Shown here one piece after another: positions 1 to 64,000 of a stretch of DNA of 64,000 bases (positions are counted from its first letter, which is position 1; each line of letters begins with the position of its first letter). Below the pieces are notes generated by a model. That model was not told where the DNA came from. It saw nothing but the letters and a program-made list of their open reading frames with translations, and ran no database searches. Source of the stretch: Burkholderiales bacterium (GTDB lineage Bacteria > Pseudomonadota > Gammaproteobacteria > Burkholderiales > Burkholderiaceae_C). The position numbers and the translations under genes are program-made. Where the stretch lies: assembly GCA_016213325.1 (NCBI GenBank), contig JACRAY010000011.1:1-64000 (forward strand), read 5' to 3'.

Positions 1-222
1 CTGCTCGGGGATGGTGATGCCCAGCAGCCCCAGCTCACCCATCTCGCGGAAGATGGAGGCATCGGTCTTCTCGTGGCGGAAAGCCTCCAGCACGCGCGGG
101 GCCAGTTTCTGCTGGCAATAGGCCGCAGCCGCATCGCGCACGGCGCGCTCGTCGGCGGAGAGCTGCTGGTCCAGCAGCAGCGGGTCGGCCCAGTTGAAGG
201 CAGTCTTGTGCGATGTGCTCAT
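1..222 (-). CDS. gcdH: Glutaryl-CoA dehydrogenase, N-terminal part (runs off window)
   Basis: The 74 codons from the ATG at 222 run to the window edge, so only the N-terminal helical domain of an acyl-CoA dehydrogenase is visible. The segment FNWADPLLLDQQL (residues 9-21) and GELGLLGITIPE (62-73) match what I recall of glutaryl-CoA dehydrogenase, the FAD enzyme that oxidatively decarboxylates glutaryl-CoA to crotonyl-CoA in lysine, glutarate and aromatic catabolism. It is divergent from a LysR gene 79 bp away, the usual layout for a regulated gcdH. The active-site region lies outside the window, so the substrate assignment rests on the N-terminus only; another acyl-CoA dehydrogenase is possible. 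Confidence 0.75.
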   Translation of the reverse strand, partial: MSTSHKTAFNWADPLLLDQQLSADERAVRDAAAAYCQQKLAPRVLEAFRHEKTDASIFREMGELGLLGITIPEQ

Positions 223-277
223 AACAGCCGAATCTACCGGCGCCCTGCCTATAAGACAAACGATCAATTCGCATCGA

Positions 278-298
278 CTTGTGCATAATCGGCACAAG
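278..298. promoter_or_regulatory. LysR-type operator between gcdH and lysR
   Basis: A perfect 7-bp inverted repeat, CTTGTGC-N7-GCACAAG, contains a T-N11-A core (T282, A294). It lies 3 bp upstream of the lysR start at 302 and 55 bp upstream of gcdH. Position and symmetry fit a LysR recognition site used for autoregulation and for control of gcdH. Binding is inferred. Confidence 0.6.
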
Positions 299-301
299 AC
301 G

Positions 302-1183
302 ATGCGCCGCAAGATCCCCTCCACCGCCTGGCTGACGGCCTTCGAATCGGCCGCGCGCCACCAGAGCTACACCCGCGCTGCGGACGAACTCGCGCTGACG
401 CAAAGCGCCGTCTGCCGCCAGGTCGGCGCGCTGGAGGAGTTCCTGGGCCTGCGGCTGTTCCGCCGCAGCAGCCGAGGCGTGGCGCTGACCGACGCCGGGC
501 AGCGCTACCAGCGGGTGGTGGCCCGCCGGCTGGCGGAAGTGGAACAGGACACGGTCGACCTGATGTCGCAGGGCTCCGAAGGCGCCGTGCTGGAACTGGC
601 CGTCGTGCCGACCTTCGGCGCACGCTGGCTGGTGCCGCGCCTGGCCGGCTTCCAGTCGGGGCATCCGGGCGTGCGCATCCACATGTCGGCGCAGAGCCGC
701 CCGTTCCTGTTCGAAGACACGGTTTTCGATGCGGCCATCTATGCCGGCGAACGCATGTGGCCGGGCACGCAGGGCATCCACTTCATGCGCGAGGTGCTGG
801 CCGCCGTGTGCAAGCCGGGGCTGGTGCCGCGCGGCCGGAAGCTGCGCGCCGCCGACTGGTCACGCCTGCCGCTGCTGCAGCAGGGCACGCGCACGCACCA
901 CTGGCGGCGCTGGTTCGCCGCGCAGGGCATGCGGGTGGAAGGCGACATGTCGGGGCCGCGCTTCGAGCTGTTCTCGATGTCGATCGAGGCCGCGGTGCAT
1001 GGGCTGGGCATCGCGCTCGTGCCGCGCGTGCTGGTCCAGGACGAACTGGCGCGCGGCCTGCTGGCCGACGTGGGTGGCAGCTTCGAAGGCGGCGAGCTGG
1101 GTTATTACCTCGTGCATCCCGAAGGGAAGGCCGACAACCCGGCGCTGCTCGCCTTTCGCGACTGGCTGCTTCAGGCCAGGTAA
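302..1183 (+). CDS. LysR-family transcriptional regulator (gcdH-linked)
   Basis: This 293-residue protein has an N-terminal winged helix-turn-helix (about residues 5-65, with AADELALTQSAVCRQVGAL) followed by a periplasmic-binding-like effector domain starting near VVPTFGARWLVPRL. The sequence resembles the GcvA/AmpR-like LysR branch. I chose the ATG at 302 because MRRKIPSTAWL begins the HTH at the usual distance; the open frame extends 36 codons upstream, but that would run through the palindrome and into gcdH. Divergence from gcdH suggests it controls glutarate/glutaryl-CoA catabolism, with a CoA ester or dicarboxylate as inducer (inference). Its 3' end overlaps the convergent lyase gene by 13 bp. 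Confidence 0.85.
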   Translation: MRRKIPSTAWLTAFESAARHQSYTRAADELALTQSAVCRQVGALEEFLGLRLFRRSSRGVALTDAGQRYQRVVARRLAEVEQDTVDLMSQGSEGAVLELAVVPTFGARWLVPRLAGFQSGHPGVRIHMSAQSRPFLFEDTVFDAAIYAGERMWPGTQGIHFMREVLAAVCKPGLVPRGRKLRAADWSRLPLLQQGTRTHHWRRWFAAQGMRVEGDMSGPRFELFSMSIEAAVHGLGIALVPRVLVQDELARGLLADVGGSFEGGELGYYLVHPEGKADNPALLAFRDWLLQAR

Positions 1184-2001
1184 CTGCGCGCGCGCAGCAG
1201 CACCGGCGCGTCCACCATCTGGCCGTCCAGCCGGAAGGCGCCGGCCGGGTTGCGGTCCGCCGCTTCCAGCACGCGCCGCGCCCAGTCACGCTCGGCCTGC
1301 GTCGGGCCCAGGCCCTCGTGGACGGCGTCGAGCTGCTTCGGGTGGATGCACAACTTGGCGCCGAACCCGAAACGTCGGCTGCGCGCCACGTCGGCGGTGA
1401 GCCGGGCCTCGTCGTCGATGGCGGCCGTGACGCCGTCCACGGGTTTCGGTAAGCCTGCCACGCGCGAAGCCACTGCGATCGCGAGACGCGCTGCATCCAG
1501 CTCGCGTTCGTCCTCGCCGCACTGCATGCCGATGTCGGCCTGGAAGTCCAGGTGGCCGAATGCGAGCCGCGCGACGCCCGGAGCGCTGGCCACTGCGGCT
1601 GCGGCGTGCAAGCCCGCGGCCGACTCGATGAGGGCCAGCACCGGCGCATCGGCCGCCTCGACCGCCGCACTGATCACGGACGCCGAATCGGCTTTCGGCA
1701 CGACCACGCCCGCCAACCCATGTGGCCCCAGTTCGCGCAGCAGCGCTAGGTCTTCGGCATGCCAGGGCGTGTCCGCCGCATTGATGCGCACCAGCAGGCG
1801 CGCCACCTGCTGCGCGGGCAACGACGCGCAGGCCATCGCGAGGGCCGCCCGCGCGCGCGGCTTGTCGCCAGGCGCGACGGCGTCTTCCAGGTCGACGATG
1901 ACGGCGTGCGCCGCGCTCGCCAGCGCCTTGGGCAGGCGCTCGGGCCGGTCGCCGGGCACGAACAGGAAGCTGCGGGCGCCCTGGACTGCTTCCATGCTCA
2001 T
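1171..2001 (-). CDS. ccl: HpcH/HpaI-CitE-family lyase, probable citramalyl-CoA lyase
   Basis: The 276-residue protein has the CitE-type fold markers: RSFLFVPGDRPERL near residue 10, VDLEDAV (36-42), a mid-protein LIESAAGL with the metal-binding Glu, FGHLDFQADIG, and CIHPKQLDAV toward the C-terminus. Members cleave beta-hydroxyacyl-CoA thioesters. Beside Ich-like and Ict-like genes the best reading is citramalyl-CoA to acetyl-CoA plus pyruvate, the last step of itaconate breakdown. The reverse strand has a GGAGGG ribosome site about 7 nt before the ATG at 2001. It is the last gene of a five-gene minus-strand operon. A malyl-CoA or other citramalyl-type lyase cannot be excluded. Confidence 0.75.
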   Translation of the reverse strand: MSMEAVQGARSFLFVPGDRPERLPKALASAAHAVIVDLEDAVAPGDKPRARAALAMACASLPAQQVARLLVRINAADTPWHAEDLALLRELGPHGLAGVVVPKADSASVISAAVEAADAPVLALIESAAGLHAAAAVASAPGVARLAFGHLDFQADIGMQCGEDERELDAARLAIAVASRVAGLPKPVDGVTAAIDDEARLTADVARSRRFGFGAKLCIHPKQLDAVHEGLGPTQAERDWARRVLEAADRNPAGAFRLDGQMVDAPVLLRARSYLA

Positions 2002-2060
2002 TGGACTACCCTCCGTTCTGCGAACTGCGGGGCTATGAGCCTTCGGAGCGGCCGTGCGGC

Positions 2061-3416
2061 TCATGCCGCCAGCAGCATGCCCACCCGCTGCCATTGCGCC
2101 ACGTTCCACAGGCGCTGCACCGCAGAGCGCATCCCTGCTTCGGTGGCGCCGCCGCTGAACGCTGCGAGCTGCAGCGCCTTGGCCGAAATCTCGTCGCGCG
2201 ACAGCGTGTTGCCGGGGTCGCCCTTGGGCTCGTCCATGCGGCCGTGCAGCGTCCGGCCGTCGGTGGTCGTCACCGTCACCTTGCCGACCCAGCGGCGCGG
2301 GTAGGCCGCGTCCACTTCGGCATCGAGCACCATCTCCACCCGGCGGCAGAACTGCACCACGCTGTCGTCGCGGAAGTGGTGCTCGAACTCGGGAAGCCCC
2401 GCATGCCCATGCGCGGCGACGAGCGCCAGCACGGTCCCCATCGAGAACTTGCTCTGGTGCACCGTCTGCGGGTCGACCACCGGGCCCAGCACGTCGATGG
2501 CGCCCTGGTGGACGTGCGTGACGACTTTGGCGATGTCCTGGGGCTTCAGTTGGCGCTCGCGCATCACTTGGGCCAGCGCATCCGCGGCAGGGTGCGTGTG
2601 GCGGCAGGAGGCGTGGTACTTGAATGAAGTCTCCGCCGTCGCCCAGCGCGAGCCCAGGCCCTCGGCCAGCCTGGAAGGGTCCGAGTCGCTGGACATGCCC
2701 GCGGCCATGCCCTGCGGTCCGTCGAAGATGCGGTCGGCGCCGGTGAAACCGTCCTTGGCGAGATAAGCAGCCATCAAGCCTGCGCCTGCTGCGTGCGCCG
2801 TGTGCAGTTGCTTGGAGTCCGCAGCCGTGCGCAGGAACTCCCACAAACCCGCTGCCTGCGTGCCGGCGGAGCCGAAGGCGTGGCGCATCTGCTGCGCGTC
2901 CAGCCCCAGCAGGTTGCCTACGGCCGCTGCGGCCGCCAGCGTGCCCACGGTGCCCGTGGTGTGGAACACCTTGTAGTGCGAGCGGCCGAGGAATTCACCG
3001 ACCCGGATGCCCACTTCGTAGCCGGCGACCGATGCCGCCACCAGCTCTTTGCCGCTCGCGCCGATGGCCTGTGCCACGGCGACGGCCGGCGGGAACACCA
3101 CGGTGGCCGGGTGCAGCACCGAGCTGTTGTGCAGGTCGTCCTGCTCGGCCACGTGAGAGGCGGCCGCATTGGACATCGCGGCGAAGTAGGGCGACGTGCG
3201 CTTGCGCGACGTGATGACTTCGGACGGCCCGTCCTGCGGCCCCATGGCCCGCGCGAACTTCGCGATCGTTTCGACGGGCCGCGAACCGTGCCCTGCCACC
3301 GCGGATGCGAACCAGTCGACCAGCAGGTCTTCGGTCTTGCGCACGACCGCCGCTGGAATGTGTTCGAAGCGCAGGCCGGCGGCGAAGGCGGCGAGTTCGG
3401 ATCCGGGATGGGTCAT
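2061..3416 (-). CDS. MmgE/PrpD family protein
   Basis: This 451-residue protein belongs to the MmgE/PrpD superfamily, which includes 2-methylcitrate dehydratase and cis-aconitate decarboxylase. Supporting segments are LLVDWFASAVAGHGSRP near the N-terminus, the SNAAASHVAEQDDLH region, and KYHASCRHTHPAADA in the second half. The start codon overlaps the stop of the upstream CoA-transferase (ATGA at 3413-3416). A MmgE/PrpD gene of undefined role is also part of the itaconate gene set I recall from Pseudomonas, so the linkage looks functional. Whether it dehydrates, isomerises or only proofreads a C5/C6 acid is unknown. Confidence 0.75.
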   Translation of the reverse strand: MTHPGSELAAFAAGLRFEHIPAAVVRKTEDLLVDWFASAVAGHGSRPVETIAKFARAMGPQDGPSEVITSRKRTSPYFAAMSNAAASHVAEQDDLHNSSVLHPATVVFPPAVAVAQAIGASGKELVAASVAGYEVGIRVGEFLGRSHYKVFHTTGTVGTLAAAAAVGNLLGLDAQQMRHAFGSAGTQAAGLWEFLRTAADSKQLHTAHAAGAGLMAAYLAKDGFTGADRIFDGPQGMAAGMSSDSDPSRLAEGLGSRWATAETSFKYHASCRHTHPAADALAQVMRERQLKPQDIAKVVTHVHQGAIDVLGPVVDPQTVHQSKFSMGTVLALVAAHGHAGLPEFEHHFRDDSVVQFCRRVEMVLDAEVDAAYPRRWVGKVTVTTTDGRTLHGRMDEPKGDPGNTLSRDEISAKALQLAAFSGGATEAGMRSAVQRLWNVAQWQRVGMLLAA

Positions 3417-4564
3417 GCTCTTTTCTCCATGCCAAGTTCGCGCAGGATGGCCTCGGTGTGCTCGCCCACCCTGGGCACGGCGTCCATGCGGTAGTCGAAA
3501 CTGCTGTTGCGTCCCGGCGGCAGCAGCGCCGGGATGTCGCCCGAGGGCGAGCCGACCGTGCGCCAGCGATTGCGTGCCTTCAGCTGCGGATGCGCCCACA
3601 CGCCGGCCATGTCGTTCATGCGGGCATTGGCGATCTGCGCTTCGTCCAGGCGCTGCTCAACCTGCACGGTGCCCAGCCGGCCGAACTCGGCCTCGATGAT
3701 CGAGCGCAGGTCGGCGCGGTGAACGTTGCGCTTCGAGTTGGAATCGAACCGGGGGTCGGTGGCGAGCGCCGCATCCAGCAGCACCTTGTCGCAGAACACA
3801 GCCCACTCGCGTTCGTTCTGCAGCCCGAGCATCACCGTGCCGTCGCGGCATGCGAATGGCCCATACGGATAGATGCTGGCGTGCGACGAGCCGGTGCGCG
3901 GCGGCGGCGGCGCGCCTTCGAAGGCGTAGTACATCGGGTAGCTCATCCACTCGCCCAGCGACTCGAGCATCGACACGTCGATGTGGCTGCCTTCGCCCAT
4001 GCGCTGGCGCTGCAGCAGGGCGGCCAGGATGCCGGAATACGCGTACATGCCGGCCGCGATGTCGGCCATCGAGTTGCCGGCCTTGCTGGGCGTCTCGGGC
4101 GTGCCCGTCACGGACAACATGCCGGCTTCGGCCTGGATCAAGAGGTCGTAGGCCTTCTTGTCGCGGTAGGGGCCGTCGTCGCCGTAGCCGGAGATGTCGC
4201 AGACGACCAGCTTCGGGTGCTTGGGATGCAATGCCTCGAACGACATGCCCATGCGCGCCGCCGCGCCCGGTGCCAGGTTCTGCACCAGCACGTCGGCCTT
4301 CGCGACCAGCGCTTGCAGCACGGCCAGGTCCTGTGGGTCCTTCAGGTCCAGCGCCAGGCTTTCCTTGGACCGGTTGGTCCACACGAAGTGCGACGACTGC
4401 CCGCGCACGCGCGTGTCGTACGCCCGCGCAAAGTCGCCGCTGCCCGGCCTTTCGACCTTGACCACCCGCGCGCCGAGGTCGGCCAGCTGCCGCGTGCAGA
4501 AGGGGGCCGCTATCGCGTGCTCGAGGGAGACGACCGTAATGCCGTCGAGAGGAGGAGTGTTCAT
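3413..4564 (-). CDS. ict: Family III CoA-transferase, probable itaconate CoA-transferase
   Basis: A 383-residue CaiB/BaiF-type enzyme. It opens with LDGITVVSLEHAIAAPFCTRQLADLGA-type start segments and has the catalytic-Asp region KKAYDLLIQAEAG, with Asp140 as the candidate nucleophile forming the anhydride and thioester intermediates. Such enzymes move CoA from a donor such as succinyl-CoA to a carboxylate. Between an Ich-like hydratase and a Ccl-like lyase the likely acceptor is itaconate, methylsuccinate or mesaconate. Its start lies 111 bp downstream of the acyl-CoA dehydrogenase stop, and that gap holds a large inverted-repeat element. The acceptor is inferred from context only. Confidence 0.75.
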   Translation of the reverse strand: MNTPPLDGITVVSLEHAIAAPFCTRQLADLGARVVKVERPGSGDFARAYDTRVRGQSSHFVWTNRSKESLALDLKDPQDLAVLQALVAKADVLVQNLAPGAAARMGMSFEALHPKHPKLVVCDISGYGDDGPYRDKKAYDLLIQAEAGMLSVTGTPETPSKAGNSMADIAAGMYAYSGILAALLQRQRMGEGSHIDVSMLESLGEWMSYPMYYAFEGAPPPPRTGSSHASIYPYGPFACRDGTVMLGLQNEREWAVFCDKVLLDAALATDPRFDSNSKRNVHRADLRSIIEAEFGRLGTVQVEQRLDEAQIANARMNDMAGVWAHPQLKARNRWRTVGSPSGDIPALLPPGRNSSFDYRMDAVPRVGEHTEAILRELGMEKRA

Positions 4565-4583
4565 CTTCGGGTTGGGCTTGGAA

Positions 4584-4674
4584 CGCAGAAGACGCAGAAG
4601 GAAGTCAAAAGACGCAGAAGGACATCCGATCTTGAATCTTCTGCGTCTTTTGTATTTCTTCTGCGTCTTCTGCG
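4584..4674. repeat. Nested inverted/direct repeat element in an operon gap
   Basis: The gap between two co-directional genes is almost filled by a two-tier hairpin. Outer arms 4584-4600 and 4658-4674 are perfect 17-bp inverted repeats; inner arms 4607-4620 and 4638-4651 are perfect 14-bp inverted repeats around a 17-nt loop, separated from the outer arms by 6-nt internal loops. Each arm is built from the short unit GACGCAGAAG, so direct and inverted repetition coexist. It contains no open reading frame of note. It may be a dispersed palindromic element or an intra-operon RNA structure that attenuates or stabilises the message. Confidence 0.85.
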
Positions 4675-4675
4675 C

Positions 4676-5836
4676 TCAGAACGATCGAGGAAGGCCCAGC
4701 ACATGCTCGGCCACATAAGAAAGGATCAGGTTGGTCGAAATCGGCGCCACCTGGTAAAGCCGCGTCTCGCGGAACTTGCGCTCCACGTCGTATTCGTTGG
4801 CGAAGCCGAAGCCGCCATGGAACTGGATGCAGGCGTTCGCCGCTTCCCAGCTCGCCTTGGCGGCCAGGTACTTGGCCATGTTGGCCTGCGCGCCGCAGGG
4901 TTCGTGCGCGTCGAATCGGCGGCAGGCCTCCCAGCGCATCAGGTTGGCGGCTTCGACCTCGATGTACGACTCGGCGATGGGGAACTGCACGCCCTGGTTC
5001 TGCCCGATCGGGCGGCCGAACACGATGCGGTCCTTCACATACTTCGTGACGCGGTCGATGAACCAGTAGCCGTCGCCGATGCACTCGGCCGCAATCAGCG
5101 TGCGCTCGGCGTTCAGCCCGTCCAGGATGTACTTGAAGCCCTGGCCTTCCTGGCCGATCAGGTTCTCCGCGGGGATCTCGAGGTTCTCGAAGAACAGCTC
5201 GTTGGTCTCGTGGTTGACCATGTTGGGGATCGGCCGCACGGTCATGCCGCTGGCCTCCGCCTCGCGCAGGTCGACCATGAAGATCGACATGCCCTCGGAC
5301 TTCTTCTTCACGTCGGCCAGCGGCGTGGTGCGCGCCAGCAGGATCATGAAGTCGCTGTGCTGCACGCGCGAGATCCATACCTTCTGGCCGTTGACGACGT
5401 AGCGGTCGCCCTGCTTCATCGCGGTGGTCTTGATCTTGGTGGTGTCGGTGCCGGTCGTGGGTTCGGTCACGCCCATCGACTGCAGGCGCCATTCGCCCGT
5501 GGCGATCTTCGGCAGGTAGTGCTTCTTCTGCGCCTCGGAGCCGTGGCGCAGCAGCGTGCCCATGTTGTACATCTGGCCGTGGCAGGCGCCCGAGTTGCCG
5601 CCCGAGCGGTTGATCTCTTCCATGATCACCGAGGCCTCGGTCAGGCCCAGCCCCGAGCCGCCGTACTCCTGCGGGATCAGCGCGGCCATCCAGCCGGCCT
5701 TGGTGAGCGCGTCGACGAAGGCTTCGGGGTAGGCGCGCTGTTCGTCGACCTTGCGGTGGTACTCGTCGGGGAATTGCGCGCAGAGGTCGCGCACCGCGTC
5801 GCGGATGTCCTGGTACTGGCCGGCTTCGTGTTTCAT
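4676..5836 (-). CDS. Acyl-CoA dehydrogenase of the itaconate-type operon
   Basis: The 386-residue protein is a complete FAD acyl-CoA dehydrogenase: YGGSGLGLTEA in the N domain, GVTEPTTGTDTTKIKT in the beta domain, and FHGGFGFANEYDVERKFRE near the C-terminus. The usual C-terminal catalytic Glu (YEGT in short-chain enzymes) is absent; the aligned stretch reads LYQVAPIST. Instead the motif GLNAERTLIA carries Glu at the position used by isovaleryl-CoA dehydrogenase. That points to a branched or short dicarboxylic acyl-CoA substrate such as methylsuccinyl-CoA (inference). Start ATG at 5836 overlaps the upstream hydratase stop by 4 bp. Confidence 0.8.
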   Translation of the reverse strand: MKHEAGQYQDIRDAVRDLCAQFPDEYHRKVDEQRAYPEAFVDALTKAGWMAALIPQEYGGSGLGLTEASVIMEEINRSGGNSGACHGQMYNMGTLLRHGSEAQKKHYLPKIATGEWRLQSMGVTEPTTGTDTTKIKTTAMKQGDRYVVNGQKVWISRVQHSDFMILLARTTPLADVKKKSEGMSIFMVDLREAEASGMTVRPIPNMVNHETNELFFENLEIPAENLIGQEGQGFKYILDGLNAERTLIAAECIGDGYWFIDRVTKYVKDRIVFGRPIGQNQGVQFPIAESYIEVEAANLMRWEACRRFDAHEPCGAQANMAKYLAAKASWEAANACIQFHGGFGFANEYDVERKFRETRLYQVAPISTNLILSYVAEHVLGLPRSF

Positions 5837-6681
5837 GGTTCGAGTTCTGCGCTGGCCTTCATGGTGAGCCAGCCTTCATGGTCCTGCGCCCACAGGCGCA
5901 CGGTGTTGCCTTCGGGTTGCCCGTTCACGCGCATCGGGTTGCCGTCGAACGTGGGCCGCACGGCCTTGAATTCGAAGCGGCGCACGCGCTTGTCCGTGTT
6001 CCGGCGCACCAGGTCGAGCAGCAGCGTGGCAATCAGGGGCCCGTGCACGATGAGGCCCGGGTAGCCTTCTTCCTCGGTCACGTAGCGGCGGTCGTAGTGG
6101 ATGCGATGGCCGTTGAACGTGAGCGCCGAGTAGCGAAACAGCAGCACGTCGTCGGGCGTGAGTTCCCTTTGCCACGCAGCGCCCTGTGCGGCCGCCGCCG
6201 GTGCAGGCACCGGGTCACCCGGCTGGGGCGCACCGCGATACACGATGTCATGCTCCTCCGTGATGGCGAGCCCCTTGCCGTTGTGCAGTTCGTGCACGAC
6301 CGTCACGAACACCAGGTCGCCGGTGCGGCCCGACTTGCGGCTGACCGATGCGATGCGCGAGATGCGCTTCGCCGCGTCGCCGACGACCAGCTCGTTGTCG
6401 AGGTTCCAGGCGAGCCGGCCGCCCGCCCACATGCGCCGCGGCAGCGCCACCGGCGGCAGGAAGCCTCCGCGCCTGGCATGGCCGTCGGGACCGATTTCGC
6501 GCGCCTTGTGCATGGGCAGGAAGTACAGCCAGTGCCACAGGGGCGGCAGCGGCGTGCCCGGCTGCGGCGCGGGGTCGTCGCGGTCGAGCGTGGCGGACAG
6601 CGCGCGCACGGGCGCGGCAGTGATGTCGTCGTGCAGGGTTTCCGTCCTGCCGACCCATTGCTCCAGTGATTCTTCGGCCAT
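5833..6681 (-). CDS. ich: Double-hotdog (HTD2/Meh-type) hydratase, probable itaconyl-CoA or mesaconyl-C4-CoA hydratase
   Basis: This 282-residue protein has two hotdog halves. The C-terminal half holds RYSALTFNGHRIHYDRRY (residues 183-200) with His192, His195 and Asp197, followed by GLIVHGPLIATLL, the signature of the HTD2/FAS1-like dehydratase group that includes mesaconyl-C4-CoA and itaconyl-CoA hydratases. It would produce citramalyl-CoA for the lyase at the operon end. I prefer the ATG at 6681 over an in-frame TTG at 6723, because 282 residues fits the family. It is first in the operon and divergent from a LysR gene. Confidence 0.75.
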   Translation of the reverse strand: MAEESLEQWVGRTETLHDDITAAPVRALSATLDRDDPAPQPGTPLPPLWHWLYFLPMHKAREIGPDGHARRGGFLPPVALPRRMWAGGRLAWNLDNELVVGDAAKRISRIASVSRKSGRTGDLVFVTVVHELHNGKGLAITEEHDIVYRGAPQPGDPVPAPAAAAQGAAWQRELTPDDVLLFRYSALTFNGHRIHYDRRYVTEEEGYPGLIVHGPLIATLLLDLVRRNTDKRVRRFEFKAVRPTFDGNPMRVNGQPEGNTVRLWAQDHEGWLTMKASAELEP

Positions 6682-6730
6682 GGCGTATGGTCGCGCCGCC
6701 GGCCGGTTGGCGCAATCGGGCAATTCAAGA

Positions 6731-6759
6731 CCCAGGCTTCAGCAATTCCGAAGGCTGGG
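6731..6759. promoter_or_regulatory. LysR-type operator between ich operon and lysR
   Basis: An imperfect inverted repeat, CCCAGGCTTC and GAAGGCTGGG (one mismatch), flanks a 9-bp centre and contains a T-N11-A core at T6739 and A6751. It lies in the 91-bp divergent gap, 13 bp before the lysR start, where an autoregulating LysR protein would bind. The assignment is by pattern only. Confidence 0.5.
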
Positions 6760-6772
6760 TTAGCATGGCCGC

Positions 6773-7669
6773 ATGCAGTTCGACCTGACGGACCTGCGCC
6801 TTTTCGTCGCCACCGCGGAAGAGGCCAACCTGACCCGCGCGGCCGCGCGCCAGCACCTGTCGCTGGCCGCGGCCAGTGCGCGCATCAAGTCGCTGGAGGA
6901 GCAGGCCGGGCTGCCGCTCTTCGTGCGGGAGGCGCGCGGCGTGCGCCTGACTTCCCCCGGCGAAGCCTTCCTGCACCACGCGCGCGAAGTGCTGCGCGAA
7001 GCCGAGCAGCTGAAGCGCGACCTGCAGGAGTACGGCGCAGGCCTGCGCGGCCACGTGCGGGTCTTCGCCAACACCACCGCCGTCACCGACTTCCTGCCGG
7101 AAATCCTCCCCGGCTTCCTGGCCGCCAACCCGCGCGTCAACGTCGACCTCCAGGAAAAACCGAACGCCGACATCGCCCGTGGCGTGCTCGATGCCCGCGC
7201 CGACATCGGCATCGTGGCCGGCGCCGTCGACCTGCTGGGCCTGCAGGCCATCCACTTCAGCACCGACCGCCTGGTGCTGGTGGTGCCGCGCGGCCATCGC
7301 TTCGCCCGGCGCAAGCGCATCGCATTTGCCGATACGCTGCAGGACGACATGGTCGGCATGCACCACGGCAGCACGCTGCAGAGCTTCCTGCAGCAGCATG
7401 CCGAGCGCATGGGCAAGCCGATGCGCCTGCGCATCCAGCTCGCCAGCTTCGACGCCATGTGCCGCATGGTGGGCGGCGGCGTAGGCGTGGCGATCGTCCC
7501 GGAGAGCGCCGCGCGCCGCAACCTGCAGCCGATGAAGCTGGTGCAGGTGGAGCTGACCGATGCCTGGCGCGTGCGCGAGCGCTACATCCTCGTGCGCGAC
7601 CGCGCGACGCTGCCGTCGTATGCGCAGGCGCTGGTGGAAGCGCTGCTGGCGCACTACCGCGCGCGCTGA
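6773..7669 (+). CDS. LysR-family regulator of the itaconate-type operon
   Basis: A 298-residue LysR protein starting MQFDLTDLRLFVATAEE, with an HTH around residues 5-62 and an effector-binding domain from about residue 90 (GHVRVFANTTAVTDFLPEIL). It is divergent from the ich-acd-ict-prpD-ccl operon, as in the Pseudomonas itaconate locus where a LysR gene precedes the operon. By family habit it should activate that operon in response to a pathway intermediate, but the inducer is unknown. Its last 16 bp overlap the convergent LysR gene. Confidence 0.85.
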   Translation: MQFDLTDLRLFVATAEEANLTRAAARQHLSLAAASARIKSLEEQAGLPLFVREARGVRLTSPGEAFLHHAREVLREAEQLKRDLQEYGAGLRGHVRVFANTTAVTDFLPEILPGFLAANPRVNVDLQEKPNADIARGVLDARADIGIVAGAVDLLGLQAIHFSTDRLVLVVPRGHRFARRKRIAFADTLQDDMVGMHHGSTLQSFLQQHAERMGKPMRLRIQLASFDAMCRMVGGGVGVAIVPESAARRNLQPMKLVQVELTDAWRVRERYILVRDRATLPSYAQALVEALLAHYRAR

Positions 7670-8574
7670 GGCGCGCGCAGGGGGCCGAGCTCTTCGACCG
7701 CCACCTCGCGAAACCGCCGCGCCACCACGCTCTCCTCATGCGTGTGATAGGCCAGCGCGATCCCTATGAAAGCGTCCTTCGGCATCCCGCGCAGTGGCCG
7801 GAAGGCCACGCGCTGCGAGGCATGCGGCGCGTGCACCGAGGGCACCAGCGCCACGCCCAGGCCGCTTTCCACCAGGCCGATCACGGTCTGCACCTGCACG
7901 CCTTCCTGCACGACGCGCGGCGCGATGCCCGCCTGCACGAACAGTTGCATCACAGCCGCGTGCAGCGCGCCGCCCACCTGCGACGGCGTGTAGCCGATCA
8001 GGGGTTCGTGCGCCAGGTCGGCCAGCGCCACGGTCTTGCGCCGCGCCAGCGGATGCCCGGCCGGCAGCGCGGCACAAAAGACATCGTGCGTGATCACCTG
8101 CAGTTGGACTCCCTCGGGACGAATGGCCGGTACGCGCACGAAGCCCAGGTCCATGGCGCCGCCCTGCACGGCCGTCAGGGCCTCGAAGTTGGTGGCTTCG
8201 CGCAGCACCAGGTGGACGTTGGGGTAGCGGCGGCTGAAGGCCTGGATCAGGCGCGGCATGAGCCCGTAGGTGACCGAGCCGATGAAGGCAATGCGCAGGC
8301 GCCCCGCTTCGCCTTTGGCCACGGCGCGCGCCGACGAGGCGACCTCTTCCGCGCCGCGCAAGCACCTGACGGCGGCGTCGTAGGCCGCCTGCCCTGCTGC
8401 CGTCAGGCGCACGCCGCGCGAGCCGCGCTCGAGCAGCGGCACGCCGATTTCCTCTTCCAGTTTGCGGATCGCAACCGACAGGGGCGGCTGGGCCATGAAC
8501 AGCAGTTCGGCCGCGCGCCGGAAGCTGCGGGCGTCGGCGACGGCGATGAATTGGCGAAGCTGCCTCAGGTCCAT
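7654..8574 (-). CDS. LysR-family regulator (CatM/BenM-like operator), controls the 8.7-17.9 kb operon
   Basis: A 306-residue LysR protein starting MDLRQLRQFIAVADARSFRRAA, the classic N-terminus of the CatM/BenM/CbnR branch. The HTH spans about residues 3-60 and the effector domain starts near LRIAFIGSVTYGLMPRL. In-frame ATGs at 8583 and 8604 exist; I chose 8574 because it places the HTH normally and leaves the ATAC-N7-GTAT palindrome upstream. The gene is divergent from an eight-gene beta-oxidation operon, its likely target. Effectors of this branch are often acyclic unsaturated acids, but here the ligand is unknown. Confidence 0.85.
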   Translation of the reverse strand: MDLRQLRQFIAVADARSFRRAAELLFMAQPPLSVAIRKLEEEIGVPLLERGSRGVRLTAAGQAAYDAAVRCLRGAEEVASSARAVAKGEAGRLRIAFIGSVTYGLMPRLIQAFSRRYPNVHLVLREATNFEALTAVQGGAMDLGFVRVPAIRPEGVQLQVITHDVFCAALPAGHPLARRKTVALADLAHEPLIGYTPSQVGGALHAAVMQLFVQAGIAPRVVQEGVQVQTVIGLVESGLGVALVPSVHAPHASQRVAFRPLRGMPKDAFIGIALAYHTHEESVVARRFREVAVEELGPLRAPQRAR

Positions 8575-8576
8575 CT

Positions 8577-8593
8577 GATACATGAAGTGTATC
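8577..8593. promoter_or_regulatory. LysR operator ATAC-N7-GTAT
   Basis: The perfect 6-bp inverted repeat GATACA-N5-TGTATC contains ATAC-N7-GTAT (8578-8592), the consensus known for BenM/CatM-type LysR regulators, with its T-N11-A core. It abuts the lysR start at 8574 and lies 86 bp upstream of the Bug gene, as expected for a recognition binding site. Confidence 0.65.
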
Positions 8594-8612
8594 GCTGATT
8601 CCATCAACGGTA

Positions 8613-8642
8613 TTGGACCGGGTATCGCCCAGAGCCTAGGAT
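8613..8642 (+). promoter_or_regulatory. Candidate sigma-70 promoter of the beta-oxidation operon
   Basis: TTGGAC (8613-8618) and TAGGAT (8637-8642) are separated by 18 bp and lie downstream of the ATAC-N7-GTAT site and about 37 bp upstream of the Bug start. A TATC half-site within the spacer could be the LysR activation site. This is a pattern-based call. Confidence 0.4.
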
Positions 8643-8679
8643 CCAGCATCCCCTTCGACCCACGAATCCCGGAGACAAC

Positions 8680-9657
8680 ATGACTTCCAGCAGACGCACC
8701 TTCCTGGCCGCCGCTTGCGCCGCACTGGCCGCGGCGCCTTTCGGCCCCGCGCTGGCCCAGGCCTTCCCGAACAAGCCGGTGCGCATCGTCGTGCCCTACA
8801 CGCCGGGCGGGCCTTCGGACATCGCCGCCCGCGCCGTGGGCCAGAAGCTCGCCGAGCAGCTCGGGCAGCCGGTCATCGTCGAGAACAAGCCGGGCGCCGG
8901 CGGCAACACCGGCGCCGACCTGGTGGCGCGCGCACCAGCCGACGGCTACACGCTGATGCTGGTGACCACCGGCCACACCATCAACCCGTCGCTGTACGAA
9001 AAGCTCGGCTACAACCTGCTCTCGGACTTCGCGCCGGTCTCGCAGATCACCAGCAGCCCGATGGTGGTGGCGGTGTCGCCTTCGCTCGGGGTCAACGACA
9101 TGCGCGGACTGATCGCGCTGGCCAAAGCCAAGCCGGGTGCGCTCAACTTCGCATCGGCCGGCAACGGGTCGTCCACCCACCTGGCGCCGGAGCTGTTCGC
9201 GCTGATGGCGGGCGTCAAGATGACGCACGTGCCGTACAAGGGCAGTGCACCGGCCCTGGCGGACGTGATGGCCGGGCACGCGCAAGTCGCCTTCGACTTC
9301 ATGACTTCCGCGATGCCGCACGTGCGCAGCGGCAAGCTGAAGGGCCTGGCGACCACGGGCGCCACGCGGTCGGCTGCGGCGCCCGAACTGCCGACCGTAG
9401 CCGAATCCGGTGTACCCGGCTTCGAAGTGATCGGCTGGAACGGCCTGGTGGTTCCGGCGGCCACGCCCAAGGACATCGTGGCGAAGCTGAGCGCCGAGAT
9501 CCGCAAGGCGCTCGAGTCCGCCGACGTGAAGGCGCGCTTCGCCGGGCTTGGGGCCGCGGCCCATCCCACCACACCGGAGCAACTGGGCGCGCTGATGCGC
9601 TCGGAAGTCGAGAAGTGGGCCAAGGTGGTCAAGGCCTCCGGCGCCAAGGCCGAATGA
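8680..9657 (+). CDS. Bug/TctC-type periplasmic carboxylate receptor
   Basis: A 325-residue tripartite-tricarboxylate-transporter substrate-binding protein. The N-terminus (SSRRTFLAAACAALAAA, cleavage near ALAQA) is an export signal with a twin-arginine look. Family blocks FPNKPVRIVVPYTPGG, VENKPGAGGNTGADLV, GHTINPSL and PTVAESGVPGFEV are present. No TctA/TctB membrane genes are nearby, so it is an orphan receptor, as is common in Burkholderiales. As first gene of the operon it probably binds the carboxylic acid that the downstream synthetase activates. The following gene starts within its stop codon (ATGA). Confidence 0.9.
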   Translation: MTSSRRTFLAAACAALAAAPFGPALAQAFPNKPVRIVVPYTPGGPSDIAARAVGQKLAEQLGQPVIVENKPGAGGNTGADLVARAPADGYTLMLVTTGHTINPSLYEKLGYNLLSDFAPVSQITSSPMVVAVSPSLGVNDMRGLIALAKAKPGALNFASAGNGSSTHLAPELFALMAGVKMTHVPYKGSAPALADVMAGHAQVAFDFMTSAMPHVRSGKLKGLATTGATRSAAAPELPTVAESGVPGFEVIGWNGLVVPAATPKDIVAKLSAEIRKALESADVKARFAGLGAAAHPTTPEQLGALMRSEVEKWAKVVKASGAKAE

Positions 9658-11765
9658 ACGCTTTCCCCAGATCCCTCGACCGCCTGCTGCATCCGCGCAG
9701 CGTGGCCGTCATCGGGGCTTCCGACGACGTCACGCGCATCGGCGGACGGCCCATCGCCTACATGCGTTCGCAGGGCTTCACTGGCCGCATCCTGCCGGTG
9801 AACCCGGGCCGAGCGACGGTGCAGGGCCTGCCGGCCTACGCCTCGGTGGCTGCCCTGCCCGAAACGCCCGATGTGGCGATCGTCGCGGTCGCGGCCCGGT
9901 CGGTGGTGGAAGTCGTGAGCCAGCTCGCCGAGCGCGGCACCACCGCTGCCATCGTGTTCAGCGCCGGCTTCGCCGAATCGGGCGACGACGGTGCGGCGCT
10001 CCAGCATGCGATGGTGCTGGCCGCGCGCAGGCACGGCATGCGGCTGCTCGGGCCCAACTCGCTGGGCATCGTCAACCCGCGCACCGGCTTCTTCGGCAGC
10101 TTCCTGTCCAGCGTCGAGCTGGGCATGCCCCGGCCCGGGCGTGTCGCCATCGTCAGCCAGTCGGGCGCCTATGGCGGCCACCTGCTGGCGGCCGCCACGG
10201 CGGCAGGCATCGGCCTGTCGGCTTGCGTGATGACCGGCAACGAGTCGGACATCACGCTGGGCGATGTGGTGCGGATGATGGTGGAAGACGCCGACACGGA
10301 CGTGATCGCGCTGTATTCCGAAGGCGTGCGCGAGGCCGGGGGGCTCGTGACCGCGCTCGAAGCGGCACGCGTCGCGCGCAAGCCCGTGGTGATAATGAAG
10401 GTCGGCAAGAGCGCCGTGGGTGGCGCGGCCGCGCAATCGCACACCGCGTCCATCGCCGGCAATGACGCCGTGATCGACGCCGTGCTCGCCGAACTGGGCG
10501 CCGTGCGCGCCGCGAGCACCGAGCAGATGCTGGACATTGCGCGGCTCGCCACGCGGCGCATCTACCCCGCCGACAACGCGCTGGGCGTCATCACCGTCAG
10601 CGGCGGCGCCGGCGTCATCGCCTCGGACGCGGCAGAGGACGTGGGCCTGCCGGTGCCGCAGATGCCCGACGCGGCGCAGGCGGCCCTGAAGGCGCTGCTG
10701 CCCTTCGCGTCGCCGCGCAACCCGGTGGATGTGACGGCGCAGTTCCTCAACGACCTGTCGCTGGTCGGCCGCTTCACCGAAACCCTGGTCGCCGAAGGCG
10801 GCTATCCGTCGATCCTGGGCTTCTTCACCTACACCGCCGGCGCGCCCAGCGTGGCGCCGCGCCTGCGCGCGGAGCTGTCGCGCGTGCGCGAGAGGCATCC
10901 CGACCGGCTGTTCGTGCTGTGCGTGCAGGCCTCGGCCGGGCAGATCCGCGGCTATGAGGACGATGGCTTCTGCGTGTTCGAGGACCCGACTCGCGCGGTC
11001 GTCGCCATCGAGGCAATGGGCCGCTTCGGCCGCTCCTTCGCGGCGGCGCCGCGCCAGCCGGCGCCGGTGGTCGACGTGCCTGCATTGCCGGCGGCCACGC
11101 CGAGCGAGGCCGAAGCCAAGCGGCTGCTGGCTGTGGCCGGCATTGCCAGCGGGCCTGAGCACGCCTGCGCGACCGCCGACGCCGCGGTGGCCGCGGCGCG
11201 CGAGATCGGTTTTCCGGTGGTGCTGAAAGTGCTGTCGCCCGACATCCTGCACAAGTCCGAAATCGGCGGCGTGCTGCTGGACGTGAAAGACGAAGCGAGC
11301 GTGCGCAGTGGCTTCGGCACGCTGCTGGAACGTGCCGGCAATGCCATGCCGCAGGCCCGCATCGAAGGTGTGCTGGTGGCCAGGCAGTTGAGCGGTGCCG
11401 TGGAATGCATCCTGGGCATCCACCGCGACCCGGTGTTCGGGCCGGTGGCCATGTTCGGGCTGGGCGGCATCTTCGTGGAAGTGATGAAGGACGTGGTGTT
11501 CCACCGCTGTCCCTTCGGCGAGGACGTGGCCCTGCGCATGATCCGTTCCATCAAGGGGGCGCCGCTGCTGCAGGGCGCGCGCGGCCGGCCACCTGCCGAC
11601 ATCGCCGCGCTGGCGCGCATGTTGTCGCGGTTGTCGGCCTTTGCGGTGGCCGCGGGGCCGCGCCTTCAGTCCATCGACCTGAACCCGGTCTTCGCCATGC
11701 CCGAGGGGCAGGGCGCCTACGCGGCCGACGCCGTGATCGAACTGCTGGCCGAGGAGAAGCCGTGA
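9654..11765 (+). CDS. ADP-forming acyl-CoA synthetase (fused alpha-beta)
   Basis: A 703-residue acetate-CoA-ligase-type enzyme. The CoA-binding Rossmann domain opens with LLHPRSVAVIGASDD, ligase-CoA domains follow, with His263 in QSHTASIAG as the phosphorylated catalytic His, and an ATP-grasp beta domain begins around residue 480 (VVLKVLSPDILHKSEIGG). It would convert a carboxylic acid, CoA and ATP to acyl-CoA, ADP and phosphate, activating the acid bound by the Bug receptor. Start and stop overlap both neighbours by 4 bp, indicating tight translational coupling. The substrate cannot be read from the sequence. Confidence 0.88.
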   Translation: MNAFPRSLDRLLHPRSVAVIGASDDVTRIGGRPIAYMRSQGFTGRILPVNPGRATVQGLPAYASVAALPETPDVAIVAVAARSVVEVVSQLAERGTTAAIVFSAGFAESGDDGAALQHAMVLAARRHGMRLLGPNSLGIVNPRTGFFGSFLSSVELGMPRPGRVAIVSQSGAYGGHLLAAATAAGIGLSACVMTGNESDITLGDVVRMMVEDADTDVIALYSEGVREAGGLVTALEAARVARKPVVIMKVGKSAVGGAAAQSHTASIAGNDAVIDAVLAELGAVRAASTEQMLDIARLATRRIYPADNALGVITVSGGAGVIASDAAEDVGLPVPQMPDAAQAALKALLPFASPRNPVDVTAQFLNDLSLVGRFTETLVAEGGYPSILGFFTYTAGAPSVAPRLRAELSRVRERHPDRLFVLCVQASAGQIRGYEDDGFCVFEDPTRAVVAIEAMGRFGRSFAAAPRQPAPVVDVPALPAATPSEAEAKRLLAVAGIASGPEHACATADAAVAAAREIGFPVVLKVLSPDILHKSEIGGVLLDVKDEASVRSGFGTLLERAGNAMPQARIEGVLVARQLSGAVECILGIHRDPVFGPVAMFGLGGIFVEVMKDVVFHRCPFGEDVALRMIRSIKGAPLLQGARGRPPADIAALARMLSRLSAFAVAAGPRLQSIDLNPVFAMPEGQGAYAADAVIELLAEEKP

Positions 11766-12916
11766 TCCGCGACGACGAGACCCTGGAGCTGCTGCTGGAC
11801 AGCGTGCGGCGCTTCGTGCGCGCACAGCTCGTGCCGGCCGAGCAAGAAGTCGACCGCACCGACGAGATTCCGTCGCGACTGGTCGAAGGCATGAAGGAAC
11901 TGGGCCTGTTCGGCATGACCATCCCCGAGGAATACGGCGGCTTGGCCCTGACGATGGAAGAGGAAGTGCGAGTGGTGTTCGAGCTCACGCAGACCTCGCC
12001 GGCGTTCCGCTCGCTGCTGGGCACCACGGTGGGCATCGGCTCGCAGGGGCTGGTGTGGGATGGCACGGCCGAACAGAAGCAAGCCTGGCTGCCGCGCATG
12101 GCCACAGGTGAAGTGATCGCCTCGTTCTGCCTGACCGAGCCGGAGGCCGGCTCGGACGCAGCGTCGTTGCGCACCCGCGCCGTGCGCCTGGGCGACCACT
12201 ATGTGCTGGACGGCACCAAGCGCTTCATCACCAATGCACCGTATGCCGGCTTGTTCACGGTGATGGCCCGCACCGACCCGGCGCAGCCAGGCGCCGCCGG
12301 CATCTCGGCCTTCCTGGTGGACGCGAAGACGCCCGGCATCGTGCTGGGCAGGCCTGACCGCAAGATGGGCCATGCCGGCTCGCACACCTGCGACGTGGTG
12401 TTCGAGGGCTGCCGGGTGCCGGCGGCCAACCTGCTGGGCGGTGTGGAAGGGCAGGGCTTTCGCACGGCGATGAAGGTGCTGGACAAGGGCCGGCTGCACA
12501 TCGCGGCGGTGTGCGTCGGCGTGGCCACGCGCATGCTGGCCGACGCGTTGCGCTACGCGATGGAGCGCAAGCAGTTCGGCCAGGCCATCGCCGAGTTCCA
12601 GCTCGTGCAGGCCATGCTGGCCGACAGCCAGGCGGAACTATATGCGGCGCGCTGCATGGTCATCGACGCGGCGCAGCGCCGCGACGCAGGCGAGGTCATC
12701 GCGCTGCAAGCCGCCAGCGCCAAGCTGTTCGCCAGCGAGATGTGCGGCCGCGTTGCCGATCGCGCGGTACAGATCTTCGGCGGCGCCGGCTACACGGCCG
12801 ACAGCGGCATCGAGCGCTTCTACCGTGACGTGCGGCTGTTCCGCATCTATGAAGGCACCTCGCAGATCCAGCAGCTGGTGATTGCCAGGCAGATGATGCG
12901 TGCGGCGCAGGCTTGA
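11762..12916 (+). CDS. Acyl-CoA dehydrogenase
   Basis: A 384-residue enzyme starting at GTG 11762 within the preceding stop (GTGA). It carries LTEPEAGSDAASLRT in the beta domain, KRFITNAPYAG for FAD/substrate packing, and the C-terminal FRIYEGTSQIQQ with the catalytic Glu in the standard short/medium-chain position. It should introduce the alpha-beta double bond into the acyl-CoA made by the synthetase, passing electrons to ETF. It is a close paralogue of the 384-residue dehydrogenase at 31483-32637, suggesting duplication between two catabolic operons. Confidence 0.88.
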   Translation: MIRDDETLELLLDSVRRFVRAQLVPAEQEVDRTDEIPSRLVEGMKELGLFGMTIPEEYGGLALTMEEEVRVVFELTQTSPAFRSLLGTTVGIGSQGLVWDGTAEQKQAWLPRMATGEVIASFCLTEPEAGSDAASLRTRAVRLGDHYVLDGTKRFITNAPYAGLFTVMARTDPAQPGAAGISAFLVDAKTPGIVLGRPDRKMGHAGSHTCDVVFEGCRVPAANLLGGVEGQGFRTAMKVLDKGRLHIAAVCVGVATRMLADALRYAMERKQFGQAIAEFQLVQAMLADSQAELYAARCMVIDAAQRRDAGEVIALQAASAKLFASEMCGRVADRAVQIFGGAGYTADSGIERFYRDVRLFRIYEGTSQIQQLVIARQMMRAAQA

Positions 12917-12917
12917 C

Positions 12918-13787
12918 ATGACGATCGATCCACAAGCCCTGCTGCGCCGCACCTTCGTTCCCGTCGAGCATCGCTACACCGTGCGAGACACGATGCTGTA
13001 CGCGCTGGGCGTGGGGCTCGGCGCCGACCCGCTGGACCGCGGGCAGTTGCGCTACGTGTTCGAGGACGGCCTGGCCGCGCTGCCCACCATGGCCAACGTG
13101 CTGGCCTTTCCCGGCTTCTGGGCGCGCGAAGCCGACACCGGGATCGACTGGCGCCGCCTCGTGCACGCCGAGCAGTCCATCGTGCTGCACGACGTGCTGC
13201 CGGAGGAAGGGCTGGTCGCCGGGCGCAACCGCGTCGCCGCCCTGTGGGACAAGGGCGCCGGCAAGGGCGCGCTGATGCAGCAGGTGCGCGAGATCGAATC
13301 CGCCGAGGGGCGTCCGCTCGCGACCGTCACGCAGCTCACCCTGCTGCGTGGCGACGGCGGCTGCGGCAGCGCCACCGAGGGCGCGCCGCCGCCGCCCCAT
13401 GAGCTGCCCGGCCGCGCCCCGGATGCGGTATGTGAACTGCCCACGCTGCCGCAGGCCGCGCTGCTGTACCGGCTGAGCGGCGACTACAACCCGTTGCATG
13501 CCGACCCGGAGGTGGCCGCCGCCGCCGGCTTCGAACGGCCCATCATGCACGGCATGGCGACCATGGGCGTTGCCGCGCATGCGGTGCTGCGCACGCTGCT
13601 GGGTTACGACAGCCGGCGCTTCGCCGGCATGCGCGTGCGCTTCACCGCGCCGGTGTTCCCGGGCGAGACCCTGCGCACCGAAATGTGGGTGGACGGCGAT
13701 GTCGTGTCGCTGCGCACCGTCGCTACCGCACGCAACGCCGTCGTGCTCGACAAGAGCCGGGTCGACCTGCGCCCGCCCGTGCATTGA
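12918..13787 (+). CDS. MaoC-type (R)-specific enoyl-CoA hydratase
   Basis: A 289-residue double-hotdog hydratase 2 like the hydratase part of MFE-2. The catalytic segment YRLSGDYNPLHADPEVA sits in the C-terminal half, followed by PIMHGMATMG; Asp and His of GDYNPLH are the predicted catalytic pair. I start at ATG 12918, one base after the acyl-CoA dehydrogenase stop, rather than at an upstream in-frame codon inside that gene. The operon also carries a crotonase-type hydratase, so both hydratase stereochemistries are encoded. Confidence 0.85.
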   Translation: MTIDPQALLRRTFVPVEHRYTVRDTMLYALGVGLGADPLDRGQLRYVFEDGLAALPTMANVLAFPGFWAREADTGIDWRRLVHAEQSIVLHDVLPEEGLVAGRNRVAALWDKGAGKGALMQQVREIESAEGRPLATVTQLTLLRGDGGCGSATEGAPPPPHELPGRAPDAVCELPTLPQAALLYRLSGDYNPLHADPEVAAAAGFERPIMHGMATMGVAAHAVLRTLLGYDSRRFAGMRVRFTAPVFPGETLRTEMWVDGDVVSLRTVATARNAVVLDKSRVDLRPPVH

Positions 13788-13820
13788 CCTGAACCCCACC
13801 ATCACGAAGAGAGACAAGCC

Positions 13821-14570
13821 ATGGACCTGCAGATCAAGGACAAGGTGGCCATCGTCACCGGCTCGGCCCGCGGACTGGGCGCCGCCACGGCCCGCCGACT
13901 GGCCGAAGAGGGTGCGCAAGTCGTCGTCACCGACATCAACGCCGAGCAGGCCCGGGCCACCGCGGCCGCGCTGCAGGCCGACGGCCTGCGCGCACACTGC
14001 ATCGCGGGCGACATCACACAGGCCGCCGACGTACAGCGCCTGGTCGACGGGACCCGCGCCACCTTCGGCGGCGTGCACATCCTGGTGAACAACGCCGGTT
14101 TCCCGCGCGACAAGTACCTGGTGAAGATGAGCGAGGAAGACTGGACGCTGGTGATGGACGTGATGCTCAAGGGCGCCTTCCTGGCCACCCGGGCCGTGAT
14201 GCCGCACTTCATCGAGCAGGGCTGGGGCCGCGTGGTCAACATCAGCTCCCGCGCGCACTTCGGCAACCCCACGCAGGCCAACTACTCGGCTGCCAAGGCC
14301 GGGCTGATCGGGATGGCCAAGGCGCTTGCGATCGAAGAGGGGCGCTACGGCGTGACGGTCAATTGCGTGGCGCCTGGCTTCATGGAGACCGAGATGGTGA
14401 GGGCGCTGCCCACCTACGAGACCATCAAGGAGCGGGCCGTGCAGATGCAGCCGATCAAGCGCGTGGGCCAGCCCGGCGACATTGCCGATGCCGTGGCCTT
14501 CCTCGTGTCGGAACGCGCCGGCTTCATCACCGGCGAGGTGCTGCACGTGACGGGCGGGCGCTATGGCTGA
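13821..14570 (+). CDS. SDR-family 3-hydroxyacyl-CoA dehydrogenase (FabG-like)
   Basis: A 249-residue classical short-chain dehydrogenase. It has the TGSARGLG cofactor loop near residue 15, NNAG in the core, and the Ser-Tyr-Lys triad in NISSRAHFGNPTQANYSAAK. Following a MaoC hydratase it most likely oxidises the (R)-3-hydroxyacyl-CoA to the 3-ketoacyl-CoA used by the thiolase two genes downstream. The 33-bp gap before it includes a GAAGAGAG ribosome-site region. A different alcohol substrate is possible. Confidence 0.82.
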   Translation: MDLQIKDKVAIVTGSARGLGAATARRLAEEGAQVVVTDINAEQARATAAALQADGLRAHCIAGDITQAADVQRLVDGTRATFGGVHILVNNAGFPRDKYLVKMSEEDWTLVMDVMLKGAFLATRAVMPHFIEQGWGRVVNISSRAHFGNPTQANYSAAKAGLIGMAKALAIEEGRYGVTVNCVAPGFMETEMVRALPTYETIKERAVQMQPIKRVGQPGDIADAVAFLVSERAGFITGEVLHVTGGRYG

Positions 14571-15417
14571 AGCCGCGCCGCTTGTGCTGCCGGGCTTCGG
14601 GCAAGGGCCGGTACGCTGCGTGGTGATCGAAGGTGTCGCCACGATCACGCTGGACAATCCGCCGCTCAACGTCGTCTTCCGCGGCCTCACCGAAGCGCTG
14701 GGCCGGGTGCTGGATGTGCTCGCCGCCGACGCATCGGTGCGTTCGGTGATCGTCACCGGCGCCGGCGAGCGGGCGTTCTGCGCCGGCTCCGACATCGCCG
14801 AATTCCGGCCGCTCATGACGCCGGGGCGCATCGTGCCGGAGAAGCTGGCGCTGCAGCATGCCGTGTTCGGCGGCCTGGACGACTTCCCCAAGCCCACCAT
14901 CGCCGCCGTCAACGGCCTGGCCTTCGGCGGCGGCCTGGAGATCGCCGTGTGCTGCGACTTAGTCGTGGCCGACGAGGCGGCCCGCTTTGCGCTGCCCGAG
15001 ATCAAGCTGGGCATTTTTCCCGGCAGCGGCGGCCCGGTGCGCGTGACGCGCCGCATCGGCGCCGGCCGCGCCAAGGAACTGATGTTCCTGGGCGAGCCGA
15101 TCGACGCGGCCACTGCGCTCGCGTGGGGGCTGGTCAACCGCATCGCGCCTCGCGGGCAGGCGGTGGCCCTGGCCCGCGAACTCGCCGCCACCTTGGCCGA
15201 GCGGCCCGCTCTCGCCGTTTCGCTGTGCAAGCAGGCCATCGCGCACAGCTTCGACACTTCGGAAGACGAGGCGATCGCCCGCGCCTTGCCCCTGTCGGAA
15301 CGGGCCTTCACCTCCGCAGAAGCCCGTGAAGGCGTGCGCGCCTTCCTGGCCAAAGAGGCGCCCCGCTTCACGCACGGGCTTTCAGTTTCCCTTCACCGCA
15401 AAGAGGTCGAGTCATGA
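14563..15417 (+). CDS. Enoyl-CoA hydratase/isomerase (crotonase family)
   Basis: A 284-residue crotonase. CAGSDIAEF forms part of the oxyanion hole, NGLAFGGGLEIAVCCD carries the first catalytic Glu, and ALPEIKLGIFPGSGG carries the second, so the hydratase residues are intact. It begins 8 bp inside the SDR gene and ends in an ATGA overlap with the thiolase gene. Together with the MaoC enzyme it gives the operon two hydration routes, perhaps for two successive rounds of beta-oxidation. Confidence 0.85.
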   Translation: MAEAAPLVLPGFGQGPVRCVVIEGVATITLDNPPLNVVFRGLTEALGRVLDVLAADASVRSVIVTGAGERAFCAGSDIAEFRPLMTPGRIVPEKLALQHAVFGGLDDFPKPTIAAVNGLAFGGGLEIAVCCDLVVADEAARFALPEIKLGIFPGSGGPVRVTRRIGAGRAKELMFLGEPIDAATALAWGLVNRIAPRGQAVALARELAATLAERPALAVSLCKQAIAHSFDTSEDEAIARALPLSERAFTSAEAREGVRAFLAKEAPRFTHGLSVSLHRKEVES

Positions 15418-16619
15418 GGCGAGCCGCCATCGTCAGTCCCCTGCGCACTCCCATCGGCGCCTACGGCGGCATGCTTCGTCCCGTGCCGGTGGAGGAACTC
15501 GGGGCCACCGTCGCGCGTGCCATCGTCCAGCGCACCGGGCTGGACCCTGCGCTGATCGAGGACGTGGTCTTCGCGCAGAGTTACACCAACGGCGAGACGC
15601 CCTGCACCGGCCGCTGGGTGGCGCTGCAGGCCGGCTTCCCGATCGAGGTAGCCGGCATGCAGATGGACCGCCGCTGCGGCAGCGGCGTGCAGGCCGTCGC
15701 CACCGCCGCGATGATGGTGCAGACCGGCGCTGCCGACGTGGTGCTGGCCGGCGGCGTGGAGAGCATGAGCAACGTTGAGTACTACACCACCGACATGCGC
15801 TGGGGCAAGCGGGCCGGCTCGGTGAAGCTGCACGACCGGCTGGAGCGCGGGCGCGAACGCTCGCAGCCCGAACATCGCTTCGGCCGCATCAGCGGCATGA
15901 TCGAGACCGCCGAGAACCTGGCGCGCGACTACAAGGTCACGCGCGAGCAGGCCGACGCCTTCGCGGTGCGCAGCCAGCAGCGCGCAGCGGCGGCGTGGGC
16001 CGAGGGGCGGTTCGCAGGTGAAGTGGTGCCCGTGGCGGTGCCGCAGCGCAAGGGCGAAGTGATGCAGGTGGACCGCGACGAAGGCGTGCGGGCCGACGCC
16101 ACGCTCGCTTCTCTGGCGAGGCTGTTGCCCATCATGAAGGACGGGGTCGTGACGGCCGGCAATGCCTGCCAGCAGAACGACGCCGCGGCGGCCTGCCTGG
16201 TGGTGGCCGAAGACAAGCTGGCATCGCTCGGCCTGACGCCGATTGGCTTCCTGGCCGGCTGGGCCGTGGCGGGCTGTGAGCCTTCGCACATGGGCATCGG
16301 CCCGGTGCCGGCCGTGGCGAAGCTCCTGAAACGCATGGGGCTGCGGCTCGACCAGATGGACCTGGTCGAACTGAACGAGGCCTTCGCCTGCCAGGCGCTG
16401 GCCTGCGTGCAGGGCTGGGAATCGTCGATGGACGAACTGGAAGACCGCCTGAACGTCAACGGCTCCGGCATCTCGCTGGGCCACCCCGTGGGCGCCACCG
16501 GCGTGCGCATCATGACCACGCTGCTGCACGAGATGCAGCGGCGCGGTGCGCGCTACGGGCTGGAGACCATGTGTATCGGCGGCGGGCAGGGGATCGCGGC
16601 CATCTTCGAACGCGCTTGA
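15414..16619 (+). CDS. Thiolase (acetyl-CoA acyltransferase)
   Basis: A 401-residue thiolase with the nucleophilic Cys88 in MDRRCGSGVQA, NEAFACQ in the third motif, GHPVGATG and the C-terminal acid-base Cys in CIGGGQG. It cleaves a 3-ketoacyl-CoA with CoA to release acetyl-CoA or another short acyl-CoA. Its 4-bp overlap with the hydratase and 4-bp gap to the CoA isomerase gene place it in the middle of a continuous transcription unit. Confidence 0.9.
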   Translation: MRRAAIVSPLRTPIGAYGGMLRPVPVEELGATVARAIVQRTGLDPALIEDVVFAQSYTNGETPCTGRWVALQAGFPIEVAGMQMDRRCGSGVQAVATAAMMVQTGAADVVLAGGVESMSNVEYYTTDMRWGKRAGSVKLHDRLERGRERSQPEHRFGRISGMIETAENLARDYKVTREQADAFAVRSQQRAAAAWAEGRFAGEVVPVAVPQRKGEVMQVDRDEGVRADATLASLARLLPIMKDGVVTAGNACQQNDAAAACLVVAEDKLASLGLTPIGFLAGWAVAGCEPSHMGIGPVPAVAKLLKRMGLRLDQMDLVELNEAFACQALACVQGWESSMDELEDRLNVNGSGISLGHPVGATGVRIMTTLLHEMQRRGARYGLETMCIGGGQGIAAIFERA

Positions 16620-16623
16620 AGCG

Positions 16624-17853
16624 ATGACGTACCCCATCCTAGGCGCCCTGCGCGTCATAGAAAGCTCGGCCTTCATCGCGGCGCCGCTGGCCGGCCTGAC
16701 ACTGGCGCAGTTCGGCGCCGACGTGATCCGGGTGGACCTGCCGGGCGGCGGCATCGACTACGCGCGCATGCCCCGCATGCCGCATCCCGAGGGCAAGGGG
16801 CGCAGCCTGTACTGGACCGGCCTGAACAAGGGCAAGCGCTCGGTCGCGATCGACCTGCGCCGGCCCGAAGGCCGCGAGCTGGTGCAGGCGCTCGCTACCG
16901 CGCCGGGGCCGGACGCGGGTGTGCTGCTCACCAACATCGGCACGCCCTGGCTGGCGCACGAGGTGCTGGCCGCGCGCCGCGCCGACATGATCACGTGCAC
17001 CATCCAGGGCAACCCCGACGGCAGCACGGCGGTGGACTACACCGTGAACTGCGCGACCGGCTATCCCTACGTGACGGGCGGCGGCTCGGCGCAGCAGCCG
17101 GTGAACCATGTTCTGCCGGCCTGGGACATCGCGTGTGCCTATCAGGCCGCATTCGCCGTGGTGGCGGCGGTGGACCGGCGGCGCCGCACGGGCGAAGGCA
17201 CCCAGATGAAGCTGGCGCTGGCGGACGCGGCCTTCACCATGCTGTCGCACCTCGGCGTGCTGGCAGAGGCCGAGCTGCTGCAGCAGGAGCGCCCTTCCAT
17301 CGGCAACCACCTGTACGGCGCGTTCGGCCGCGACTTCGCTTGCGCCGATGGGCACCGCCTGATGGTGGTGGCGATCTCGGCCAGCCAGTGGAAGTGCCTG
17401 GTCAGCGCTTGCGGCATCGGCGAAGGCGTGGCTGCGCTGCAGCGCTCGACCGGCGTCGACCTGGCGGACGAAGCGCAGCGCTTCGAGGCCCGCGACGCCA
17501 TCGCCGCACTGATCGAGCCCTGGTTCGCCGTCCGCACGCGCGAGCAGGCGATCCGCGAGCTCGAAGCGCACAAGGCCACGTGGGGCCGTTATGGCAACGT
17601 GGGTGAACTGCTGGCGGGCGACCCGCGCGTGAATGCCGCCACCAACCCGGTGTTCGAGCGCATCGAGACGCCGGGCATCGGAGCGCACATCGCGGCGGGT
17701 TCCGCCGTGCGAGTGGCTTCACTCGGGCGCGAACCGACGGCGCCGGCCCCGCTGCTGGGCGCCCACACCGACGAGGTGCTGCACGAAGTGCTGGGGCTGG
17801 ACAGCGCCGCCGTCGGCCGGCTGCACGACGCGGGCGTGGTGGCGGCGGCCTGA
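16624..17853 (+). CDS. mct: Mct-type family III CoA-transferase (2-methylfumaryl-CoA isomerase-like)
   Basis: A 409-residue CaiB/BaiF protein whose blocks closely resemble my memory of Chloroflexus mesaconyl-CoA C1-C4 CoA transferase: SSAFIAAPLAGLTLAQFGAD, SLYWTGLNKGKRSVAIDL, GSTAVDYTVN with candidate catalytic Asp138, PVNHVLPAWDIA and GNHLYGAFGRDF. That enzyme moves CoA within mesaconyl-CoA from C1 to C4. If the function is kept, the product would feed the Ich/Meh-type hydratase and citramalyl-CoA lyase encoded 10-15 kb away. A related intramolecular or intermolecular CoA transfer on another unsaturated diacid is the alternative. Confidence 0.72.
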   Translation: MTYPILGALRVIESSAFIAAPLAGLTLAQFGADVIRVDLPGGGIDYARMPRMPHPEGKGRSLYWTGLNKGKRSVAIDLRRPEGRELVQALATAPGPDAGVLLTNIGTPWLAHEVLAARRADMITCTIQGNPDGSTAVDYTVNCATGYPYVTGGGSAQQPVNHVLPAWDIACAYQAAFAVVAAVDRRRRTGEGTQMKLALADAAFTMLSHLGVLAEAELLQQERPSIGNHLYGAFGRDFACADGHRLMVVAISASQWKCLVSACGIGEGVAALQRSTGVDLADEAQRFEARDAIAALIEPWFAVRTREQAIRELEAHKATWGRYGNVGELLAGDPRVNAATNPVFERIETPGIGAHIAAGSAVRVASLGREPTAPAPLLGAHTDEVLHEVLGLDSAAVGRLHDAGVVAAA

Positions 17854-17865
17854 GCGTTCCCGGGC

Positions 17866-18252
17866 TCAGCGCGCAGCGTGCCCGGCCGGCGCCACGTAGG
17901 CCGCGCGCGACTTGCGCACCTTGGCATGGTTGGCGTCGGCCCACTCGACCAGCCCGCGCAGCGGCTTCAGGAAAGAGCGGCCCAGCGCCGTCAGGGTGTA
18001 CTCCACCTTCGGCGGGATGGTGGGGAAGACCTCGCGCGAGACCAGCCCGTCCTGCTCCAGCCGGCGCAGCGTCTGCGCCAGCATGCGCTGCGAGATGTCG
18101 GGGATGTTGCCCTTCAGCACCGAGAAGCGCAGCGTGCCGCCTTCCTCCAGCGTCATCAGCACCAGCATGCTCCAGCGGTCGCCCATGCGGTCGAGCACGT
18201 CGCGCACGGGGCAGCGGTCGGAGAAATCGGCGGTGGACTTGTGCAGCGTCAT
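17866..18252 (-). CDS. HxlR-family transcriptional regulator
   Basis: A 128-residue winged-helix protein of the HxlR/DUF24 type: Cys15 in [16 protein letters not shown], the recognition-helix region [27 protein letters not shown] split over two helices, and [10 protein letters not shown] near the wing. A single N-terminal Cys in this family often senses redox or electrophiles such as quinones. I start at ATG 18252; the frame is open further upstream but shows no HxlR homology there. It is divergent from an NmrA-like oxidoreductase gene, its likely target. It converges on the Mct gene with a 12-bp gap. Confidence 0.88.
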
Positions 18253-18389
18253 GGCGGGCTTCCCGGGGTCGGTTACTTCGCGGTCACCTGCGCACTTCGC
18301 GCTCCCTTCTTGCGGACGCTGCAGGCTGGCCACATCATACCGGCACCAGCTTACGAACCGGATATTGGTTACTGAAAGGAACTTGAACC
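18253..18389. promoter_or_regulatory. Divergent HxlR/NmrA promoter region
   Basis: This 137-bp gap holds a direct repeat GGTTACT (18271-18277 and 18367-18373) and a short inverted repeat AACC-N7-GGTT (18356-18370) with GATATT, a possible -10, in its centre. Two such sites flanking a divergent promoter pair are plausible HxlR operators, but the symmetry is weak. Confidence 0.35.
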
Positions 18390-19274
18390 ATGGAACCCAC
18401 CCTCCTCGTCACCGGCGCCTCGGGCCAGCTCGGCGCCCGCGTGCTCCACCACCTGCTGCACACCCTGAAGGTGCCCGCCGGCCGGGTCTTTGCGGCCAGC
18501 CGCAAGCCCGAAGCGCTCGCCGAATGGGCGGCCCAGGGCGTCACGGTGCGTGCCGCCGACTTCGACAACGCCGATGCGCTGCCTGCAGCCTTCCAGGGCG
18601 TGCAGCGCGTGCTGGTGGTCAGCACCGATGCGCTCGACCGGCCGGGCCGCCGGCTGGAGCAGCACCGCAACGCGCTCCGCGCGGCCGAACAGGCCGGCGT
18701 GGCGCATCTGGTCTACACCTCCATGCCGAAGCCGGAATCCTCCGCCGTGCTGTTCGCGCCCGACCACGCGGGCACCGAAGCGGCGCTCGCGGCCAGCGCG
18801 CTGCCCGGCTGGACCGTGCTGCGTGACAACTGGTACTTCGAGAACCAGCTGATGGGTCTGGCGCCGGCGATCGCTTCGGGCAAGTGGTACAGCGCCGAGG
18901 GTGACGGCCGCATCGCGCACATCGCGCGCGACGACGTGGCGCGTGCAGCCGCCTGCGTGCTGGCCGGCAACGCGGCGGGCAAGACGCGGTACACCCTCAC
19001 CGGGTGCAGGGCGTACTCGCGCCAGGAAATCGTGTCGCTGCTCAGCCGCGCAACGGGCAAGCCCATCGAGGTGGTGCCGGTGCCGCTGGAAGGGCTGGTG
19101 CAGGGGATGGTCGCAGCGGGCATGCCGCAGCCCATCGCGCGCGTGGTCGCTTCGTTCGATGCCAACACCGCAGCGGGCGGCCTGGCCGACGTGACGGGCG
19201 ACTACCGGGCGCTCACGGGCGTGGAGCCGCAGTCGTTCGAGGCGTGGGTGGCGGCCAGCCGGCTGGCGGCCTGA
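18390..19274 (+). CDS. NmrA-like NAD(P)-dependent oxidoreductase (QorB-type)
   Basis: A 294-residue atypical SDR with the N-terminal nucleotide-binding motif [13 protein letters not shown] and the NmrA/QorB pattern VYTSMPKP and [10 protein letters not shown]. Proteins of this type reduce quinones with NADPH or act as redox sensors. The divergent HxlR regulator with one N-terminal Cys supports a quinone/electrophile response unit, as in the known hxlR-qorB pairing. It has a normal length and shows no link to the CoA operons around it. Confidence 0.82.
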
Positions 19275-19280
19275 AGGTCC

Positions 19281-19299
19281 ATCTTTGCACGGTTAAGAT
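19281..19299. promoter_or_regulatory. Putative TetR operator upstream of its own gene
   Basis: ATCT-N11-AGAT with GTTA directly before AGAT forms a 19-bp imperfect palindrome. The same 19-bp layout occurs twice in the divergent promoter region at 24902-24920 and 24971-24989. Its position just upstream of the tetR start at 19310 suggests autoregulation. Confidence 0.6.
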
Positions 19300-19309
19300 G
19301 CGCAGGCCG

Positions 19310-19942
19310 ATGCCTGCCGCCAAACGAAAAGCCAAGACCGCCTACCACCACGGCAACCTGCGCGAGGAACTGGTGACGCAGGGCCTGGCCATGCTCGAAT
19401 CCGAAGGCCAGGCCGCGCTCACCATGCGCGAGATCGCGCGGCGCACCGGTGTCACGCAGACGGCGCCGCTGCACCACTTCGAGGGCAAGGCCGGCCTGCT
19501 GGCCGCGATTGCGGCGCTGGGGTTTCGCATGCTGTTCGACCAGCGCATGCAGGCCATGAAGGACCGCCGCGACCCCGAAGACCGGCTGATGGCAGTGCTG
19601 CTGTCGTACGTGGAGTTCGCGCGCGCACATCCCGCGCTGTTCCACCTGATGCACGGGCCCGAGATCCCGGACAAGTCGCGCTTCCCGGAACTCAACGATG
19701 CGGCGATCCGCTCGTACAGCGTGCTGGAAACGGCGGTGGCCGACTACCTGCTGGCGCACGAGGGCAACATGGAGCGGCGGCGCGAGGCCACGCTGGCGGC
19801 CTGGACCGCCTGCCACGGGCTGGCCCACATCATGACCAGCCCGCAGAACACGCCGACCTACGTGCTACGCAAGGACCCGGCGGGCACTGCGCGCGCCATC
19901 TTCGACATCTTCATCCACGGCATGGGGACCGGAAAGCGCTGA
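19310..19942 (+). CDS. TetR-family repressor
   Basis: A 210-residue TetR protein. The N-terminal HTH covers about residues 10-60 (YHHGNLREELV, then MREIARRTGVTQTAPLHHFEGK), followed by an all-helical ligand domain. An ATG at 19298 in the same frame would add four residues but would lie inside the putative operator, so I prefer 19310; this is not certain. The gene converges with the last gene of the 24.9-19.9 kb operon and shares an operator-like motif with that operon's promoter, so it probably represses that operon and responds to an acyl-CoA or acid ligand (inference). Confidence 0.85.
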   Translation: MPAAKRKAKTAYHHGNLREELVTQGLAMLESEGQAALTMREIARRTGVTQTAPLHHFEGKAGLLAAIAALGFRMLFDQRMQAMKDRRDPEDRLMAVLLSYVEFARAHPALFHLMHGPEIPDKSRFPELNDAAIRSYSVLETAVADYLLAHEGNMERRREATLAAWTACHGLAHIMTSPQNTPTYVLRKDPAGTARAIFDIFIHGMGTGKR

Positions 19943-19947
19943 GCGCC

Positions 19948-21078
19948 TCAGGCAGTCACTTCGAACAGGCCGGCCGCGCCCATGCCGCCGCCCACGCACA
20001 TCGTGACCACCACGTAGCGCACGCCGCGCCGCCGTCCTTCGATGAGCGCGTGGCCGGCCATCCGCGCGCCGCTCATGCCGAACGGGTGGCCGATGGCGAT
20101 GGCGCCGCCGTTGACGTTGATCCGGTCCATCGGGATTTGCAGGCGCTCCTGGCAATACAGCACCTGCACCGCAAAGGCCTCGTTCAGTTCCCACAGGCCG
20201 ATGTCGTCGGCCCTCAGACCTGCGCGTGCCAGCAGCTTGGGTACTGCGAACACCGGCCCTATGCCCATCTCCGACGGGTCGCAGCCGGCGACCGCGAAGC
20301 CGCGGAACCAGCCCAGGGGCCGCAGCCCCTGCGCGCTGCACGCGGCGCCCGACACCACCACGCAAGCCGCCGCGCCGTCGGAGAGCTGGCTCGCGCTGCC
20401 TGCCGTCACCGTGCCGCCTTCCAGCACCGGGGCCAGCGCTGCGAGCCCCTGCGCCGTCGATTCGCGCGCGCCTTCGTCAAGGGCGAGCGGCGCCGACGGC
20501 AGCGCCACGATCTCGTCGCTGAACGCGCCACGCGCGCGCGCCTGCGCATGCCGCTGCTGGCTCAGCAGGCCGTAGGCGTCCTGCCGCTCGCGCCCTATGC
20601 CGTAGCGGCGCGCGACGAGTTCTGCAGTCTCCAGCATCGGCATGTAGACCTGCGGCCGCGCGGCGGCAAGCGTCGGTTCCTCGCGCATGTGCTTGTTGGT
20701 GTGCTCGCGCACGCAGCTCACCGACTCGCTGCCACCCGCCACGGCGACGTCCATGGCACCGGCCTGGATGGCGTGCGCCGCCATCGCGATGGCCTGCAGC
20801 CCCGAGGAGCAGTAGCGGTTGACGGTGGCGCCCGGCACGCTGTCGGGCAAGCCCGCCGCCAGCGCGCTGATGCGGCCCAGGTTGAAGCCGTTGGCGCCTT
20901 CGGGGAAAGCGCAGCCGAGGATCACGTCGTCCACGGCGTCTGCCGGCACGCCCGCGCGCTGCAGCGCGTGGCCCACCACGTGCGCGCCCAGCGTGGCGCC
21001 GTGGGTGGCACGGTAGGCCCCCTTGAAGGCCCGGCCGATGGGCGTGCGGGCGAACGAAACGATGGCGGCGTCTTGCAT
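19948..21078 (-). CDS. Thiolase (acetyl-CoA acetyltransferase type)
   Basis: A 376-residue thiolase: nucleophile Cys90 in [29 protein letters not shown] and the C-terminal [11 protein letters not shown]. It is the last gene of a four-gene minus-strand operon with a dienoyl-CoA reductase-like SDR, an AMP-forming ligase and a CoA-binding protein, and would perform the final thiolytic cleavage. The start ATG at 21078 lies 21 bp after the preceding stop. It ends 5 bp from the convergent TetR gene. Confidence 0.9.
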
Positions 21079-21099
21079 GGAATGCTTCCTCGATGGGTG

Positions 21100-22491
21100 T
21101 CAGGCGTGGTGGCGGGCGTACGCGCCCAACGCTGCCACGGCGTCGGTCTCGCTCGCGAACACGGCCAGGCCGTGGCCGGCAAACGCTTGCCGGATGCGGC
21201 CGTCCGGTGAGCTGAAGACGGCGGGCTTGCCGCTCGCGTGCACGGCGGCCGCTGTCTCGGCAGCGAAGCGAGGCACGTCGTAGCCCGTGCCCGCGACCGC
21301 CAGCAGGCTCAGCGCCAGCGCATCGCAATTCGGGTCGTGCAGCACGGCGGACACGCTGCGTTCCAGCAGCGCCGCGTCGGCCAGCAGCATGGCGGTGAGG
21401 TCCACCGGGTTGCGGCTGCGCGAGAACGGCGGCAGCAGCGCGTCGAGTTCCGAAATCGTAGACGGTGAGACCTGCGCCAGCGCCAGGCCCTGGGCGTCGC
21501 AGGCATCGGCGCCCATCACGCAGGACGCGCCGCTGTTGCTCACGATAGCCACGCGCGGCAGCCGAGGCGGCCGGCCCGCGGCGAGGTACAGCGCGGCGCT
21601 GGCCGTGAGTTCGGGCAGGCTCGCCACCAGCCGGCAGCCCTGCGCTTCCAGCGTCCGTGCCAGCCGGCCATCGCTGGTGCCCTCGGATCCCGTGTGGCAG
21701 TGGGCCATGCGTGCGCCGCTGGCACTGCGCGCGGCCGCCAGCGCCAGCACCGGGACGCCGCGCGAGCGCGCCAGCCCCAGCGCCGCTTCCAGCGCGCCCA
21801 GGTCGCGCGCCTCCTCCAGGTAAAGCAGCACCAGCGAGACCGTGGGATCATCGAGCACGCCCTGCACGAAGTCGCTGACTTCCACGTCGGCCTGGTTGCC
21901 CGTGGTGCAGACATAGCGCACCCCCAGGCCGTTGTCGCGCAGCATCGCGTAGGCCGAAGCTCCCACTGCACCGCTCTGCGCCACCACGGCCACCGGCCCG
22001 TCCTGCGGCGCGAAGTCCTGGTAGATGGAGGCGAAAGACAGCACGGCGCCGGTGCCGAAGTTGGCGGTGCCTATGGTGTTGGGCCCCAGCAGGCGCAGCC
22101 CGCCTTCGGCCGCGGCCGCCAGCAGGTCGGCCTGCGCCAGCCGGCCCTGCGGGCCCATCTCGGCAAAGCCCGATGAAAACAGGATCGCGCTGCGCGCGCC
22201 GGCGCGCACGCACGCTTCGACCTGCGCGAGCGCCGCCGTGGCGGGCACGCTGAGGATCACGCAGTCGGGCGCCTGCGGCAGCTCGTCGAGCGAAGTGTAG
22301 GAACGCAGGCCCTGCACCGGCTCACCGCGCTGGGTGACGGGATAGAGCGCGCCGCCGTAGCCGTGGCGCAGCAGGTAGTGCAGCGGCCGACCGCCGATCT
22401 TGAGGATGCTGTCAGAGGCGCCGACTACGGCGATGGAGCGCGGGCGCAGCAGGCTTTCGATGGTGCGCTCCCGCGCCAGCACGGTGTTCAT
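21100..22491 (-). CDS. CoA-binding protein, alpha half of an ADP-forming acyl-CoA synthetase
   Basis: A 463-residue protein matching only the alpha part of ADP-forming synthetases: a CoA-binding Rossmann domain at the start (LLRPRSIAVVGASDS) and two succinyl-CoA-synthetase-like domains. The His of AHCHTGSEG near residue 265 lies where the phosphorylated His is found. The ATP-grasp beta half seen in the 703-residue relative at 9654-11765 is missing, and no separate beta gene is nearby. It may pair with a beta subunit encoded elsewhere, or it may act as a CoA-binding or regulatory partner of the adjacent AMP-forming ligase. It overlaps that ligase's stop by 4 bp. Confidence 0.8.
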   Translation of the reverse strand: MNTVLARERTIESLLRPRSIAVVGASDSILKIGGRPLHYLLRHGYGGALYPVTQRGEPVQGLRSYTSLDELPQAPDCVILSVPATAALAQVEACVRAGARSAILFSSGFAEMGPQGRLAQADLLAAAAEGGLRLLGPNTIGTANFGTGAVLSFASIYQDFAPQDGPVAVVAQSGAVGASAYAMLRDNGLGVRYVCTTGNQADVEVSDFVQGVLDDPTVSLVLLYLEEARDLGALEAALGLARSRGVPVLALAAARSASGARMAHCHTGSEGTSDGRLARTLEAQGCRLVASLPELTASAALYLAAGRPPRLPRVAIVSNSGASCVMGADACDAQGLALAQVSPSTISELDALLPPFSRSRNPVDLTAMLLADAALLERSVSAVLHDPNCDALALSLLAVAGTGYDVPRFAAETAAAVHASGKPAVFSSPDGRIRQAFAGHGLAVFASETDAVAALGAYARHHA

Positions 22492-24017
22492 GCGGTGCTT
22501 TCCTCGATCAGGCCGCGCATGGCGGCCTTCAGCAGCTTGCCGGTGCCGGACGCCGGCAGGCGCTCCATCACGCGCCAGCGCCGCGGAATCTTGTAGGGCG
22601 CGAGGCGCTCGCGCAGGAAGCGCTCGAGCTCTGCGAGGCTCACCGACTTGCCGGCCTGCGGCTCGATGAAGGCGACGATTTCCTCGTCGCCCCCGGTCGC
22701 GTACCCGAGCACCGCGCACTGGGCGATGCCCGGAAACGCCGCTATGGCGGCTTCCACCTCGGCCGGGTAGACGTTGAAGCCGCCGTGGATGATCAGCTCC
22801 TTGATGCGCCCGGCGATGCGCAGCTCGCCGCCGGGGCCCTGGCAAGCCAGGTCGCCGGTATGCAGCCAGCCATCGGCATCGATCGTTTCGCGCGTCTGGA
22901 CCGGGTCGCGGTAGTAGCCCTTCATCAGGTTGGGGCCGCGCACCCACAGCTCGCCTTCCTCGCCGGGCGCCACGGCGCGGCCCGCTGCGCCCCGCAAGCT
23001 CACTTCCACGCCGGGGAAGGGCAAGCCGATGCTGGCATCGGAAGGTGCCTCGCCGCCCAGCGTGCGGGTGACGGTCGGCCCGGCCTCGGTCAGGCCATAG
23101 CCGTGGTGCAGGCGCTGCCCCAGCAGGGCTTCGGCCGCCGCCTTGCGCGGCTTGTCGATCATCGAGCCGCCGATGTAGCACATGCGCAGGCGGTTCGGCG
23201 CCAGCCTCGCGCCGCTTGCCGCCGCCCACTCGAGCAGCCGCGCATACATCGCCGGCACGCCCTGGAAGATGGTGATGCCGTCGTCGCGGATGGCGGCGGC
23301 CAGCTGGTCGGCGGAGAAGCGTGCCACCGGCAGCAGGCAGCCCCCGGCCGCCAGGGTGCACAGCATCACGGTGGTCAATCCGTACGAATGCGACATCGGC
23401 AGTGCGAAGTACACGCGGTCGGACGGCCCGGGCGTGCCCAGTGCCGCCGAGGTGTCCGCCAGGTAGCGCAGGCCCGCATGCGTGAGCATCACGCCCTTGG
23501 GGCTGCCGGTGCTGCCCGAGGTGTAGATCACCACCGCCACCTGCGACTGCGCGCTTTCTGCGGCCGGCTCGGGCTGCACGGCTTCATCGGCCGCGGACAG
23601 CGCCACCACGCCGATGCCGGGTAGCCCATGCTGCAAGGCGCCGGCGCGCTGCGCGTGCGCGCGTGCCGGTTCGGACACCGTGCTGGCGTAGATGCACAAG
23701 CGTGGCTGGGCGTGCTTGCGGATGGCATCCACTTCGGCCGCCGAGAGCCGGGCATTGATCGGCACCGCCCAGGCGTCGCAGCGCAGGGTGGCGAACAGGG
23801 CCACGATCATCTCCAGGCAGTTCTCCGCGACCAGGAGCACGCGGTCGCCCGCGCGCAAGCCGGCCGATCGCAGCGCGTCGGCCGCCAGGCCAATGCGCTG
23901 CGCAAGCTGCGCGTACGACACCTCTTCGCCCGCTTCGGTGACCACTGCGATGGCCGTGCCGCGTGACGCCGCCACCGCATCGACGATGGCATCCACGCTC
24001 AGCGCTGCGGGCGTCAC
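22488..24017 (-). CDS. AMP-forming acyl-CoA ligase
   Basis: A 509-residue ANL-family ligase with the P-loop VVIYTSGSTGSPKGVMLTH, the A5 motif HGYGLTEAGPT, the hinge segment GWLHTGDLACQ...GRIKELI and the C-terminal Lys in LPASGTGKLLK. It activates a carboxylate through an acyl-adenylate. It starts at GTG 24017 in a GTGA overlap with the SDR gene, so the two are translationally coupled. The substrate is not readable; the neighbouring dienoyl-CoA reductase-like SDR hints at an unsaturated or alicyclic acid. Confidence 0.87.
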   Translation of the reverse strand: MTPAALSVDAIVDAVAASRGTAIAVVTEAGEEVSYAQLAQRIGLAADALRSAGLRAGDRVLLVAENCLEMIVALFATLRCDAWAVPINARLSAAEVDAIRKHAQPRLCIYASTVSEPARAHAQRAGALQHGLPGIGVVALSAADEAVQPEPAAESAQSQVAVVIYTSGSTGSPKGVMLTHAGLRYLADTSAALGTPGPSDRVYFALPMSHSYGLTTVMLCTLAAGGCLLPVARFSADQLAAAIRDDGITIFQGVPAMYARLLEWAAASGARLAPNRLRMCYIGGSMIDKPRKAAAEALLGQRLHHGYGLTEAGPTVTRTLGGEAPSDASIGLPFPGVEVSLRGAAGRAVAPGEEGELWVRGPNLMKGYYRDPVQTRETIDADGWLHTGDLACQGPGGELRIAGRIKELIIHGGFNVYPAEVEAAIAAFPGIAQCAVLGYATGGDEEIVAFIEPQAGKSVSLAELERFLRERLAPYKIPRRWRVMERLPASGTGKLLKAAMRGLIEESTA

Positions 24018-24889
24018 GCCGCCTCCTGCTGCTTGTCCTGCGCGTCCTTGCGCCGGATGGCCTCGCGCATGGCCTGCCACTGCTCGTCGCTCAGGTCGGC
24101 CAGGTGGGTGAACGAGGCGCCGTTCTGGTAGTGCCCCGCGCCGTCGATCGCGATGGTTTCGCCGGTGAGCCACGCCACGCCGTCAGCCATGAGGAACACC
24201 GCCAGGTTCTGCAGCTCGCTCATGCGCCCCACGCGTTTCATGGGGTTGCGCACCACGCCGTCCTTCCACTCCTCGGTGGGGGACAGGCGCTTGTTGGCGC
24301 CCTCGGTCGGGAAGATGCCGGGCGCGATCGCGTTCAGGCGGATGCCGTAGGGCCCCCATTCGACCGCCAGCGACTTGGTCATCACGTCGATGCCGGCCTT
24401 CGACATGGCGGAAGGCACGACGAAGGGCGCACCCGTGCGCACCCAGGTGACCACGATGGAAATGATGGAGCCGGGGTGCTTGTCCGCGATCCATCGCTTG
24501 CCGATGGCCTGCGTGACGTAGAAGGTGCCGTGCAGCACGATGTTGGCGACCGCGTCGAAGCCGCGCGGCGACAGGTCCTGCGTGCGGCTCACGAAGTTGC
24601 CCGCTGCGTTGTTGACCAGGCCGTCGAGCGGGCCGCCGTCGGCCCAGATCGCTTCGACCATGCGCTCCACTTCCGCCGCATCGCGGATGTCGAGCGCGAA
24701 GGTCTTCACGCTGCCCCCGTACAGCTGCATCAGTTCGGCTGCGCAACCGTCGAGCACAGGCTTGCGCCGGCCGCAGATGTAGAGCTGCGCGCCCAGCTCG
24801 AGGTACCGGGCGGCGATCTCGCGGCCGAGCCCCGAACCGCCACCGGTGACCAGGATGCGCTTGCCCGCGAGCAGGTGGTTCTGGAACAT
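24014..24889 (-). CDS. SDR related to mitochondrial-type 2,4-dienoyl-CoA reductase
   Basis: A 291-residue SDR with TGGGSGLGREIA near residue 15 and NNAAGNFVSRTQDLS in the core. The usual YxxxK is replaced by SAMSK, so Ser stands where classical SDRs have Tyr. That substitution is known from 2,4-dienoyl-CoA reductase, and WGPYGIRLNAIAPG and PTEGANKRLSP also fit. It would reduce a conjugated dienoyl-CoA with NADPH, allowing oxidation of unsaturated acids. It is first in its operon and 139 bp from a divergent Bug receptor, with two putative TetR operators between them. Confidence 0.8.
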   Translation of the reverse strand: MFQNHLLAGKRILVTGGGSGLGREIAARYLELGAQLYICGRRKPVLDGCAAELMQLYGGSVKTFALDIRDAAEVERMVEAIWADGGPLDGLVNNAAGNFVSRTQDLSPRGFDAVANIVLHGTFYVTQAIGKRWIADKHPGSIISIVVTWVRTGAPFVVPSAMSKAGIDVMTKSLAVEWGPYGIRLNAIAPGIFPTEGANKRLSPTEEWKDGVVRNPMKRVGRMSELQNLAVFLMADGVAWLTGETIAIDGAGHYQNGASFTHLADLSDEQWQAMREAIRRKDAQDKQQEAA

Positions 24890-24901
24890 GGACGTCCTTG
24901 A

Positions 24902-24920
24902 AACTGATCAAAGTTAAGAT
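24902..24920. promoter_or_regulatory. Putative TetR operator upstream of the SDR operon
   Basis: AACT-N11-AGAT with GTTA before AGAT, one mismatch from the site in front of tetR. It is 13 bp upstream of the minus-strand SDR start at 24889, so binding would cover the promoter or leader of that operon. Confidence 0.55.
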
Positions 24921-24970
24921 TTGGGTGGGCGATGCTAGGGGTTAACACCGACCAAGTGCGCTTGAATTAT

Positions 24971-24989
24971 ATCTAATCAACGTTAAGAT
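24971..24989. promoter_or_regulatory. Putative TetR operator upstream of the Bug gene
   Basis: ATCT-N11-AGAT with GTTA before AGAT, the same 19-bp layout as at 19281-19299. It lies 40 bp upstream of the Bug start at 25029. The surrounding AT-rich stretch (24961-24995) stands out in GC-rich DNA and probably includes the Bug promoter. Confidence 0.55.
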
Positions 24990-25028
24990 TCAATCCAATT
25001 TCATGACCCCGCCCCCCGGAGAAACGCC

Positions 25029-26006
25029 ATGTCCCTGCCCACGCCCTTCCCGACACGCCGCCGCCTGCTCGGCGCCGCCCTGCTGGCCGCCGCCCCCGCG
25101 TGGGGGCAGGAGCGTTTTCCGGCGCGCCCGATCCGGCTGGTGGTGCCTTACCCGCCCGGCGGCACCACCGACCTGCAGGCGCGCGCCATCGCGCAGAAGA
25201 TGCAGGAGCTCTCGGGCATCACCGTGCTGGTGGAGAACAAGCCCGGCGCCGGCGGCAACATCGGCGTCGACCACGTGCTGAAAGCGCCGCACGACGGCTA
25301 CACCATCGGCATTTCGGCGATGAACTCTTTCGCCATCAACCCGCTGCTAACGAAGAAACTGCCTTACGACGTGGTGCGCGATGTGCAGCCGCTCACGCTG
25401 GTAGGCAGCGTGCCCAACATCCTGGTGGTCAACCCGGCCGTGCCGGCGCGCACCCTGAAGGACGTGGCCGCGCTCGCGCGAGCGGGCGACGTGACCTATG
25501 CGTCGCCCGGCGCGGGCACCTCGGTGCACCTGTCGGCCGAGATGATGGCCGACGCGCTGCAAGTGAAGATGCGGCACGTGCCGTACCGGGGGGACGCGCC
25601 CGCGCTGCAGGACGTGCTGGGTGGCCGGGTGCCGGTGATGCTGGCCAACCTGCCCGGCGTGATCGAGCACATACGCGGCGGCAAGCTGCGGCCGGTCGCC
25701 ATCACGTCGTCGCGCCGTTCCCATCTGCTGCCCGACGTGCCGACGGTCGCCGAGTCGGGCGTGCCGGGCTTCGACGTGAAGGCCTTCTTCGCGATCTTCA
25801 CCGCGCGTGGCGTGCCGCCCGCCATCGTGGACACGCTCAACCGCGAGCTGGCCAAGGCGATCGGCCACCCGGACGTGAAGAAACAGTTCGCCAAGCTGGG
25901 CATCGACGTCGCGCCGTCCTCGGTGGAGGCGCTTACCGCTCTCATCTACCTGGAGTCGCGCAAGTGGGCACCCATCGTGCTGAAGACGGGCGCCAGCTGG
26001 GACTGA
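25029..26006 (+). CDS. Bug/TctC-type periplasmic receptor
   Basis: A 325-residue orphan TTT substrate-binding protein with an export signal (TRRRLLGAALLAAAPAWG) and the blocks FPARPIRLVVPYPPGGTTD, VENKPGAGGNIGVDHV and PTVAESGVPGFDV. Being divergent from the ligase operon and sharing its putative TetR sites, it probably supplies that operon's substrate. No TctAB genes accompany it. Confidence 0.9.
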   Translation: MSLPTPFPTRRRLLGAALLAAAPAWGQERFPARPIRLVVPYPPGGTTDLQARAIAQKMQELSGITVLVENKPGAGGNIGVDHVLKAPHDGYTIGISAMNSFAINPLLTKKLPYDVVRDVQPLTLVGSVPNILVVNPAVPARTLKDVAALARAGDVTYASPGAGTSVHLSAEMMADALQVKMRHVPYRGDAPALQDVLGGRVPVMLANLPGVIEHIRGGKLRPVAITSSRRSHLLPDVPTVAESGVPGFDVKAFFAIFTARGVPPAIVDTLNRELAKAIGHPDVKKQFAKLGIDVAPSSVEALTALIYLESRKWAPIVLKTGASWD

Positions 26007-26018
26007 GCCCCGCCGCTA

Positions 26019-27206
26019 CTACTCGACGCTGACGAGGAGCGCAGCGCCCATGTCGCCCGCGGCGCAGCCGGTGAAAAGCCCGAGGCCGCCGCCGCGCATC
26101 CGCAACGCGTGAACCAGTTCCACGACGCCGCGCATGCCGGTGGGGCCTTGCGGGTGGCCGTAGACCAGGCTGCAGCCCAACGGGTTCATCCGTTCCAGCG
26201 GAAAGTCCAATGCCCGGCTGAACCACAGGTCGTTGACCGCGAAGGGGTTGTGCGTGACCACGACCTGCAGGTCCCGAACCGTCCGGCCGGCCGCAGCCAG
26301 TGCCTTCTGCGCGGCAAGCGCGGGCGCCTTGGGCATGCGGCCTTTCTCGGCGCGCGCGAAGCCGGCGGCGAGCAGTTGCACGACGCCACGGTCGCGCGCC
26401 AGCGAGCGTGCCTTGTCCCGGCTGGTGACCACCAGCCCCGCCGCGCCGTCGGCCGGATGCGTCTGGCTGCCCGGCGTGGTCACGCCGCCGGCCTGCGCAG
26501 GCTTGAGCGCGCGCAGGCCTTCCAGCGTGCAGGGCGTGATGCCTTCGTCGGCATCGAGTTGTCGCACGGCCTTGCGCTGCTTCACGACGATGGGCTGCAA
26601 GTACTCCCTCTGGATCTTGCGATCGTCCTGCAGCGCCTGCTGGTACTGGCTGTAGCGCAGCAGCGTGAGTTCGTCGCATTGCTCGCGGGTGAAGCCGCCG
26701 TCCTGCGCGGTGGCTTCGGCGGTGCACAGCATCGACTCGCCGGTCCACGGGTCGGCCGCGAAGGAATCGAGCACCCAGTGCTCGGTCTGCGGGCTGCCAC
26801 CCATGCCGCCCGAGCGGGGGTAGACGAGCAGCGGGCCGTTGCTGATGCGGTCGGCCGTGACCACGAGTTGGGTCTCGCCGCCGGCGAGCTGCGTGGCAGC
26901 GGCTGCCTGCGCGATGCAGGCCACCGACGTGGCACAGGCCTGCGCGATGGTGGGCCCGCCCACACCCGCCAGGCCCATGCGCGCGGCCACCAGCGGCGCG
27001 GCGTAGAAGCTGCCGGCTTGCGGCACGGTCGTGCCGTAGACCAGTTGCGCCACTTCGGTGGTGTCGAAGCCGCGGGCCCGCAGCGCGTCTTGCGTGACCT
27101 GCACGGCCAGGTCCAGGCTCGACAGGTCGGCGGTCGCACCTTGCCAGCGGATGAAGGGAGAAGACCAGAGCAGCGGCCCCGGAATGAAGGCATTGTCGAA
27201 TCGCAT
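26019..27206 (-). CDS. Thiolase-family protein of the box region
   Basis: A 395-residue thiolase. Cys91 in AQACATSVACI is the nucleophile, GHPQGPTGMR the His loop, and FTGCAAGDMGAAL carries the second Cys. The third motif reads THNPFAVND instead of the usual NEAF, so the subtype is unusual. The box pathway ends in a 3-oxoadipyl-CoA thiolase step, which this gene could serve, and it lies 8 bp downstream of the DUF4863 gene that is divergent from boxB. It converges on a Bug gene with a 12-bp gap. Confidence 0.78.
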   Translation of the reverse strand: MRFDNAFIPGPLLWSSPFIRWQGATADLSSLDLAVQVTQDALRARGFDTTEVAQLVYGTTVPQAGSFYAAPLVAARMGLAGVGGPTIAQACATSVACIAQAAAATQLAGGETQLVVTADRISNGPLLVYPRSGGMGGSPQTEHWVLDSFAADPWTGESMLCTAEATAQDGGFTREQCDELTLLRYSQYQQALQDDRKIQREYLQPIVVKQRKAVRQLDADEGITPCTLEGLRALKPAQAGGVTTPGSQTHPADGAAGLVVTSRDKARSLARDRGVVQLLAAGFARAEKGRMPKAPALAAQKALAAAGRTVRDLQVVVTHNPFAVNDLWFSRALDFPLERMNPLGCSLVYGHPQGPTGMRGVVELVHALRMRGGGLGLFTGCAAGDMGAALLVSVE

Positions 27207-27214
27207 CGCGGACC

Positions 27215-27703
27215 TCAGGTGAACTGGATCTGCCCCTGCGGCAGCAGGTACAGCACGTACGCGCGGCCATTGCGCACAGTGGGGCGGTGTGCGCTGCCGG
27301 GTCCGTAGACCACCCAGCCGGCGGGGCGGCTGTCGAACGTCGCATCGCCTTCGATGGGCATCACGAGGTCGATCTCGCCTTGCGGGTGCGCATGGTGCGG
27401 CCCCGCGATGTCGGCCATGTCGACCACGTCCACCGAAAAGCCGTGCAGGTCGTCCGCCGGCTTGAAGATGCGGCCGTAGCGGATGCCGCCGCCTTCGCGG
27501 TTGCACAGCCACCCTTGCTCCACGCCGGCTTGGCACGCCGAGCGCAACGCGCGATAGGTGTCGCTGGCGCTCCCGTGTTCGGCGTTCAGCCAGGCGTCGA
27601 GCACGGCATCGAGCGGGCGCCCCGCCAGTTGCCCCGTAAGCGTTGCCAGCTGGGCGCGGAAGGTTTCGGGGGTGATGGGGTTCACGGCAGCAGTATATCG
27701 CAT
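27215..27703 (-). CDS. DUF4863 (PnbB-like) cupin-fold protein
   Basis: A 162-residue protein I recognise as the DUF4863 family, which contains 4-hydroxylaminobenzoate lyase and also appears in box benzoate clusters of Burkholderiales with no settled role. The beta-rich C-terminal half has GPHHAHPQGEIDLVMP with several His and a Glu that could bind metal, then GSAHRPTV. An AAGGAAAA ribosome site precedes the ATG at 27703. Divergence from boxB across a single 79-bp promoter region suggests co-regulation with the benzoyl-CoA epoxidase. Confidence 0.7.
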   Translation of the reverse strand: MRYTAAVNPITPETFRAQLATLTGQLAGRPLDAVLDAWLNAEHGSASDTYRALRSACQAGVEQGWLCNREGGGIRYGRIFKPADDLHGFSVDVVDMADIAGPHHAHPQGEIDLVMPIEGDATFDSRPAGWVVYGPGSAHRPTVRNGRAYVLYLLPQGQIQFT

Positions 27704-27711
27704 GATTTTCC

Positions 27712-27740
27712 TTGCGCTGAATCAAACAATGCAATATTCT
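27712..27740 (+). promoter_or_regulatory. Candidate boxB promoter
   Basis: TTGCGC (27712-27717) and TATTCT (27735-27740) with a 17-bp spacer, 43 bp before the boxB start. The -10 hexamer is overlapped by the TGCA-N6-TGCA operator, which fits a repressor-controlled promoter. Confidence 0.5.
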
Positions 27741-27757
27741 GCACGATACTGACTGCA
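27730..27757. promoter_or_regulatory. BoxR/BzdR-type operator (TGCA repeats)
   Basis: TGCA at 27730, 27740 and 27754; the first two form exactly TGCA-N6-TGCA, the sequence recognised by the benzoyl-CoA-responsive repressors BzdR and BoxR. It covers the predicted boxB -10 element. No boxR gene lies in this window, so the regulator must be encoded elsewhere. Confidence 0.65.
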
Positions 27758-27782
27758 CTTTACTGCTTTTAAAGGACCCTTC

Positions 27783-29210
<1,428 letters not shown>

Positions 29211-29215
29211 GGGGA

Positions 29216-30490
29216 ATGGACCACTCCGAACTGATCATCCTCAAGCAGCACCTGATCGATCCCGAGATCTGCATCCGGTGCAACACCTGCGAGGCCACGT
29301 GCCCCGTGGGTGCGATCACGCACGACTCGCGCAATTACGTGGTCGATGCGGCCAAATGCAACCACTGCATGGACTGCATCCCGCCGTGTCCCACCGGCAG
29401 CATCGACAACTGGCGGCAGGTGGCGCGCGTGAAGGCCTACACGGTCGCGGAGCAGCTCACCTGGGACGAGCTGCCGCCGGAACTGACGCCGGGCCAGCTC
29501 TCCGCAGACACCGGCGCCCAGCCCGTGGACGTAGCGCCACCGGTTGACGCGCCGCTGGCATCGGCCACGCGGGAAGAAGCTTTTCGCAGCGCCGACTACG
29601 GCGCCACCGTGCCGCCGTGGTCGGCCGCGCACGCGTTCACCAATCTGTACGGGCCGAAGGCACCGGAGAAATTCGTCACCGCCACCGTCACCGGCAACCT
29701 GCGCGTCACCGAGGTCGGGCGCGAGTACGACACGCATCACATCGTGCTGGACTTCGGGCACACGCCCTTTCCGGTGCTGGAGGGCCAGAGCATCGCCGTG
29801 CTGCCGCCCGGCGTGGACGCCAACGGGCGCGCGCACCACCCGCGCCAGTACAGCATCGCCAGCCCGCGCAACGGCGAGCGGCCCGGCTACAACAATGTGT
29901 CGCTCACCATCAAGCGCGTGCTGCAGGACCACCAGGGCAATGCCGTGCGCGGCGTCGCCAGCAACTACATGTGCGACCTGTTGGTGGGCGACAAGGTGCA
30001 GGTGATCGGGCCGTTCGGCGCCAGCTTCCTGATGCCCAACCACCCGAAGAGCCACATCGTGATGATCTGCACCGGCACGGGCTCGGCGCCGATGCGTGCG
30101 ATGACCGAGTGGCGCAGGCGACTGCGCGCCAGCGGCAAGTTCGAAGGCGGCAAGCTCATGCTGTTCTTCGGCGCCCGTACGCGCGAAGAACTGCCGTACT
30201 TCGGCCCGCTGCAAACCCTGCCCCGGGACTTCATCGACATCAACCTCGCCTTCAGCCGCACGCCGGGACAGCCCAAGCGCTACGTGCAGGACCTCCTGCG
30301 CGAGCGTGCCGCCGACCTCGCGCCGCTGCTGGCCGACCCCAACGCGTGCTTCTACGTGTGCGGGCTGAAATCGATGGAAGAAGGCGTGGTGCTGGCGCTG
30401 CGCGACATAGCCGTGCAGGCGGGGCTGAACTGGGAGGCAATCGGCGCCGCGCTCAAGCGCGACGGCCGCCTGCACCTGGAGACCTACTGA
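29216..30490 (+). CDS. boxA: Benzoyl-CoA 2,3-epoxidase, reductase subunit BoxA
   Basis: A 424-residue fusion. The N-terminal 60 residues hold two 4Fe-4S ferredoxin motifs (Cys19, 22, 25, 29 and Cys48, 51, 54, 58). After a Pro/Ala-rich linker comes a ferredoxin-NADP reductase-like module with [13 protein letters not shown] for FAD binding and [13 protein letters not shown] for NADPH binding. It delivers electrons from NADPH to BoxB. It sits 5 bp after boxB and its 3' end overlaps the convergent Bug gene by 7 bp. Confidence 0.93.
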
Positions 30491-31458
30491 CTGAGCCGGA
30501 TGTTCGCGTCCTTGATGATCTTGGCGTAGATGCCCGAGTCCTTGCGCAGCACCGCTGCAAACTCGTCCGGCTTGCCGCCGCCCACCTGCAGGCCCAGCGC
30601 CTCGATCTTCGCCGTGACTTCGGGCAGCCGCAGGATGCGGTTCACTTCGTCCGACATCTTCTGCACGATGGCAGGGGGTGTGGAAGCCGGCAGGAGCAGG
30701 CCGAACCAGCCATAGGGGTCGAACGAGTGATAGCCCAGCTCCTGGAAGCTCGGCACGTCCGGCAGGCCCGGCATGCGCGCGCTGCCCGTCACGGCCAGCG
30801 GCCGCAGCTTGGGCAGGTGCGGGCGCGATGAAGCGCTGTCGATGAAGGCCGACGAGAGCTGGCCGCCCACCAGGTTCGTCACCAGCGGCGCCGCGCCGTT
30901 GAAAGGCACGTGGATCAGGTTCAGGCCCGCCTGTTGCTGCAGCAGGGACCCCTGGATGTGTGCGGATGTGCCGGCTCCGTAGGTGCCGAAGCTGACCTTG
31001 CCGGGGTTGGCCCTGGCATACGCGATGTAGTCGTTCAGCGACTTGATCGGCGAGTCCGCCGGCACCGCGAGCATGCTGGGGCTGCGCGCGATCATCGTCA
31101 CCGGCGCGAAGTCCTTCAGCGCGTCGTAGGGCAGCTTGTCCATCAGCGAGGGCTGCTGGATCAGCGCCGTGATCGCCACCAGCACCGTGTAGCCGTCGCC
31201 GGGCGCCTTGGCCACGTAGTTGTTGCCTATGGTGCCGGCGGCGCCCACCCGGTTTTCCACCAGCACGGGCTGGCCCCAGGCCTCGCCCAGCTTCTGGGCG
31301 ACGGTGCGCGCCAGCGTGTCGGTCGCGCCGCCGGCGGGGTAGGGCACGACGAACTTCACGGGCTGGCCCGGGTACGCGGCTTGCGCGAAGGCCCCGATGG
31401 GCGCGAGCAGGGCGAGCGCGGCGGCCAGTGCGGCGCGTCGAAGGTTGGAAAAGTCCAT
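30484..31458 (-). CDS. Bug/TctC-type periplasmic receptor
   Basis: A 324-residue TTT substrate-binding protein with signal peptide ([21 protein letters not shown]) and family blocks [32 protein letters not shown] and [12 protein letters not shown]. It follows an acyl-CoA dehydrogenase gene by 24 bp and so looks like the last gene of the 12-gene operon that starts at 41597. It probably binds the acid degraded by that operon. No membrane components are nearby. Confidence 0.9.
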
Positions 31459-31482
31459 GGCTTTGTCTCCTGGTGGGTGGAA

Positions 31483-32637
31483 CTAACGCGCCGCCTCGCG
31501 CACCATGTTGCGGGCGATCACGATCTGCTGGATCTGGCTGGTTCCCTCGTACAGGCGGAACAGCCGCACGTCGCGGTAGAAGCGCTCGATGCCGTAGTCG
31601 GCGATGTAGCCGGCGCCGCCGAAGATCTGCACCGCCCGGTCGGCCACGCGGCCGCACATCTCGGAGGCGAACAGCTTGCAGCACGACGCCTCGGTGGCCA
31701 CGTTCTGCCCCTCGTCGCGCCGCCGCGCGGCGTCGATCACCATGCAACGCGCCGCATAGACTTCGGCCTGGCTGTCCGCCAGCATCGCCTGCACCAGCTG
31801 GAACTCGGCGATCGGCTGGCCGAACTGCTTGCGCTCCACGGCGTAGTGCAGCGCGTCGCGCAGCATGCGCTCGGCCGCTCCCACGCAGATGGCGGCGATG
31901 TGGATGCGTCCCTTCTCCAGCACCTTCATCGCGGTCTTGAAGCCCTGGCCCTCCTTGCCGCCGATCAGTTGCGCGGCCGGCACGCGGCAATCCTCGAAGA
32001 TCACGTCGGCGGTGTGCGCGCCGCGCTGGCCCATCTTGCGGTCCTTGCGGCCGATGGTGATGCCCGGCGTGTTCGCCTCCACGATGAAGGCCGACACGCC
32101 GCCCGCACCCTTGTCCTCGGGGTCGGTGCGCGCCATCAGCGTGAAGATGCCGGCCTGCGGTGCGTTGGTGATGAAGCGCTTGGTGCCGTTCACGACGTAG
32201 TGGTCGCCCTCACGAACCGCCGTGGTGCGCAGCGATGCGGCGTCGGAGCCGGCCTCGGGCTCGGTCAGGGCGAACGACGCGACCAGTTCGCCGGTGGCCA
32301 GCCGCGGCAGGTACTTGTCCTTCTGCGCGGGCGTGCCGTCCATCAGGATGCCCTGCGAGCCGATGCCCACCGTGGTGCCGAACAGCGAACGGAAGCAGGG
32401 CGAGGTCTGGCCCATGGCCAGCATCACCATCACCTCTTCTTCCATCGTCAGTCCGAGGCCGCCGTACGCTTCGGGCACGGTCAGGCCGAACAGGCCCAGC
32501 TCCTTCATGCCGCGCACCAGGTCTTCGGGAATCTCGTCGGTCTCGGCCACCAGGTGTTCGGCGGGCACCAGCTTCTCGCGCACGAAGCGGTTGACGGCGT
32601 CCAGCAGCTGGGCGAGGGTATCGGGGTCGCGGATCAT
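31483..32637 (-). CDS. Acyl-CoA dehydrogenase
   Basis: A 384-residue enzyme, close paralogue of the one at 11762-12916. It has LTEPEAGSDAASLRT, KRFITNAPQAG and the catalytic Glu in FRLYEGTSQIQQI near the C-terminus. It is the eleventh gene of the SCP-x/Ltp2-like operon and overlaps the Ltp2-like gene by 4 bp. With the second dehydrogenase at 37554-38711 the operon can desaturate two different acyl-CoA intermediates. Confidence 0.88.
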   Translation of the reverse strand: MIRDPDTLAQLLDAVNRFVREKLVPAEHLVAETDEIPEDLVRGMKELGLFGLTVPEAYGGLGLTMEEEVMVMLAMGQTSPCFRSLFGTTVGIGSQGILMDGTPAQKDKYLPRLATGELVASFALTEPEAGSDAASLRTTAVREGDHYVVNGTKRFITNAPQAGIFTLMARTDPEDKGAGGVSAFIVEANTPGITIGRKDRKMGQRGAHTADVIFEDCRVPAAQLIGGKEGQGFKTAMKVLEKGRIHIAAICVGAAERMLRDALHYAVERKQFGQPIAEFQLVQAMLADSQAEVYAARCMVIDAARRRDEGQNVATEASCCKLFASEMCGRVADRAVQIFGGAGYIADYGIERFYRDVRLFRLYEGTSQIQQIVIARNMVREAAR

Positions 32638-33815
32638 GGGAGGGCCTCTTCGGTTGCGAGGATCGCGGTGGCCTGGCTCGACAGCGTGCCGCCGTTGCCG
32701 TGCGCGACGGCGGTCCTGGCGCCGGGCACCTGGCGTGCACCGGCATCGCCGCGCAGCTGCCGCACGGCTTCGATCACGGCGAAGATGCCGTACATGCCCG
32801 GATGCACGCACGACAGCCCGCCGCCGTTGGTGTTGACAGGCAAGCGCCCGCCGGGTGCGATGGCGCCGTCCTGCACGAAGCGGCCGCCCTCGCCCTTGGG
32901 GCAGAAGCCCAGGTCTTCCAGGAACAGCAGGGTGTTGATGGTGAAGGCGTCGTAGAGCTGCACGACGTCGATGTCGGTGGGCTTCAGTCCCGCCATCGCG
33001 AAGGCTTCGGCACCCGATTGCTTCGCCGCCGTCACGGTGAGGTCGGCCATGGCCGAAATCTGGCGGTGCCACACGGCAGTGGCATTGCCCAGCACGTACA
33101 CGGGCTTCTTCGGCAGGTCTTTCGCGCGGTCGGCGCCCACCAGCACGAAGGCGCCGGCCCCGTCGGTGACCAGGCAGCAGTCGCGCACCGAGAGCGGGTC
33201 GGACACCATGCGCGCCGCCAGCACGTCGGCGCGCGTGAGGGGGTCGCGCATGAAGGCCTCGGGATTGAGCTGTGCCCACGCGCGCGCGGCCACCGCCACG
33301 TCGGCGAGCTGCTCGCGCGTGGTGCCGAACTCGTGCATGTGGCGCGACGCCGCCAGTGCATAGGCCGAAGGCGGCAGCATCGGCTGGTACGGGTGTTCGT
33401 AAGGCTGCGGGTCGAGGAAGGGCCTGAGCCCCACGATCTCCTTGCGGCCGAAAGTGCTGGTGCGCTGCACGCTGCCGTAGCAGACCAGCACGGCACGGCA
33501 CTGGCCCGAGCGGATCGCCTGCATCGCGGGCAGCAGGTGCGCGATGAAGCTGCTGCCGCCGATCATGGTGGCGTCGACGTAGCGCGGGTTCAGGCCCAGG
33601 TACTCGATGACGGGCAGGCTCCACATCACGGCCGAGGCACTCGCCGTGCACAGGCCGTCGATGTCGCTCAGCGCCAAGCCCGCGTCGGCGACGGCTGCGC
33701 GCGCAGCGCGTGCCAGCAATTCCATGTCGGTGAAGCCGGGTGCCTCGCCGCAGCCGAAAGTGGCGGCGCCCGCAATGGCGGCGCTGCCGCGCAGGGATTC
33801 CAGGTCGTGTTTCAT
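32634..33815 (-). CDS. Ltp2-like thiolase-fold protein lacking the nucleophilic Cys (possible retro-aldolase)
   Basis: A 393-residue thiolase-superfamily (SCP-x thiolase-like) protein. Where true thiolases have the nucleophilic Cys this one has MIGGSSFIAHL (Ser88, Ser89). The NEAF/HDCF motif is replaced by YDAF (Tyr288), and the C-terminal loop reads GGGLSCVHPGMYG with Tyr342. Loss of the Cys and gain of Tyr-containing motifs are what I know from Ltp2-type aldol lyases in sterol side-chain degradation, which work with a DUF35 partner. A DUF35 gene is directly upstream with a 4-bp overlap. An acyl-CoA aldol cleavage is therefore likely; a retro-Claisen reaction is the alternative. Confidence 0.75.
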   Translation of the reverse strand: MKHDLESLRGSAAIAGAATFGCGEAPGFTDMELLARAARAAVADAGLALSDIDGLCTASASAVMWSLPVIEYLGLNPRYVDATMIGGSSFIAHLLPAMQAIRSGQCRAVLVCYGSVQRTSTFGRKEIVGLRPFLDPQPYEHPYQPMLPPSAYALAASRHMHEFGTTREQLADVAVAARAWAQLNPEAFMRDPLTRADVLAARMVSDPLSVRDCCLVTDGAGAFVLVGADRAKDLPKKPVYVLGNATAVWHRQISAMADLTVTAAKQSGAEAFAMAGLKPTDIDVVQLYDAFTINTLLFLEDLGFCPKGEGGRFVQDGAIAPGGRLPVNTNGGGLSCVHPGMYGIFAVIEAVRQLRGDAGARQVPGARTAVAHGNGGTLSSQATAILATEEALP

Positions 33816-34195
33816 GTGGCAGCCCCCGTCGCATCGAACAGGACCAGCCCGCGGCCGTCCTTCACCTCCACGCGCGAGCGCACCCGCAGCCCGATGCGCA
33901 CTTCGCCGGGCGGCAGGTTGTCCACGCGGCTCATGAGGCGCACGCCTTCGTCCAGGTCGACCAGCGACACGTTGTAGTCGCCGCCGTCGGCCGGCTTGCG
34001 GCGCACGGTGGTGACCGCGTAGACCGTGCCGGTGCCCTTGGGTGCGACCCATTCCAGCGCGGCGCTGCCGCAGTGCGGGCAGCCGTCGCGCGGGTAGTAG
34101 ACGTGCCTGCTGCAGGCGCTGCAGCGCTGGACCAGGAAGCGGCCGGCGTCGAGCTCGGCCTGGTGGAAGGCTTGGACGCCTTTGGGGTCGTTCAT
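33812..34195 (-). CDS. DUF35 OB-fold/zinc-ribbon protein, partner of the Ltp2-like protein
   Basis: A 127-residue protein with a four-Cys zinc ribbon (CSACSRHVYYPRDGCPHC) followed by an OB-fold region (GTGTVYAVTTVRRKP, then YNVSLVDLDEGVRLMSRV). DUF35 proteins form tight complexes with thiolase-fold enzymes and contribute CoA binding. The 4-bp overlap with the Ltp2-like gene suggests such a complex. I start at ATG 34195; an open extension upstream shows no homology. Confidence 0.85.
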   Translation of the reverse strand: MNDPKGVQAFHQAELDAGRFLVQRCSACSRHVYYPRDGCPHCGSAALEWVAPKGTGTVYAVTTVRRKPADGGDYNVSLVDLDEGVRLMSRVDNLPPGEVRIGLRVRSRVEVKDGRGLVLFDATGAAT

Positions 34196-34196
34196 G

Positions 34197-35114
34197 TCAA
34201 ACCGGGTCCCAGCAGAACACATCGCCCGAGCGCTCCAATTGATGGAAGCTCGCCTTCAGCGCAGGCAGGGCGTGCGCGGCCACCGACTGCGGGGTCCAGC
34301 CTTCGCCGCGATGCACCGAGCGCACCGGCCGCGGCTGGCTCATGAGGAAGATCTCGTTGTTGCGCACGGCGAATACCTGCGCGTTCGTGTCCCGGGCGGC
34401 GTCGCTCGCCAGGCACACCGCCAGCGGCGCGATCTTGGCGGGCGTCATCTGCTTCAGGCGCTCGACCCGGGCCTGCTCCTCGGGCGTCCCGGTGGGAATC
34501 GAGCCGATCATGCGGCTGAAGGCGAAGGGCGAGATGCAGTTCGACCGCACGTTGAATTTCTGCATGTCGAGCGCGATGGACTTCGACAGCGCCACGATGC
34601 CGAGCTTGGCCGCCGCGTAGTTGGCCTGCCCGAAGTTGCCGACCAGCCCGGAGGTGGAAGTCATGTGGATGTAGCAGCCCGACTGCTGCTCCTTGAAGTG
34701 CGGCGCGGCGGCGCGGCTCACGTGGAAACTGCCGTACAAGTGCACCTTGATGACGGCGTCCCACTCTTCGGGACTCATCTTGTGGAAGAAGCGGTCGCGC
34801 AGGATGCCGGCGTTGTTGACGACCACGTCCAGGCGGCCAAACGCCTCGAGCGCGGTGCCGACGATGCGGGCGGCGCTGGCCGACTCGGAAACCGAATCGG
34901 TGTTGGCCACAGCTTTGCCGCCGGCAGCGCGGATCTCGGCCACCACCGCGGCGGCGGGCCCGGCGTCATTGCCTTCGCCCGAAACCGAGGCGCCGATGTC
35001 GTTGACGACGACGCTGGCGCCTTCACGCGCCATGGCCAGTGCGATGTCGCGGCCGATGCCGCCGCCGGCGCCGGTGACGATGACGGCCTTGCCGGCCAGC
35101 ATGGGAGTGTTCAT
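34197..35114 (-). CDS. SDR related to the dehydrogenase domain of MFE-2 (17-beta-HSD4 type)
   Basis: A 305-residue SDR, longer than classical ones, with TGAGGGIGRDIA at about residue 15, NNAGILRDR in the core and the Ser-Tyr-Lys set in TSTSGLVGNFGQANYAAAK. The C-terminal extension with VHRGEGWTPQSV is typical of the MFE-2/HSD17B4-like group, which oxidises (R)-3-hydroxyacyl-CoA in peroxisomal and actinobacterial sterol side-chain oxidation. It overlaps the PaaG-like gene by 4 bp and is 1 bp from the DUF35 gene. Confidence 0.84.
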   Translation of the reverse strand: MNTPMLAGKAVIVTGAGGGIGRDIALAMAREGASVVVNDIGASVSGEGNDAGPAAAVVAEIRAAGGKAVANTDSVSESASAARIVGTALEAFGRLDVVVNNAGILRDRFFHKMSPEEWDAVIKVHLYGSFHVSRAAAPHFKEQQSGCYIHMTSTSGLVGNFGQANYAAAKLGIVALSKSIALDMQKFNVRSNCISPFAFSRMIGSIPTGTPEEQARVERLKQMTPAKIAPLAVCLASDAARDTNAQVFAVRNNEIFLMSQPRPVRSVHRGEGWTPQSVAAHALPALKASFHQLERSGDVFCWDPV

Positions 35115-35890
35115 GGGTTCGTGGGCCATTGGAAAGTGGGAGGAAGTTTGTCGAGGAAGCGTTGCACGGCCGCGCGATGTTCCGCCGTGCCGAAGGCCAG
35201 TGCCTGCGCGTTGGCTTCGGCGTCGAGGGCCGCATCGAGCGCACCGGCGTCGGCGACGTTGCGCTTGAGCAGGCTGACGGCCAGCGGCGCGGCTTCGGCG
35301 AAGCTGGCGGCCAGCGCCAGCGCGCGCGCCAGCAGCGCATCGGGCTCGTGCAGTTCCATCACGATGCCGAGTGCCAGGGCTTCGGCCGCCGGCACTTCGC
35401 GCGCCGACAACATCAGCTCGCGGGCGCGCTGCACGCCCACGGCGCGCGGCAGCGTGTACGACGCGCCGCAGTCGGGCACCAGGCCGAGCTTCAGGAAGGG
35501 CATGCAGAAGCGCGCGCGCGGCGTAGCCAGCACGAAGTCGGCGGACAGCGCGACACTGAAGCCGCCGCCGAAGGCCGCGCCGTCGACCGCGGCAATGACC
35601 GGGCGGTCCAGCAGGACCAGCTCGCGTATCCAGCGGTTCACGGTCTGCATGCGCAAGCGGCCCTCCGCGCCGGCCAGGGCGCCGCCGGCCATGCCGCGCA
35701 AGTCGCCGCCGGCGCAGAAATGGCCGCCGGCACCGGTGATGACGACGGCCCGCACTTCGCGGTCGGCGACGATGTCGGCCACGGCGCGTGCCAGGCCGTC
35801 CTTCAGCGCGGGCGTGAAGGCGTTGCGCGTCTCGGGGCTGTCGAGAGTGACCACGGCCGTTGCGCCCTGGCGTTGCAGGCGGACCGTCAT
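35111..35890 (-). CDS. Crotonase-family isomerase (PaaG-like)
   Basis: A 259-residue crotonase with HFCAGGDLRGM and DGAAFGGGFSVALSAD. Neither hydratase Glu is present: the first position is Ser (GGGFS) and the second is replaced in CMPFLKLGLVPDCG, where Asp appears in the VPD motif. This is the pattern of enoyl-CoA delta isomerases such as PaaG, not of hydratases. Hydration in this operon is then the job of the MaoC pair. The gene overlaps both neighbours by 4 bp. Confidence 0.83.
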   Translation of the reverse strand: MTVRLQRQGATAVVTLDSPETRNAFTPALKDGLARAVADIVADREVRAVVITGAGGHFCAGGDLRGMAGGALAGAEGRLRMQTVNRWIRELVLLDRPVIAAVDGAAFGGGFSVALSADFVLATPRARFCMPFLKLGLVPDCGASYTLPRAVGVQRARELMLSAREVPAAEALALGIVMELHEPDALLARALALAASFAEAAPLAVSLLKRNVADAGALDAALDAEANAQALAFGTAEHRAAVQRFLDKLPPTFQWPTNP

Positions 35891-37557
35891 GGCTTGGCTC
35901 CCGCGCGTGCAGCTTCCTGCAGCTCGCGCCACTGGACCTTGCCGGTGGCGGACTTCGGCAGCGCGTCGAGGAGCTCCACGAAGCGCGGCGCCTTGTACAC
36001 CGCCATGTGGCCGCGCGCCCAGGCCACCAGCTCCGGTTCGCCCAACTCGCCGCGCAGGCCCGGCTTGAGCACGACGAACGCCTTGACGGCCTCGCCCTGT
36101 TTCGCATCGGGCACGCCGACGACGCAGGCCTCGTGCACGGCCGGGTGTTCGTACATCATGTTCTCCACTTCGGCCGGCCAGACCTTGTAGCCCGACGTGT
36201 TGATCATCCGCTTGAGCCGGTCGCGCATGAAGAAGTAGCCTTCCTCGTCCATGGAGGCCAGGTCGCCGGTGCGGAAGAAGCGCTTGCCGTCGCGCTCGAA
36301 GAAGGACTCACGGTCGGCATCGGGGTTGCGCCAGTAGCCCGCCATGACCTGCGGCGCGTGCGTGACCAGTTCGCCCACTTCGCCCGGTGCCAGTTCCACC
36401 AGCGTCTCGGGGTCCACGATGCGCGTGTCGACGCCGGGCGCCGGGATGCCGAGGCATTGGCGCTTGCCGCGCTGCAGCGGGTTGGCCTGCAGGAAAGACG
36501 CCGTCTCGGTGAGGCCGTAGCCCTCGTTGTAGGTGATGCCGTGGCGCTCCTGCATCATCCGTGCGACGGCTTCGGGCATGGCGGCGGCGCCGCCCGACAC
36601 CAGGGCCAGGCTGGAGATGTCGCGCTGACCGGTCTCGGGGCTGGAGAACAGGTCGAGGATCATCGCCGGCGGCGCGGTCCACGCGGTTACGCGATGGCGC
36701 TCGATGAGGCGCGCCGCCAGGGCCGCGTTCCAGCGCGGCAGCATGACGGACGTGCCGCCGAGGAACACCGGCATGTTCATGCCGTTCTGCAGGCCGAGCA
36801 TGTGGAACAGCGGGGCGACGGTGAGCACCACGGTGTCGTTGTTGAGGCCTTTCCAAACCGAGGAGGCGGCCAGCGATGCGAGCACCGTGGCATGGGTGTG
36901 CATGCAGCCCTTGGGGCGGCCGGTGGTACCGGAGGTGTAGGGCAGTATGGCCAAGTCGGTAGGGTGGGCAACTTGTTGCCCACCGGCGCGTGCTTGCGAG
37001 TCGCCGGGTGGGCAGCAAGCTGCCCACCCTACGTGGGAGGGGTTGGTGAGAGGAAGGAGCGGTCGCGTCACCCAATCCGGCAATTCGTCCGGGCAGTCCG
37101 CCGCTACCGCTTGGCTGTACGCATGCACGACAACGCGCTCGAAGCCGTCGAAGTGTTCCAGCAACTCCTGCGCCGCAAAGGCCACGCACGCACCACTGTC
37201 GTCGGCATAGTGGCGCACTTCCTGCGCCTTGCTCATCGGATTGACCGGTACCACGACGCCGCGCGCGCGCAGGATCGAATAGAACGCGACGACGAACTGC
37301 GGGCAGTTCTGGCTGGCCAGCAGCACGCGGTCGCCGGGCTGCACGCCGGCGTCTTCCACCAGCCACGCTGCCAGTCCATCCACCTGCTGCTTCAGGTGGT
37401 CGTAGGTGGTGACGCTGCCGCAGTAAACGATGGCCGGCTTGTCCGGGAAGCGCCGCGCCGCCGTGTCCAGGTACTCGGGCAGCGTCGCGTGCGGCACGTA
37501 CAACTCGCGTGCCACGCCTTTCGGCCAGAACCGGAAGTGCGGTCGCTCGCTGCTCAT
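35887..37557 (-). CDS. AMP-forming acyl-CoA ligase with an in-frame repeat insertion
   Basis: A 556-residue ANL ligase with the P-loop LPYTSGTTGRPKGCMHTH (about residues 205-222), NEGYGLTETASF, RTGDLASMDEEGYFF and the C-terminal Lys in LPKSATGKVQW. Around residues 176-200, just before the P-loop, a Cys/Pro/Gly-rich segment unlike the rest of the protein is encoded by a palindromic repeat element (36959-37032); it keeps the frame. The ligase should activate the side-chain or branched acid for the operon. Start ATG 37557 overlaps the upstream dehydrogenase stop by 4 bp. Confidence 0.87.
   Translation of the reverse strand: MSSERPHFRFWPKGVARELYVPHATLPEYLDTAARRFPDKPAIVYCGSVTTYDHLKQQVDGLAAWLVEDAGVQPGDRVLLASQNCPQFVVAFYSILRARGVVVPVNPMSKAQEVRHYADDSGACVAFAAQELLEHFDGFERVVVHAYSQAVAADCPDELPDWVTRPLLPLTNPSHVGWAACCPPGDSQARAGGQQVAHPTDLAILPYTSGTTGRPKGCMHTHATVLASLAASSVWKGLNNDTVVLTVAPLFHMLGLQNGMNMPVFLGGTSVMLPRWNAALAARLIERHRVTAWTAPPAMILDLFSSPETGQRDISSLALVSGGAAAMPEAVARMMQERHGITYNEGYGLTETASFLQANPLQRGKRQCLGIPAPGVDTRIVDPETLVELAPGEVGELVTHAPQVMAGYWRNPDADRESFFERDGKRFFRTGDLASMDEEGYFFMRDRLKRMINTSGYKVWPAEVENMMYEHPAVHEACVVGVPDAKQGEAVKAFVVLKPGLRGELGEPELVAWARGHMAVYKAPRFVELLDALPKSATGKVQWRELQEAARAGAKP
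36959..37032. repeat. Palindromic repeat element (GTAGGGTGGGCA type) inside the ligase gene
   Basis: Perfect 12-bp terminal inverted repeats (GTAGGGTGGGCA and its complement at 37021-37032) enclose two back-to-back hairpins: 36963-36984 (10-bp arms, 2-nt loop) and 37006-37029 (11-bp arms, 2-nt loop). The 74-bp element plus 1 bp equals 25 codons, so the ligase frame is preserved. A partial relative lies at 62326-62351. The structure resembles REP/BIME-like or MITE-like dispersed elements. Confidence 0.85.
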
Positions 37558-38711
37558 TGCTTCTCCATGCCGCGGGCGATGATCTCCTTCATCACCTCGT
37601 TGGCGCCGCCGTAGATGCGGAACACGCGCGCATCGGCGTACAGCCGCGCGATCGGGTACTCGTTCATGTAGCCGTAGCCGCCGAAGAGTTGCAGGCACTC
37701 GTCGATCACGCGGCAGCAGGTGTCGCTGGCCCACCACTTGGCCATGGCCGCCGTCGGCACGTCGAGCTCGCCGCGCGCCAGCCGCGCGATGCAGTCGTCG
37801 ACGAACGAACGCGCCACGGTGGCCAGCGTCTGGCATTCGGCCAGCTTGAAGCGCGTGTTCTGCATGGCCATGAGCGGCTGCCCGAACACCTGCCGGTCGC
37901 GCACATAGACCAGCGTCTCGTCGATCGCGCGCTGCATGGTAGCCACCGCGCCTACGGCCAGCAGCAGCCGCTCGCGCGGCAGCTGCTGCATCAGCTGTGC
38001 GAAGCCGCTGCCTTCCTCGCCGCCCAGCAGGTTGTCCGCCGGCACCGGCGCGTCCTCGAAGAACAGCTCCGTGGTATCCAGCGTCTTCTGGCCCAGCTTG
38101 TCGAGCAGCGGACCACGCCGGAAGCCCGCCAGCCCTTCGGTCTCCACCACCAGCAGCGAGATGCCCTTGGCACCGGCCGCTTCGCCGGTCTTCACCGCCA
38201 CCACCACCAGGTTGGCGTGCAGGCCGTTGGTGATGAAGGTCTTGGCGCCGCTCACGCGATACGTGCCGCCTTCGCGGCGCGCCTGGGTGCGTATGCGTTG
38301 CAGGTCGGTGCCGGCGCCTGGCTCGGTCATGGCGATGGCGGCGACCAGCTCGCCGGTGGCCATGCGCGGCAGCCAGCGCTGCTTCTGCGGCTCGCTGCCG
38401 TAGGCCAGGATGTAGTGCGCCACGATGCCGCTGTGCACGTTGTTGCTGAAGGCCTGCGACATCGAGTACATCTGCTCCTCGCAGATCACCGCCTCGTGCA
38501 GCGCGCTGCCCCCGCTGCCGCCGTACGCCTGCGGGATGCTGGCGCACAGCAGGCCGGCGGCGCCCGCCTTGGCCCAGATCTCGCGGTCGGCGTGGTGCTG
38601 GGCGCGCCAGCGCATCTCGTGGGGCACGCACTCGCGCTGGAAGAAGCGCCGCGCCGAGTCGCGCAGCATCTGCAGCTCCTCGTCCATCCAGGCGCGCGGG
38701 GCGTCCCTCAC
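37554..38711 (-). CDS. Acyl-CoA dehydrogenase (isovaleryl-type catalytic base)
   Basis: A 385-residue dehydrogenase with MTEPGAGTDLQRIRT, KTFITNGLHANLV and LQLFGGYGYMNEYPIARLYA. The C-terminal catalytic-Glu position holds Gly (RIYGGANEV), while LPRERLLLAV supplies Glu in the internal helix used by isovaleryl-CoA dehydrogenase; such enzymes prefer branched substrates. I start at GTG 38711 because of the GTGA coupling seen repeatedly here; an ATG at 38688 is the alternative. Confidence 0.85.
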   Translation of the reverse strand: MRDAPRAWMDEELQMLRDSARRFFQRECVPHEMRWRAQHHADREIWAKAGAAGLLCASIPQAYGGSGGSALHEAVICEEQMYSMSQAFSNNVHSGIVAHYILAYGSEPQKQRWLPRMATGELVAAIAMTEPGAGTDLQRIRTQARREGGTYRVSGAKTFITNGLHANLVVVAVKTGEAAGAKGISLLVVETEGLAGFRRGPLLDKLGQKTLDTTELFFEDAPVPADNLLGGEEGSGFAQLMQQLPRERLLLAVGAVATMQRAIDETLVYVRDRQVFGQPLMAMQNTRFKLAECQTLATVARSFVDDCIARLARGELDVPTAAMAKWWASDTCCRVIDECLQLFGGYGYMNEYPIARLYADARVFRIYGGANEVMKEIIARGMEKQ

Positions 38712-39535
38712 GGCCGGCCGCCTCCGCAGACCAGCACCTGGCCGCTGACGTAGTTGGACTCGGGGATGCAGAACAGGTACACCGCGCCCGCCGCTTCTTC
38801 CGGCGTGCCCCCGCGGCCCAGCGGGATCATGGCTTCGGCGTTCTTCAGGATCTGCGGGTTGACGCCCACGCGGATCTCGTTGCCCTGCACGTTGATGGTG
38901 GCGCCGGCATTGGCGTCGGCTTCGGTCAGCCGGGTCTTGATGAGGCCGAAGGCGACGCTGTTCACGTTGACCTTGTAGCGGCCCCATTCCTTGGCCATCG
39001 CCTTGGTCAGCCCGTTGATGCCGGCCTTGGCGGCCGCGTAGTTGGCCTGGCCCGCGTTGCCGTACACGCCCGAGGTGGAGGAGATGTTCACCACCTTGCG
39101 GAACACGTCGCGGCCTTCTTCCGCTTCGCGCTTGTTGGCCTCGCGGATGAAGTGCGCGGCAGCGCGCAGGATGCGGAAGGGTGCGGTCAGGTGCACGGCC
39201 AGCATGGCCTCCCACTGGTCGTCGCTCATCTTCTGCACGACGCTGTCCCACGTGTAGCCGGCGTTGTTGACGATGATGTCGAGGCCGCCGTAGTTCTCCA
39301 GCGCGGTGCCGATGAAGCGTTCGGCGAAGCCTGCGTCGGTCACGCTGCCGGCGCAGGCGACGGCTTGCCCGCCGGCCGCGACGATGTCGGCGACGGCCTG
39401 TTGCGCGGGTTCGGCGTCGAGGTCGTTGATGACGACGCGAGCGCCCTCGCTTGCGAGCTTCAGCGCGATCTCGCGCCCGATGCCGCGGCCGGAGCCCGAC
39501 ACCAGAGCGACCTTGCCTTCGAGTTTGCGGTTCAT
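38708..39535 (-). CDS. SDR-family 3-hydroxyacyl-CoA dehydrogenase
   Basis: A 275-residue SDR with SGSGRGIGREIA near residue 15, NNAGYTWDSVVQKMS in the core and the Ser-Tyr-Lys triad in NISSTSGVYGNAGQANYAAAK. An insertion of about 10 residues before the catalytic Ser (REANKREAEEG) is slightly unusual. It follows the MaoC gene by 16 bp and overlaps the dehydrogenase by 4 bp. It probably oxidises the product of the MaoC hydratase; the operon carries a second, longer SDR for another hydroxyacyl-CoA. Confidence 0.84.
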   Translation of the reverse strand: MNRKLEGKVALVSGSGRGIGREIALKLASEGARVVINDLDAEPAQQAVADIVAAGGQAVACAGSVTDAGFAERFIGTALENYGGLDIIVNNAGYTWDSVVQKMSDDQWEAMLAVHLTAPFRILRAAAHFIREANKREAEEGRDVFRKVVNISSTSGVYGNAGQANYAAAKAGINGLTKAMAKEWGRYKVNVNSVAFGLIKTRLTEADANAGATINVQGNEIRVGVNPQILKNAEAMIPLGRGGTPEEAAGAVYLFCIPESNYVSGQVLVCGGGRP

Positions 39536-39551
39536 GGCGTTTCCTTCGTGA

Positions 39552-39968
39552 TCAGAGCGGCCAGGCGACCAGCGCCTCGCCGGACAGCTTGGCCATGCCG
39601 TCGGAGTTGGTGGTGGCCAGCGCGATACGGGCGCAGCGCTCGCCTTCGTGCTCGAAGGTCTCGGTCACCGTGCCGGTGCAGGTGATGCGCTCGCCCACGT
39701 GCGTGATGGCGGCAAAGCGCACGTCCAGCGACCGGATCGCGCACTGCGGCACCCAGTCGGTCAGCAGGCGGCCCAGCCACGCGGCCGACAGCATGCCGTG
39801 GGCAAACACGTCGGGCATGCCGGCCGATTTGGCGAAGTCGATGTCGACGTGGATCGGGTTGTGGTCGCCCGAGGCGCCGCAGTACAGCGCGAGGTCCAGC
39901 CGGGTGATAGGCGGCAGTGCGAGCGGCGGCAGCCGGTCGCCGGCCTTCAGGGCGGTGGGGTCAACCAT
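39552..39968 (-). CDS. MaoC-type hydratase, catalytic subunit
   Basis: A 138-residue single-hotdog protein with the hydratase 2 motif ASGDHNPIHVDIDFAKSAG and VFAHGMLSAAWLG; Asp and His of GDHNPIH are the catalytic pair. It is preceded by a degenerate hotdog gene overlapping it by 8 bp, so the active enzyme is probably a heterodimer as in HadAB/HadBC or ChsH1-H2. It would hydrate the enoyl-CoA made by the operon's dehydrogenases. Confidence 0.86.
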   Translation of the reverse strand: MVDPTALKAGDRLPPLALPPITRLDLALYCGASGDHNPIHVDIDFAKSAGMPDVFAHGMLSAAWLGRLLTDWVPQCAIRSLDVRFAAITHVGERITCTGTVTETFEHEGERCARIALATTNSDGMAKLSGEALVAWPL

Positions 39969-40404
39969 GGCGCACCACCGTCACGCAGCGCAGGTCGGCC
40001 ACGGGTTCGTGGCGCTGGTTGCTGACCTGCGTGCGGCGCACCACGAATTCCAGCGCGCCGTTCTTCTTGTCGTAGATGTCCTCGATGCGCTGGCGGAAGG
40101 TGAGCGTGTCGCCCGCATGCGCCAGGCGGTGGTAGGTGAAGCCCTGCTCGCCATGCAGGATTCGGCGGTAGTCGATGTCGAGCAGTTCGCGGATGGCGGC
40201 GGGGTTGGGCGACTCCATCTCCAGGCAGAACAGGAAGGTCGGCGGCACCGGCAGCGACGCATGCCCTGCGGCCTGCGCGGCCGCTTCGTCCGTGTAGACG
40301 GGGTCGGCCTGCCCGGTGGCCCTGGCGAAGAAGCGCAGGCGGCCCCTTTCGACTGCCACCGTGAAGGCGGGCAGTTCGTGGCCGATGTGGCGACGGTCGA
40401 TCAT
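39961..40404 (-). CDS. MaoC N-type (FAS1-like) hotdog subunit without catalytic residues
   Basis: A 147-residue hotdog protein. It has the FAS1-like dehydratase N-terminal pattern FARATGQADPVYTDEAAAQAAG and PPTFLFCLEME, but lacks the Asp/His catalytic motif of its neighbour. In two-subunit hydratases this partner binds the acyl chain. Overlaps of 4 bp with the SCP-x thiolase gene and 8 bp with the catalytic hotdog gene support stoichiometric production. Confidence 0.82.
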   Translation of the reverse strand: MIDRRHIGHELPAFTVAVERGRLRFFARATGQADPVYTDEAAAQAAGHASLPVPPTFLFCLEMESPNPAAIRELLDIDYRRILHGEQGFTYHRLAHAGDTLTFRQRIEDIYDKKNGALEFVVRRTQVSNQRHEPVADLRCVTVVRHG

Positions 40405-41597
40405 TGCACCGCCTGGTACAGCGTCACGACACAGGCGCCGCCCAGGCCCAGGTTGTGCTGCAGCGCGAGCCGCGCGCCTTCCACCTGGCGCTGCTCGGCC
40501 CGGCCGCGCAGCTGCGACACGAGTTCGTAGCACTGCGCGAGGCCGGTGGCACCCAGCGGGTGGCCCTTGGACAGCAGGCCGCCCGACGGATTGGTGACGA
40601 TGCGCCCGCCGTACGTGTTGTCGCCGTCCACGATGAAGCGCTCGGCGGTGCCTTCGGGCGTGAGGCCCAGCGCCTCGTAGGTGATCAGCTCGTTGGCGGT
40701 GAAGCAGTCGTGCAGTTCGACCACGTCGAGCTCGTCGGGCCCGATGCCCGCCGCTTCGTACACCTGCTGCGCCGCAGCCACCGTCATGTCGTAGCCGACC
40801 AGCTTGCGCATGTCCTTGCTGTCGAAAGTGGAGGGCGTGTCGGTGGTCATCGCCTGCGCCGCGATGACGACGCGCAGGTCGAGGCCGTGCTTCTTCGCGA
40901 ATTCTGCCGAGCAGACGATGGCGGCCGCTGCGCCGCACGTGGGCGGGCAACACTGGAAGCGGGTCAGCGGGTCGAACACGGTCGGCGCGGCCATCACTTC
41001 GTCGAGCGTGAGCGTCTGGCGGAACACGGCTAGCGGATTGCGCGCCGCGTGCTGGCGCGCCTTCACCGAGATGCGGCCGAAGGTGTCCTTGCGGATGCCG
41101 TACTGCGCGATGTAGTCACGCCCGGCGCCGCCGAAGAACTGTGCGGCACGGGGAGCCTGGGGGTCGTAGCCCTGCTTCCCGGTCATGGCCTCGGCGAACT
41201 TCGCCATCGGCGCCGGACGGTCGTCGTACGCGCCCTTCAGCGCGCCGGGCTGCATCTGCTCGAAGCCGAGCGCGATGGCGCATTCGACCACGCCGCTTTC
41301 CACCGCCTGCCGCGCGAGGTACAGCGCCGACGAGCCGGTGGAGCAGTTGTTGTTGAGGTTGAAGACCGGGATGCCGGTGAGCCCGACGCCGTAGATCGCG
41401 GCCTGGCCGGCGGTGGAGTCGCCGTACACATAGCCCACATAGGCCTGTTGCACCAGCGCGTAGTCGACGCCGGCGTCTTCCAACGCCAGCTTCGCCGCGC
41501 GGGCGCCCATCACGGTGTAGGGATCGCTGGCACCGGGCTTGGTGAAGGGAATCATGCCCACGCCGACGACGTGGACGGGGCGCTGCATGCGCGTCAT
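40401..41597 (-). CDS. SCP-x-type thiolase
   Basis: A 398-residue thiolase of the sterol-carrier-protein-x group. Nucleophile Cys85 is in NNNCSTGSSAL; the third motif is HDCF, diagnostic for SCP-x thiolases as opposed to NEAF; GHPLGATG follows, and the C-terminus lacks a fused SCP2 domain. Such enzymes cleave 2-methyl-branched 3-ketoacyl-CoAs, releasing propionyl-CoA or acetyl-CoA. It is the first gene of the 12-gene operon. I chose ATG 41597 with AGGAG 7 nt upstream; ATG 41588 is possible. Confidence 0.88.
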   Translation of the reverse strand: MTRMQRPVHVVGVGMIPFTKPGASDPYTVMGARAAKLALEDAGVDYALVQQAYVGYVYGDSTAGQAAIYGVGLTGIPVFNLNNNCSTGSSALYLARQAVESGVVECAIALGFEQMQPGALKGAYDDRPAPMAKFAEAMTGKQGYDPQAPRAAQFFGGAGRDYIAQYGIRKDTFGRISVKARQHAARNPLAVFRQTLTLDEVMAAPTVFDPLTRFQCCPPTCGAAAAIVCSAEFAKKHGLDLRVVIAAQAMTTDTPSTFDSKDMRKLVGYDMTVAAAQQVYEAAGIGPDELDVVELHDCFTANELITYEALGLTPEGTAERFIVDGDNTYGGRIVTNPSGGLLSKGHPLGATGLAQCYELVSQLRGRAEQRQVEGARLALQHNLGLGGACVVTLYQAVQ

Positions 41598-41601
41598 GGA
41601 G

Positions 41602-41626
41602 GACTCCTGTTGGTTCGACAGGAGTC
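41602..41626. promoter_or_regulatory. Perfect 9-bp inverted repeat at the operon start
   Basis: GACTCCTGT-N7-ACAGGAGTC lies directly upstream of the SCP-x thiolase start. Read on the minus strand, one arm contains the AGGAG ribosome site and the other overlaps the predicted -10 hexamer (41623-41628). It could be a DNA operator at the transcription start or, if transcription begins further upstream, an RNA hairpin that hides the ribosome site. Confidence 0.6.
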
Positions 41627-41648
41627 TCGCCGCGGGTGGCCGCCGGCT

Positions 41649-41677
41649 CAATCGCCGATCGGGACAAAACGATTGGC
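41649..41677 (-). promoter_or_regulatory. AraC-type operator, copy A (12-gene operon)
   Basis: CAATCGC-N15-GATTGGC followed by GGAAA on the plus strand. It is one of three copies with identical spacing (others at 47921 and 50195). Read toward the operon, CAAT is followed after exactly 20 bp by the -10-like GAGACT, so the proximal half overlaps the -35 region, as expected for an AraC-family activator. Confidence 0.7.
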
Positions 41678-41685
41678 GGAAATGT

Positions 41686-42174
41686 TCAGCCGGGCGGCGC
41701 GGCCTCGCGCAGCCAGCCGTCCAGCGCCGCCCCCACCAGGCTGTATGCCCGGCCGAACCCGGCCACCAGCCGCGCGGACACGGGCTTCAGGGTGAACAGC
41801 GAAAAGTCACCTAGCTCGAAGGTCTGCTCCGAGTCCGGGAAGCAGGCGAGGTAGTGCGCCTTCGCCTGCGCATAGGCCGCGCCGCCGCGGTCCAGCTGCA
41901 CCGCATCGGCCTGCAGCGCCACGCGCGGCAATGCTTGTGGCGACCAGGGCCCGCCGGCCTCCGCCATCACCAGCACGCCGACCCTGGCGTGCCCCAGCAT
42001 GTCGCGCGTGTGGGTGGCCAGCCCGCTCACGTGGACCAGCAGGTCCGTCGCGCCTGCCGGCAGGACGAACGGCACCATCGACACCGCAGGTTCGCCGCGG
42101 TGCAGCGTGGCGAGCGCAGCGACCGGGCGCTTCGAGAGCAGGGACCGCAGGAGGAGCGAGGCGTCGGCGTCCAT
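41686..42174 (-). CDS. Pyridoxamine 5'-phosphate oxidase-like (HugZ-type) protein
   Basis: A 162-residue split-barrel flavin-binding-fold protein: LLRSLLSKRPVAALATLHRG at the start, VPFVLPAGATDLLVHVSGLATHTRD in the barrel and GDFSLFTLKPVSARLVAGFGRAY near the C-terminus, a pattern shared with HugZ-like haem-utilisation proteins. Family members bind FMN or haem, and the precise role is unclear. It is divergent from ppk2 and follows the operator region of the 12-gene operon. It appears unrelated to the CoA modules. Confidence 0.75.
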   Translation of the reverse strand: MDADASLLLRSLLSKRPVAALATLHRGEPAVSMVPFVLPAGATDLLVHVSGLATHTRDMLGHARVGVLVMAEAGGPWSPQALPRVALQADAVQLDRGGAAYAQAKAHYLACFPDSEQTFELGDFSLFTLKPVSARLVAGFGRAYSLVGAALDGWLREAAPPG

Positions 42175-42202
42175 GGTGCCATTCTGCCGCTACCATGCAT
42201 CG

Positions 42203-43003
42203 ATGAAGAGGCCCAAACCCGGCAAGGCCGACAAGCTCGGCAAGAAGGACTACCTCGAACAGCTTGCCGCTTTGCAGGTGGAACTGAACGAGGTGGCCCG
42301 CTGGCTGCAGCACACGGGCCAGCGGCTGGCCGTGGTGGTCGAAGGCCGCGACACGGCAGGCAAGGGCGGCGTGATCGCGGCGATTGCCGACACCCTGAAC
42401 CCGCGACAGTGCCGCACCGTAGCGCTGGCCAAGCCCAGCGAGCGCGAGAAGACGCAGTGGTACTTCCAGCGTTATGTGCCGCACCTGCCGGCTGCCGGCG
42501 AGATCGTGCTGTTCGACCGCAGCTGGTACAACCGCGCCGGCGTCGAGCGCGTGATGGGCTTCTGCACGCCGGCCGAGACCAAGGCTTTCCTGGCGCAGGC
42601 GCCGGTGTTCGAGAAGCTGCTGGTCGACGACGGCATCCTGCTCCTGAAGTATTGGCTGACGGTGGACCAGGCGCAGCAGGAAGAACGTTTTGCCGAGCGG
42701 CTGGCCGATCCGCTGAAGCGCTGGAAGCTCAGTCCCATCGACGTGCAGGCACGTGCCAAGTACGCGGAGTACGGCGCGGCGCGTGACGCCATGCTGAAGG
42801 CCACGCACACCAGGGCCTGTCCTTGGACGCTGGTGGACTTCAACGACCAGCGGCGCGGGCGGCTCACGCTGATCCGCCACCTGCTCGACCAGGTGCCGGA
42901 CCGGCGCGTGCCCGAGGCGCTGGTGGAGTTCCCGCCGCTGGGCCACGAGCCGCTGCGCGAGAAGTTCGGCGTGCCGCCGAAGCCGGTCAAGGCGGCCGGC
43001 TGA
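42203..43003 (+). CDS. ppk2: Polyphosphate kinase 2
   Basis: A 266-residue single-domain PPK2. The Walker A motif EGRDTAGKGG is near residue 50, the Walker B/lid start is LFDRSWYNRAG near 105, and the intervening and C-terminal helices are typical of the family (QWYFQRYV, KYWLTVD, HLLDQVP). PPK2 enzymes phosphorylate nucleotides from polyphosphate or run the reverse reaction. ATG 42203 was chosen because the conserved sequence begins shortly after it and the frame upstream runs over the divergent gene. Confidence 0.92.
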   Translation: MKRPKPGKADKLGKKDYLEQLAALQVELNEVARWLQHTGQRLAVVVEGRDTAGKGGVIAAIADTLNPRQCRTVALAKPSEREKTQWYFQRYVPHLPAAGEIVLFDRSWYNRAGVERVMGFCTPAETKAFLAQAPVFEKLLVDDGILLLKYWLTVDQAQQEERFAERLADPLKRWKLSPIDVQARAKYAEYGAARDAMLKATHTRACPWTLVDFNDQRRGRLTLIRHLLDQVPDRRVPEALVEFPPLGHEPLREKFGVPPKPVKAAG

Positions 43004-43015
43004 CGCACTCCCCGC

Positions 43016-43807
43016 TCACCACTTGTTGCGCAACTCGCGCAACTTCGTGAACACTGTCTTCGCATCCGGCCGGTCCGGCAGGTCGGGGAAGTCCTCGCGC
43101 AGCTTCGCGATCACGCCGGGACTGTCCAGCCGCATGAACGTGTTGATGCGCTGCTCGTCGGCCAGCGTGGTGACAAGCGACGTTGCGGGGTCGTGGCCGG
43201 CCACCTGGGGCAGCATCGAACGCGCCGCCTCGTTGCCCGGCTCGCGCGCCAGCGTGAACTTCAGGTTGTTCTCGATGTAGTCGTGCCCCGGGTACACCAG
43301 CGTGTTGGCCGGCAGCTTTGCGAGCTGGCCGACGAAGGTGGCGTACAGGTCGTCCACGTTGCCGCCGTTGTGCACGTTGCCGGCACCGGCGTTGAACAGC
43401 GTGTCCCCGGAAAACAGTGCCGGCTGGTCGGTGTGCGATCGCAGGCAGATGTGGCACATCGTGTGGCCGGGCGTGTCCATGCATTCCAGCTCGACGCGCT
43501 TGCCCACCTTGATCACGTCGCCGGCCTGCACGCCGCGGTCTACGCCGGGAATGCGGCCGGCTGCTCGGTGGTGCGCGATCACCTTGGCGCCGGTGGCCGC
43601 CACCACCGCGGCATTGCCGCCGATGTGGTCGTGGTGCTCGTGCGTGTTGAGCACCTGCGTGATCTGCCAGCCCTTCACACGGGCGGTGGCCAGCGTCTTC
43701 TCGTGGTCCAGCGGGTCGATGGCCAGCGCCTCGCCGGTCTCGGGGCAGGCCACCAGGTAGTTGTAGTTGCGGTACGCGTTACCGGTCCAGATGCGTTCGA
43801 CGATCAT
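43016..43807 (-). CDS. gloB: Hydroxyacylglutathione hydrolase-like metallo-beta-lactamase-fold protein (glyoxalase II type)
   Basis: A 263-residue binuclear metal hydrolase with the THEHHDHIGG signature, PGHTMCHIC, FSGDTLFNAG and YPGHDYIENN, which supply the zinc ligands in glyoxalase II order. It would hydrolyse S-lactoylglutathione in methylglyoxal detoxification. It lies 23 bp downstream of a thioesterase gene, so it could be read through from that operon or carry its own promoter. A related thioester hydrolase function is possible. Confidence 0.87.
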   Translation of the reverse strand: MIVERIWTGNAYRNYNYLVACPETGEALAIDPLDHEKTLATARVKGWQITQVLNTHEHHDHIGGNAAVVAATGAKVIAHHRAAGRIPGVDRGVQAGDVIKVGKRVELECMDTPGHTMCHICLRSHTDQPALFSGDTLFNAGAGNVHNGGNVDDLYATFVGQLAKLPANTLVYPGHDYIENNLKFTLAREPGNEAARSMLPQVAGHDPATSLVTTLADEQRINTFMRLDSPGVIAKLREDFPDLPDRPDAKTVFTKLRELRNKW

Positions 43808-43830
43808 CGAGTCCTCCGTTGGATCGACGC

Positions 43831-44202
43831 CTATTCTGGCAGGCTGCGCACCCCTTCGGCATCGCGATAGCGAAACGTCCCCATCGCCTGCGCGGCCGCG
43901 CTGCCGTGCTCGTCCAGCACCTGCGCCTCGCAGAAGCACACCGACCGGCCGCCGCCGGTGGCGCGCGCGGTGGCTACGAGGCGGCCCGACGATGCGGCCA
44001 CGAAGCCCACGTGCAGGTCCACCGTGACCACCTCGCGCGTGAAGCCGGTGCGCGACCTGGCGGCGTTGGCCATCGCCACGCCCAGCAGCGTCACCAGCGC
44101 GCCGCCGTGGAAAGCGTCGTGGGCCTCCGGATCACGCGACTGCGGCTCGAGCGACGCCACCGCTTCGCCGCCAACGGCCCGCTCCAGCCGGATGCCCTTC
44201 AT
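43831..44202 (-). CDS. PaaI-type hotdog thioesterase
   Basis: A 123-residue acyl-CoA thioesterase-fold protein: HDAFHGGALVTLLGVAMANAARS with the HGG segment, then VVTVDLHVGFVAASSGRLVATA and the C-terminal MGTFRY. It is the last gene of the ligase/DECR2-like operon, overlapping the SDR by 4 bp. Two PaaI-type genes in one operon suggest editing of dead-end CoA esters or release of CoA from trapped intermediates. Confidence 0.84.
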   Translation of the reverse strand: MKGIRLERAVGGEAVASLEPQSRDPEAHDAFHGGALVTLLGVAMANAARSRTGFTREVVTVDLHVGFVAASSGRLVATARATGGGRSVCFCEAQVLDEHGSAAAQAMGTFRYRDAEGVRSLPE

Positions 44203-45005
44203 ACCCTGGCCTGGCGGCTGGCCTCGGCGGCGGCAGTGAAGTCGCGCGGGCCGGTGAGCGCGAGCCCGCCGTCCACCGGGATCACCGCCCCCGTGACGTA
44301 GGAGCCCCAGTCGCTCGCCAGCACCATCGCCATGCGCGCGATGTCCTCGATGCGCCCCAGCCGCTTGAGCGGTACGCGCTGGGCCATCGCATCCAGCGTG
44401 CCGTCGGTCGGCGCCAGGCGCTTCAGGCCTTCGGTGTCGGCGATCGGGCCCGGCACGATGGAATTGATGCGGATGCCTTCGGCCCCCCACTCCTGCGCCA
44501 GCACGCGCGTGAGCATGTCCACGCCGGCCTTGGCCGCGCACACGTGCGCCTGGTAGGGCGTGGGCGTGAAGGACTGGCCGGCGGAGATCTGCACGATGGA
44601 CGCACCGGGCTTGCGCAGGTGCGGGTGCGCGAGCCGCGCCACGTTGAAGCTGCCCAGCAGGTCGATGTCGACGACGGTCTTGAAAGCGTTGGGCGACATG
44701 TCCAGCGCGCGCGCCAGGAAGTTGCCGGCGGCGCCGGACACCAGCACGTCGATGGGGCCAAAGCGTTCGGCGGCGGCGGCGAAGGCGCCCTGCAGCGCCT
44801 CCGGCTGGCGCACGTCGGCCGCCATGCCGAGGGCCTGGACGCCCAGCGACTGGATCTGAGCAGCCGCTGCCGCCACCTTGTCGGCCGAACGGCTGATGAG
44901 GCTCACGTTGGCGCCGGCGCACGCGAACGCCTGCGCGATGCCGAAGTTGATGCCGCTGGAGCCGCCGGCCACGAACACGTGCCGCGAAGAGAAGTCGAAG
45001 GCCAT
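44199..45005 (-). CDS. SDR related to peroxisomal 2,4-dienoyl-CoA reductase (DECR2-like)
   Basis: A 268-residue SDR with GGSSGINFGIAQAF near the start and SGAAGNFLARALDMS in the core. The catalytic YxxxK Tyr is absent (HVCAAK holds Val at that place), while GAEGIRINSIVPGPIADTEG and LKRL closely resemble peroxisomal 2,4-dienoyl-CoA reductase. It should reduce dienoyl-CoA intermediates with NADPH. ATG 45005 has GGAG five bases upstream; a GTG at 45011 overlapping the Bug stop is the alternative. Confidence 0.82.
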   Translation of the reverse strand: MAFDFSSRHVFVAGGSSGINFGIAQAFACAGANVSLISRSADKVAAAAAQIQSLGVQALGMAADVRQPEALQGAFAAAAERFGPIDVLVSGAAGNFLARALDMSPNAFKTVVDIDLLGSFNVARLAHPHLRKPGASIVQISAGQSFTPTPYQAHVCAAKAGVDMLTRVLAQEWGAEGIRINSIVPGPIADTEGLKRLAPTDGTLDAMAQRVPLKRLGRIEDIARMAMVLASDWGSYVTGAVIPVDGGLALTGPRDFTAAAEASRQARV

Positions 45006-45007
45006 GA

Positions 45008-45970
45008 TCACTCCGGTTTGAAGCCGATTTCGGCCAGCATCTTCTGCTCGCGCTCGAACTGGGCGCGCGCGTAGGCCGCGTAGGCCTCGGCGCTCGTCAC
45101 GTTGGGCTGCATGTCGAACAGCTCCACCTGCTGCAGGTAAGCCGGGTCGGCGGCGGCCTTGCGGAAGGCGGCGTGCAGCCGCGCGGCGATCTTCGCATCC
45201 AGGTTCTTCGGCGCTACCAGGCCGACGGGCGACTCGATGACGAGGTCATGGCCCAGCTCCTTGATGGTGGGCGCGTCGTAGCGCTTCAGCCGCTGCGCGG
45301 TGAAGGTGGCGAGCAGCCGTGCCTTGCCGCCCTGCACCTGCGGGCCGAAGCCCGGGTCGCCGTACACGTCCAGGTGGCGGCCGATCAGCGCCTGGAAGCT
45401 CTCGGCGCCGCCCTTGAAAGGCACCAGGTTGAACTTGGTACCCGCGGCCTTGGCCAGCCGCTCGGCGTAGATGCGGTTCACGCTGATCGCGCCCACGTTG
45501 CCCCAGCTGATGGCGCCGGGACGCTTCTTCGCGTCGTCCAGCAGTTCACGCATGGACTTCCACGGCGCGTCGGCCGCCACCGTGATGCCGGTGGTGAGGT
45601 TGGCCAGCCCGATCAGGTAGGTGAAGTCCTTCAGCGGATCGAAGGTCACCTTCTGCACCAGCGGCGCGCGGATCACCGAGTTGTGCATCACGGCGATGGT
45701 GTAGCCGTCCGCATCCATAGTGGCCAGCCCTGCCGTGCCGGTCACGCCGCCCGCGCCCGGTTTGTGCATCAGCACCACCGGCTGGCCGAGGTCCTGCGCC
45801 GCGGCGTTCGCGAGCGAGCGGAAGATCGGGTCGAACGAGCCGCCGGCCGGGAAGGGCAGCACCAGCTGGATCGGGCGGCTGGGGTAGGGGTCGCTGGCGA
45901 AGGCCGGAGCGGCCGCAGCGGCGGCCAGCAGCGCGGCGATGGCGCTGCGGCGGGTGAAGGTTGGCGTCAT
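45008..45970 (-). CDS. Bug/TctC-type periplasmic receptor
   Basis: A 320-residue TTT substrate-binding protein with signal peptide (FTRRSAIAALLAAAAAAPAFA), YPSRPIQLVLPFPAGGSFD, HKPGAGGVTGTAGL and a divergent C-terminal lobe lacking the common VAESGVPGF segment. It overlaps both the thioesterase and SDR genes. It is the receptor of the AraC-regulated ligase operon. Confidence 0.9.
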   Translation of the reverse strand: MTPTFTRRSAIAALLAAAAAAPAFASDPYPSRPIQLVLPFPAGGSFDPIFRSLANAAAQDLGQPVVLMHKPGAGGVTGTAGLATMDADGYTIAVMHNSVIRAPLVQKVTFDPLKDFTYLIGLANLTTGITVAADAPWKSMRELLDDAKKRPGAISWGNVGAISVNRIYAERLAKAAGTKFNLVPFKGGAESFQALIGRHLDVYGDPGFGPQVQGGKARLLATFTAQRLKRYDAPTIKELGHDLVIESPVGLVAPKNLDAKIAARLHAAFRKAAADPAYLQQVELFDMQPNVTSAEAYAAYARAQFEREQKMLAEIGFKPE

Positions 45971-46391
45971 GGGGTGTCTCCGTTGGCGGGAAGGGGCAGG
46001 TAGCGAAAGGATCCGTGGGCCTGGGCGACGAGGCGACCACGCTCGTCGGTCACGCTGGCGCGGCAGGTGGCAATGTCGTCGTCGCGGCCCACCACCTCGC
46101 CATCGGCGGTGAGGCGGCCGCGGCCGGGTTCGAGAAAGCTGGAGCTGCAGTTCAGCGTGACGGCGGTCCGCTTGAAGTCGACGCGCGACACGGCGGCGCT
46201 GGCCATCACCACGTCCAGCAGCGTGAAGACGACACCGCCGTGCACCGAGCCGATCACGTTGCCCAGCTCGGGCCGCGCATCGAGCACCAGCCGGGCCCGG
46301 CCGTCGGCCGAGAACTCGCGGCGTACGCCGAGCAGCCCCATGAAGGGCACCGCGTCGAACAGCTTGCGCGGGTCGGCACCCGTCACCGGCT

Positions 46392-46395
<4 letters not shown>
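45967..46395 (-). CDS. PaaI-type hotdog thioesterase
   Basis: A 142-residue hotdog protein: GNVIGSVHGGVVFTLLDVVMA with the HGG catalytic segment, and TLNCSSSFLEPGRGRLTADGEV. It is the second gene of the operon, in ATGA overlap with the ligase gene and with the Bug gene. Substrate unknown; it is distinct in sequence from the other thioesterase of the operon. Confidence 0.85.
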
Positions 46396-47888
<1,493 letters not shown>

Positions 47889-47920
47889 GCCGCGAGGTTA
47901 GGCGCGTGCGCGCCGCGCAC

Positions 47921-47949
47921 CAATGGCCGGAACGGCCAAAGCGATTGGC
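47921..47949 (-). promoter_or_regulatory. AraC-type operator, copy B (ligase operon)
   Basis: CAATGGC-N15-GATTGGC followed by AGGAA. It lies between the araC stop and the ligase start, 33 bp from that start. Reading toward the ligase, CAAT-N20-TAACCT has the same geometry as copies A and C. Confidence 0.72.
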
Positions 47950-47967
47950 AGGAATCGTCCGTTGCCG

Positions 47968-48984
47968 CTACGTGCCGGGTTGCGTGCGCGAGCTGCGGTA
48001 CTCGCCCGGCGCGACGCCTGTCCAGGACTTGAACGCGCGGTGGAAGGTGCTGGCCTCCGAGAAGCCCACGCGGTTGGCGATGTCGAGCAGCGGCAGGCGG
48101 CTGGCGGTCAGCAGTTCCACCGCGGTGTCGCGCCTGAGCTCGTCCTTGATCTGCTGGAAGCCGCGGCCTTCTTCCCGCAGGCGCCGGCGCAGCGTCTGCG
48201 GCGTAACGGCCAGCGCTTCGCCCACTTCTTCCAGCGACGGCAATTCATCGCCCAGGCGCTTGCGCAGCAGGCGCCGGATGCGCTCGGTGAGGTTGCTCGA
48301 GTCGCGGTAGCGCACCACCAGGCTGGCCGGCGTGCCGGCCAGGAACTCGCGCAGGCTCTGCGGCGACTGCACGACCGGCAGGTCGAGCCAGTGCGCATCG
48401 AAGGTCATGCCCACGTGCGGCTGCGCGGAGCGCAGCGGCGCCTGGTAGACACGCGACGTCTCCGAAGACTGCATGCCTGCGGTGTAGTCCACGCCGGTCA
48501 ACGGGATACGGCGCGCCACCAGCCACGACGCGGAGCCGAAGGTGAACAGCATGAACGCCTTCACGGCGTAGTCGAGCCGCGCATCGCTGGGCCGGCGCAG
48601 CACGAAGCGGATGCGGGCCTGTCCCGACTCCACCGCAAGCCGCGCCACGAAGTCGTCGAGCAGCAGGTCGTAGAAGGCGAAGCCGCGGCGCAAGGCGGCG
48701 CCCAGCGTCGCACAGCCCACCAGGTGCTGCATGCACTGGCCGAAGGTGCCGGGGCGCAGCGGGCTGCTGGTCAGGCCCCACAGTTCGTCGCGCAGTTCGC
48801 GGCGCAGCAGGCGCAGCAAGCCGGCGTACTGCTGCTGCGAGACGCGGGCCAGCGGCGAGTCCAGCAGCAACGGCGGGATGCCGGCCCGCTCGAGCAGCGC
48901 CGTCACGTCCTTGCCGCGGTAGCGCGCCCCCTGCAGCACCATCTGCACCTGCTGGATCGCAACCGTGTGGCGGGGAGCCGTCAT
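47968..48984 (-). CDS. AraC-family regulator (OruR/ArgR-like architecture)
   Basis: A 338-residue protein with an N-terminal domain of the arabinose-binding AraC type found in OruR-like regulators (residues about 10-200) and a C-terminal double HTH (about 235-335: LEEVGEALAVTPQTLRRRLRE, then LPLLDIANRVGFSEASTFHRAF). The start overlaps the racemase-like gene stop by 4 bp, so the two are co-transcribed. Direct repeats matching its expected 22-bp helical spacing lie upstream of its own operon, the adjacent ligase operon and the 12-gene operon, making it the candidate activator of all three. Confidence 0.88.
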   Translation of the reverse strand: MTAPRHTVAIQQVQMVLQGARYRGKDVTALLERAGIPPLLLDSPLARVSQQQYAGLLRLLRRELRDELWGLTSSPLRPGTFGQCMQHLVGCATLGAALRRGFAFYDLLLDDFVARLAVESGQARIRFVLRRPSDARLDYAVKAFMLFTFGSASWLVARRIPLTGVDYTAGMQSSETSRVYQAPLRSAQPHVGMTFDAHWLDLPVVQSPQSLREFLAGTPASLVVRYRDSSNLTERIRRLLRKRLGDELPSLEEVGEALAVTPQTLRRRLREEGRGFQQIKDELRRDTAVELLTASRLPLLDIANRVGFSEASTFHRAFKSWTGVAPGEYRSSRTQPGT

Positions 48985-50162
48985 TGCGGCCCGATGGTAC
49001 CGCCGTCAAGGAGGGCGGCGATTTCCGCCTCGTCGAAGCCGGCCTCGCGCAGCACTTCATGCGTGTGCTGCCCGGCAAGCGGCGCGGCTCGCGGCGCAAC
49101 CGGCTGCCAGCCGCTCATCTTCACCGGGCAGCCCAGTTGCTGCGACCCCTGCTCGCGTCCGGGCAGCACCATCGCGCGCGCCTGGAAGTGCGGATGGGCC
49201 AGCGCTTCGCCGAGTTTCAGCACCGGCGTGACGCAGGCTTCGCCGTCGGCGAACAGTGCCGTCCAGTGCGCCAGCGGTCGGGCCGCGAAGACCGCCTCGA
49301 GTTCGGCACGCACACGCTCTTCCACGGCCGGGTCGCCGCTGCGGTGCAGCGAGGTGAGGTCTTCGCGTTCGAGCTGGCGGCATAGCGCCTCCCAGAACTT
49401 GCGCTCGAGGGCGCCGACGGCCACGAAGCGGCCGTCCGATGTGCGATACAGGCCGTAGCAGGCGAGCGCGCCGGTCAGGGTGCCCTGGCCCGCCGGCTGC
49501 ACATGGCCATGCTGGTTGAGCGCGGCCAGCGGCAGCACGGCATGCGCCAGCACGCCGTCGGCGATGGCCACGTCCACGTGGCGGCCGCAGCCGGTGCGCT
49601 GCGCGTCGAACAGCGCCGCGAGGATGCCCATCACCGCCGTCATGGTGCCGCCCAGCAGGTCGGCCAGGGGCAGGTTCGACAGCGCAGGGCCGGCGGCGGT
49701 GCCGACCTGGTCGACTACGCCCGTCAGCGCTCCGTAGTTCAGGTCGTGGCCGGGCCGGTCCTTCAAGGGGCCTGACTGCCCGAAGCCGCTGATGCTGCAA
49801 TACACGAGGCGCGGGTTTACGGCCGACACCGCGTCGTAGCCGACGCCGAGCCGCTGCATCACGCCCGGGCGGAAGCCTTCAACCAGCACGTCGGCATCGC
49901 GCGCCAGGCGCAGCAGCGTGCGCGCACCGGCCGGCTGCTTCAGGTCGATGCGGATGGCGCGCTTGTTGCGATTGACGAGTTCGCGCACGGACGCCGTGGC
50001 GTAGTCGCCCGCGCCCATGTCCTCGACCTTGATCACGTCGGCGCCGAGGTCGGCGAGGTGCAGGGCCGCCATGGGACCGGGCAGCAGGCGCGTGAGGTCG
50101 AGCACGCGCACGCCGGCGAGCGGCGCGCCCGATGCGCGGCCGGGAGAAGTCGTTGGGTTCAC
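48981..50162 (-). CDS. Alpha-methylacyl-CoA racemase-like family III CoA-transferase homologue
   Basis: A 393-residue CaiB/BaiF protein. The region RPGHDLNYGALTG (His139) and LSNLPLADLLGG (Asp168) reproduces the His/Asp pair and about 30-residue spacing known from alpha-methylacyl-CoA racemase. Such enzymes epimerise 2-methylacyl-CoAs so that stereospecific dehydrogenases can act on them. It starts at GTG 50162, 6 nt after a predicted -10 (TACAGT), again suggesting a leaderless message. It is co-transcribed with araC. A true CoA-transferase is the alternative. Confidence 0.78.
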   Translation of the reverse strand: MNPTTSPGRASGAPLAGVRVLDLTRLLPGPMAALHLADLGADVIKVEDMGAGDYATASVRELVNRNKRAIRIDLKQPAGARTLLRLARDADVLVEGFRPGVMQRLGVGYDAVSAVNPRLVYCSISGFGQSGPLKDRPGHDLNYGALTGVVDQVGTAAGPALSNLPLADLLGGTMTAVMGILAALFDAQRTGCGRHVDVAIADGVLAHAVLPLAALNQHGHVQPAGQGTLTGALACYGLYRTSDGRFVAVGALERKFWEALCRQLEREDLTSLHRSGDPAVEERVRAELEAVFAARPLAHWTALFADGEACVTPVLKLGEALAHPHFQARAMVLPGREQGSQQLGCPVKMSGWQPVAPRAAPLAGQHTHEVLREAGFDEAEIAALLDGGTIGPQ

Positions 50163-50194
50163 GCGCCGACTGTAGGCGGCGGCGGCACGCGCGC

Positions 50195-50223
50195 CAATGG
50201 CAGCTTCGTGCAGCCCGATTGGC
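50195..50223 (-). promoter_or_regulatory. AraC-type operator, copy C (racemase-araC operon)
   Basis: CAATGGC-N15-GATTGGC followed by AAGAA, located 33 bp upstream of the GTG at 50162, the same distance as copy B from its gene. CAAT-N20-TACAGT repeats the geometry of the other two copies. Presence in front of araC's own operon implies autoregulation. Confidence 0.72.
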
Positions 50224-50239
50224 AAGAAGTGGAAGTTGC

Positions 50240-51514
50240 CTAGGCGGTGCCGGCCTGGCGTGCGGCCTGCAAGTCCTCTTGCGTGCGCAGTTCGTACCCG
50301 CGTGGCGGCAGCCTCAGCGACAGGAACGCCGCCGCCAGCAGCAGCACGCCCGATGCGCCGAAAGCGATCCAGTGCGTGCCGAAGGTCTCGTAGCCCCAGC
50401 CACCCAGCCACGAGCTGAGCATGCCGCCGAGCTGGTGGCCCAGGTAGGCAAGCCCATACAGCAGCCCTACCAGCCGCACGCCGTAGATGTCGGCGAGGAT
50501 CGCCGACGACAGCGCGATGCTGCCGGCCCACACGATGCCGCCGATGGCCGAGGTGAGGTACAGCTCGAAGTGCGTGCCCACGGCCACCAGCCCGAAGAAG
50601 CCGAGCCCCCGCACGAAGTAGATCGCGAACAGGATCGACTTGCGGGGCAGCCGGTCCGCCAGCCGTCCCAGCACCAGCGTGCCACCTATCGCAACCAGCC
50701 CGATCAGGCCGATGCCGAACGAACTGGTGTGCGCATCGAAGCCGTGGTCCATGAGCATGGGCACGCCGTGCGTGCCCAGCAGGTTCATGCTGAAGCCGCA
50801 GGCGAACAGGCCCGCGAAGATCATCCAGAAAGGTGCGGTGCCGAGCACGGCACGCACGCCAAGCGAAGGCTGCGGGGGCGACACGCCGGCCGGACCGGCG
50901 CTCGGACGGTCACTGGGCGGGAGGTCGGTGTGCGCCGGCGCATCGTCGCGCATCACGAACAGCGCCACCGGCACGATGAATGCGATGAAGACGACCGCAT
51001 AGCCGACGAGGGTGGCGCGCCAGCCGTAGGCGACTATGGCCCAGGCGAGCAGCGGCGTCAGCAGGGCCATGCCCGCCATCGACCCCGTCGACAGGAAGAA
51101 CAGTGCCATGCCGCGCTGGCGCGTGAACCAGCGGCTGATGATGGGCGTGAGCGCCACCGGGCTGGTAAAGGCGAGCCCCACCGACAGGGCCACGCCGAAG
51201 GCCAGGCCGAAGCCGACGGGCGAGCGCGCCGTAACGGACCACACCACCGAGGCCGCGACGATGGTGGTGCCCACCAGCAGCACGAAGCGCGTGCCGCGCC
51301 GAGCTACCAGCCAGCCGGCCAGCGGCATGGCGAAGCCGTAGCAGATCATGCCCACGGCGACGATGGCCGCCAGCAGGCTGCGGCTGAAGCCGAGGTCGCT
51401 GGCGATGGGCAGGAAGAACGGGCCTATGCCCAGGCGCATGCCGACGGACAGCAGCGTGAGGAAGGCCGCTGCGCCGACGATGTTCCAGCCGAAGTACCAC
51501 GTGCGCGCGGGCAT
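50240..51514 (-). CDS. MFS transporter
   Basis: A 424-residue major facilitator protein with about 12 hydrophobic segments and a charged central loop around residues 195-220. It resembles the monocarboxylate/oxalate-formate antiporter-like group (GWNIVGAAAFLTLLSVG at the start, PLAGWLVARRGTR between helices 2 and 3). It lies 23 bp downstream of dhaK and 78 bp upstream of the racemase-like gene. It could serve either the DHA kinase locus or the acid-degrading regulon; the short gap to dhaK favours co-transcription with it. Confidence 0.85.
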   Translation of the reverse strand: MPARTWYFGWNIVGAAAFLTLLSVGMRLGIGPFFLPIASDLGFSRSLLAAIVAVGMICYGFAMPLAGWLVARRGTRFVLLVGTTIVAASVVWSVTARSPVGFGLAFGVALSVGLAFTSPVALTPIISRWFTRQRGMALFFLSTGSMAGMALLTPLLAWAIVAYGWRATLVGYAVVFIAFIVPVALFVMRDDAPAHTDLPPSDRPSAGPAGVSPPQPSLGVRAVLGTAPFWMIFAGLFACGFSMNLLGTHGVPMLMDHGFDAHTSSFGIGLIGLVAIGGTLVLGRLADRLPRKSILFAIYFVRGLGFFGLVAVGTHFELYLTSAIGGIVWAGSIALSSAILADIYGVRLVGLLYGLAYLGHQLGGMLSSWLGGWGYETFGTHWIAFGASGVLLLAAAFLSLRLPPRGYELRTQEDLQAARQAGTA

Positions 51515-51537
51515 CGCGGCATTCTATCGGGGGCGGG

Positions 51538-52521
51538 TTACCAGCGCAGGGCGGGCGTGAGGACCGGTGCGTCCCACAAGGCCGCGAGCTCGGCGTCGAG
51601 CAGCGTGACGGTCAGCGATGCGCCGGCCGTCTCGAGCGAGGTGGTGTAGTTGCCCACCAGCGACCGTGCGACCTGCAACCCCGCTTTCGACAGCTGGTCG
51701 GCTGCGTCGCGGTACAGCAGGTACAGCTCCATCAGGGGCGTGCCGCCGAGGCCGTTGACGAACAGCAGCACCTCGTCGCCGGCCTTCGCCCCGATGTCCT
51801 TCAGGATCGGCGGCAGCAGTTCTTCGACGATCGCCGCGGCCGGCTGCACGGCGGCGCGGCGCCGGCCCGGCTCGCCGTGGATGCCGACGCCGATCTCCAT
51901 CTCGCCGTGGCCGATTTCGAACGTGGGCACGCCCGCTTCGGGCACGGTGCAGCTCGTGAGGGCCACACCGATCGAGGCGGTGCGCGAATTGACGCGGTCG
52001 GCCATGCGCTTGCAGGCCGCGAGGCCGTCGCCGCGCTCGGCCGCTGCGCCCACGATCTTCTCGACGACCACCGTGCCGGCCAGGCCGCGGCGCCCGGCGG
52101 TGTGGGCGGCCGAATCCATGGAGACATCGTCGTTGACCAGCACCGACGCGAACTCCGTCGTCATCATGTCCATCGCCATCTGGAAGTTCAGCACGTCGCC
52201 GGCGTAGTTCTTCACGATGAACAGCACGCCGGCCTCGCCGCCCACCGCCTTCGCTGCGGCGAGCATCTGGTCGGGCGTGGGCGAGGTGAACACCTGGCCG
52301 GGGCAGGCGGCGTCCAGCATGCCGGTGCCCACGAAGCCGATGTGCAGGGGCTCGTGGCCCGAGCCGCCGCCGGATATCAGCGCCACCTTGGCGCGGCTGG
52401 GCTCACGCCGGCGGATGAAGAGCGGCTCTTCGTTGAGTGCCACCAGTCCTGCATGGGCAGCCGCGAAGCCGAGCGCGCACTCGTACACGGTGTCGCTCGG
52501 GAGGTTGATGAACTTCTTCAT
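51538..52521 (-). CDS. dhaK: Dihydroxyacetone kinase subunit DhaK (paralogue 1)
   Basis: A 327-residue DhaK with GGGSGHEPLH (catalytic His region) and GVGIHGEPGRRR, whose His forms the covalent hemiaminal with the substrate. It phosphorylates DHA or a related ketose together with DhaL. It is downstream of lacI in the same direction, while the only dhaL and a second dhaK lie in the divergent operon. No DhaM phosphoryl-donor gene is present, which suggests an ATP-dependent kinase. Confidence 0.9.
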   Translation of the reverse strand: MKKFINLPSDTVYECALGFAAAHAGLVALNEEPLFIRRREPSRAKVALISGGGSGHEPLHIGFVGTGMLDAACPGQVFTSPTPDQMLAAAKAVGGEAGVLFIVKNYAGDVLNFQMAMDMMTTEFASVLVNDDVSMDSAAHTAGRRGLAGTVVVEKIVGAAAERGDGLAACKRMADRVNSRTASIGVALTSCTVPEAGVPTFEIGHGEMEIGVGIHGEPGRRRAAVQPAAAIVEELLPPILKDIGAKAGDEVLLFVNGLGGTPLMELYLLYRDAADQLSKAGLQVARSLVGNYTTSLETAGASLTVTLLDAELAALWDAPVLTPALRW

Positions 52522-52592
52522 GCGCAGCAGCCTGTTGGTCCCATTATGGATATCGACACGCCCGCCTGTCACCTGCCGCGACCCCTGCGGGA

Positions 52593-53621
52593 CTAAGCGA
52601 GGTTTTCCGCCGTGATGATCTCGATGCGGGGGTTGCTGACCGCCAGCGCGCCGCGCACTTCCTCGCACAGCAGGCGCAGCACTTTCGCTGCGGTCATCAC
52701 CGCGTAGTGCACGTCCTGCTGCAGCACGTACGACACCACGTTGGCCACCAGCAGCGAGCGGTGCATCTCCAGCAGGTCGTGCACGACGAAACCCAGCGAG
52801 CTGTCGTAGCCGAATTCCTGCAGCGCGCGGCCCACGCCGTGGGAGCCGGGGCCGATGTTGTAGATCGCGTGGATGCGCCCGCCGGTCTTCGCCGGGTCGA
52901 GGAACTCGCGCGCAAAGCTGTACGCCTGGTCTTCGGCTTCCGGCAGGTCGGGCACCTCGGTGAGCCGGGCGGCGGGGAACCGCTCCTCCAGCACCTGGCT
53001 GAAGCCGATGCGCCGGTCGATCTCCGCTGCAAACCGGGTCGGCGGCGACAGCATCACGCAACGGCCCTCTTCTCCGTGCGGCAACCCGCGTCCCAGCAGC
53101 AGGCCGGCGGTACGCCCGGCCGCCCGGTTGTCGGCGCCCACGAAGGTTTCGCGCAGCGACCCCGGCACGTCGGAGAACAGCGTGACGACGTGCACCCCGC
53201 TGCGCACCAGCTCGTTGATGGCCAGTTTCACCTGCGGCACGTCGGGTGCGAGCAGCGCCACGCCGTCCAGGTCGGTCATCTTGGCGAGTTCGTGCGCGAA
53301 GTCGTTGCCGTCTTGGTTGGGCAGGCGGTGCGTGATCTCGGTGATGTGCTGGTGGCGGAAGTCGCCCGCCGCCTGGGCCACCACGCGGTCGATCGAGTCG
53401 AAGAAGCCGCGGCGTGAAGCGGGCAGGACGAAGGCGAAGCGGTAGCTGGGCGTGGAGCGGGGCCGCCCGCGCATGGGGCTGCCGGCGCCGAGCGATGCCA
53501 TCACCGCCCGGACGCGCTCGACGGTGGCCGGATTCACGCCGGGCCGGTTGTTGAGAACGCGGTCCACCGTGGCAGTGCTCACTCCGGCGGACTCCGCGAT
53601 CTGGGTGATCGTGACTGGCAT
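52593..53621 (-). CDS. LacI-family regulator of the polyol/DHA locus
   Basis: A 342-residue LacI protein: HTH ITQIAESAGVSTATVDRVLNN at the N-terminus, hinge region and a periplasmic-binding-like sugar domain (FAFVLPASRRGFFDSI onward). The variant STATVDRVLN, with Asp in place of Ser, and the DNRAAGRTAG segment resemble regulators of the ribose/polyol branch. ATG 53621 is used; an upstream TTG at 53639 is possible. It is divergent from the ABC transporter and upstream of dhaK 1, so it probably controls both directions. Confidence 0.88.
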   Translation of the reverse strand: MPVTITQIAESAGVSTATVDRVLNNRPGVNPATVERVRAVMASLGAGSPMRGRPRSTPSYRFAFVLPASRRGFFDSIDRVVAQAAGDFRHQHITEITHRLPNQDGNDFAHELAKMTDLDGVALLAPDVPQVKLAINELVRSGVHVVTLFSDVPGSLRETFVGADNRAAGRTAGLLLGRGLPHGEEGRCVMLSPPTRFAAEIDRRIGFSQVLEERFPAARLTEVPDLPEAEDQAYSFAREFLDPAKTGGRIHAIYNIGPGSHGVGRALQEFGYDSSLGFVVHDLLEMHRSLLVANVVSYVLQQDVHYAVMTAAKVLRLLCEEVRGALAVSNPRIEIITAENLA

Positions 53622-53884
53622 TCCCCTCAATTCAATCAATCGCCTGCGCCACTGTACTGCAATTGCTTCCTGCGACCGACCTGGACGTTGATGTGAATTA
53701 GGTGCTTAGGGTTTGTATTGATTGATTGATTTAATGATGTAAATAACATCAATCACATCAGACGTCGGCCGATCCGTGTGCTGTCCTCGCGGACACAGGC
53801 CAAAAGCTGATGTGCCGGCGGATGGGCCGCCGGGCCCGGGTTGCAACCTTTTTGCGGGGGTCCCCCGCGCGGATGGAGACACTG
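53622..53884. promoter_or_regulatory. LacI/ABC divergent control region
   Basis: At 263 bp this is the longest gene-free stretch in the window. Inside are an AT-rich block (53690-53760), the inverted repeat TGATGT-N5-ACATCA at 53735-53751 as a likely LacI operator, a candidate promoter TTGATT-N16-TAAATA (53718-53745) overlapped by that repeat, and a threefold direct TTGA/TGAT run (53718-53730). The remaining 130 bp would be a long 5' leader of the transporter mRNA. Confidence 0.55.
53854..53868 (+). promoter_or_regulatory. GC-rich leader hairpin before the ABC receptor gene
   Basis: GCGGGG-GTC-CCCCGC forms a perfect 6-bp stem with a 3-nt loop, ending a few bases before the GGATGGAG ribosome site. 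A further 10-bp palindrome, GGTTGCAACC, lies at 53839-53848. These may influence translation or mRNA stability of the receptor; no riboswitch family is recognisable. Confidence 0.35.
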
Positions 53885-55216
53885 ATGAGCAAAGTGAAAG
53901 CTAGCCTCTTGCGCCTGGTCGCGGGCATGGCTCTGGCCTGCACGGGCCTGGGCGCGCACGCGCAAGACAAGACCCTGACGCTGTGCTGGGCGGCCTGGGA
54001 TCCGGCCAACGCCCTGGTGGAGCTGTCGAAGGACTTCACGGCCAAGACCGGCATCCAGATGAAGTACGAGTTCGTGCCGTGGCCCAACTTCGCGCAGCGC
54101 ATGCTCAACGAGCTCAACTCGAAGGGCAAGCTGTGCGACCTGCTGATCGGCGACAGCCAGTGGATCGGCGGCGCGGCGACCGAAGGCCACTACGTGAAGC
54201 TGAACGAGTTCTTCGCGAAGAACAACATCAGCATGAAGGACTTCATGCCGGCCACGGTCACCGGCTACTCCGAGTGGCCGAAGGGTACGCCGAACTACTG
54301 GGCACTGCCGGCCATGGGCGACGCGGTGGCGTTCACCTACCGCAAGGACTGGTTCGCCCGGCCCGAGCTGCGCGCCGAGTTCAAGCAGAAGTACGGGCGT
54401 GACCTCGAGCCGCCGAAGACCTGGGACGAATTCAGGCAGGTCGGCCAGTTCTTCCAGAACCGCACCATCGACGGCAAGAAGGTCTACGGCGCGGCGCTCT
54501 ACACCGAGCGCGGTTCCGAAGGCATCACGATGGGCGTGACGAACGCGCTGTACGCCTACGGGTTCGACTACCAGAACCCGGCCAAGCCGTACGACATGAA
54601 GGGCTACGTCAACAGCGCCGGCGCCGCCAAGGGCCTGAAGCTCTACAAGGACCTGTACGACACCGTGACGCCGCCCGGCCACAGCAACGCGTACATGACC
54701 GAGGACCTCGACGCCTACAAGTCGGGCCAGGTCGCGATGCAGATGAACTTCATCGCCTTCTTCCCCGGCATCTCCAAGGACCCGCAGGTGGGCGGCGAGA
54801 AGACCGGCTTCTTCGCCATCCCCAAGGGCGACAAGCAGTTCGCGCAGCTGGGTGGCCAGGGCATCTCGGTGGTGAAGTACTCCGACAAGAAGGACATGGC
54901 CCTGGAGTACCTGAAGTGGTTCGCGCAGCCCACCGTGCAGAAGAAGTGGTGGGACGCCGGCGGCTTCACCTGCCACCAGTCGATCCTGAACGCCCAGGGC
55001 TTCGACAAGAGCACGCCGTACGCCAAGGTGTTCCTCGACTCCATGAAGATGGTCAAGGACTTCTGGGCCGAGCCGTCCTACGCGCAGCTGATGCTGGCCA
55101 TGCAGAACCGCGTGCACGACTACGTCGTCGCCGGCAAGGGCTCGCCGCAGGCCGCGCTCGACGCGCTGGTGAAGGACTGGGTCGAAGTCTTCAAGGAAGA
55201 CGGGAAGCTCAAATAA
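53885..55216 (+). CDS. ABC transporter sugar/polyol-binding protein
   Basis: A 443-residue family 1 solute-binding protein with a Sec signal peptide (SLLRLVAGMALACTGLGAHAQ). It shows LTLCWAAWDPANALVELSKDF, DLLIGDSQWIGGAATEGHYV and GGQGISVVKYSDKKDMALEYL, typical of polyol/sugar receptors. It is the first of six transporter genes. I use ATG 53885 with GGAG at proper distance; ATG 53873 is in frame upstream. Substrate inferred as a C3-C5 polyol or ketose from the linked DHA kinases. Confidence 0.9.
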   Translation: MSKVKASLLRLVAGMALACTGLGAHAQDKTLTLCWAAWDPANALVELSKDFTAKTGIQMKYEFVPWPNFAQRMLNELNSKGKLCDLLIGDSQWIGGAATEGHYVKLNEFFAKNNISMKDFMPATVTGYSEWPKGTPNYWALPAMGDAVAFTYRKDWFARPELRAEFKQKYGRDLEPPKTWDEFRQVGQFFQNRTIDGKKVYGAALYTERGSEGITMGVTNALYAYGFDYQNPAKPYDMKGYVNSAGAAKGLKLYKDLYDTVTPPGHSNAYMTEDLDAYKSGQVAMQMNFIAFFPGISKDPQVGGEKTGFFAIPKGDKQFAQLGGQGISVVKYSDKKDMALEYLKWFAQPTVQKKWWDAGGFTCHQSILNAQGFDKSTPYAKVFLDSMKMVKDFWAEPSYAQLMLAMQNRVHDYVVAGKGSPQAALDALVKDWVEVFKEDGKLK

Positions 55217-55234
55217 GAGACGCAAGGAGCCCGC

Positions 55235-56233
55235 GTGAAACCTCGTGCCTTTACCCAATGGCGCCAGCCGCAGGCGGCTGCGGCGGCATCCGCGAGCAGC
55301 GTGGGCCCCCTGCGCGAGCCCGCCGCAGCCCCCGCGGGGCTGCAGCGGATCGGCCCCGGCCTGTCCGACCGCGCCCTGGCGTGGCTGTTCGTCGGCCCCA
55401 CGGTCGCCCTGCTGCTCGCCTTCAACATCTTCCCGCTGCTGTGGACGGTCTACCTGTCGTTCACCAACTTCCGCGCCAACCGCCCCAACGCGCCGATCGA
55501 ATGGCTCGGCATCGACAACTACCAGCGCGTCCTCAACAGCGAGGCCATCTGGGAGAACATGCGCACGACCGCGCACTTCCTGTGCTGGTCGATCGCGCTG
55601 CAGCTGCTGCTGGGCTTCGCGCTGGCGCTGCTGCTGAACCGGCGCTTTCGCACGCACAGCTTCTGGAGCACCGCCATCCTGCTGCCGATGATGCTGGCGC
55701 CCGCCGTGGTCGGCACGTTCTGGAAGTACTTCTTCGAGCCGCAGTACGGCATCTTCAACTACATCGTCGGCTTCTTCGGCGGCCCCGACAAGCTGACGAT
55801 GCTGGGCGATGTGCACCTGTCGCCCTGGGCGATCGTGCTGGTGGACACCTGGATGTGGACGCCCTACGTGATGCTGCTGCTGCTGGCCGGCCTGCGCTCG
55901 ATCCCGCCGTACCTGTATGAAGCCGCGGAGATCGACCGGGCTTCCGAATGGACCAAGTTCTGGCGCATCACGCTGCCCATGGTCATGCCCTTCATCATCC
56001 TCGCGCTGCTGTTCCGCTCGATCGAGAACTTCAAGATGTTCGACCTGGTCGACCAGCTCACCAACGGCGGCCCCGGCTCGGTCACCGAACTCGCCTCCAT
56101 CCACCTGAAGCGCGAAGCGTTCGAGAAATGGCGCACCGGCTACAGCTCGGCCTTTGCCATCATCCTGTTCGTCGCCATCTACGGCATGTCGCTGGTGACG
56201 GTGCGCTTCCTCGACAAGGTGAAGCAACGATGA
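55235..56233 (+). CDS. ABC transporter permease 1 (MalF-type)
   Basis: A 332-residue inner-membrane permease with six predicted helices after an N-terminal Pro/Ala-rich tail. It carries the EAA-loop motif YEAAEIDRASEWTKFWRITLP, which contacts the ATPase. It starts at GTG 55235 behind AAGGAG, 18 bp after the receptor gene, and overlaps the second permease by 4 bp. Confidence 0.9.
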   Translation: MKPRAFTQWRQPQAAAAASASSVGPLREPAAAPAGLQRIGPGLSDRALAWLFVGPTVALLLAFNIFPLLWTVYLSFTNFRANRPNAPIEWLGIDNYQRVLNSEAIWENMRTTAHFLCWSIALQLLLGFALALLLNRRFRTHSFWSTAILLPMMLAPAVVGTFWKYFFEPQYGIFNYIVGFFGGPDKLTMLGDVHLSPWAIVLVDTWMWTPYVMLLLLAGLRSIPPYLYEAAEIDRASEWTKFWRITLPMVMPFIILALLFRSIENFKMFDLVDQLTNGGPGSVTELASIHLKREAFEKWRTGYSSAFAIILFVAIYGMSLVTVRFLDKVKQR

Positions 56234-57177
56234 AAACCATTCCCCACGGCCCGCTGGAGCCTTCGAGCGCCTCGAAGTGGTTCGCCGGCACCGCCGTCAT
56301 CGCCTACGCGCTGCTGTCCCTGATCCCGCTGGTGTGGATCGTGATGACCAGCTTCCGCACGCCCAGCGACGCCATCGCCTACCCGCCACAGGTGCTGGCC
56401 GAACCCTCGCTGGTCGGCTACGTCAACCTGTTCACCACCCGCTCGCGGGTGTCCGCCGAGGAGCTGGCGGCGCTGCCGGCGCCTGCCACCTGGTACGAAG
56501 CGCTGGTGCGCGACCAGCAGATGATCCTGGCGGGCCCGTCGCGCTTCAAGGACCGATACCTCAACTCGCTGGCCATCGGCTTCGGATCGACTTTGCTGTC
56601 GGTGATCCTGGGCACGCTGGCGGCCTACGCCTTCTCGCGCTTCCGCGTGCCGGGCAAGGACGACTGGCTGTTCTTCATCCTGTCGACGCGGATGATGCCA
56701 CCCATCGCCATCGCCATTCCCGTCTACCTGATGTATCGGCAGCTCGGGCTGAACGACACCTACACGGGGCTGATCCTGCTGTACACGGTGGTCAACCTGT
56801 CGCTCGCGGTCTGGCTGCTGCAGGGTTTCATGGACGAGATCCCGCGCGAATACGAGGAGGCCGCCATGGTCGACGGCTACACGCGCTGGCAGGCCTTCCT
56901 GCGGGTGGTGCTGCCCCAGGCCGCCACCGGCATCGCGACGACGGCGATCTTCTGCCTGATCTTCGCGTGGAACGAGTACGCCTTCGCACTGCTGCTCACC
57001 AGCGGCTCGGCGCAGACGTCGCCGCCATTCATTCCCACCATCATCGGCGAGGGCGGCCTCGACTGGCCGGCGATGGCCGCGGGCACCACGCTGTTCCTGC
57101 TGCCGGTGCTGGTGTTCACCGTACTGCTGCGCAAGCACCTGCTGCGTGGCGTGACTTTCGGGGCGATCCGCAAATGA
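56230..57177 (+). CDS. ABC transporter permease 2 (MalG-type)
   Basis: A 315-residue permease with six predicted helices and the EAA loop YEEAAMVDGYTRWQAFLRVVLP. A periplasmic loop of roughly 60 residues after helix 1 (RSRVSAEELAALPAPATWYE and following) is longer than in MalG and may contact the receptor. The start overlaps permease 1 and the end overlaps the small membrane gene, each by 4 bp. Confidence 0.9.
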   Translation: MKTIPHGPLEPSSASKWFAGTAVIAYALLSLIPLVWIVMTSFRTPSDAIAYPPQVLAEPSLVGYVNLFTTRSRVSAEELAALPAPATWYEALVRDQQMILAGPSRFKDRYLNSLAIGFGSTLLSVILGTLAAYAFSRFRVPGKDDWLFFILSTRMMPPIAIAIPVYLMYRQLGLNDTYTGLILLYTVVNLSLAVWLLQGFMDEIPREYEEAAMVDGYTRWQAFLRVVLPQAATGIATTAIFCLIFAWNEYAFALLLTSGSAQTSPPFIPTIIGEGGLDWPAMAAGTTLFLLPVLVFTVLLRKHLLRGVTFGAIRK

Positions 57178-57356
57178 ACATCCGCCGATTCTTCCGCCGC
57201 GCGCCCTGGGAGCGCGCCACCGCCGCCGCCATCGGAGCCGGCCTCCTCATGCTGATGCAGCCGTGGTCCATCGACGTCTTCAGCTACGGCTTCACCGTGC
57301 TGCTGGCCGGCGTCGTCGGCTATTCGATCGCCGGCAAGCTGCCGAAGGGGGCGTGA
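57174..57356 (+). CDS. Small inner-membrane protein of the ABC operon
   Basis: A 60-residue protein with a basic start (MNIRRFFRRAPWERA) and two short hydrophobic segments (residues about 17-30 and 36-54, ending in GKLPKGA). It overlaps permease 2 by 4 bp and the ATPase start by 1 bp, so it is a genuine cistron. Glycerol-type ABC operons also contain a small membrane protein at this spot (DUF2160), which suggests an accessory transporter subunit; homology to that family is not evident. Confidence 0.75.
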   Translation: MNIRRFFRRAPWERATAAAIGAGLLMLMQPWSIDVFSYGFTVLLAGVVGYSIAGKLPKGA

Positions 57357-58465
57357 TGGCCGAGATCCGCATCGACAGGCTGCACAAGCGCTTCGGCGAC
57401 TTCATCGCCGTGAAGGACTCGTCGCTGGTGCTCGAGGACGGCAAGTTCGTCGTGCTGCTCGGCCCCTCGGGCTGCGGCAAGACGACCACGCTGCGCATGA
57501 TCGCCGGCCTCGAGTACCCGACCTCGGGCGCCATCACGCTGGCCGGCGACGACGTGACCTACCGCCGCCCGCGCGAGCGCGACATCGCCATGGTGTTCCA
57601 GCTGTTCGCGCTGTACCCGCACTTGGGGGTGCGCGGCAACCTCGAGTTTCCGTTGCGCAACGAGGGCGTGCCGCGCGCCGAGATCGAGCGCCGCGTGAAG
57701 GAGGTAGCCGCCATCCTGCGCATCGAGCACCTGCTGGGCTCGAGCGTCAACGGCCTGGCCGGCGGCGACCGCCAGCGCGTGGCGCTGGGCCGCGCCATCG
57801 TGCGGCAGCCGCAGGCCTTCCTGATGGACGAGCCCCTGGGCACGCTGGACGCCGAGTTCCGCGAGCTGATGTGCGTGGAGCTGCGCAAGCTGCACGACCG
57901 GCTGAAGACCACGACCGTGTTCGTCACGCACGACCAGAACGAGGCGATGGCGCTGGCCGACCACATCGTCGTGATGGACCAGGGCGAGATCCTGCAGGCC
58001 GACGACCCGCACGGCATCTACAACTTCCCGGCGACCCTGTTCGTGGCCCGCTTCATCGGCCGGCCGCCGATGAACCTGCTGGTTGCCGACTCGCCGGTCG
58101 TGCGCGGCGACACGTTCGTGCGCATCGCGCGCCGCAACATCACGGTGCCGCAGGTCGATGCGCCTGCCGCTGTCGGCGTGCTGGGCGTGCGCCCGGAGTA
58201 CGTGAGCCTGGTCGGCAACGACCAGGGGTGCCTGGGCGGGCGCGTGAAGCACGTCGAGTACTTCGGCTCGCACTGGGTCGTCGAAGTCGAAACCGAGGCC
58301 GGCACGATCAAGGCGCTGGCCGACAAGACCGCGCGGCCCGAACTGGACCTGCACGTCGGGCTGGCCTTCGATACGCGGCACGTGGTGCTGTTCGACTCGG
58401 CCACCGAGAAGCTGCTTCCGAGCGCGACCACGCTCGCGCACCAACCGGGGATGCGTCATGGCTAG
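57356..58465 (+). CDS. ABC transporter ATPase 1 with variant signature motif
   Basis: A 369-residue MalK/UgpC-type ATPase. Walker A is GPSGCGKTT, Walker B FLMDEPLGTLDA and the H-loop VTHDQ; the C-terminal regulatory domain starts near residue 240. The ABC signature reads LAGGDRQ rather than the usual LSGGQ, and the Q-loop segment is VFQLFALYPH. A second ATPase follows with a normal LSGGE signature, implying a heteromeric and possibly asymmetric pair. Confidence 0.9.
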   Translation: MAEIRIDRLHKRFGDFIAVKDSSLVLEDGKFVVLLGPSGCGKTTTLRMIAGLEYPTSGAITLAGDDVTYRRPRERDIAMVFQLFALYPHLGVRGNLEFPLRNEGVPRAEIERRVKEVAAILRIEHLLGSSVNGLAGGDRQRVALGRAIVRQPQAFLMDEPLGTLDAEFRELMCVELRKLHDRLKTTTVFVTHDQNEAMALADHIVVMDQGEILQADDPHGIYNFPATLFVARFIGRPPMNLLVADSPVVRGDTFVRIARRNITVPQVDAPAAVGVLGVRPEYVSLVGNDQGCLGGRVKHVEYFGSHWVVEVETEAGTIKALADKTARPELDLHVGLAFDTRHVVLFDSATEKLLPSATTLAHQPGMRHG

Positions 58466-59468
58466 CATTGCATTGCAGGGCATCTGCAAGAAGTTCGGCA
58501 CCGTCACCGCCCTGGACGGCCTGACGGTGGAAATCGCCGACGGCGAGTTCTTCGTCCTGCTCGGCCCGAGCGGCGCGGGCAAGACCACCACGCTGCGCGT
58601 GATAGCGGGCCTCGAGCGGCCCGAACGCGGCAACGTGCTGATGGACGGCGCAGACGTGACGGCGGCACCGCCCGCCACGCGCGACTGCTCGTTCGTCTTC
58701 CAGCAGTACTCGCTGTACCCGCACCTGAGCGTGTACGACAACCTGGCCTTCCCGCTGCGCGCCCCGGCGCGGCGCGTGCCCGAGCCCGAGATCCGCCGGC
58801 GCATCGAGCAGGTGGCGGCCACCCTGCGCATCGAACGCAAGCTCGGCAACAAGTCGACCGCACTGTCGGGCGGCGAGATGCAGCGCGTGGCGATCGGCCG
58901 CGCGCTGGTGCGCAGGCCGCGCGTGTACCTGATGGACGAGCCGCTGTCGTCGCTGGACGCCAAGCTGCGCGAGGAGCTGCGCGTGGAACTCAAGCGCCTG
59001 CAGCGCGAAAGCGGCGCCACCGTGGTGTATGTGACGCATGACCAGGTGGAGGCCACCACGCTGGCCGACCGCATCGCGATCCTGGGGGAGGGACGCATCC
59101 AGCAGGTCGGCACGCCGGAGCAGGTCTACAGCCGGCCCGACACGATCCATGTGGCGCAGCGCCTTGGTTCGCCGCAGGTCAACGTGCTGCCCGCGGGCTG
59201 GTTCGCCGGCGAACACCCCGCAGGCGTCGCCAGCATAGCCATCCGGCCCGAGGACGTGCAGCAGGCGGCCGAAGGTGACGGCTTCGAATGCACCGTGATC
59301 GAGTCGTCGCTGCTGAAGCACCACGTCATCGCGGAATACCAGGGCGTGGAGGTGCGCGCGCGCTTCATGCACGACACCGCGCCGGCCCCGCAGTCGCGCA
59401 TCCGCCTGCGTTTTCCGCCGGAGCACCGCCTGCTCTTCGACCCGACCGGGCACCGCGTGCCTGCCTGA
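58458..59468 (+). CDS. ABC transporter ATPase 2
   Basis: A 336-residue ATPase with Walker A GPSGAGKTT, signature LSGGEMQRVAIGRA, Walker B YLMDEPLSSLDA, H-loop VTHDQ and a short C-terminal OB-type domain. It overlaps ATPase 1 by 8 bp. Two distinct ATPase genes in one sugar/polyol operon is the arrangement of glycerol (GlpST-like) importers. Confidence 0.9.
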   Translation: MASIALQGICKKFGTVTALDGLTVEIADGEFFVLLGPSGAGKTTTLRVIAGLERPERGNVLMDGADVTAAPPATRDCSFVFQQYSLYPHLSVYDNLAFPLRAPARRVPEPEIRRRIEQVAATLRIERKLGNKSTALSGGEMQRVAIGRALVRRPRVYLMDEPLSSLDAKLREELRVELKRLQRESGATVVYVTHDQVEATTLADRIAILGEGRIQQVGTPEQVYSRPDTIHVAQRLGSPQVNVLPAGWFAGEHPAGVASIAIRPEDVQQAAEGDGFECTVIESSLLKHHVIAEYQGVEVRARFMHDTAPAPQSRIRLRFPPEHRLLFDPTGHRVPA

Positions 59469-59489
59469 ACGCCAACGACCGAAACCACC

Positions 59490-60128
59490 ATGAACACCCG
59501 AGACATCGTCACCGCGGCCGAGGCCGTGCAGTCGGCCATCCTGGCCAACGAGGCCCATATCGAGTCGCTCGACCGCGCCATCGGCGACGGCGACCACTTC
59601 ATCAACGTGCGGCGCGGCTGCGAGGCGATCGTCGCGCTCAAGGGCGACCTGCTCGGCCTGCCGCCCGCCCAGGCGTTCGAGCGCATCGGCATGAAGCTGC
59701 TCAGCACCATCGGCGGTGCCTCGGGCCCGCTGATCGGCAGCTTCTTCATCTCGATGGGGCGCGACCTCGCCGGCGTCGAAGAACCCGACGCGAAGCAGTT
59801 CGCCGTGGCGCTGGCCGCCGGGGTCGAGGCCATCAAGCAGCGCGGCAAGGCCGACGTCGGCGAAAAGACCATGCTCGACGTGCTGATCCCCACGTCGCGC
59901 CTGTTGCTCAGGCTGGCCGCCGAAGGCAGCGACCGCGAGACGGTGTGCTCGAAGCTCAAGCAGGAGGCCGAGGCCAACATGCTCGCCACGCGCGACATGA
60001 TCGCCACCAAGGGCCGCGCGCACTTCCTGGGCGAGCGCGCGCTCGGCCACATCGACCCCGGTGCCAAGACCAGCCAGGTGGCCGTGTTCGCCGTCTGCGA
60101 CATGCTCACCGAAGGAGCCGCATCGTGA
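59490..60128 (+). CDS. dhaL: Dihydroxyacetone kinase subunit DhaL
   Basis: A 212-residue DhaL. The Mg-ADP-binding aspartates are in LDRAIGDGDHF (Asp28, Asp33, Asp35, the same spacing as in E. coli DhaL); GGASGPLIGSFF and KTMLDVL follow. It transfers phosphate to the ketose held by DhaK. It is 21 bp after ATPase 2 and in GTGA overlap with dhaK 2. Without DhaM it would use ATP directly. Confidence 0.92.
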   Translation: MNTRDIVTAAEAVQSAILANEAHIESLDRAIGDGDHFINVRRGCEAIVALKGDLLGLPPAQAFERIGMKLLSTIGGASGPLIGSFFISMGRDLAGVEEPDAKQFAVALAAGVEAIKQRGKADVGEKTMLDVLIPTSRLLLRLAAEGSDRETVCSKLKQEAEANMLATRDMIATKGRAHFLGERALGHIDPGAKTSQVAVFAVCDMLTEGAAS

Positions 60129-61108
60129 AGAAGTTCGTCAACGACGTGGAGTTGCTGCTGCAGGAGTCGCTGCAGGGGATGGCGGCCGCACATGCCGACT
60201 TGCTGAAGCTGCACCTGGACCCGGTCTTCGTCACGCGCAGCCAACCGGCAGCCAGAAAGGTGGCGCTGATCTCCGGCGGCGGCTCCGGCCACGAGCCGCT
60301 GCACTGCGGCTTCATCGGGCAGGGCATGCTCGACGCCGCCTGCCCGGGCCAGGTGTTCACCTCGCCCACGCCCGACCAGATGCTGGCTGCCGCCGAAGCG
60401 GCCGACACAGGCGAAGGCGTGCTCTTCATCGTGAAGAACTACGCCGGCGACGTGATGAACTTCCAGATGGCCTCGGAGATGCTGCCGCAACGTTGCGCCA
60501 CGGTGCTGGTGAACGACGACGTCGCGGTGGAACGCTGCACGCACACCACCGGTCGCCGTGGCGTCGCAGGCACGCTGGTGGTCGAGAAGCTGGTGGGCGC
60601 GGCGGCCGAAGCGGGCGCCAGCCTCGACCAGTGCAAGGCGCTGGGCGACCGCGTGAACAGCCGCACGGCGTCGATGGGCGTGGCCTTCACGAGCTGCACC
60701 GTGCCGGCGGCCGGCCGGCCGACCTTCGACATCGGCGACAACGAGATGGAGTTCGGCGTCGGCATCCACGGCGAGCCGGGGCGCCGCCGCGGGCCGGTGA
60801 AGCCGGCGCGCGACATCGTCGAGGAACTGATGGCCGCCATCCTGGGCGACCTGAAGCCGGCGCGCGGCGCCGAGGTGCTGCTGCACGTCAACGGCTTCGG
60901 CGGCACGCCCCTGGTCGAGCTGTACCTGGTCTACCACTGCGCGGCGCAGTTGCTGGAACGCGAAGGCATCCGGGTCGCGCGCTCGCTGGTGGGCAACTAC
61001 ACCACGGCGCTGGAGATGGCCGGCGCCTCGCTCACGATCTCGATGCTGGATGAAGAACTGAAATCGCTGTGGGATGCGCCCGTGCACACAGCCGCGCTTC
61101 GCTGGTAG
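60125..61108 (+). CDS. dhaK: Dihydroxyacetone kinase subunit DhaK (paralogue 2)
   Basis: A 327-residue DhaK, the same length as paralogue 1, with GGGSGHEPLH and GVGIHGEPGRRR intact and VNSRTAS and LVGNYTT blocks shared by both. It starts at GTG 60125 inside the dhaL stop. Adjacent dhaL makes it the main partner; the second copy on the other side of lacI may give different substrate specificity, for example DHA versus erythrulose-type ketoses (inference). Confidence 0.92.
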   Translation: MKKFVNDVELLLQESLQGMAAAHADLLKLHLDPVFVTRSQPAARKVALISGGGSGHEPLHCGFIGQGMLDAACPGQVFTSPTPDQMLAAAEAADTGEGVLFIVKNYAGDVMNFQMASEMLPQRCATVLVNDDVAVERCTHTTGRRGVAGTLVVEKLVGAAAEAGASLDQCKALGDRVNSRTASMGVAFTSCTVPAAGRPTFDIGDNEMEFGVGIHGEPGRRRGPVKPARDIVEELMAAILGDLKPARGAEVLLHVNGFGGTPLVELYLVYHCAAQLLEREGIRVARSLVGNYTTALEMAGASLTISMLDEELKSLWDAPVHTAALRW

Positions 61109-61153
61109 GCCCGTCACGCGTCCCGGGCCGCTGCAGGACACGAGGAGACAAGG

Positions 61154-62305
61154 ATGTTGGATCGAAGAAAGGTGCTCGCCGCTGCCTGCGGGGTAGCGGC
61201 ACTTCCCTGCGCCACCGTTGCGATGGCGGCGCCTGCCCGGAGAGCCCCCCAGGACGGGGTGCTGCGGCTGGGCCAGTCCACGTCGCTCAGCGGCGCCAAC
61301 GGCGCCGTCGGCCGCCAGTTCCGCGACGCGGCACTCGGCTGGTTCGACCATGTCAACGCCGAAGGTGGCGTACGGGGCATGCGGTTCGAGCTGGTCACGC
61401 TGGACGACGGCGGTGTCGTCGAGCGCGCCACGACCAACGCGAAGCTGCTTACCAGCTCGAACCGGGTGGCCGGCTTCTTCGGCTTCGCGGGACCGGGCGC
61501 CAACCGCGAGGGGATGCAGGCGGCAGCGGCCGAAGGCGTACCCTTCATCGCGCCGGTGAGCGGCATGGACGTGCTGCGCCAGCGCGACAACGCCAACGTC
61601 TACCTGCTGCGCGCCGGCCACCGCGACGAGATCCGCCAGATCATCCGCCATACCACGTCGATCGGCATCAACCGCCTGGCGCTGCTGTTCGAGTACGAGT
61701 CGGCCGGATGGGAAATCCGCGACTCGTTCGCGCAGGCGGCCGAGTCGGCCAAGCTGGCCGGCAGCGCGAGCGCCAGTGTTTCGCGCGGCAGCGCCGACGT
61801 GGGCGCCGCGGTGCCGGCACTCACCGGCGCGAACCCGCAGGCGATCATCCTCGGCGCCAACCCGAGCGCGAGCGCGGCGTTCGTCAAGGCCGCGCGCAAG
61901 GCGGGCTTCGGCGGGACGTTCTATACCCTGTCGACGGTGGGCGGGCAGGTGCTCGTCGAGCAGCTCGGAGCGCTGGCCGTCGGCCTGTCGGTGGCACAGG
62001 TGGTTCCTTTCCCCTGGAACGGCGGCACGGCCATTTCGCGCGACTTTCTCGCGTTCTGCTCCGAACGCAACGTCACGCCCGACTTCGCGAGCATGGAAGG
62101 CTACGTGGCGGCGCGCTGGCTCACCGAGGCCCTGAAGCGGGCGAAGCCGCGCGACATCGGTCCCGGCATGCTCGAGGCCGCGCTGGAGCAGATGCCACCC
62201 ACCAACATGGGCGGTTTCCCGCTGGCCTTCAGCCCGGAAACGCGCAGCGCCTCGGCTTTCGTCGAGCTCACGGTGGTGTCAAGTTCACTCAAGTTCCTGA
62301 AGTGA
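61154..62305 (+). CDS. LivK-type ABC receptor (orphan)
   Basis: A 383-residue type I periplasmic binding protein with signal peptide (LDRRKVLAAACGVAALPCA), the core LRLGQSTSLSGANGAVGRQF typical of branched-chain amino acid/amide receptors, and LVTLDDGGVVERATTNAKLL. No livHMGF genes follow, so it must use a transporter encoded elsewhere or act as a sensor. It lies 45 bp after dhaK 2 and may be the last gene of that operon, although its ligand class does not match the polyol theme. Confidence 0.87.
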   Translation: MLDRRKVLAAACGVAALPCATVAMAAPARRAPQDGVLRLGQSTSLSGANGAVGRQFRDAALGWFDHVNAEGGVRGMRFELVTLDDGGVVERATTNAKLLTSSNRVAGFFGFAGPGANREGMQAAAAEGVPFIAPVSGMDVLRQRDNANVYLLRAGHRDEIRQIIRHTTSIGINRLALLFEYESAGWEIRDSFAQAAESAKLAGSASASVSRGSADVGAAVPALTGANPQAIILGANPSASAAFVKAARKAGFGGTFYTLSTVGGQVLVEQLGALAVGLSVAQVVPFPWNGGTAISRDFLAFCSERNVTPDFASMEGYVAARWLTEALKRAKPRDIGPGMLEAALEQMPPTNMGGFPLAFSPETRSASAFVELTVVSSSLKFLK

Positions 62306-62325
62306 AACCACCCATTGCTTGCACG

Positions 62326-62351
62326 GCGGGCAGCAGAGCTGCCCACCCTAC
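62326..62351. repeat. Partial copy of the GTAGGGTGGGCA-type palindromic repeat
   Basis: GGGCAGC-N3-GCTGCCC, extended by ACCCTAC, matches one half of the element at 36959-37032. It lies in the 63-bp gap between two convergent genes, where it could act as a bidirectional transcription-stop hairpin. Confidence 0.7.
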
Positions 62352-62368
62352 ACGCTGGATAGCGGCCG

Positions 62369-63931
62369 CTACTGCGGCACGTAGTCGCGTCCGATGATCA
62401 CGATCGACTGCGTGGCGCCGGTATCGTTCTCGTAGGCAATGGCGGCGTTGGTGCCCACGCCGGTGAGTTCGCACAGCCCCGGCGCGGCGCGGCCGCTGCC
62501 GCAGTCGATGTCGGTGTAGTACTGGAACGTGTTGCCGGCAAGGAAGGCCGCCTGCTGGTCGGCCGGGATGATGTAGAAGGTGCCGCCGCTGTTGGCGCCG
62601 TCGATCACCACGCGGTACGTGTTTCCGATGGTGACAGGCTGCACGAAGCGGCTGCCCGCGGACACGTTCTGCGCCACGGTGTTGAAGCGCAGGCCGTTGT
62701 AGGCGAAGCCCACCACGGTGGGCTGCTCCTGGAACTCGACGCGCACGGCGTTGGTGGAGTTCGACTTGTTCGCGACGCATACGCCGTACTCGCCGGGCGG
62801 CAGCGAGAACGCCTTGAAACCGAACTGGCCCTGCATCGAGTAGCTCGTGTAGTACTGGAACGCGTTGCCGTTGACGCACGCGCTGATGCTCGCGCCGTCG
62901 GTGATGTACACGTCGGCCGAGTATTGGCTGGCGAAGATCAGCTCCACGTCCATGGTGCCGCCCGTGATGCTGAAGCCCTGGCCGGCGCGGGCGTTGACGG
63001 CCAGCGTCTCGTTGAACTGCACGATCTCGGTGGCCGACATGGAGGAGTTCCAGTCGACGGTGCCGCCGCCGCCACCACCCCCGCCGCCGCCAGTGCCGCC
63101 CGCGACCGACAGCCTGAAGGTCCCGGTGTCCGTCTGGTACGCCTGCGCCGACAGGAAGTGCCAGGCGGTCGAGGTGGCCGTGTAGGTGATGCGCGCTTCG
63201 TACCCCCCGCGGCCGTCGTCGTCGTAGGCCACCTGCGAACCGCCCGAATTCAGCAGGCGCAGGATGGGGTCGTCCAGCGTGCCCTGCCCGCTGTACGCTC
63301 CCTGCAGGTCGAACGTGTACGTGGTGCCCGCCTGCAGGAACACGCGATACCAGTCGGCGTCGCCCGCCGTGTCGATCGTGCCGGTGACGGAACCACCCAC
63401 GGTGACGTTGGCGCTGGTCGACGAGTCGCCCGGCACCGTGTCGACCGGACCGCACGTGTAGACCAGGCACGTGAACTCCGCCAGCTCGCCGACGTACAGG
63501 ATGCGCCAGGCGCTCATGGGGCCCAGCACATAGACGCCGCCCGAGGCGACGGCCACGTAGTTGCCCGAGCCCGCGAAGTAGCGGAACGTGAACGGGCCCG
63601 AAGTGCTGTTGGTCTCCGCGCCCGTGAAGAACTGCGGGAAGGCGACGCGCGCCCAATCGAAGAGCGCCGTAGCCGTCAGGGTGGGCACGGCGGCACGTGG
63701 TGCGGCAGCCATGGCCGGAACCGAAGGCGAGGGCAGCTGCAGCTTCTCGAGGCACTCGCCGTCGACCATGGCGTGGGCCGACGGATCCTGCCGGCAGGCT
63801 TCGGGTTTCGCGCGCGCCAGCTGCGCCGTAGCCAGTGTCGGCGTAGCGGTTGCTTCCCCGGAATCCCCTCCGCCGCCGCAGGCGGCCAGTATCATCGCGG
63901 CCGCGAGAGCGGCCCAGGTCGACTTCATCAT
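62369..63931 (-). CDS. Secreted lipoprotein with PPC-like domain and poly-Gly linker
   Basis: A 520-residue protein with a lipoprotein signal (lipobox LAAC, Cys18). The mature protein has a segment ALFDWARVAFPQFF near residue 90 that I have seen at the N-terminus of other Burkholderiales surface proteins, then a pre-peptidase C-terminal (PPC)-like beta domain (about 170-265: GTIDTAGDADWYRVFLQAG, PILRLLNSG). A run of ten Gly around residue 280 leads to a C-terminal beta-rich region of unknown type. No protease catalytic motif is visible. It is probably an outer-membrane or surface binding protein. ATG 63931 is preceded by GAGGG at good distance. Confidence 0.75.
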   Translation of the reverse strand: MMKSTWAALAAAMILAACGGGGDSGEATATPTLATAQLARAKPEACRQDPSAHAMVDGECLEKLQLPSPSVPAMAAAPRAAVPTLTATALFDWARVAFPQFFTGAETNSTSGPFTFRYFAGSGNYVAVASGGVYVLGPMSAWRILYVGELAEFTCLVYTCGPVDTVPGDSSTSANVTVGGSVTGTIDTAGDADWYRVFLQAGTTYTFDLQGAYSGQGTLDDPILRLLNSGGSQVAYDDDGRGGYEARITYTATSTAWHFLSAQAYQTDTGTFRLSVAGGTGGGGGGGGGGTVDWNSSMSATEIVQFNETLAVNARAGQGFSITGGTMDVELIFASQYSADVYITDGASISACVNGNAFQYYTSYSMQGQFGFKAFSLPPGEYGVCVANKSNSTNAVRVEFQEQPTVVGFAYNGLRFNTVAQNVSAGSRFVQPVTIGNTYRVVIDGANSGGTFYIIPADQQAAFLAGNTFQYYTDIDCGSGRAAPGLCELTGVGTNAAIAYENDTGATQSIVIIGRDYVPQ

Positions 63932-64000
63932 GGTTACTGCCCTCAGGTTCTTGTGACTGCTTGTCCAGTGTAAAGTGAAACATCAAGTGAACGACCTACA

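What the first reader, a model, noticed from the sequence alone, without database searches (positions are those of the whole stretch)
41649..50223. Three identical-geometry direct-repeat operators define an AraC regulon spanning the side-chain-like operons
CAAT(G/C)GC-N15-GATTGGC occurs at 41649-41677, 47921-47949 and 50195-50223, always upstream of a minus-strand operon start, always followed by (A/G)(A/G)GAA-like bases (AGGAA, AAGAA, GGAAA), and always with CAAT exactly 20 bp from a -10-like hexamer (GAGACT, TAACCT, TACAGT). The half-sites share xAxTGGC with a 22-bp period, about two helical turns, as AraC-family dimers use. The araC gene lies between two of the sites. All this is read from the sequence; regulation by this AraC protein is inferred.
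Basis: partly seen in the sequence, partly recalled or inferred. Interest (0 to 1): 0.85.

Follow-up and report, generated by a model that had tools for sequence, protein, structure and literature searches.

The report
Conserved AraC switch for branched-acid breakdown
Three matching control sites probably let one regulator switch on three neighbouring gene groups, likely for breaking down branched fatty acids, and the same regulator and sites recur in many related bacteria.

Summary
CAATSGC-N15-GATTGGC occurs exactly three times in the 5.4-Mb genome, all in this window, each upstream of a minus-strand operon. Read in the direction of transcription, each site is a 22-bp direct repeat, roughly TTGR-N8-GGCSAWTS twice, whose second half overlaps a -35 lying 17 bp from a -10. 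The family consensus favours a direct repeat (4.79) over any inverted one (3.12). A matrix trained on 28 sites found 119 more in 67 of 73 named loci that encode the same AraC protein, with none at that score for column-permuted matrices. Of these, 116 precede a same-strand homologue of a window gene, mostly the SCP2-type thiolase, the CaiB-family gene, an acyl-CoA ligase or a TctC receptor. In 250 family genomes sites go with this AraC (11 of 19 with it, 2 of 231 without). Best reading: an autoregulated, class-II-type AraC/XylS activator of a peroxisome-like gene set for 2-methyl-branched acyl-CoAs (racemase, MFE-2-type steps, SCP2 thiolase). Binding, activation and inducer are inferred. New member of a known kind; nine searches of an open-licence library showed no description of it.

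The parts
41648..41691 (-). Operator 1 (two 22-bp half-sites), upstream of the SCP2-thiolase operon
   Evidence: leave-one-genome-out score 45.4 against 9.3 as the best of 20 permuted controls
47920..47963 (-). Operator 2, upstream of the acyl-CoA ligase operon
   Evidence: score 35.6
50194..50237 (-). Operator 3, upstream of the CaiB-family gene and araC (autoregulation); weakest of the three
   Evidence: score 23.0
41646..41651 (-). -35-like TTGAGC of promoter 1, overlapping the proximal half-site
   Evidence: sequence
41623..41628 (-). -10-like GAGACT of promoter 1, 17-bp spacer
47918..47923 (-). -35-like TTGGTG of promoter 2
47895..47900 (-). -10-like TAACCT of promoter 2; ATG begins after 6 further nt (leaderless-like)
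50192..50197 (-). -35-like TTGGCG of promoter 3
50169..50174 (-). -10-like TACAGT of promoter 3; GTG begins after 6 further nt (leaderless-like)
47968..48984 (-). araC: 338 aa, Arabinose_bd + HTH_18
   Evidence: Pfam; orthologue alignment
48981..50162 (-). CaiB/CoA-transferase III family protein, closest solved relatives alpha-methylacyl-CoA racemases (start GTG inferred)
46392..47888 (-). AMP-forming acyl-CoA ligase (operon 2, first gene)
45967..46395 (-). 4HBT thioesterase
45008..45970 (-). TctC-type solute receptor
44199..45011 (-). SDR, closest solved relative peroxisomal 2,4-dienoyl-CoA reductase
43831..44202 (-). 4HBT thioesterase
40401..41597 (-). SCP2-type thiolase (operon 1, first gene)
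39961..40404 (-). FAS1-like dehydratase-domain protein (possible hydratase-2 half)
39552..39968 (-). MaoC-like hydratase (possible other half)
38708..39535 (-). SDR, best solved relative a (3R)-hydroxyacyl-CoA dehydrogenase (2et6)
37554..38711 (-). acyl-CoA dehydrogenase (start approximate)
35887..37551 (-). acyl-CoA ligase (start approximate)
35111..35932 (-). enoyl-CoA hydratase
34197..35110 (-). SDR, best solved relatives (3R)-hydroxyacyl-CoA dehydrogenase 2et6 and HSD17B4 (start approximate)
30484..34200 (-). likely tail of operon 1: ChsH2-type zinc-ribbon/OB protein, second thiolase, acyl-CoA dehydrogenase, TctC receptor
   Evidence: operon membership inferred from strand and spacing

Best explanation
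The three sites are operators of the AraC-type protein at 47968-48984. A dimer binds each as a head-to-tail pair of 22-bp half-sites; each half-site has an upstream TTGR box and a downstream GGCSAWTS box for the two HTH motifs of one monomer. The proximal half-site overlaps the -35, so with inducer the protein contacts RNA polymerase and activates a promoter with a weak -35 and a 17-bp spacer (class-II activation). Site 3 drives the CaiB-family gene plus araC itself (positive autoregulation), site 2 the ligase/thioesterase/receptor/reductase operon, site 1 the thiolase operon. Together they encode a peroxisome-like set (racemase, MaoC-type hydratase, (3R)-hydroxyacyl-CoA dehydrogenase, SCP2 thiolase) suited to 2-methyl-branched acyl-CoAs. 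Shown here: the sites, their conservation, polarity, promoter position and co-occurrence with this AraC. Inferred: binding, activation, operon extents, the substrate, and a branched acid or its CoA ester as inducer.
For: Exactly 3 exact genome hits, all here. Matrix trained on 28 sites: 119 sites at score 20 or more in 67 of 73 non-duplicate named AraC loci, 0 in 20 column-permuted controls. In 116 of 119 the nearest downstream homologue of a window protein (within 800 bp) is on the same strand; best -10 spacer is 17 bp in 85 of 119 and 18 bp in 19, of 13-22 tried. The 22-bp direct repeat scores 4.79, the best inverted arrangement 3.12, the CAAT/ATTG inversion 2.73. The distal TG box lay outside the matrix, yet 29 of its 37 hits at 20 or more have TG there (TG frequency 6.9%). 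Genomes with AraC at 51% or more: 11 of 19 have a site at up to 2 mismatches, without: 2 of 231; the reversed pattern hits 0 of 250. 16 of 17 thiolase+AraC genomes have a site above 20, 0 of 5 thiolase-only genomes. AraC domains. Enzymes. The layout matches published XylS, MtlR and SphR sites (passages read).
Against: No binding or expression data. G174, both G079 copies and the second G175 copy (contig end close by) have the AraC but no site at 20 in their loci, and 6 of 73 named loci have none at 20 (L133 is just under). G061 has a site before a short 70%-identical CaiB match but no AraC match at E 1e-15; G214 has a site with only a 29% relative. At up to 3 mismatches 15 of 231 AraC-less genomes also hit. 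The patterns and matrices came from AraC loci of these genomes, the named loci were found through AraC, several are close kin of training genomes, and Fisher's test takes genomes as independent. Four of the 5 thiolase-only genomes have a more distant thiolase (69-72%). The symmetry scores sum over different numbers of column pairs. Site 3 is weak and lacks a good distal TTGR box; within the window sites only 9, 12 and 10 of 22 positions repeat.
Confidence: 0.85

Rival explanations
1. The sites are palindromic operators (GCCAATSG-N15-CSATTGGY) of another dimeric regulator, for example a TetR- or LacI-type repressor.
For: GCCAATCG faces CSATTGGY, with up to two mismatches, in all three window sites. 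In the family consensus the CAAT/ATTG inversion scores 2.75 and 2.73, above every direct shift other than 22 bp. A LacI-type gene lies at 52593-53639.
Against: The bases outside ATTG are poorly conserved across 119 sites, whereas the GGC and TTG boxes repeat at 22 bp; the direct score is higher (4.79); 116 of 119 sites point towards the downstream gene with a mostly fixed -35 position. In loci around other genomes the window's LacI gene was not among the tblastn matches shown. I did not search systematically for another regulator that follows the sites.
Confidence: 0.07
2. AraC binds the sites but represses the operons until the substrate arrives, rather than activating.
For: The proximal half covers the -35, where a bound protein could also block polymerase.
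Against: The 17-bp spacing and overlap with only the -35 are what class-II AraC/XylS activators show (recalled; published layouts in passages). A simple scan found no sigma-70-like promoter in 41500-50400, but only 0.3 were expected by chance, so this says little.
Confidence: 0.08
3. The three sites are a recently copied promoter element or mobile repeat with no regulatory meaning.
For: Three similar copies within 8.6 kb in one genome.
Against: Flanks and spacers differ between copies; orthologous sites stand in front of orthologous genes in many genera while the spacer bases change.
Confidence: 0.01

Closest known systems
XylS (TOL plasmid) and MtlR operators of the AraC/XylS family
   Same: Head-to-tail half-sites each made of two boxes: XylS TGCA-N6-GGNTA-N6-TGCA-N6-GGNTA (21 bp), MtlR AGTGC-N5-AGTAT-N7-AGTGC-N5-AGGAT (22 bp), just upstream of the -35 in MtlR (passages of PMC4514859).
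   Different: Different boxes (TTGR, GGCSAWTS), N8 between them, other target genes.
SphR of Pseudomonas aeruginosa
   Same: AraC-family protein sensing a lipid, few target promoters in the genome, two direct-repeat half-sites TGNCCSNNRNNSNCC 6-8 bp apart (abstract and passages of PMC3900636).
   Different: Other half-site and other pathway; homology was not tested here.
GliR and QhpR (NCBIfam equivalogs)
   Same: Best NCBIfam matches of this AraC (161 bits over residues 9-333, 150 bits over 51-330).
   Different: Far below the curated cut-offs (570 and 250), so not a member of either.
Mammalian peroxisomal branched-chain beta-oxidation (AMACR, MFE-2/HSD17B4, SCPx, DECR2; pathway recalled)
   Same: The predicted regulon holds relatives of a racemase, HSD17B4-type dehydrogenases, SCP2 thiolase and peroxisomal 2,4-dienoyl-CoA reductase.
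   Different: Hydratase halves, dehydrogenase and thiolase are separate bacterial proteins, and an acyl-CoA dehydrogenase stands in for the oxidase.

Membership tests
AraC/XylS transcription factor family | C-terminal double-HTH domain (HTH_18/HTH_AraC) | tested here: met
   HTH_18 67.2 bits, HTH_AraC 36.1 bits, above cut-offs
AraC/XylS transcription factor family | N-terminal ligand/dimer domain of a known AraC type | tested here: met
   Arabinose_bd PF12625 117.8 bits
AraC/XylS dimer operator | Two directly repeated half-sites 21-22 bp apart, each with two boxes | tested here: met
   22 bp is the best of direct shifts 5-39 in 28 and in 119 sites; single window sites are less regular
AraC/XylS dimer operator | Proximal half-site at or over the -35 (class II) | tested here: met
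   TTG of the proximal box starts a hexamer 17 bp from the -10 in all 3 window sites and in 85 of 119 others
AraC/XylS dimer operator | Binding by the cognate protein | not testable with these tools
   no binding data; co-occurrence only
GliR equivalog (NF050186) | Score at or above curated cut-off 570 | tested here: not met
   161.3 bits
QhpR equivalog (NF049968) | Score at or above curated cut-off 250 | tested here: not met
   149.8 bits
alpha-methylacyl-CoA racemase (for the CaiB-family gene) | Catalytic Arg91, His126, Asp156, Glu241 of the mycobacterial enzyme (numbers recalled) | tested here: met
   all four identical in the printed alignment to 9i2t, counted by eye
alpha-methylacyl-CoA racemase (for the CaiB-family gene) | Racemase rather than CoA-transferase activity | not testable with these tools
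   best NCBIfam matches are CoA-transferases, all 7 below cut-off

The most novel reading that the evidence does not exclude
One dedicated AraC-type sensor controls a bacterial counterpart of the human peroxisomal branched-chain pathway (racemase, MFE-2-type hydratase and dehydrogenase, SCP2 thiolase, 2,4-dienoyl-CoA reductase) across Burkholderiales, and its direct ligand is a 2-methyl-branched acyl-CoA or acid, with several of its target operons read from leaderless mRNAs.
Probability: 0.3. Interest if true: 0.6.

Novelty: new member of a known kind. Interest (0 to 1): 0.45.

Why it matters
It turns a pattern spotted by eye into a defined, testable regulon with a 44-bp operator, a named regulator gene and few target promoters per genome (1 to 3 by the long pattern in 13 genomes) in many Burkholderiales such as Variovorax, Curvibacter, Cupriavidus and Achromobacter. 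If the pathway reading is right, it gives a handle on how these bacteria sense and degrade branched or isoprenoid-like acids, and a candidate biosensor for such compounds.

Tried and rejected
Palindrome reading: seen first, set aside after the family consensus favoured a 22-bp direct repeat. The first long pattern had one N too many and is void (hits in 2 of 250 genomes, 1 control hit). The matrix round took in 43 hits at a low threshold; I kept 28 by eye and dropped 15 (L067 second strand, two in L068, L073 minus, two in L075, L077 minus, four in L081, two in L082, L086, window 5461), some of which I took to lie inside genes without testing it and some of which (L075, L081) are probably real. 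Structure prediction and fold search were not used. Literature: nine full-text searches listed no paper whose title or abstract start concerned this regulator or operator; one search listed 12 of 55. Beyond listings I read passages of PMC4514859, PMC3900636 and PMC12543098 only, the last not relevant. The library holds open-licence papers only.
Full report
Check of the observation. The genome that holds the window has 5,398,720 bases; the pattern has exactly three exact matches in it, all in this window, four with one mismatch and 60 with two. With three mismatches allowed the short pattern is little better than chance inside the window (20 found, 14.2 expected).

Anatomy. On the transcribed (minus) strand the family form of the site is roughly TGANNNTTYNKGCCAATSNNNTTGNNNNNNNNGGCSATTG, then 20 nt, then a TANNNT-like -10. 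Reading TTG of the last box as the start of the -35 gives a 17-bp spacer in all three window sites. The distal TGA box and the inner TTG box, and the GCCAAT and GCSATT boxes, are each 22 bp apart. The 22-bp direct repeat scores 4.92 in the 28 training sites and 4.79 in 119 further sites. The best inverted arrangement, a short CCAA/TTG match inside the distal half, scores 3.29 and 3.12; the CAAT/ATTG inversion scores 2.75 and 2.73. These sums run over different numbers of column pairs (30, 24 and 19). The distal TG box was outside the matrix, yet 29 of its 37 hits at 20 or more carry TG there, against a TG frequency of 6.9%. The single window sites are less regular: 9, 12 and 10 of 22 positions are identical between the halves, and sites 2 and 3 lack TGA in the distal box.

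Regulator. The gene at 47968-48984 encodes a 338-residue protein with Arabinose_bd and HTH_18 domains. In 250 genomes of the family, 31 have a match at E 1e-60; 19 of them, this genome included, have one at 51% identity or more. One protein from each of these 19 was aligned.

Conservation of the sites. A matrix from the three window sites alone found 13 hits at 20 bits or more in 27 loci around AraC genes (mean 0.06, at most 1, in 100 permuted matrices); one of the 13, in L086, I later dropped. Leave-one-genome-out scores are 45.4, 35.6 and 23.0 for the window sites, with 9.3 as the best of 20 permuted controls. Of the 22 other loci scored that way, 18 have a site at 20 or more (17 in my kept list, plus L081); L068, L078, L080 and L082 do not. 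Seven are contigs already used; in the other 73 the 28-site matrix finds 119 sites at 20 or more, in 67 loci, against 0 in 20 permuted controls (at 12 or more: 130 against a mean of 0.8). Some of the 73 are close kin of training genomes, so they are not all independent. The nearest downstream homologue of a window protein within 800 bp is on the same strand in 116 of 119, opposite in 1, and absent in 2; genes without a window homologue were not seen by this test. The first homologues are thiolase 35, CaiB 33, ligase 23, TctC 20, others 6. Eight Variovorax loci (L120-L124, L126, L130, L132) have three sites, before CaiB-araC, before the ligase operon and before the thiolase operon, as here.

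Does the site follow the AraC protein? The long pattern at up to 2 mismatches hits 13 of 250 genomes; 11 are among the 19 with this AraC, 2 among the other 231 (Fisher p 1.2e-12; at 3 mismatches 13 of 19 and 15 of 231, p 4e-10). The reversed pattern hits none. The pattern was drawn from AraC loci of these genomes and the genomes are related, so the p-values overstate the case; what counts is the rarity elsewhere. Of the two exceptions, G061 has a site before a short match 70% identical to CaiB but no AraC at E 1e-15, G214 only a 29% relative. Given the thiolase at E 1e-180 (22 genomes), 16 of the 17 with this AraC show a site above 20 in the fetched stretch; G079 does not. The 5 without it (G178, G046, G122, G105, G196) show none, best scores below 0; four of them have only a 69-72% thiolase. 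The matrix was trained on many of these sites, so the positive count is partly by construction, the negative count is not. In 16 loci of AraC relatives at 37-42% identity, 14 score below 10; L055 (19.3) and L086 (14.3) are higher.

Regulon size. Thirteen named genomes searched whole with the long pattern at up to 3 mismatches give 24 hits, 1 to 3 each; 18 lie in the stretch fetched around the AraC gene, one 1.7 kb beyond it, and five elsewhere: before a thiolase (L208), a ligase (L221), a TctC gene (L213) and a divergent ligase/TctC pair (L219, L223). The pattern misses weaker sites, so these are lower bounds.

What the operons do. The CaiB-family protein is closest to fatty-acyl-CoA and alpha-methylacyl-CoA racemases among solved structures (219.9 bits) and keeps the four catalytic residues of the mycobacterial enzyme (numbers recalled); its NCBIfam matches are mostly CoA-transferases, all below cut-off. 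The thiolase is closest to SCP2-thiolase type 1 and passes the PRK08256 model. Two SDRs are closest to the (3R)-hydroxyacyl-CoA dehydrogenase 2et6 and one to peroxisomal 2,4-dienoyl-CoA reductase. Hydratase-like proteins, acyl-CoA dehydrogenases, ligases, thioesterases and TctC receptors complete the set. The substrate is not shown.

Mechanism. Class-II activation with positive autoregulation is the most likely reading: polar direct repeat, proximal half over the -35, mostly 17-bp spacer, poor -35 hexamers. A simple promoter scan of 41500-50400 found none, but only 0.3 were expected. Published AraC/XylS operators have a like layout (XylS, MtlR in PMC4514859; SphR in PMC3900636; passages read).

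Leaderless starts. In 2 of the 3 window promoters the start codon follows the -10 after 6 nt. Over 147 sites, 38 have ATG or GTG with an open frame of at least 120 codons 3-10 nt after the expected -10, against 18 of 732 control windows upstream of the sites. The control is not matched for nearness to gene starts and transcription starts are not mapped, so this is a prediction.

Verdict. A real, conserved AraC/XylS-type regulon, probably not described before as far as nine searches of an open-licence library can tell. New member of a known kind; clear and testable, moderately surprising.

Noticed in passing
47888-47900 and 50160-50174 (-); also L062, L069, L072, L075, L120-L130, L132: Start codons 3-10 nt after the expected -10 at 38 of 147 sites against 18 of 732 control windows, suggesting leaderless mRNAs for some ligase and CaiB operons.
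   Followed up: partly
41686-43810: A PPK2-type gene on the + strand (longest ORF 41999-43003, reaching into the PNPOx-like gene 41686-42174), and an HAGH-like gene, sit between the 4HBT gene and site 1; in the Variovorax locus L211 the 4HBT gene is followed within 10 nt by the site and then the thiolase.
   Followed up: no
27783-30490 (+): A PaaA/PaaC-like gene (below cut-off) and a ferredoxin/NAD-binding oxidoreductase gene converge on the end of the thiolase operon and resemble benzoyl-CoA epoxidase genes (name recalled).
   Followed up: no
L055:2558-2600: A 39%-identical AraC relative has a variant site (score 19.3) just after it, so the operator layout may extend to a wider clade.
   Followed up: no
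L158, L162, L168: MAG contigs labelled Ectothiorhodospiraceae, Rhodospirillaceae and Falsiroseomonas carry the araC gene, the last two with the thiolase cluster; binning errors or transfer.
   Followed up: no
G097, G198: The two other sampled genomes of the same genus show no AraC (E 1e-60), no thiolase (E 1e-180) and no site (3 mismatches), so the cluster is patchy within the genus.
   Followed up: no
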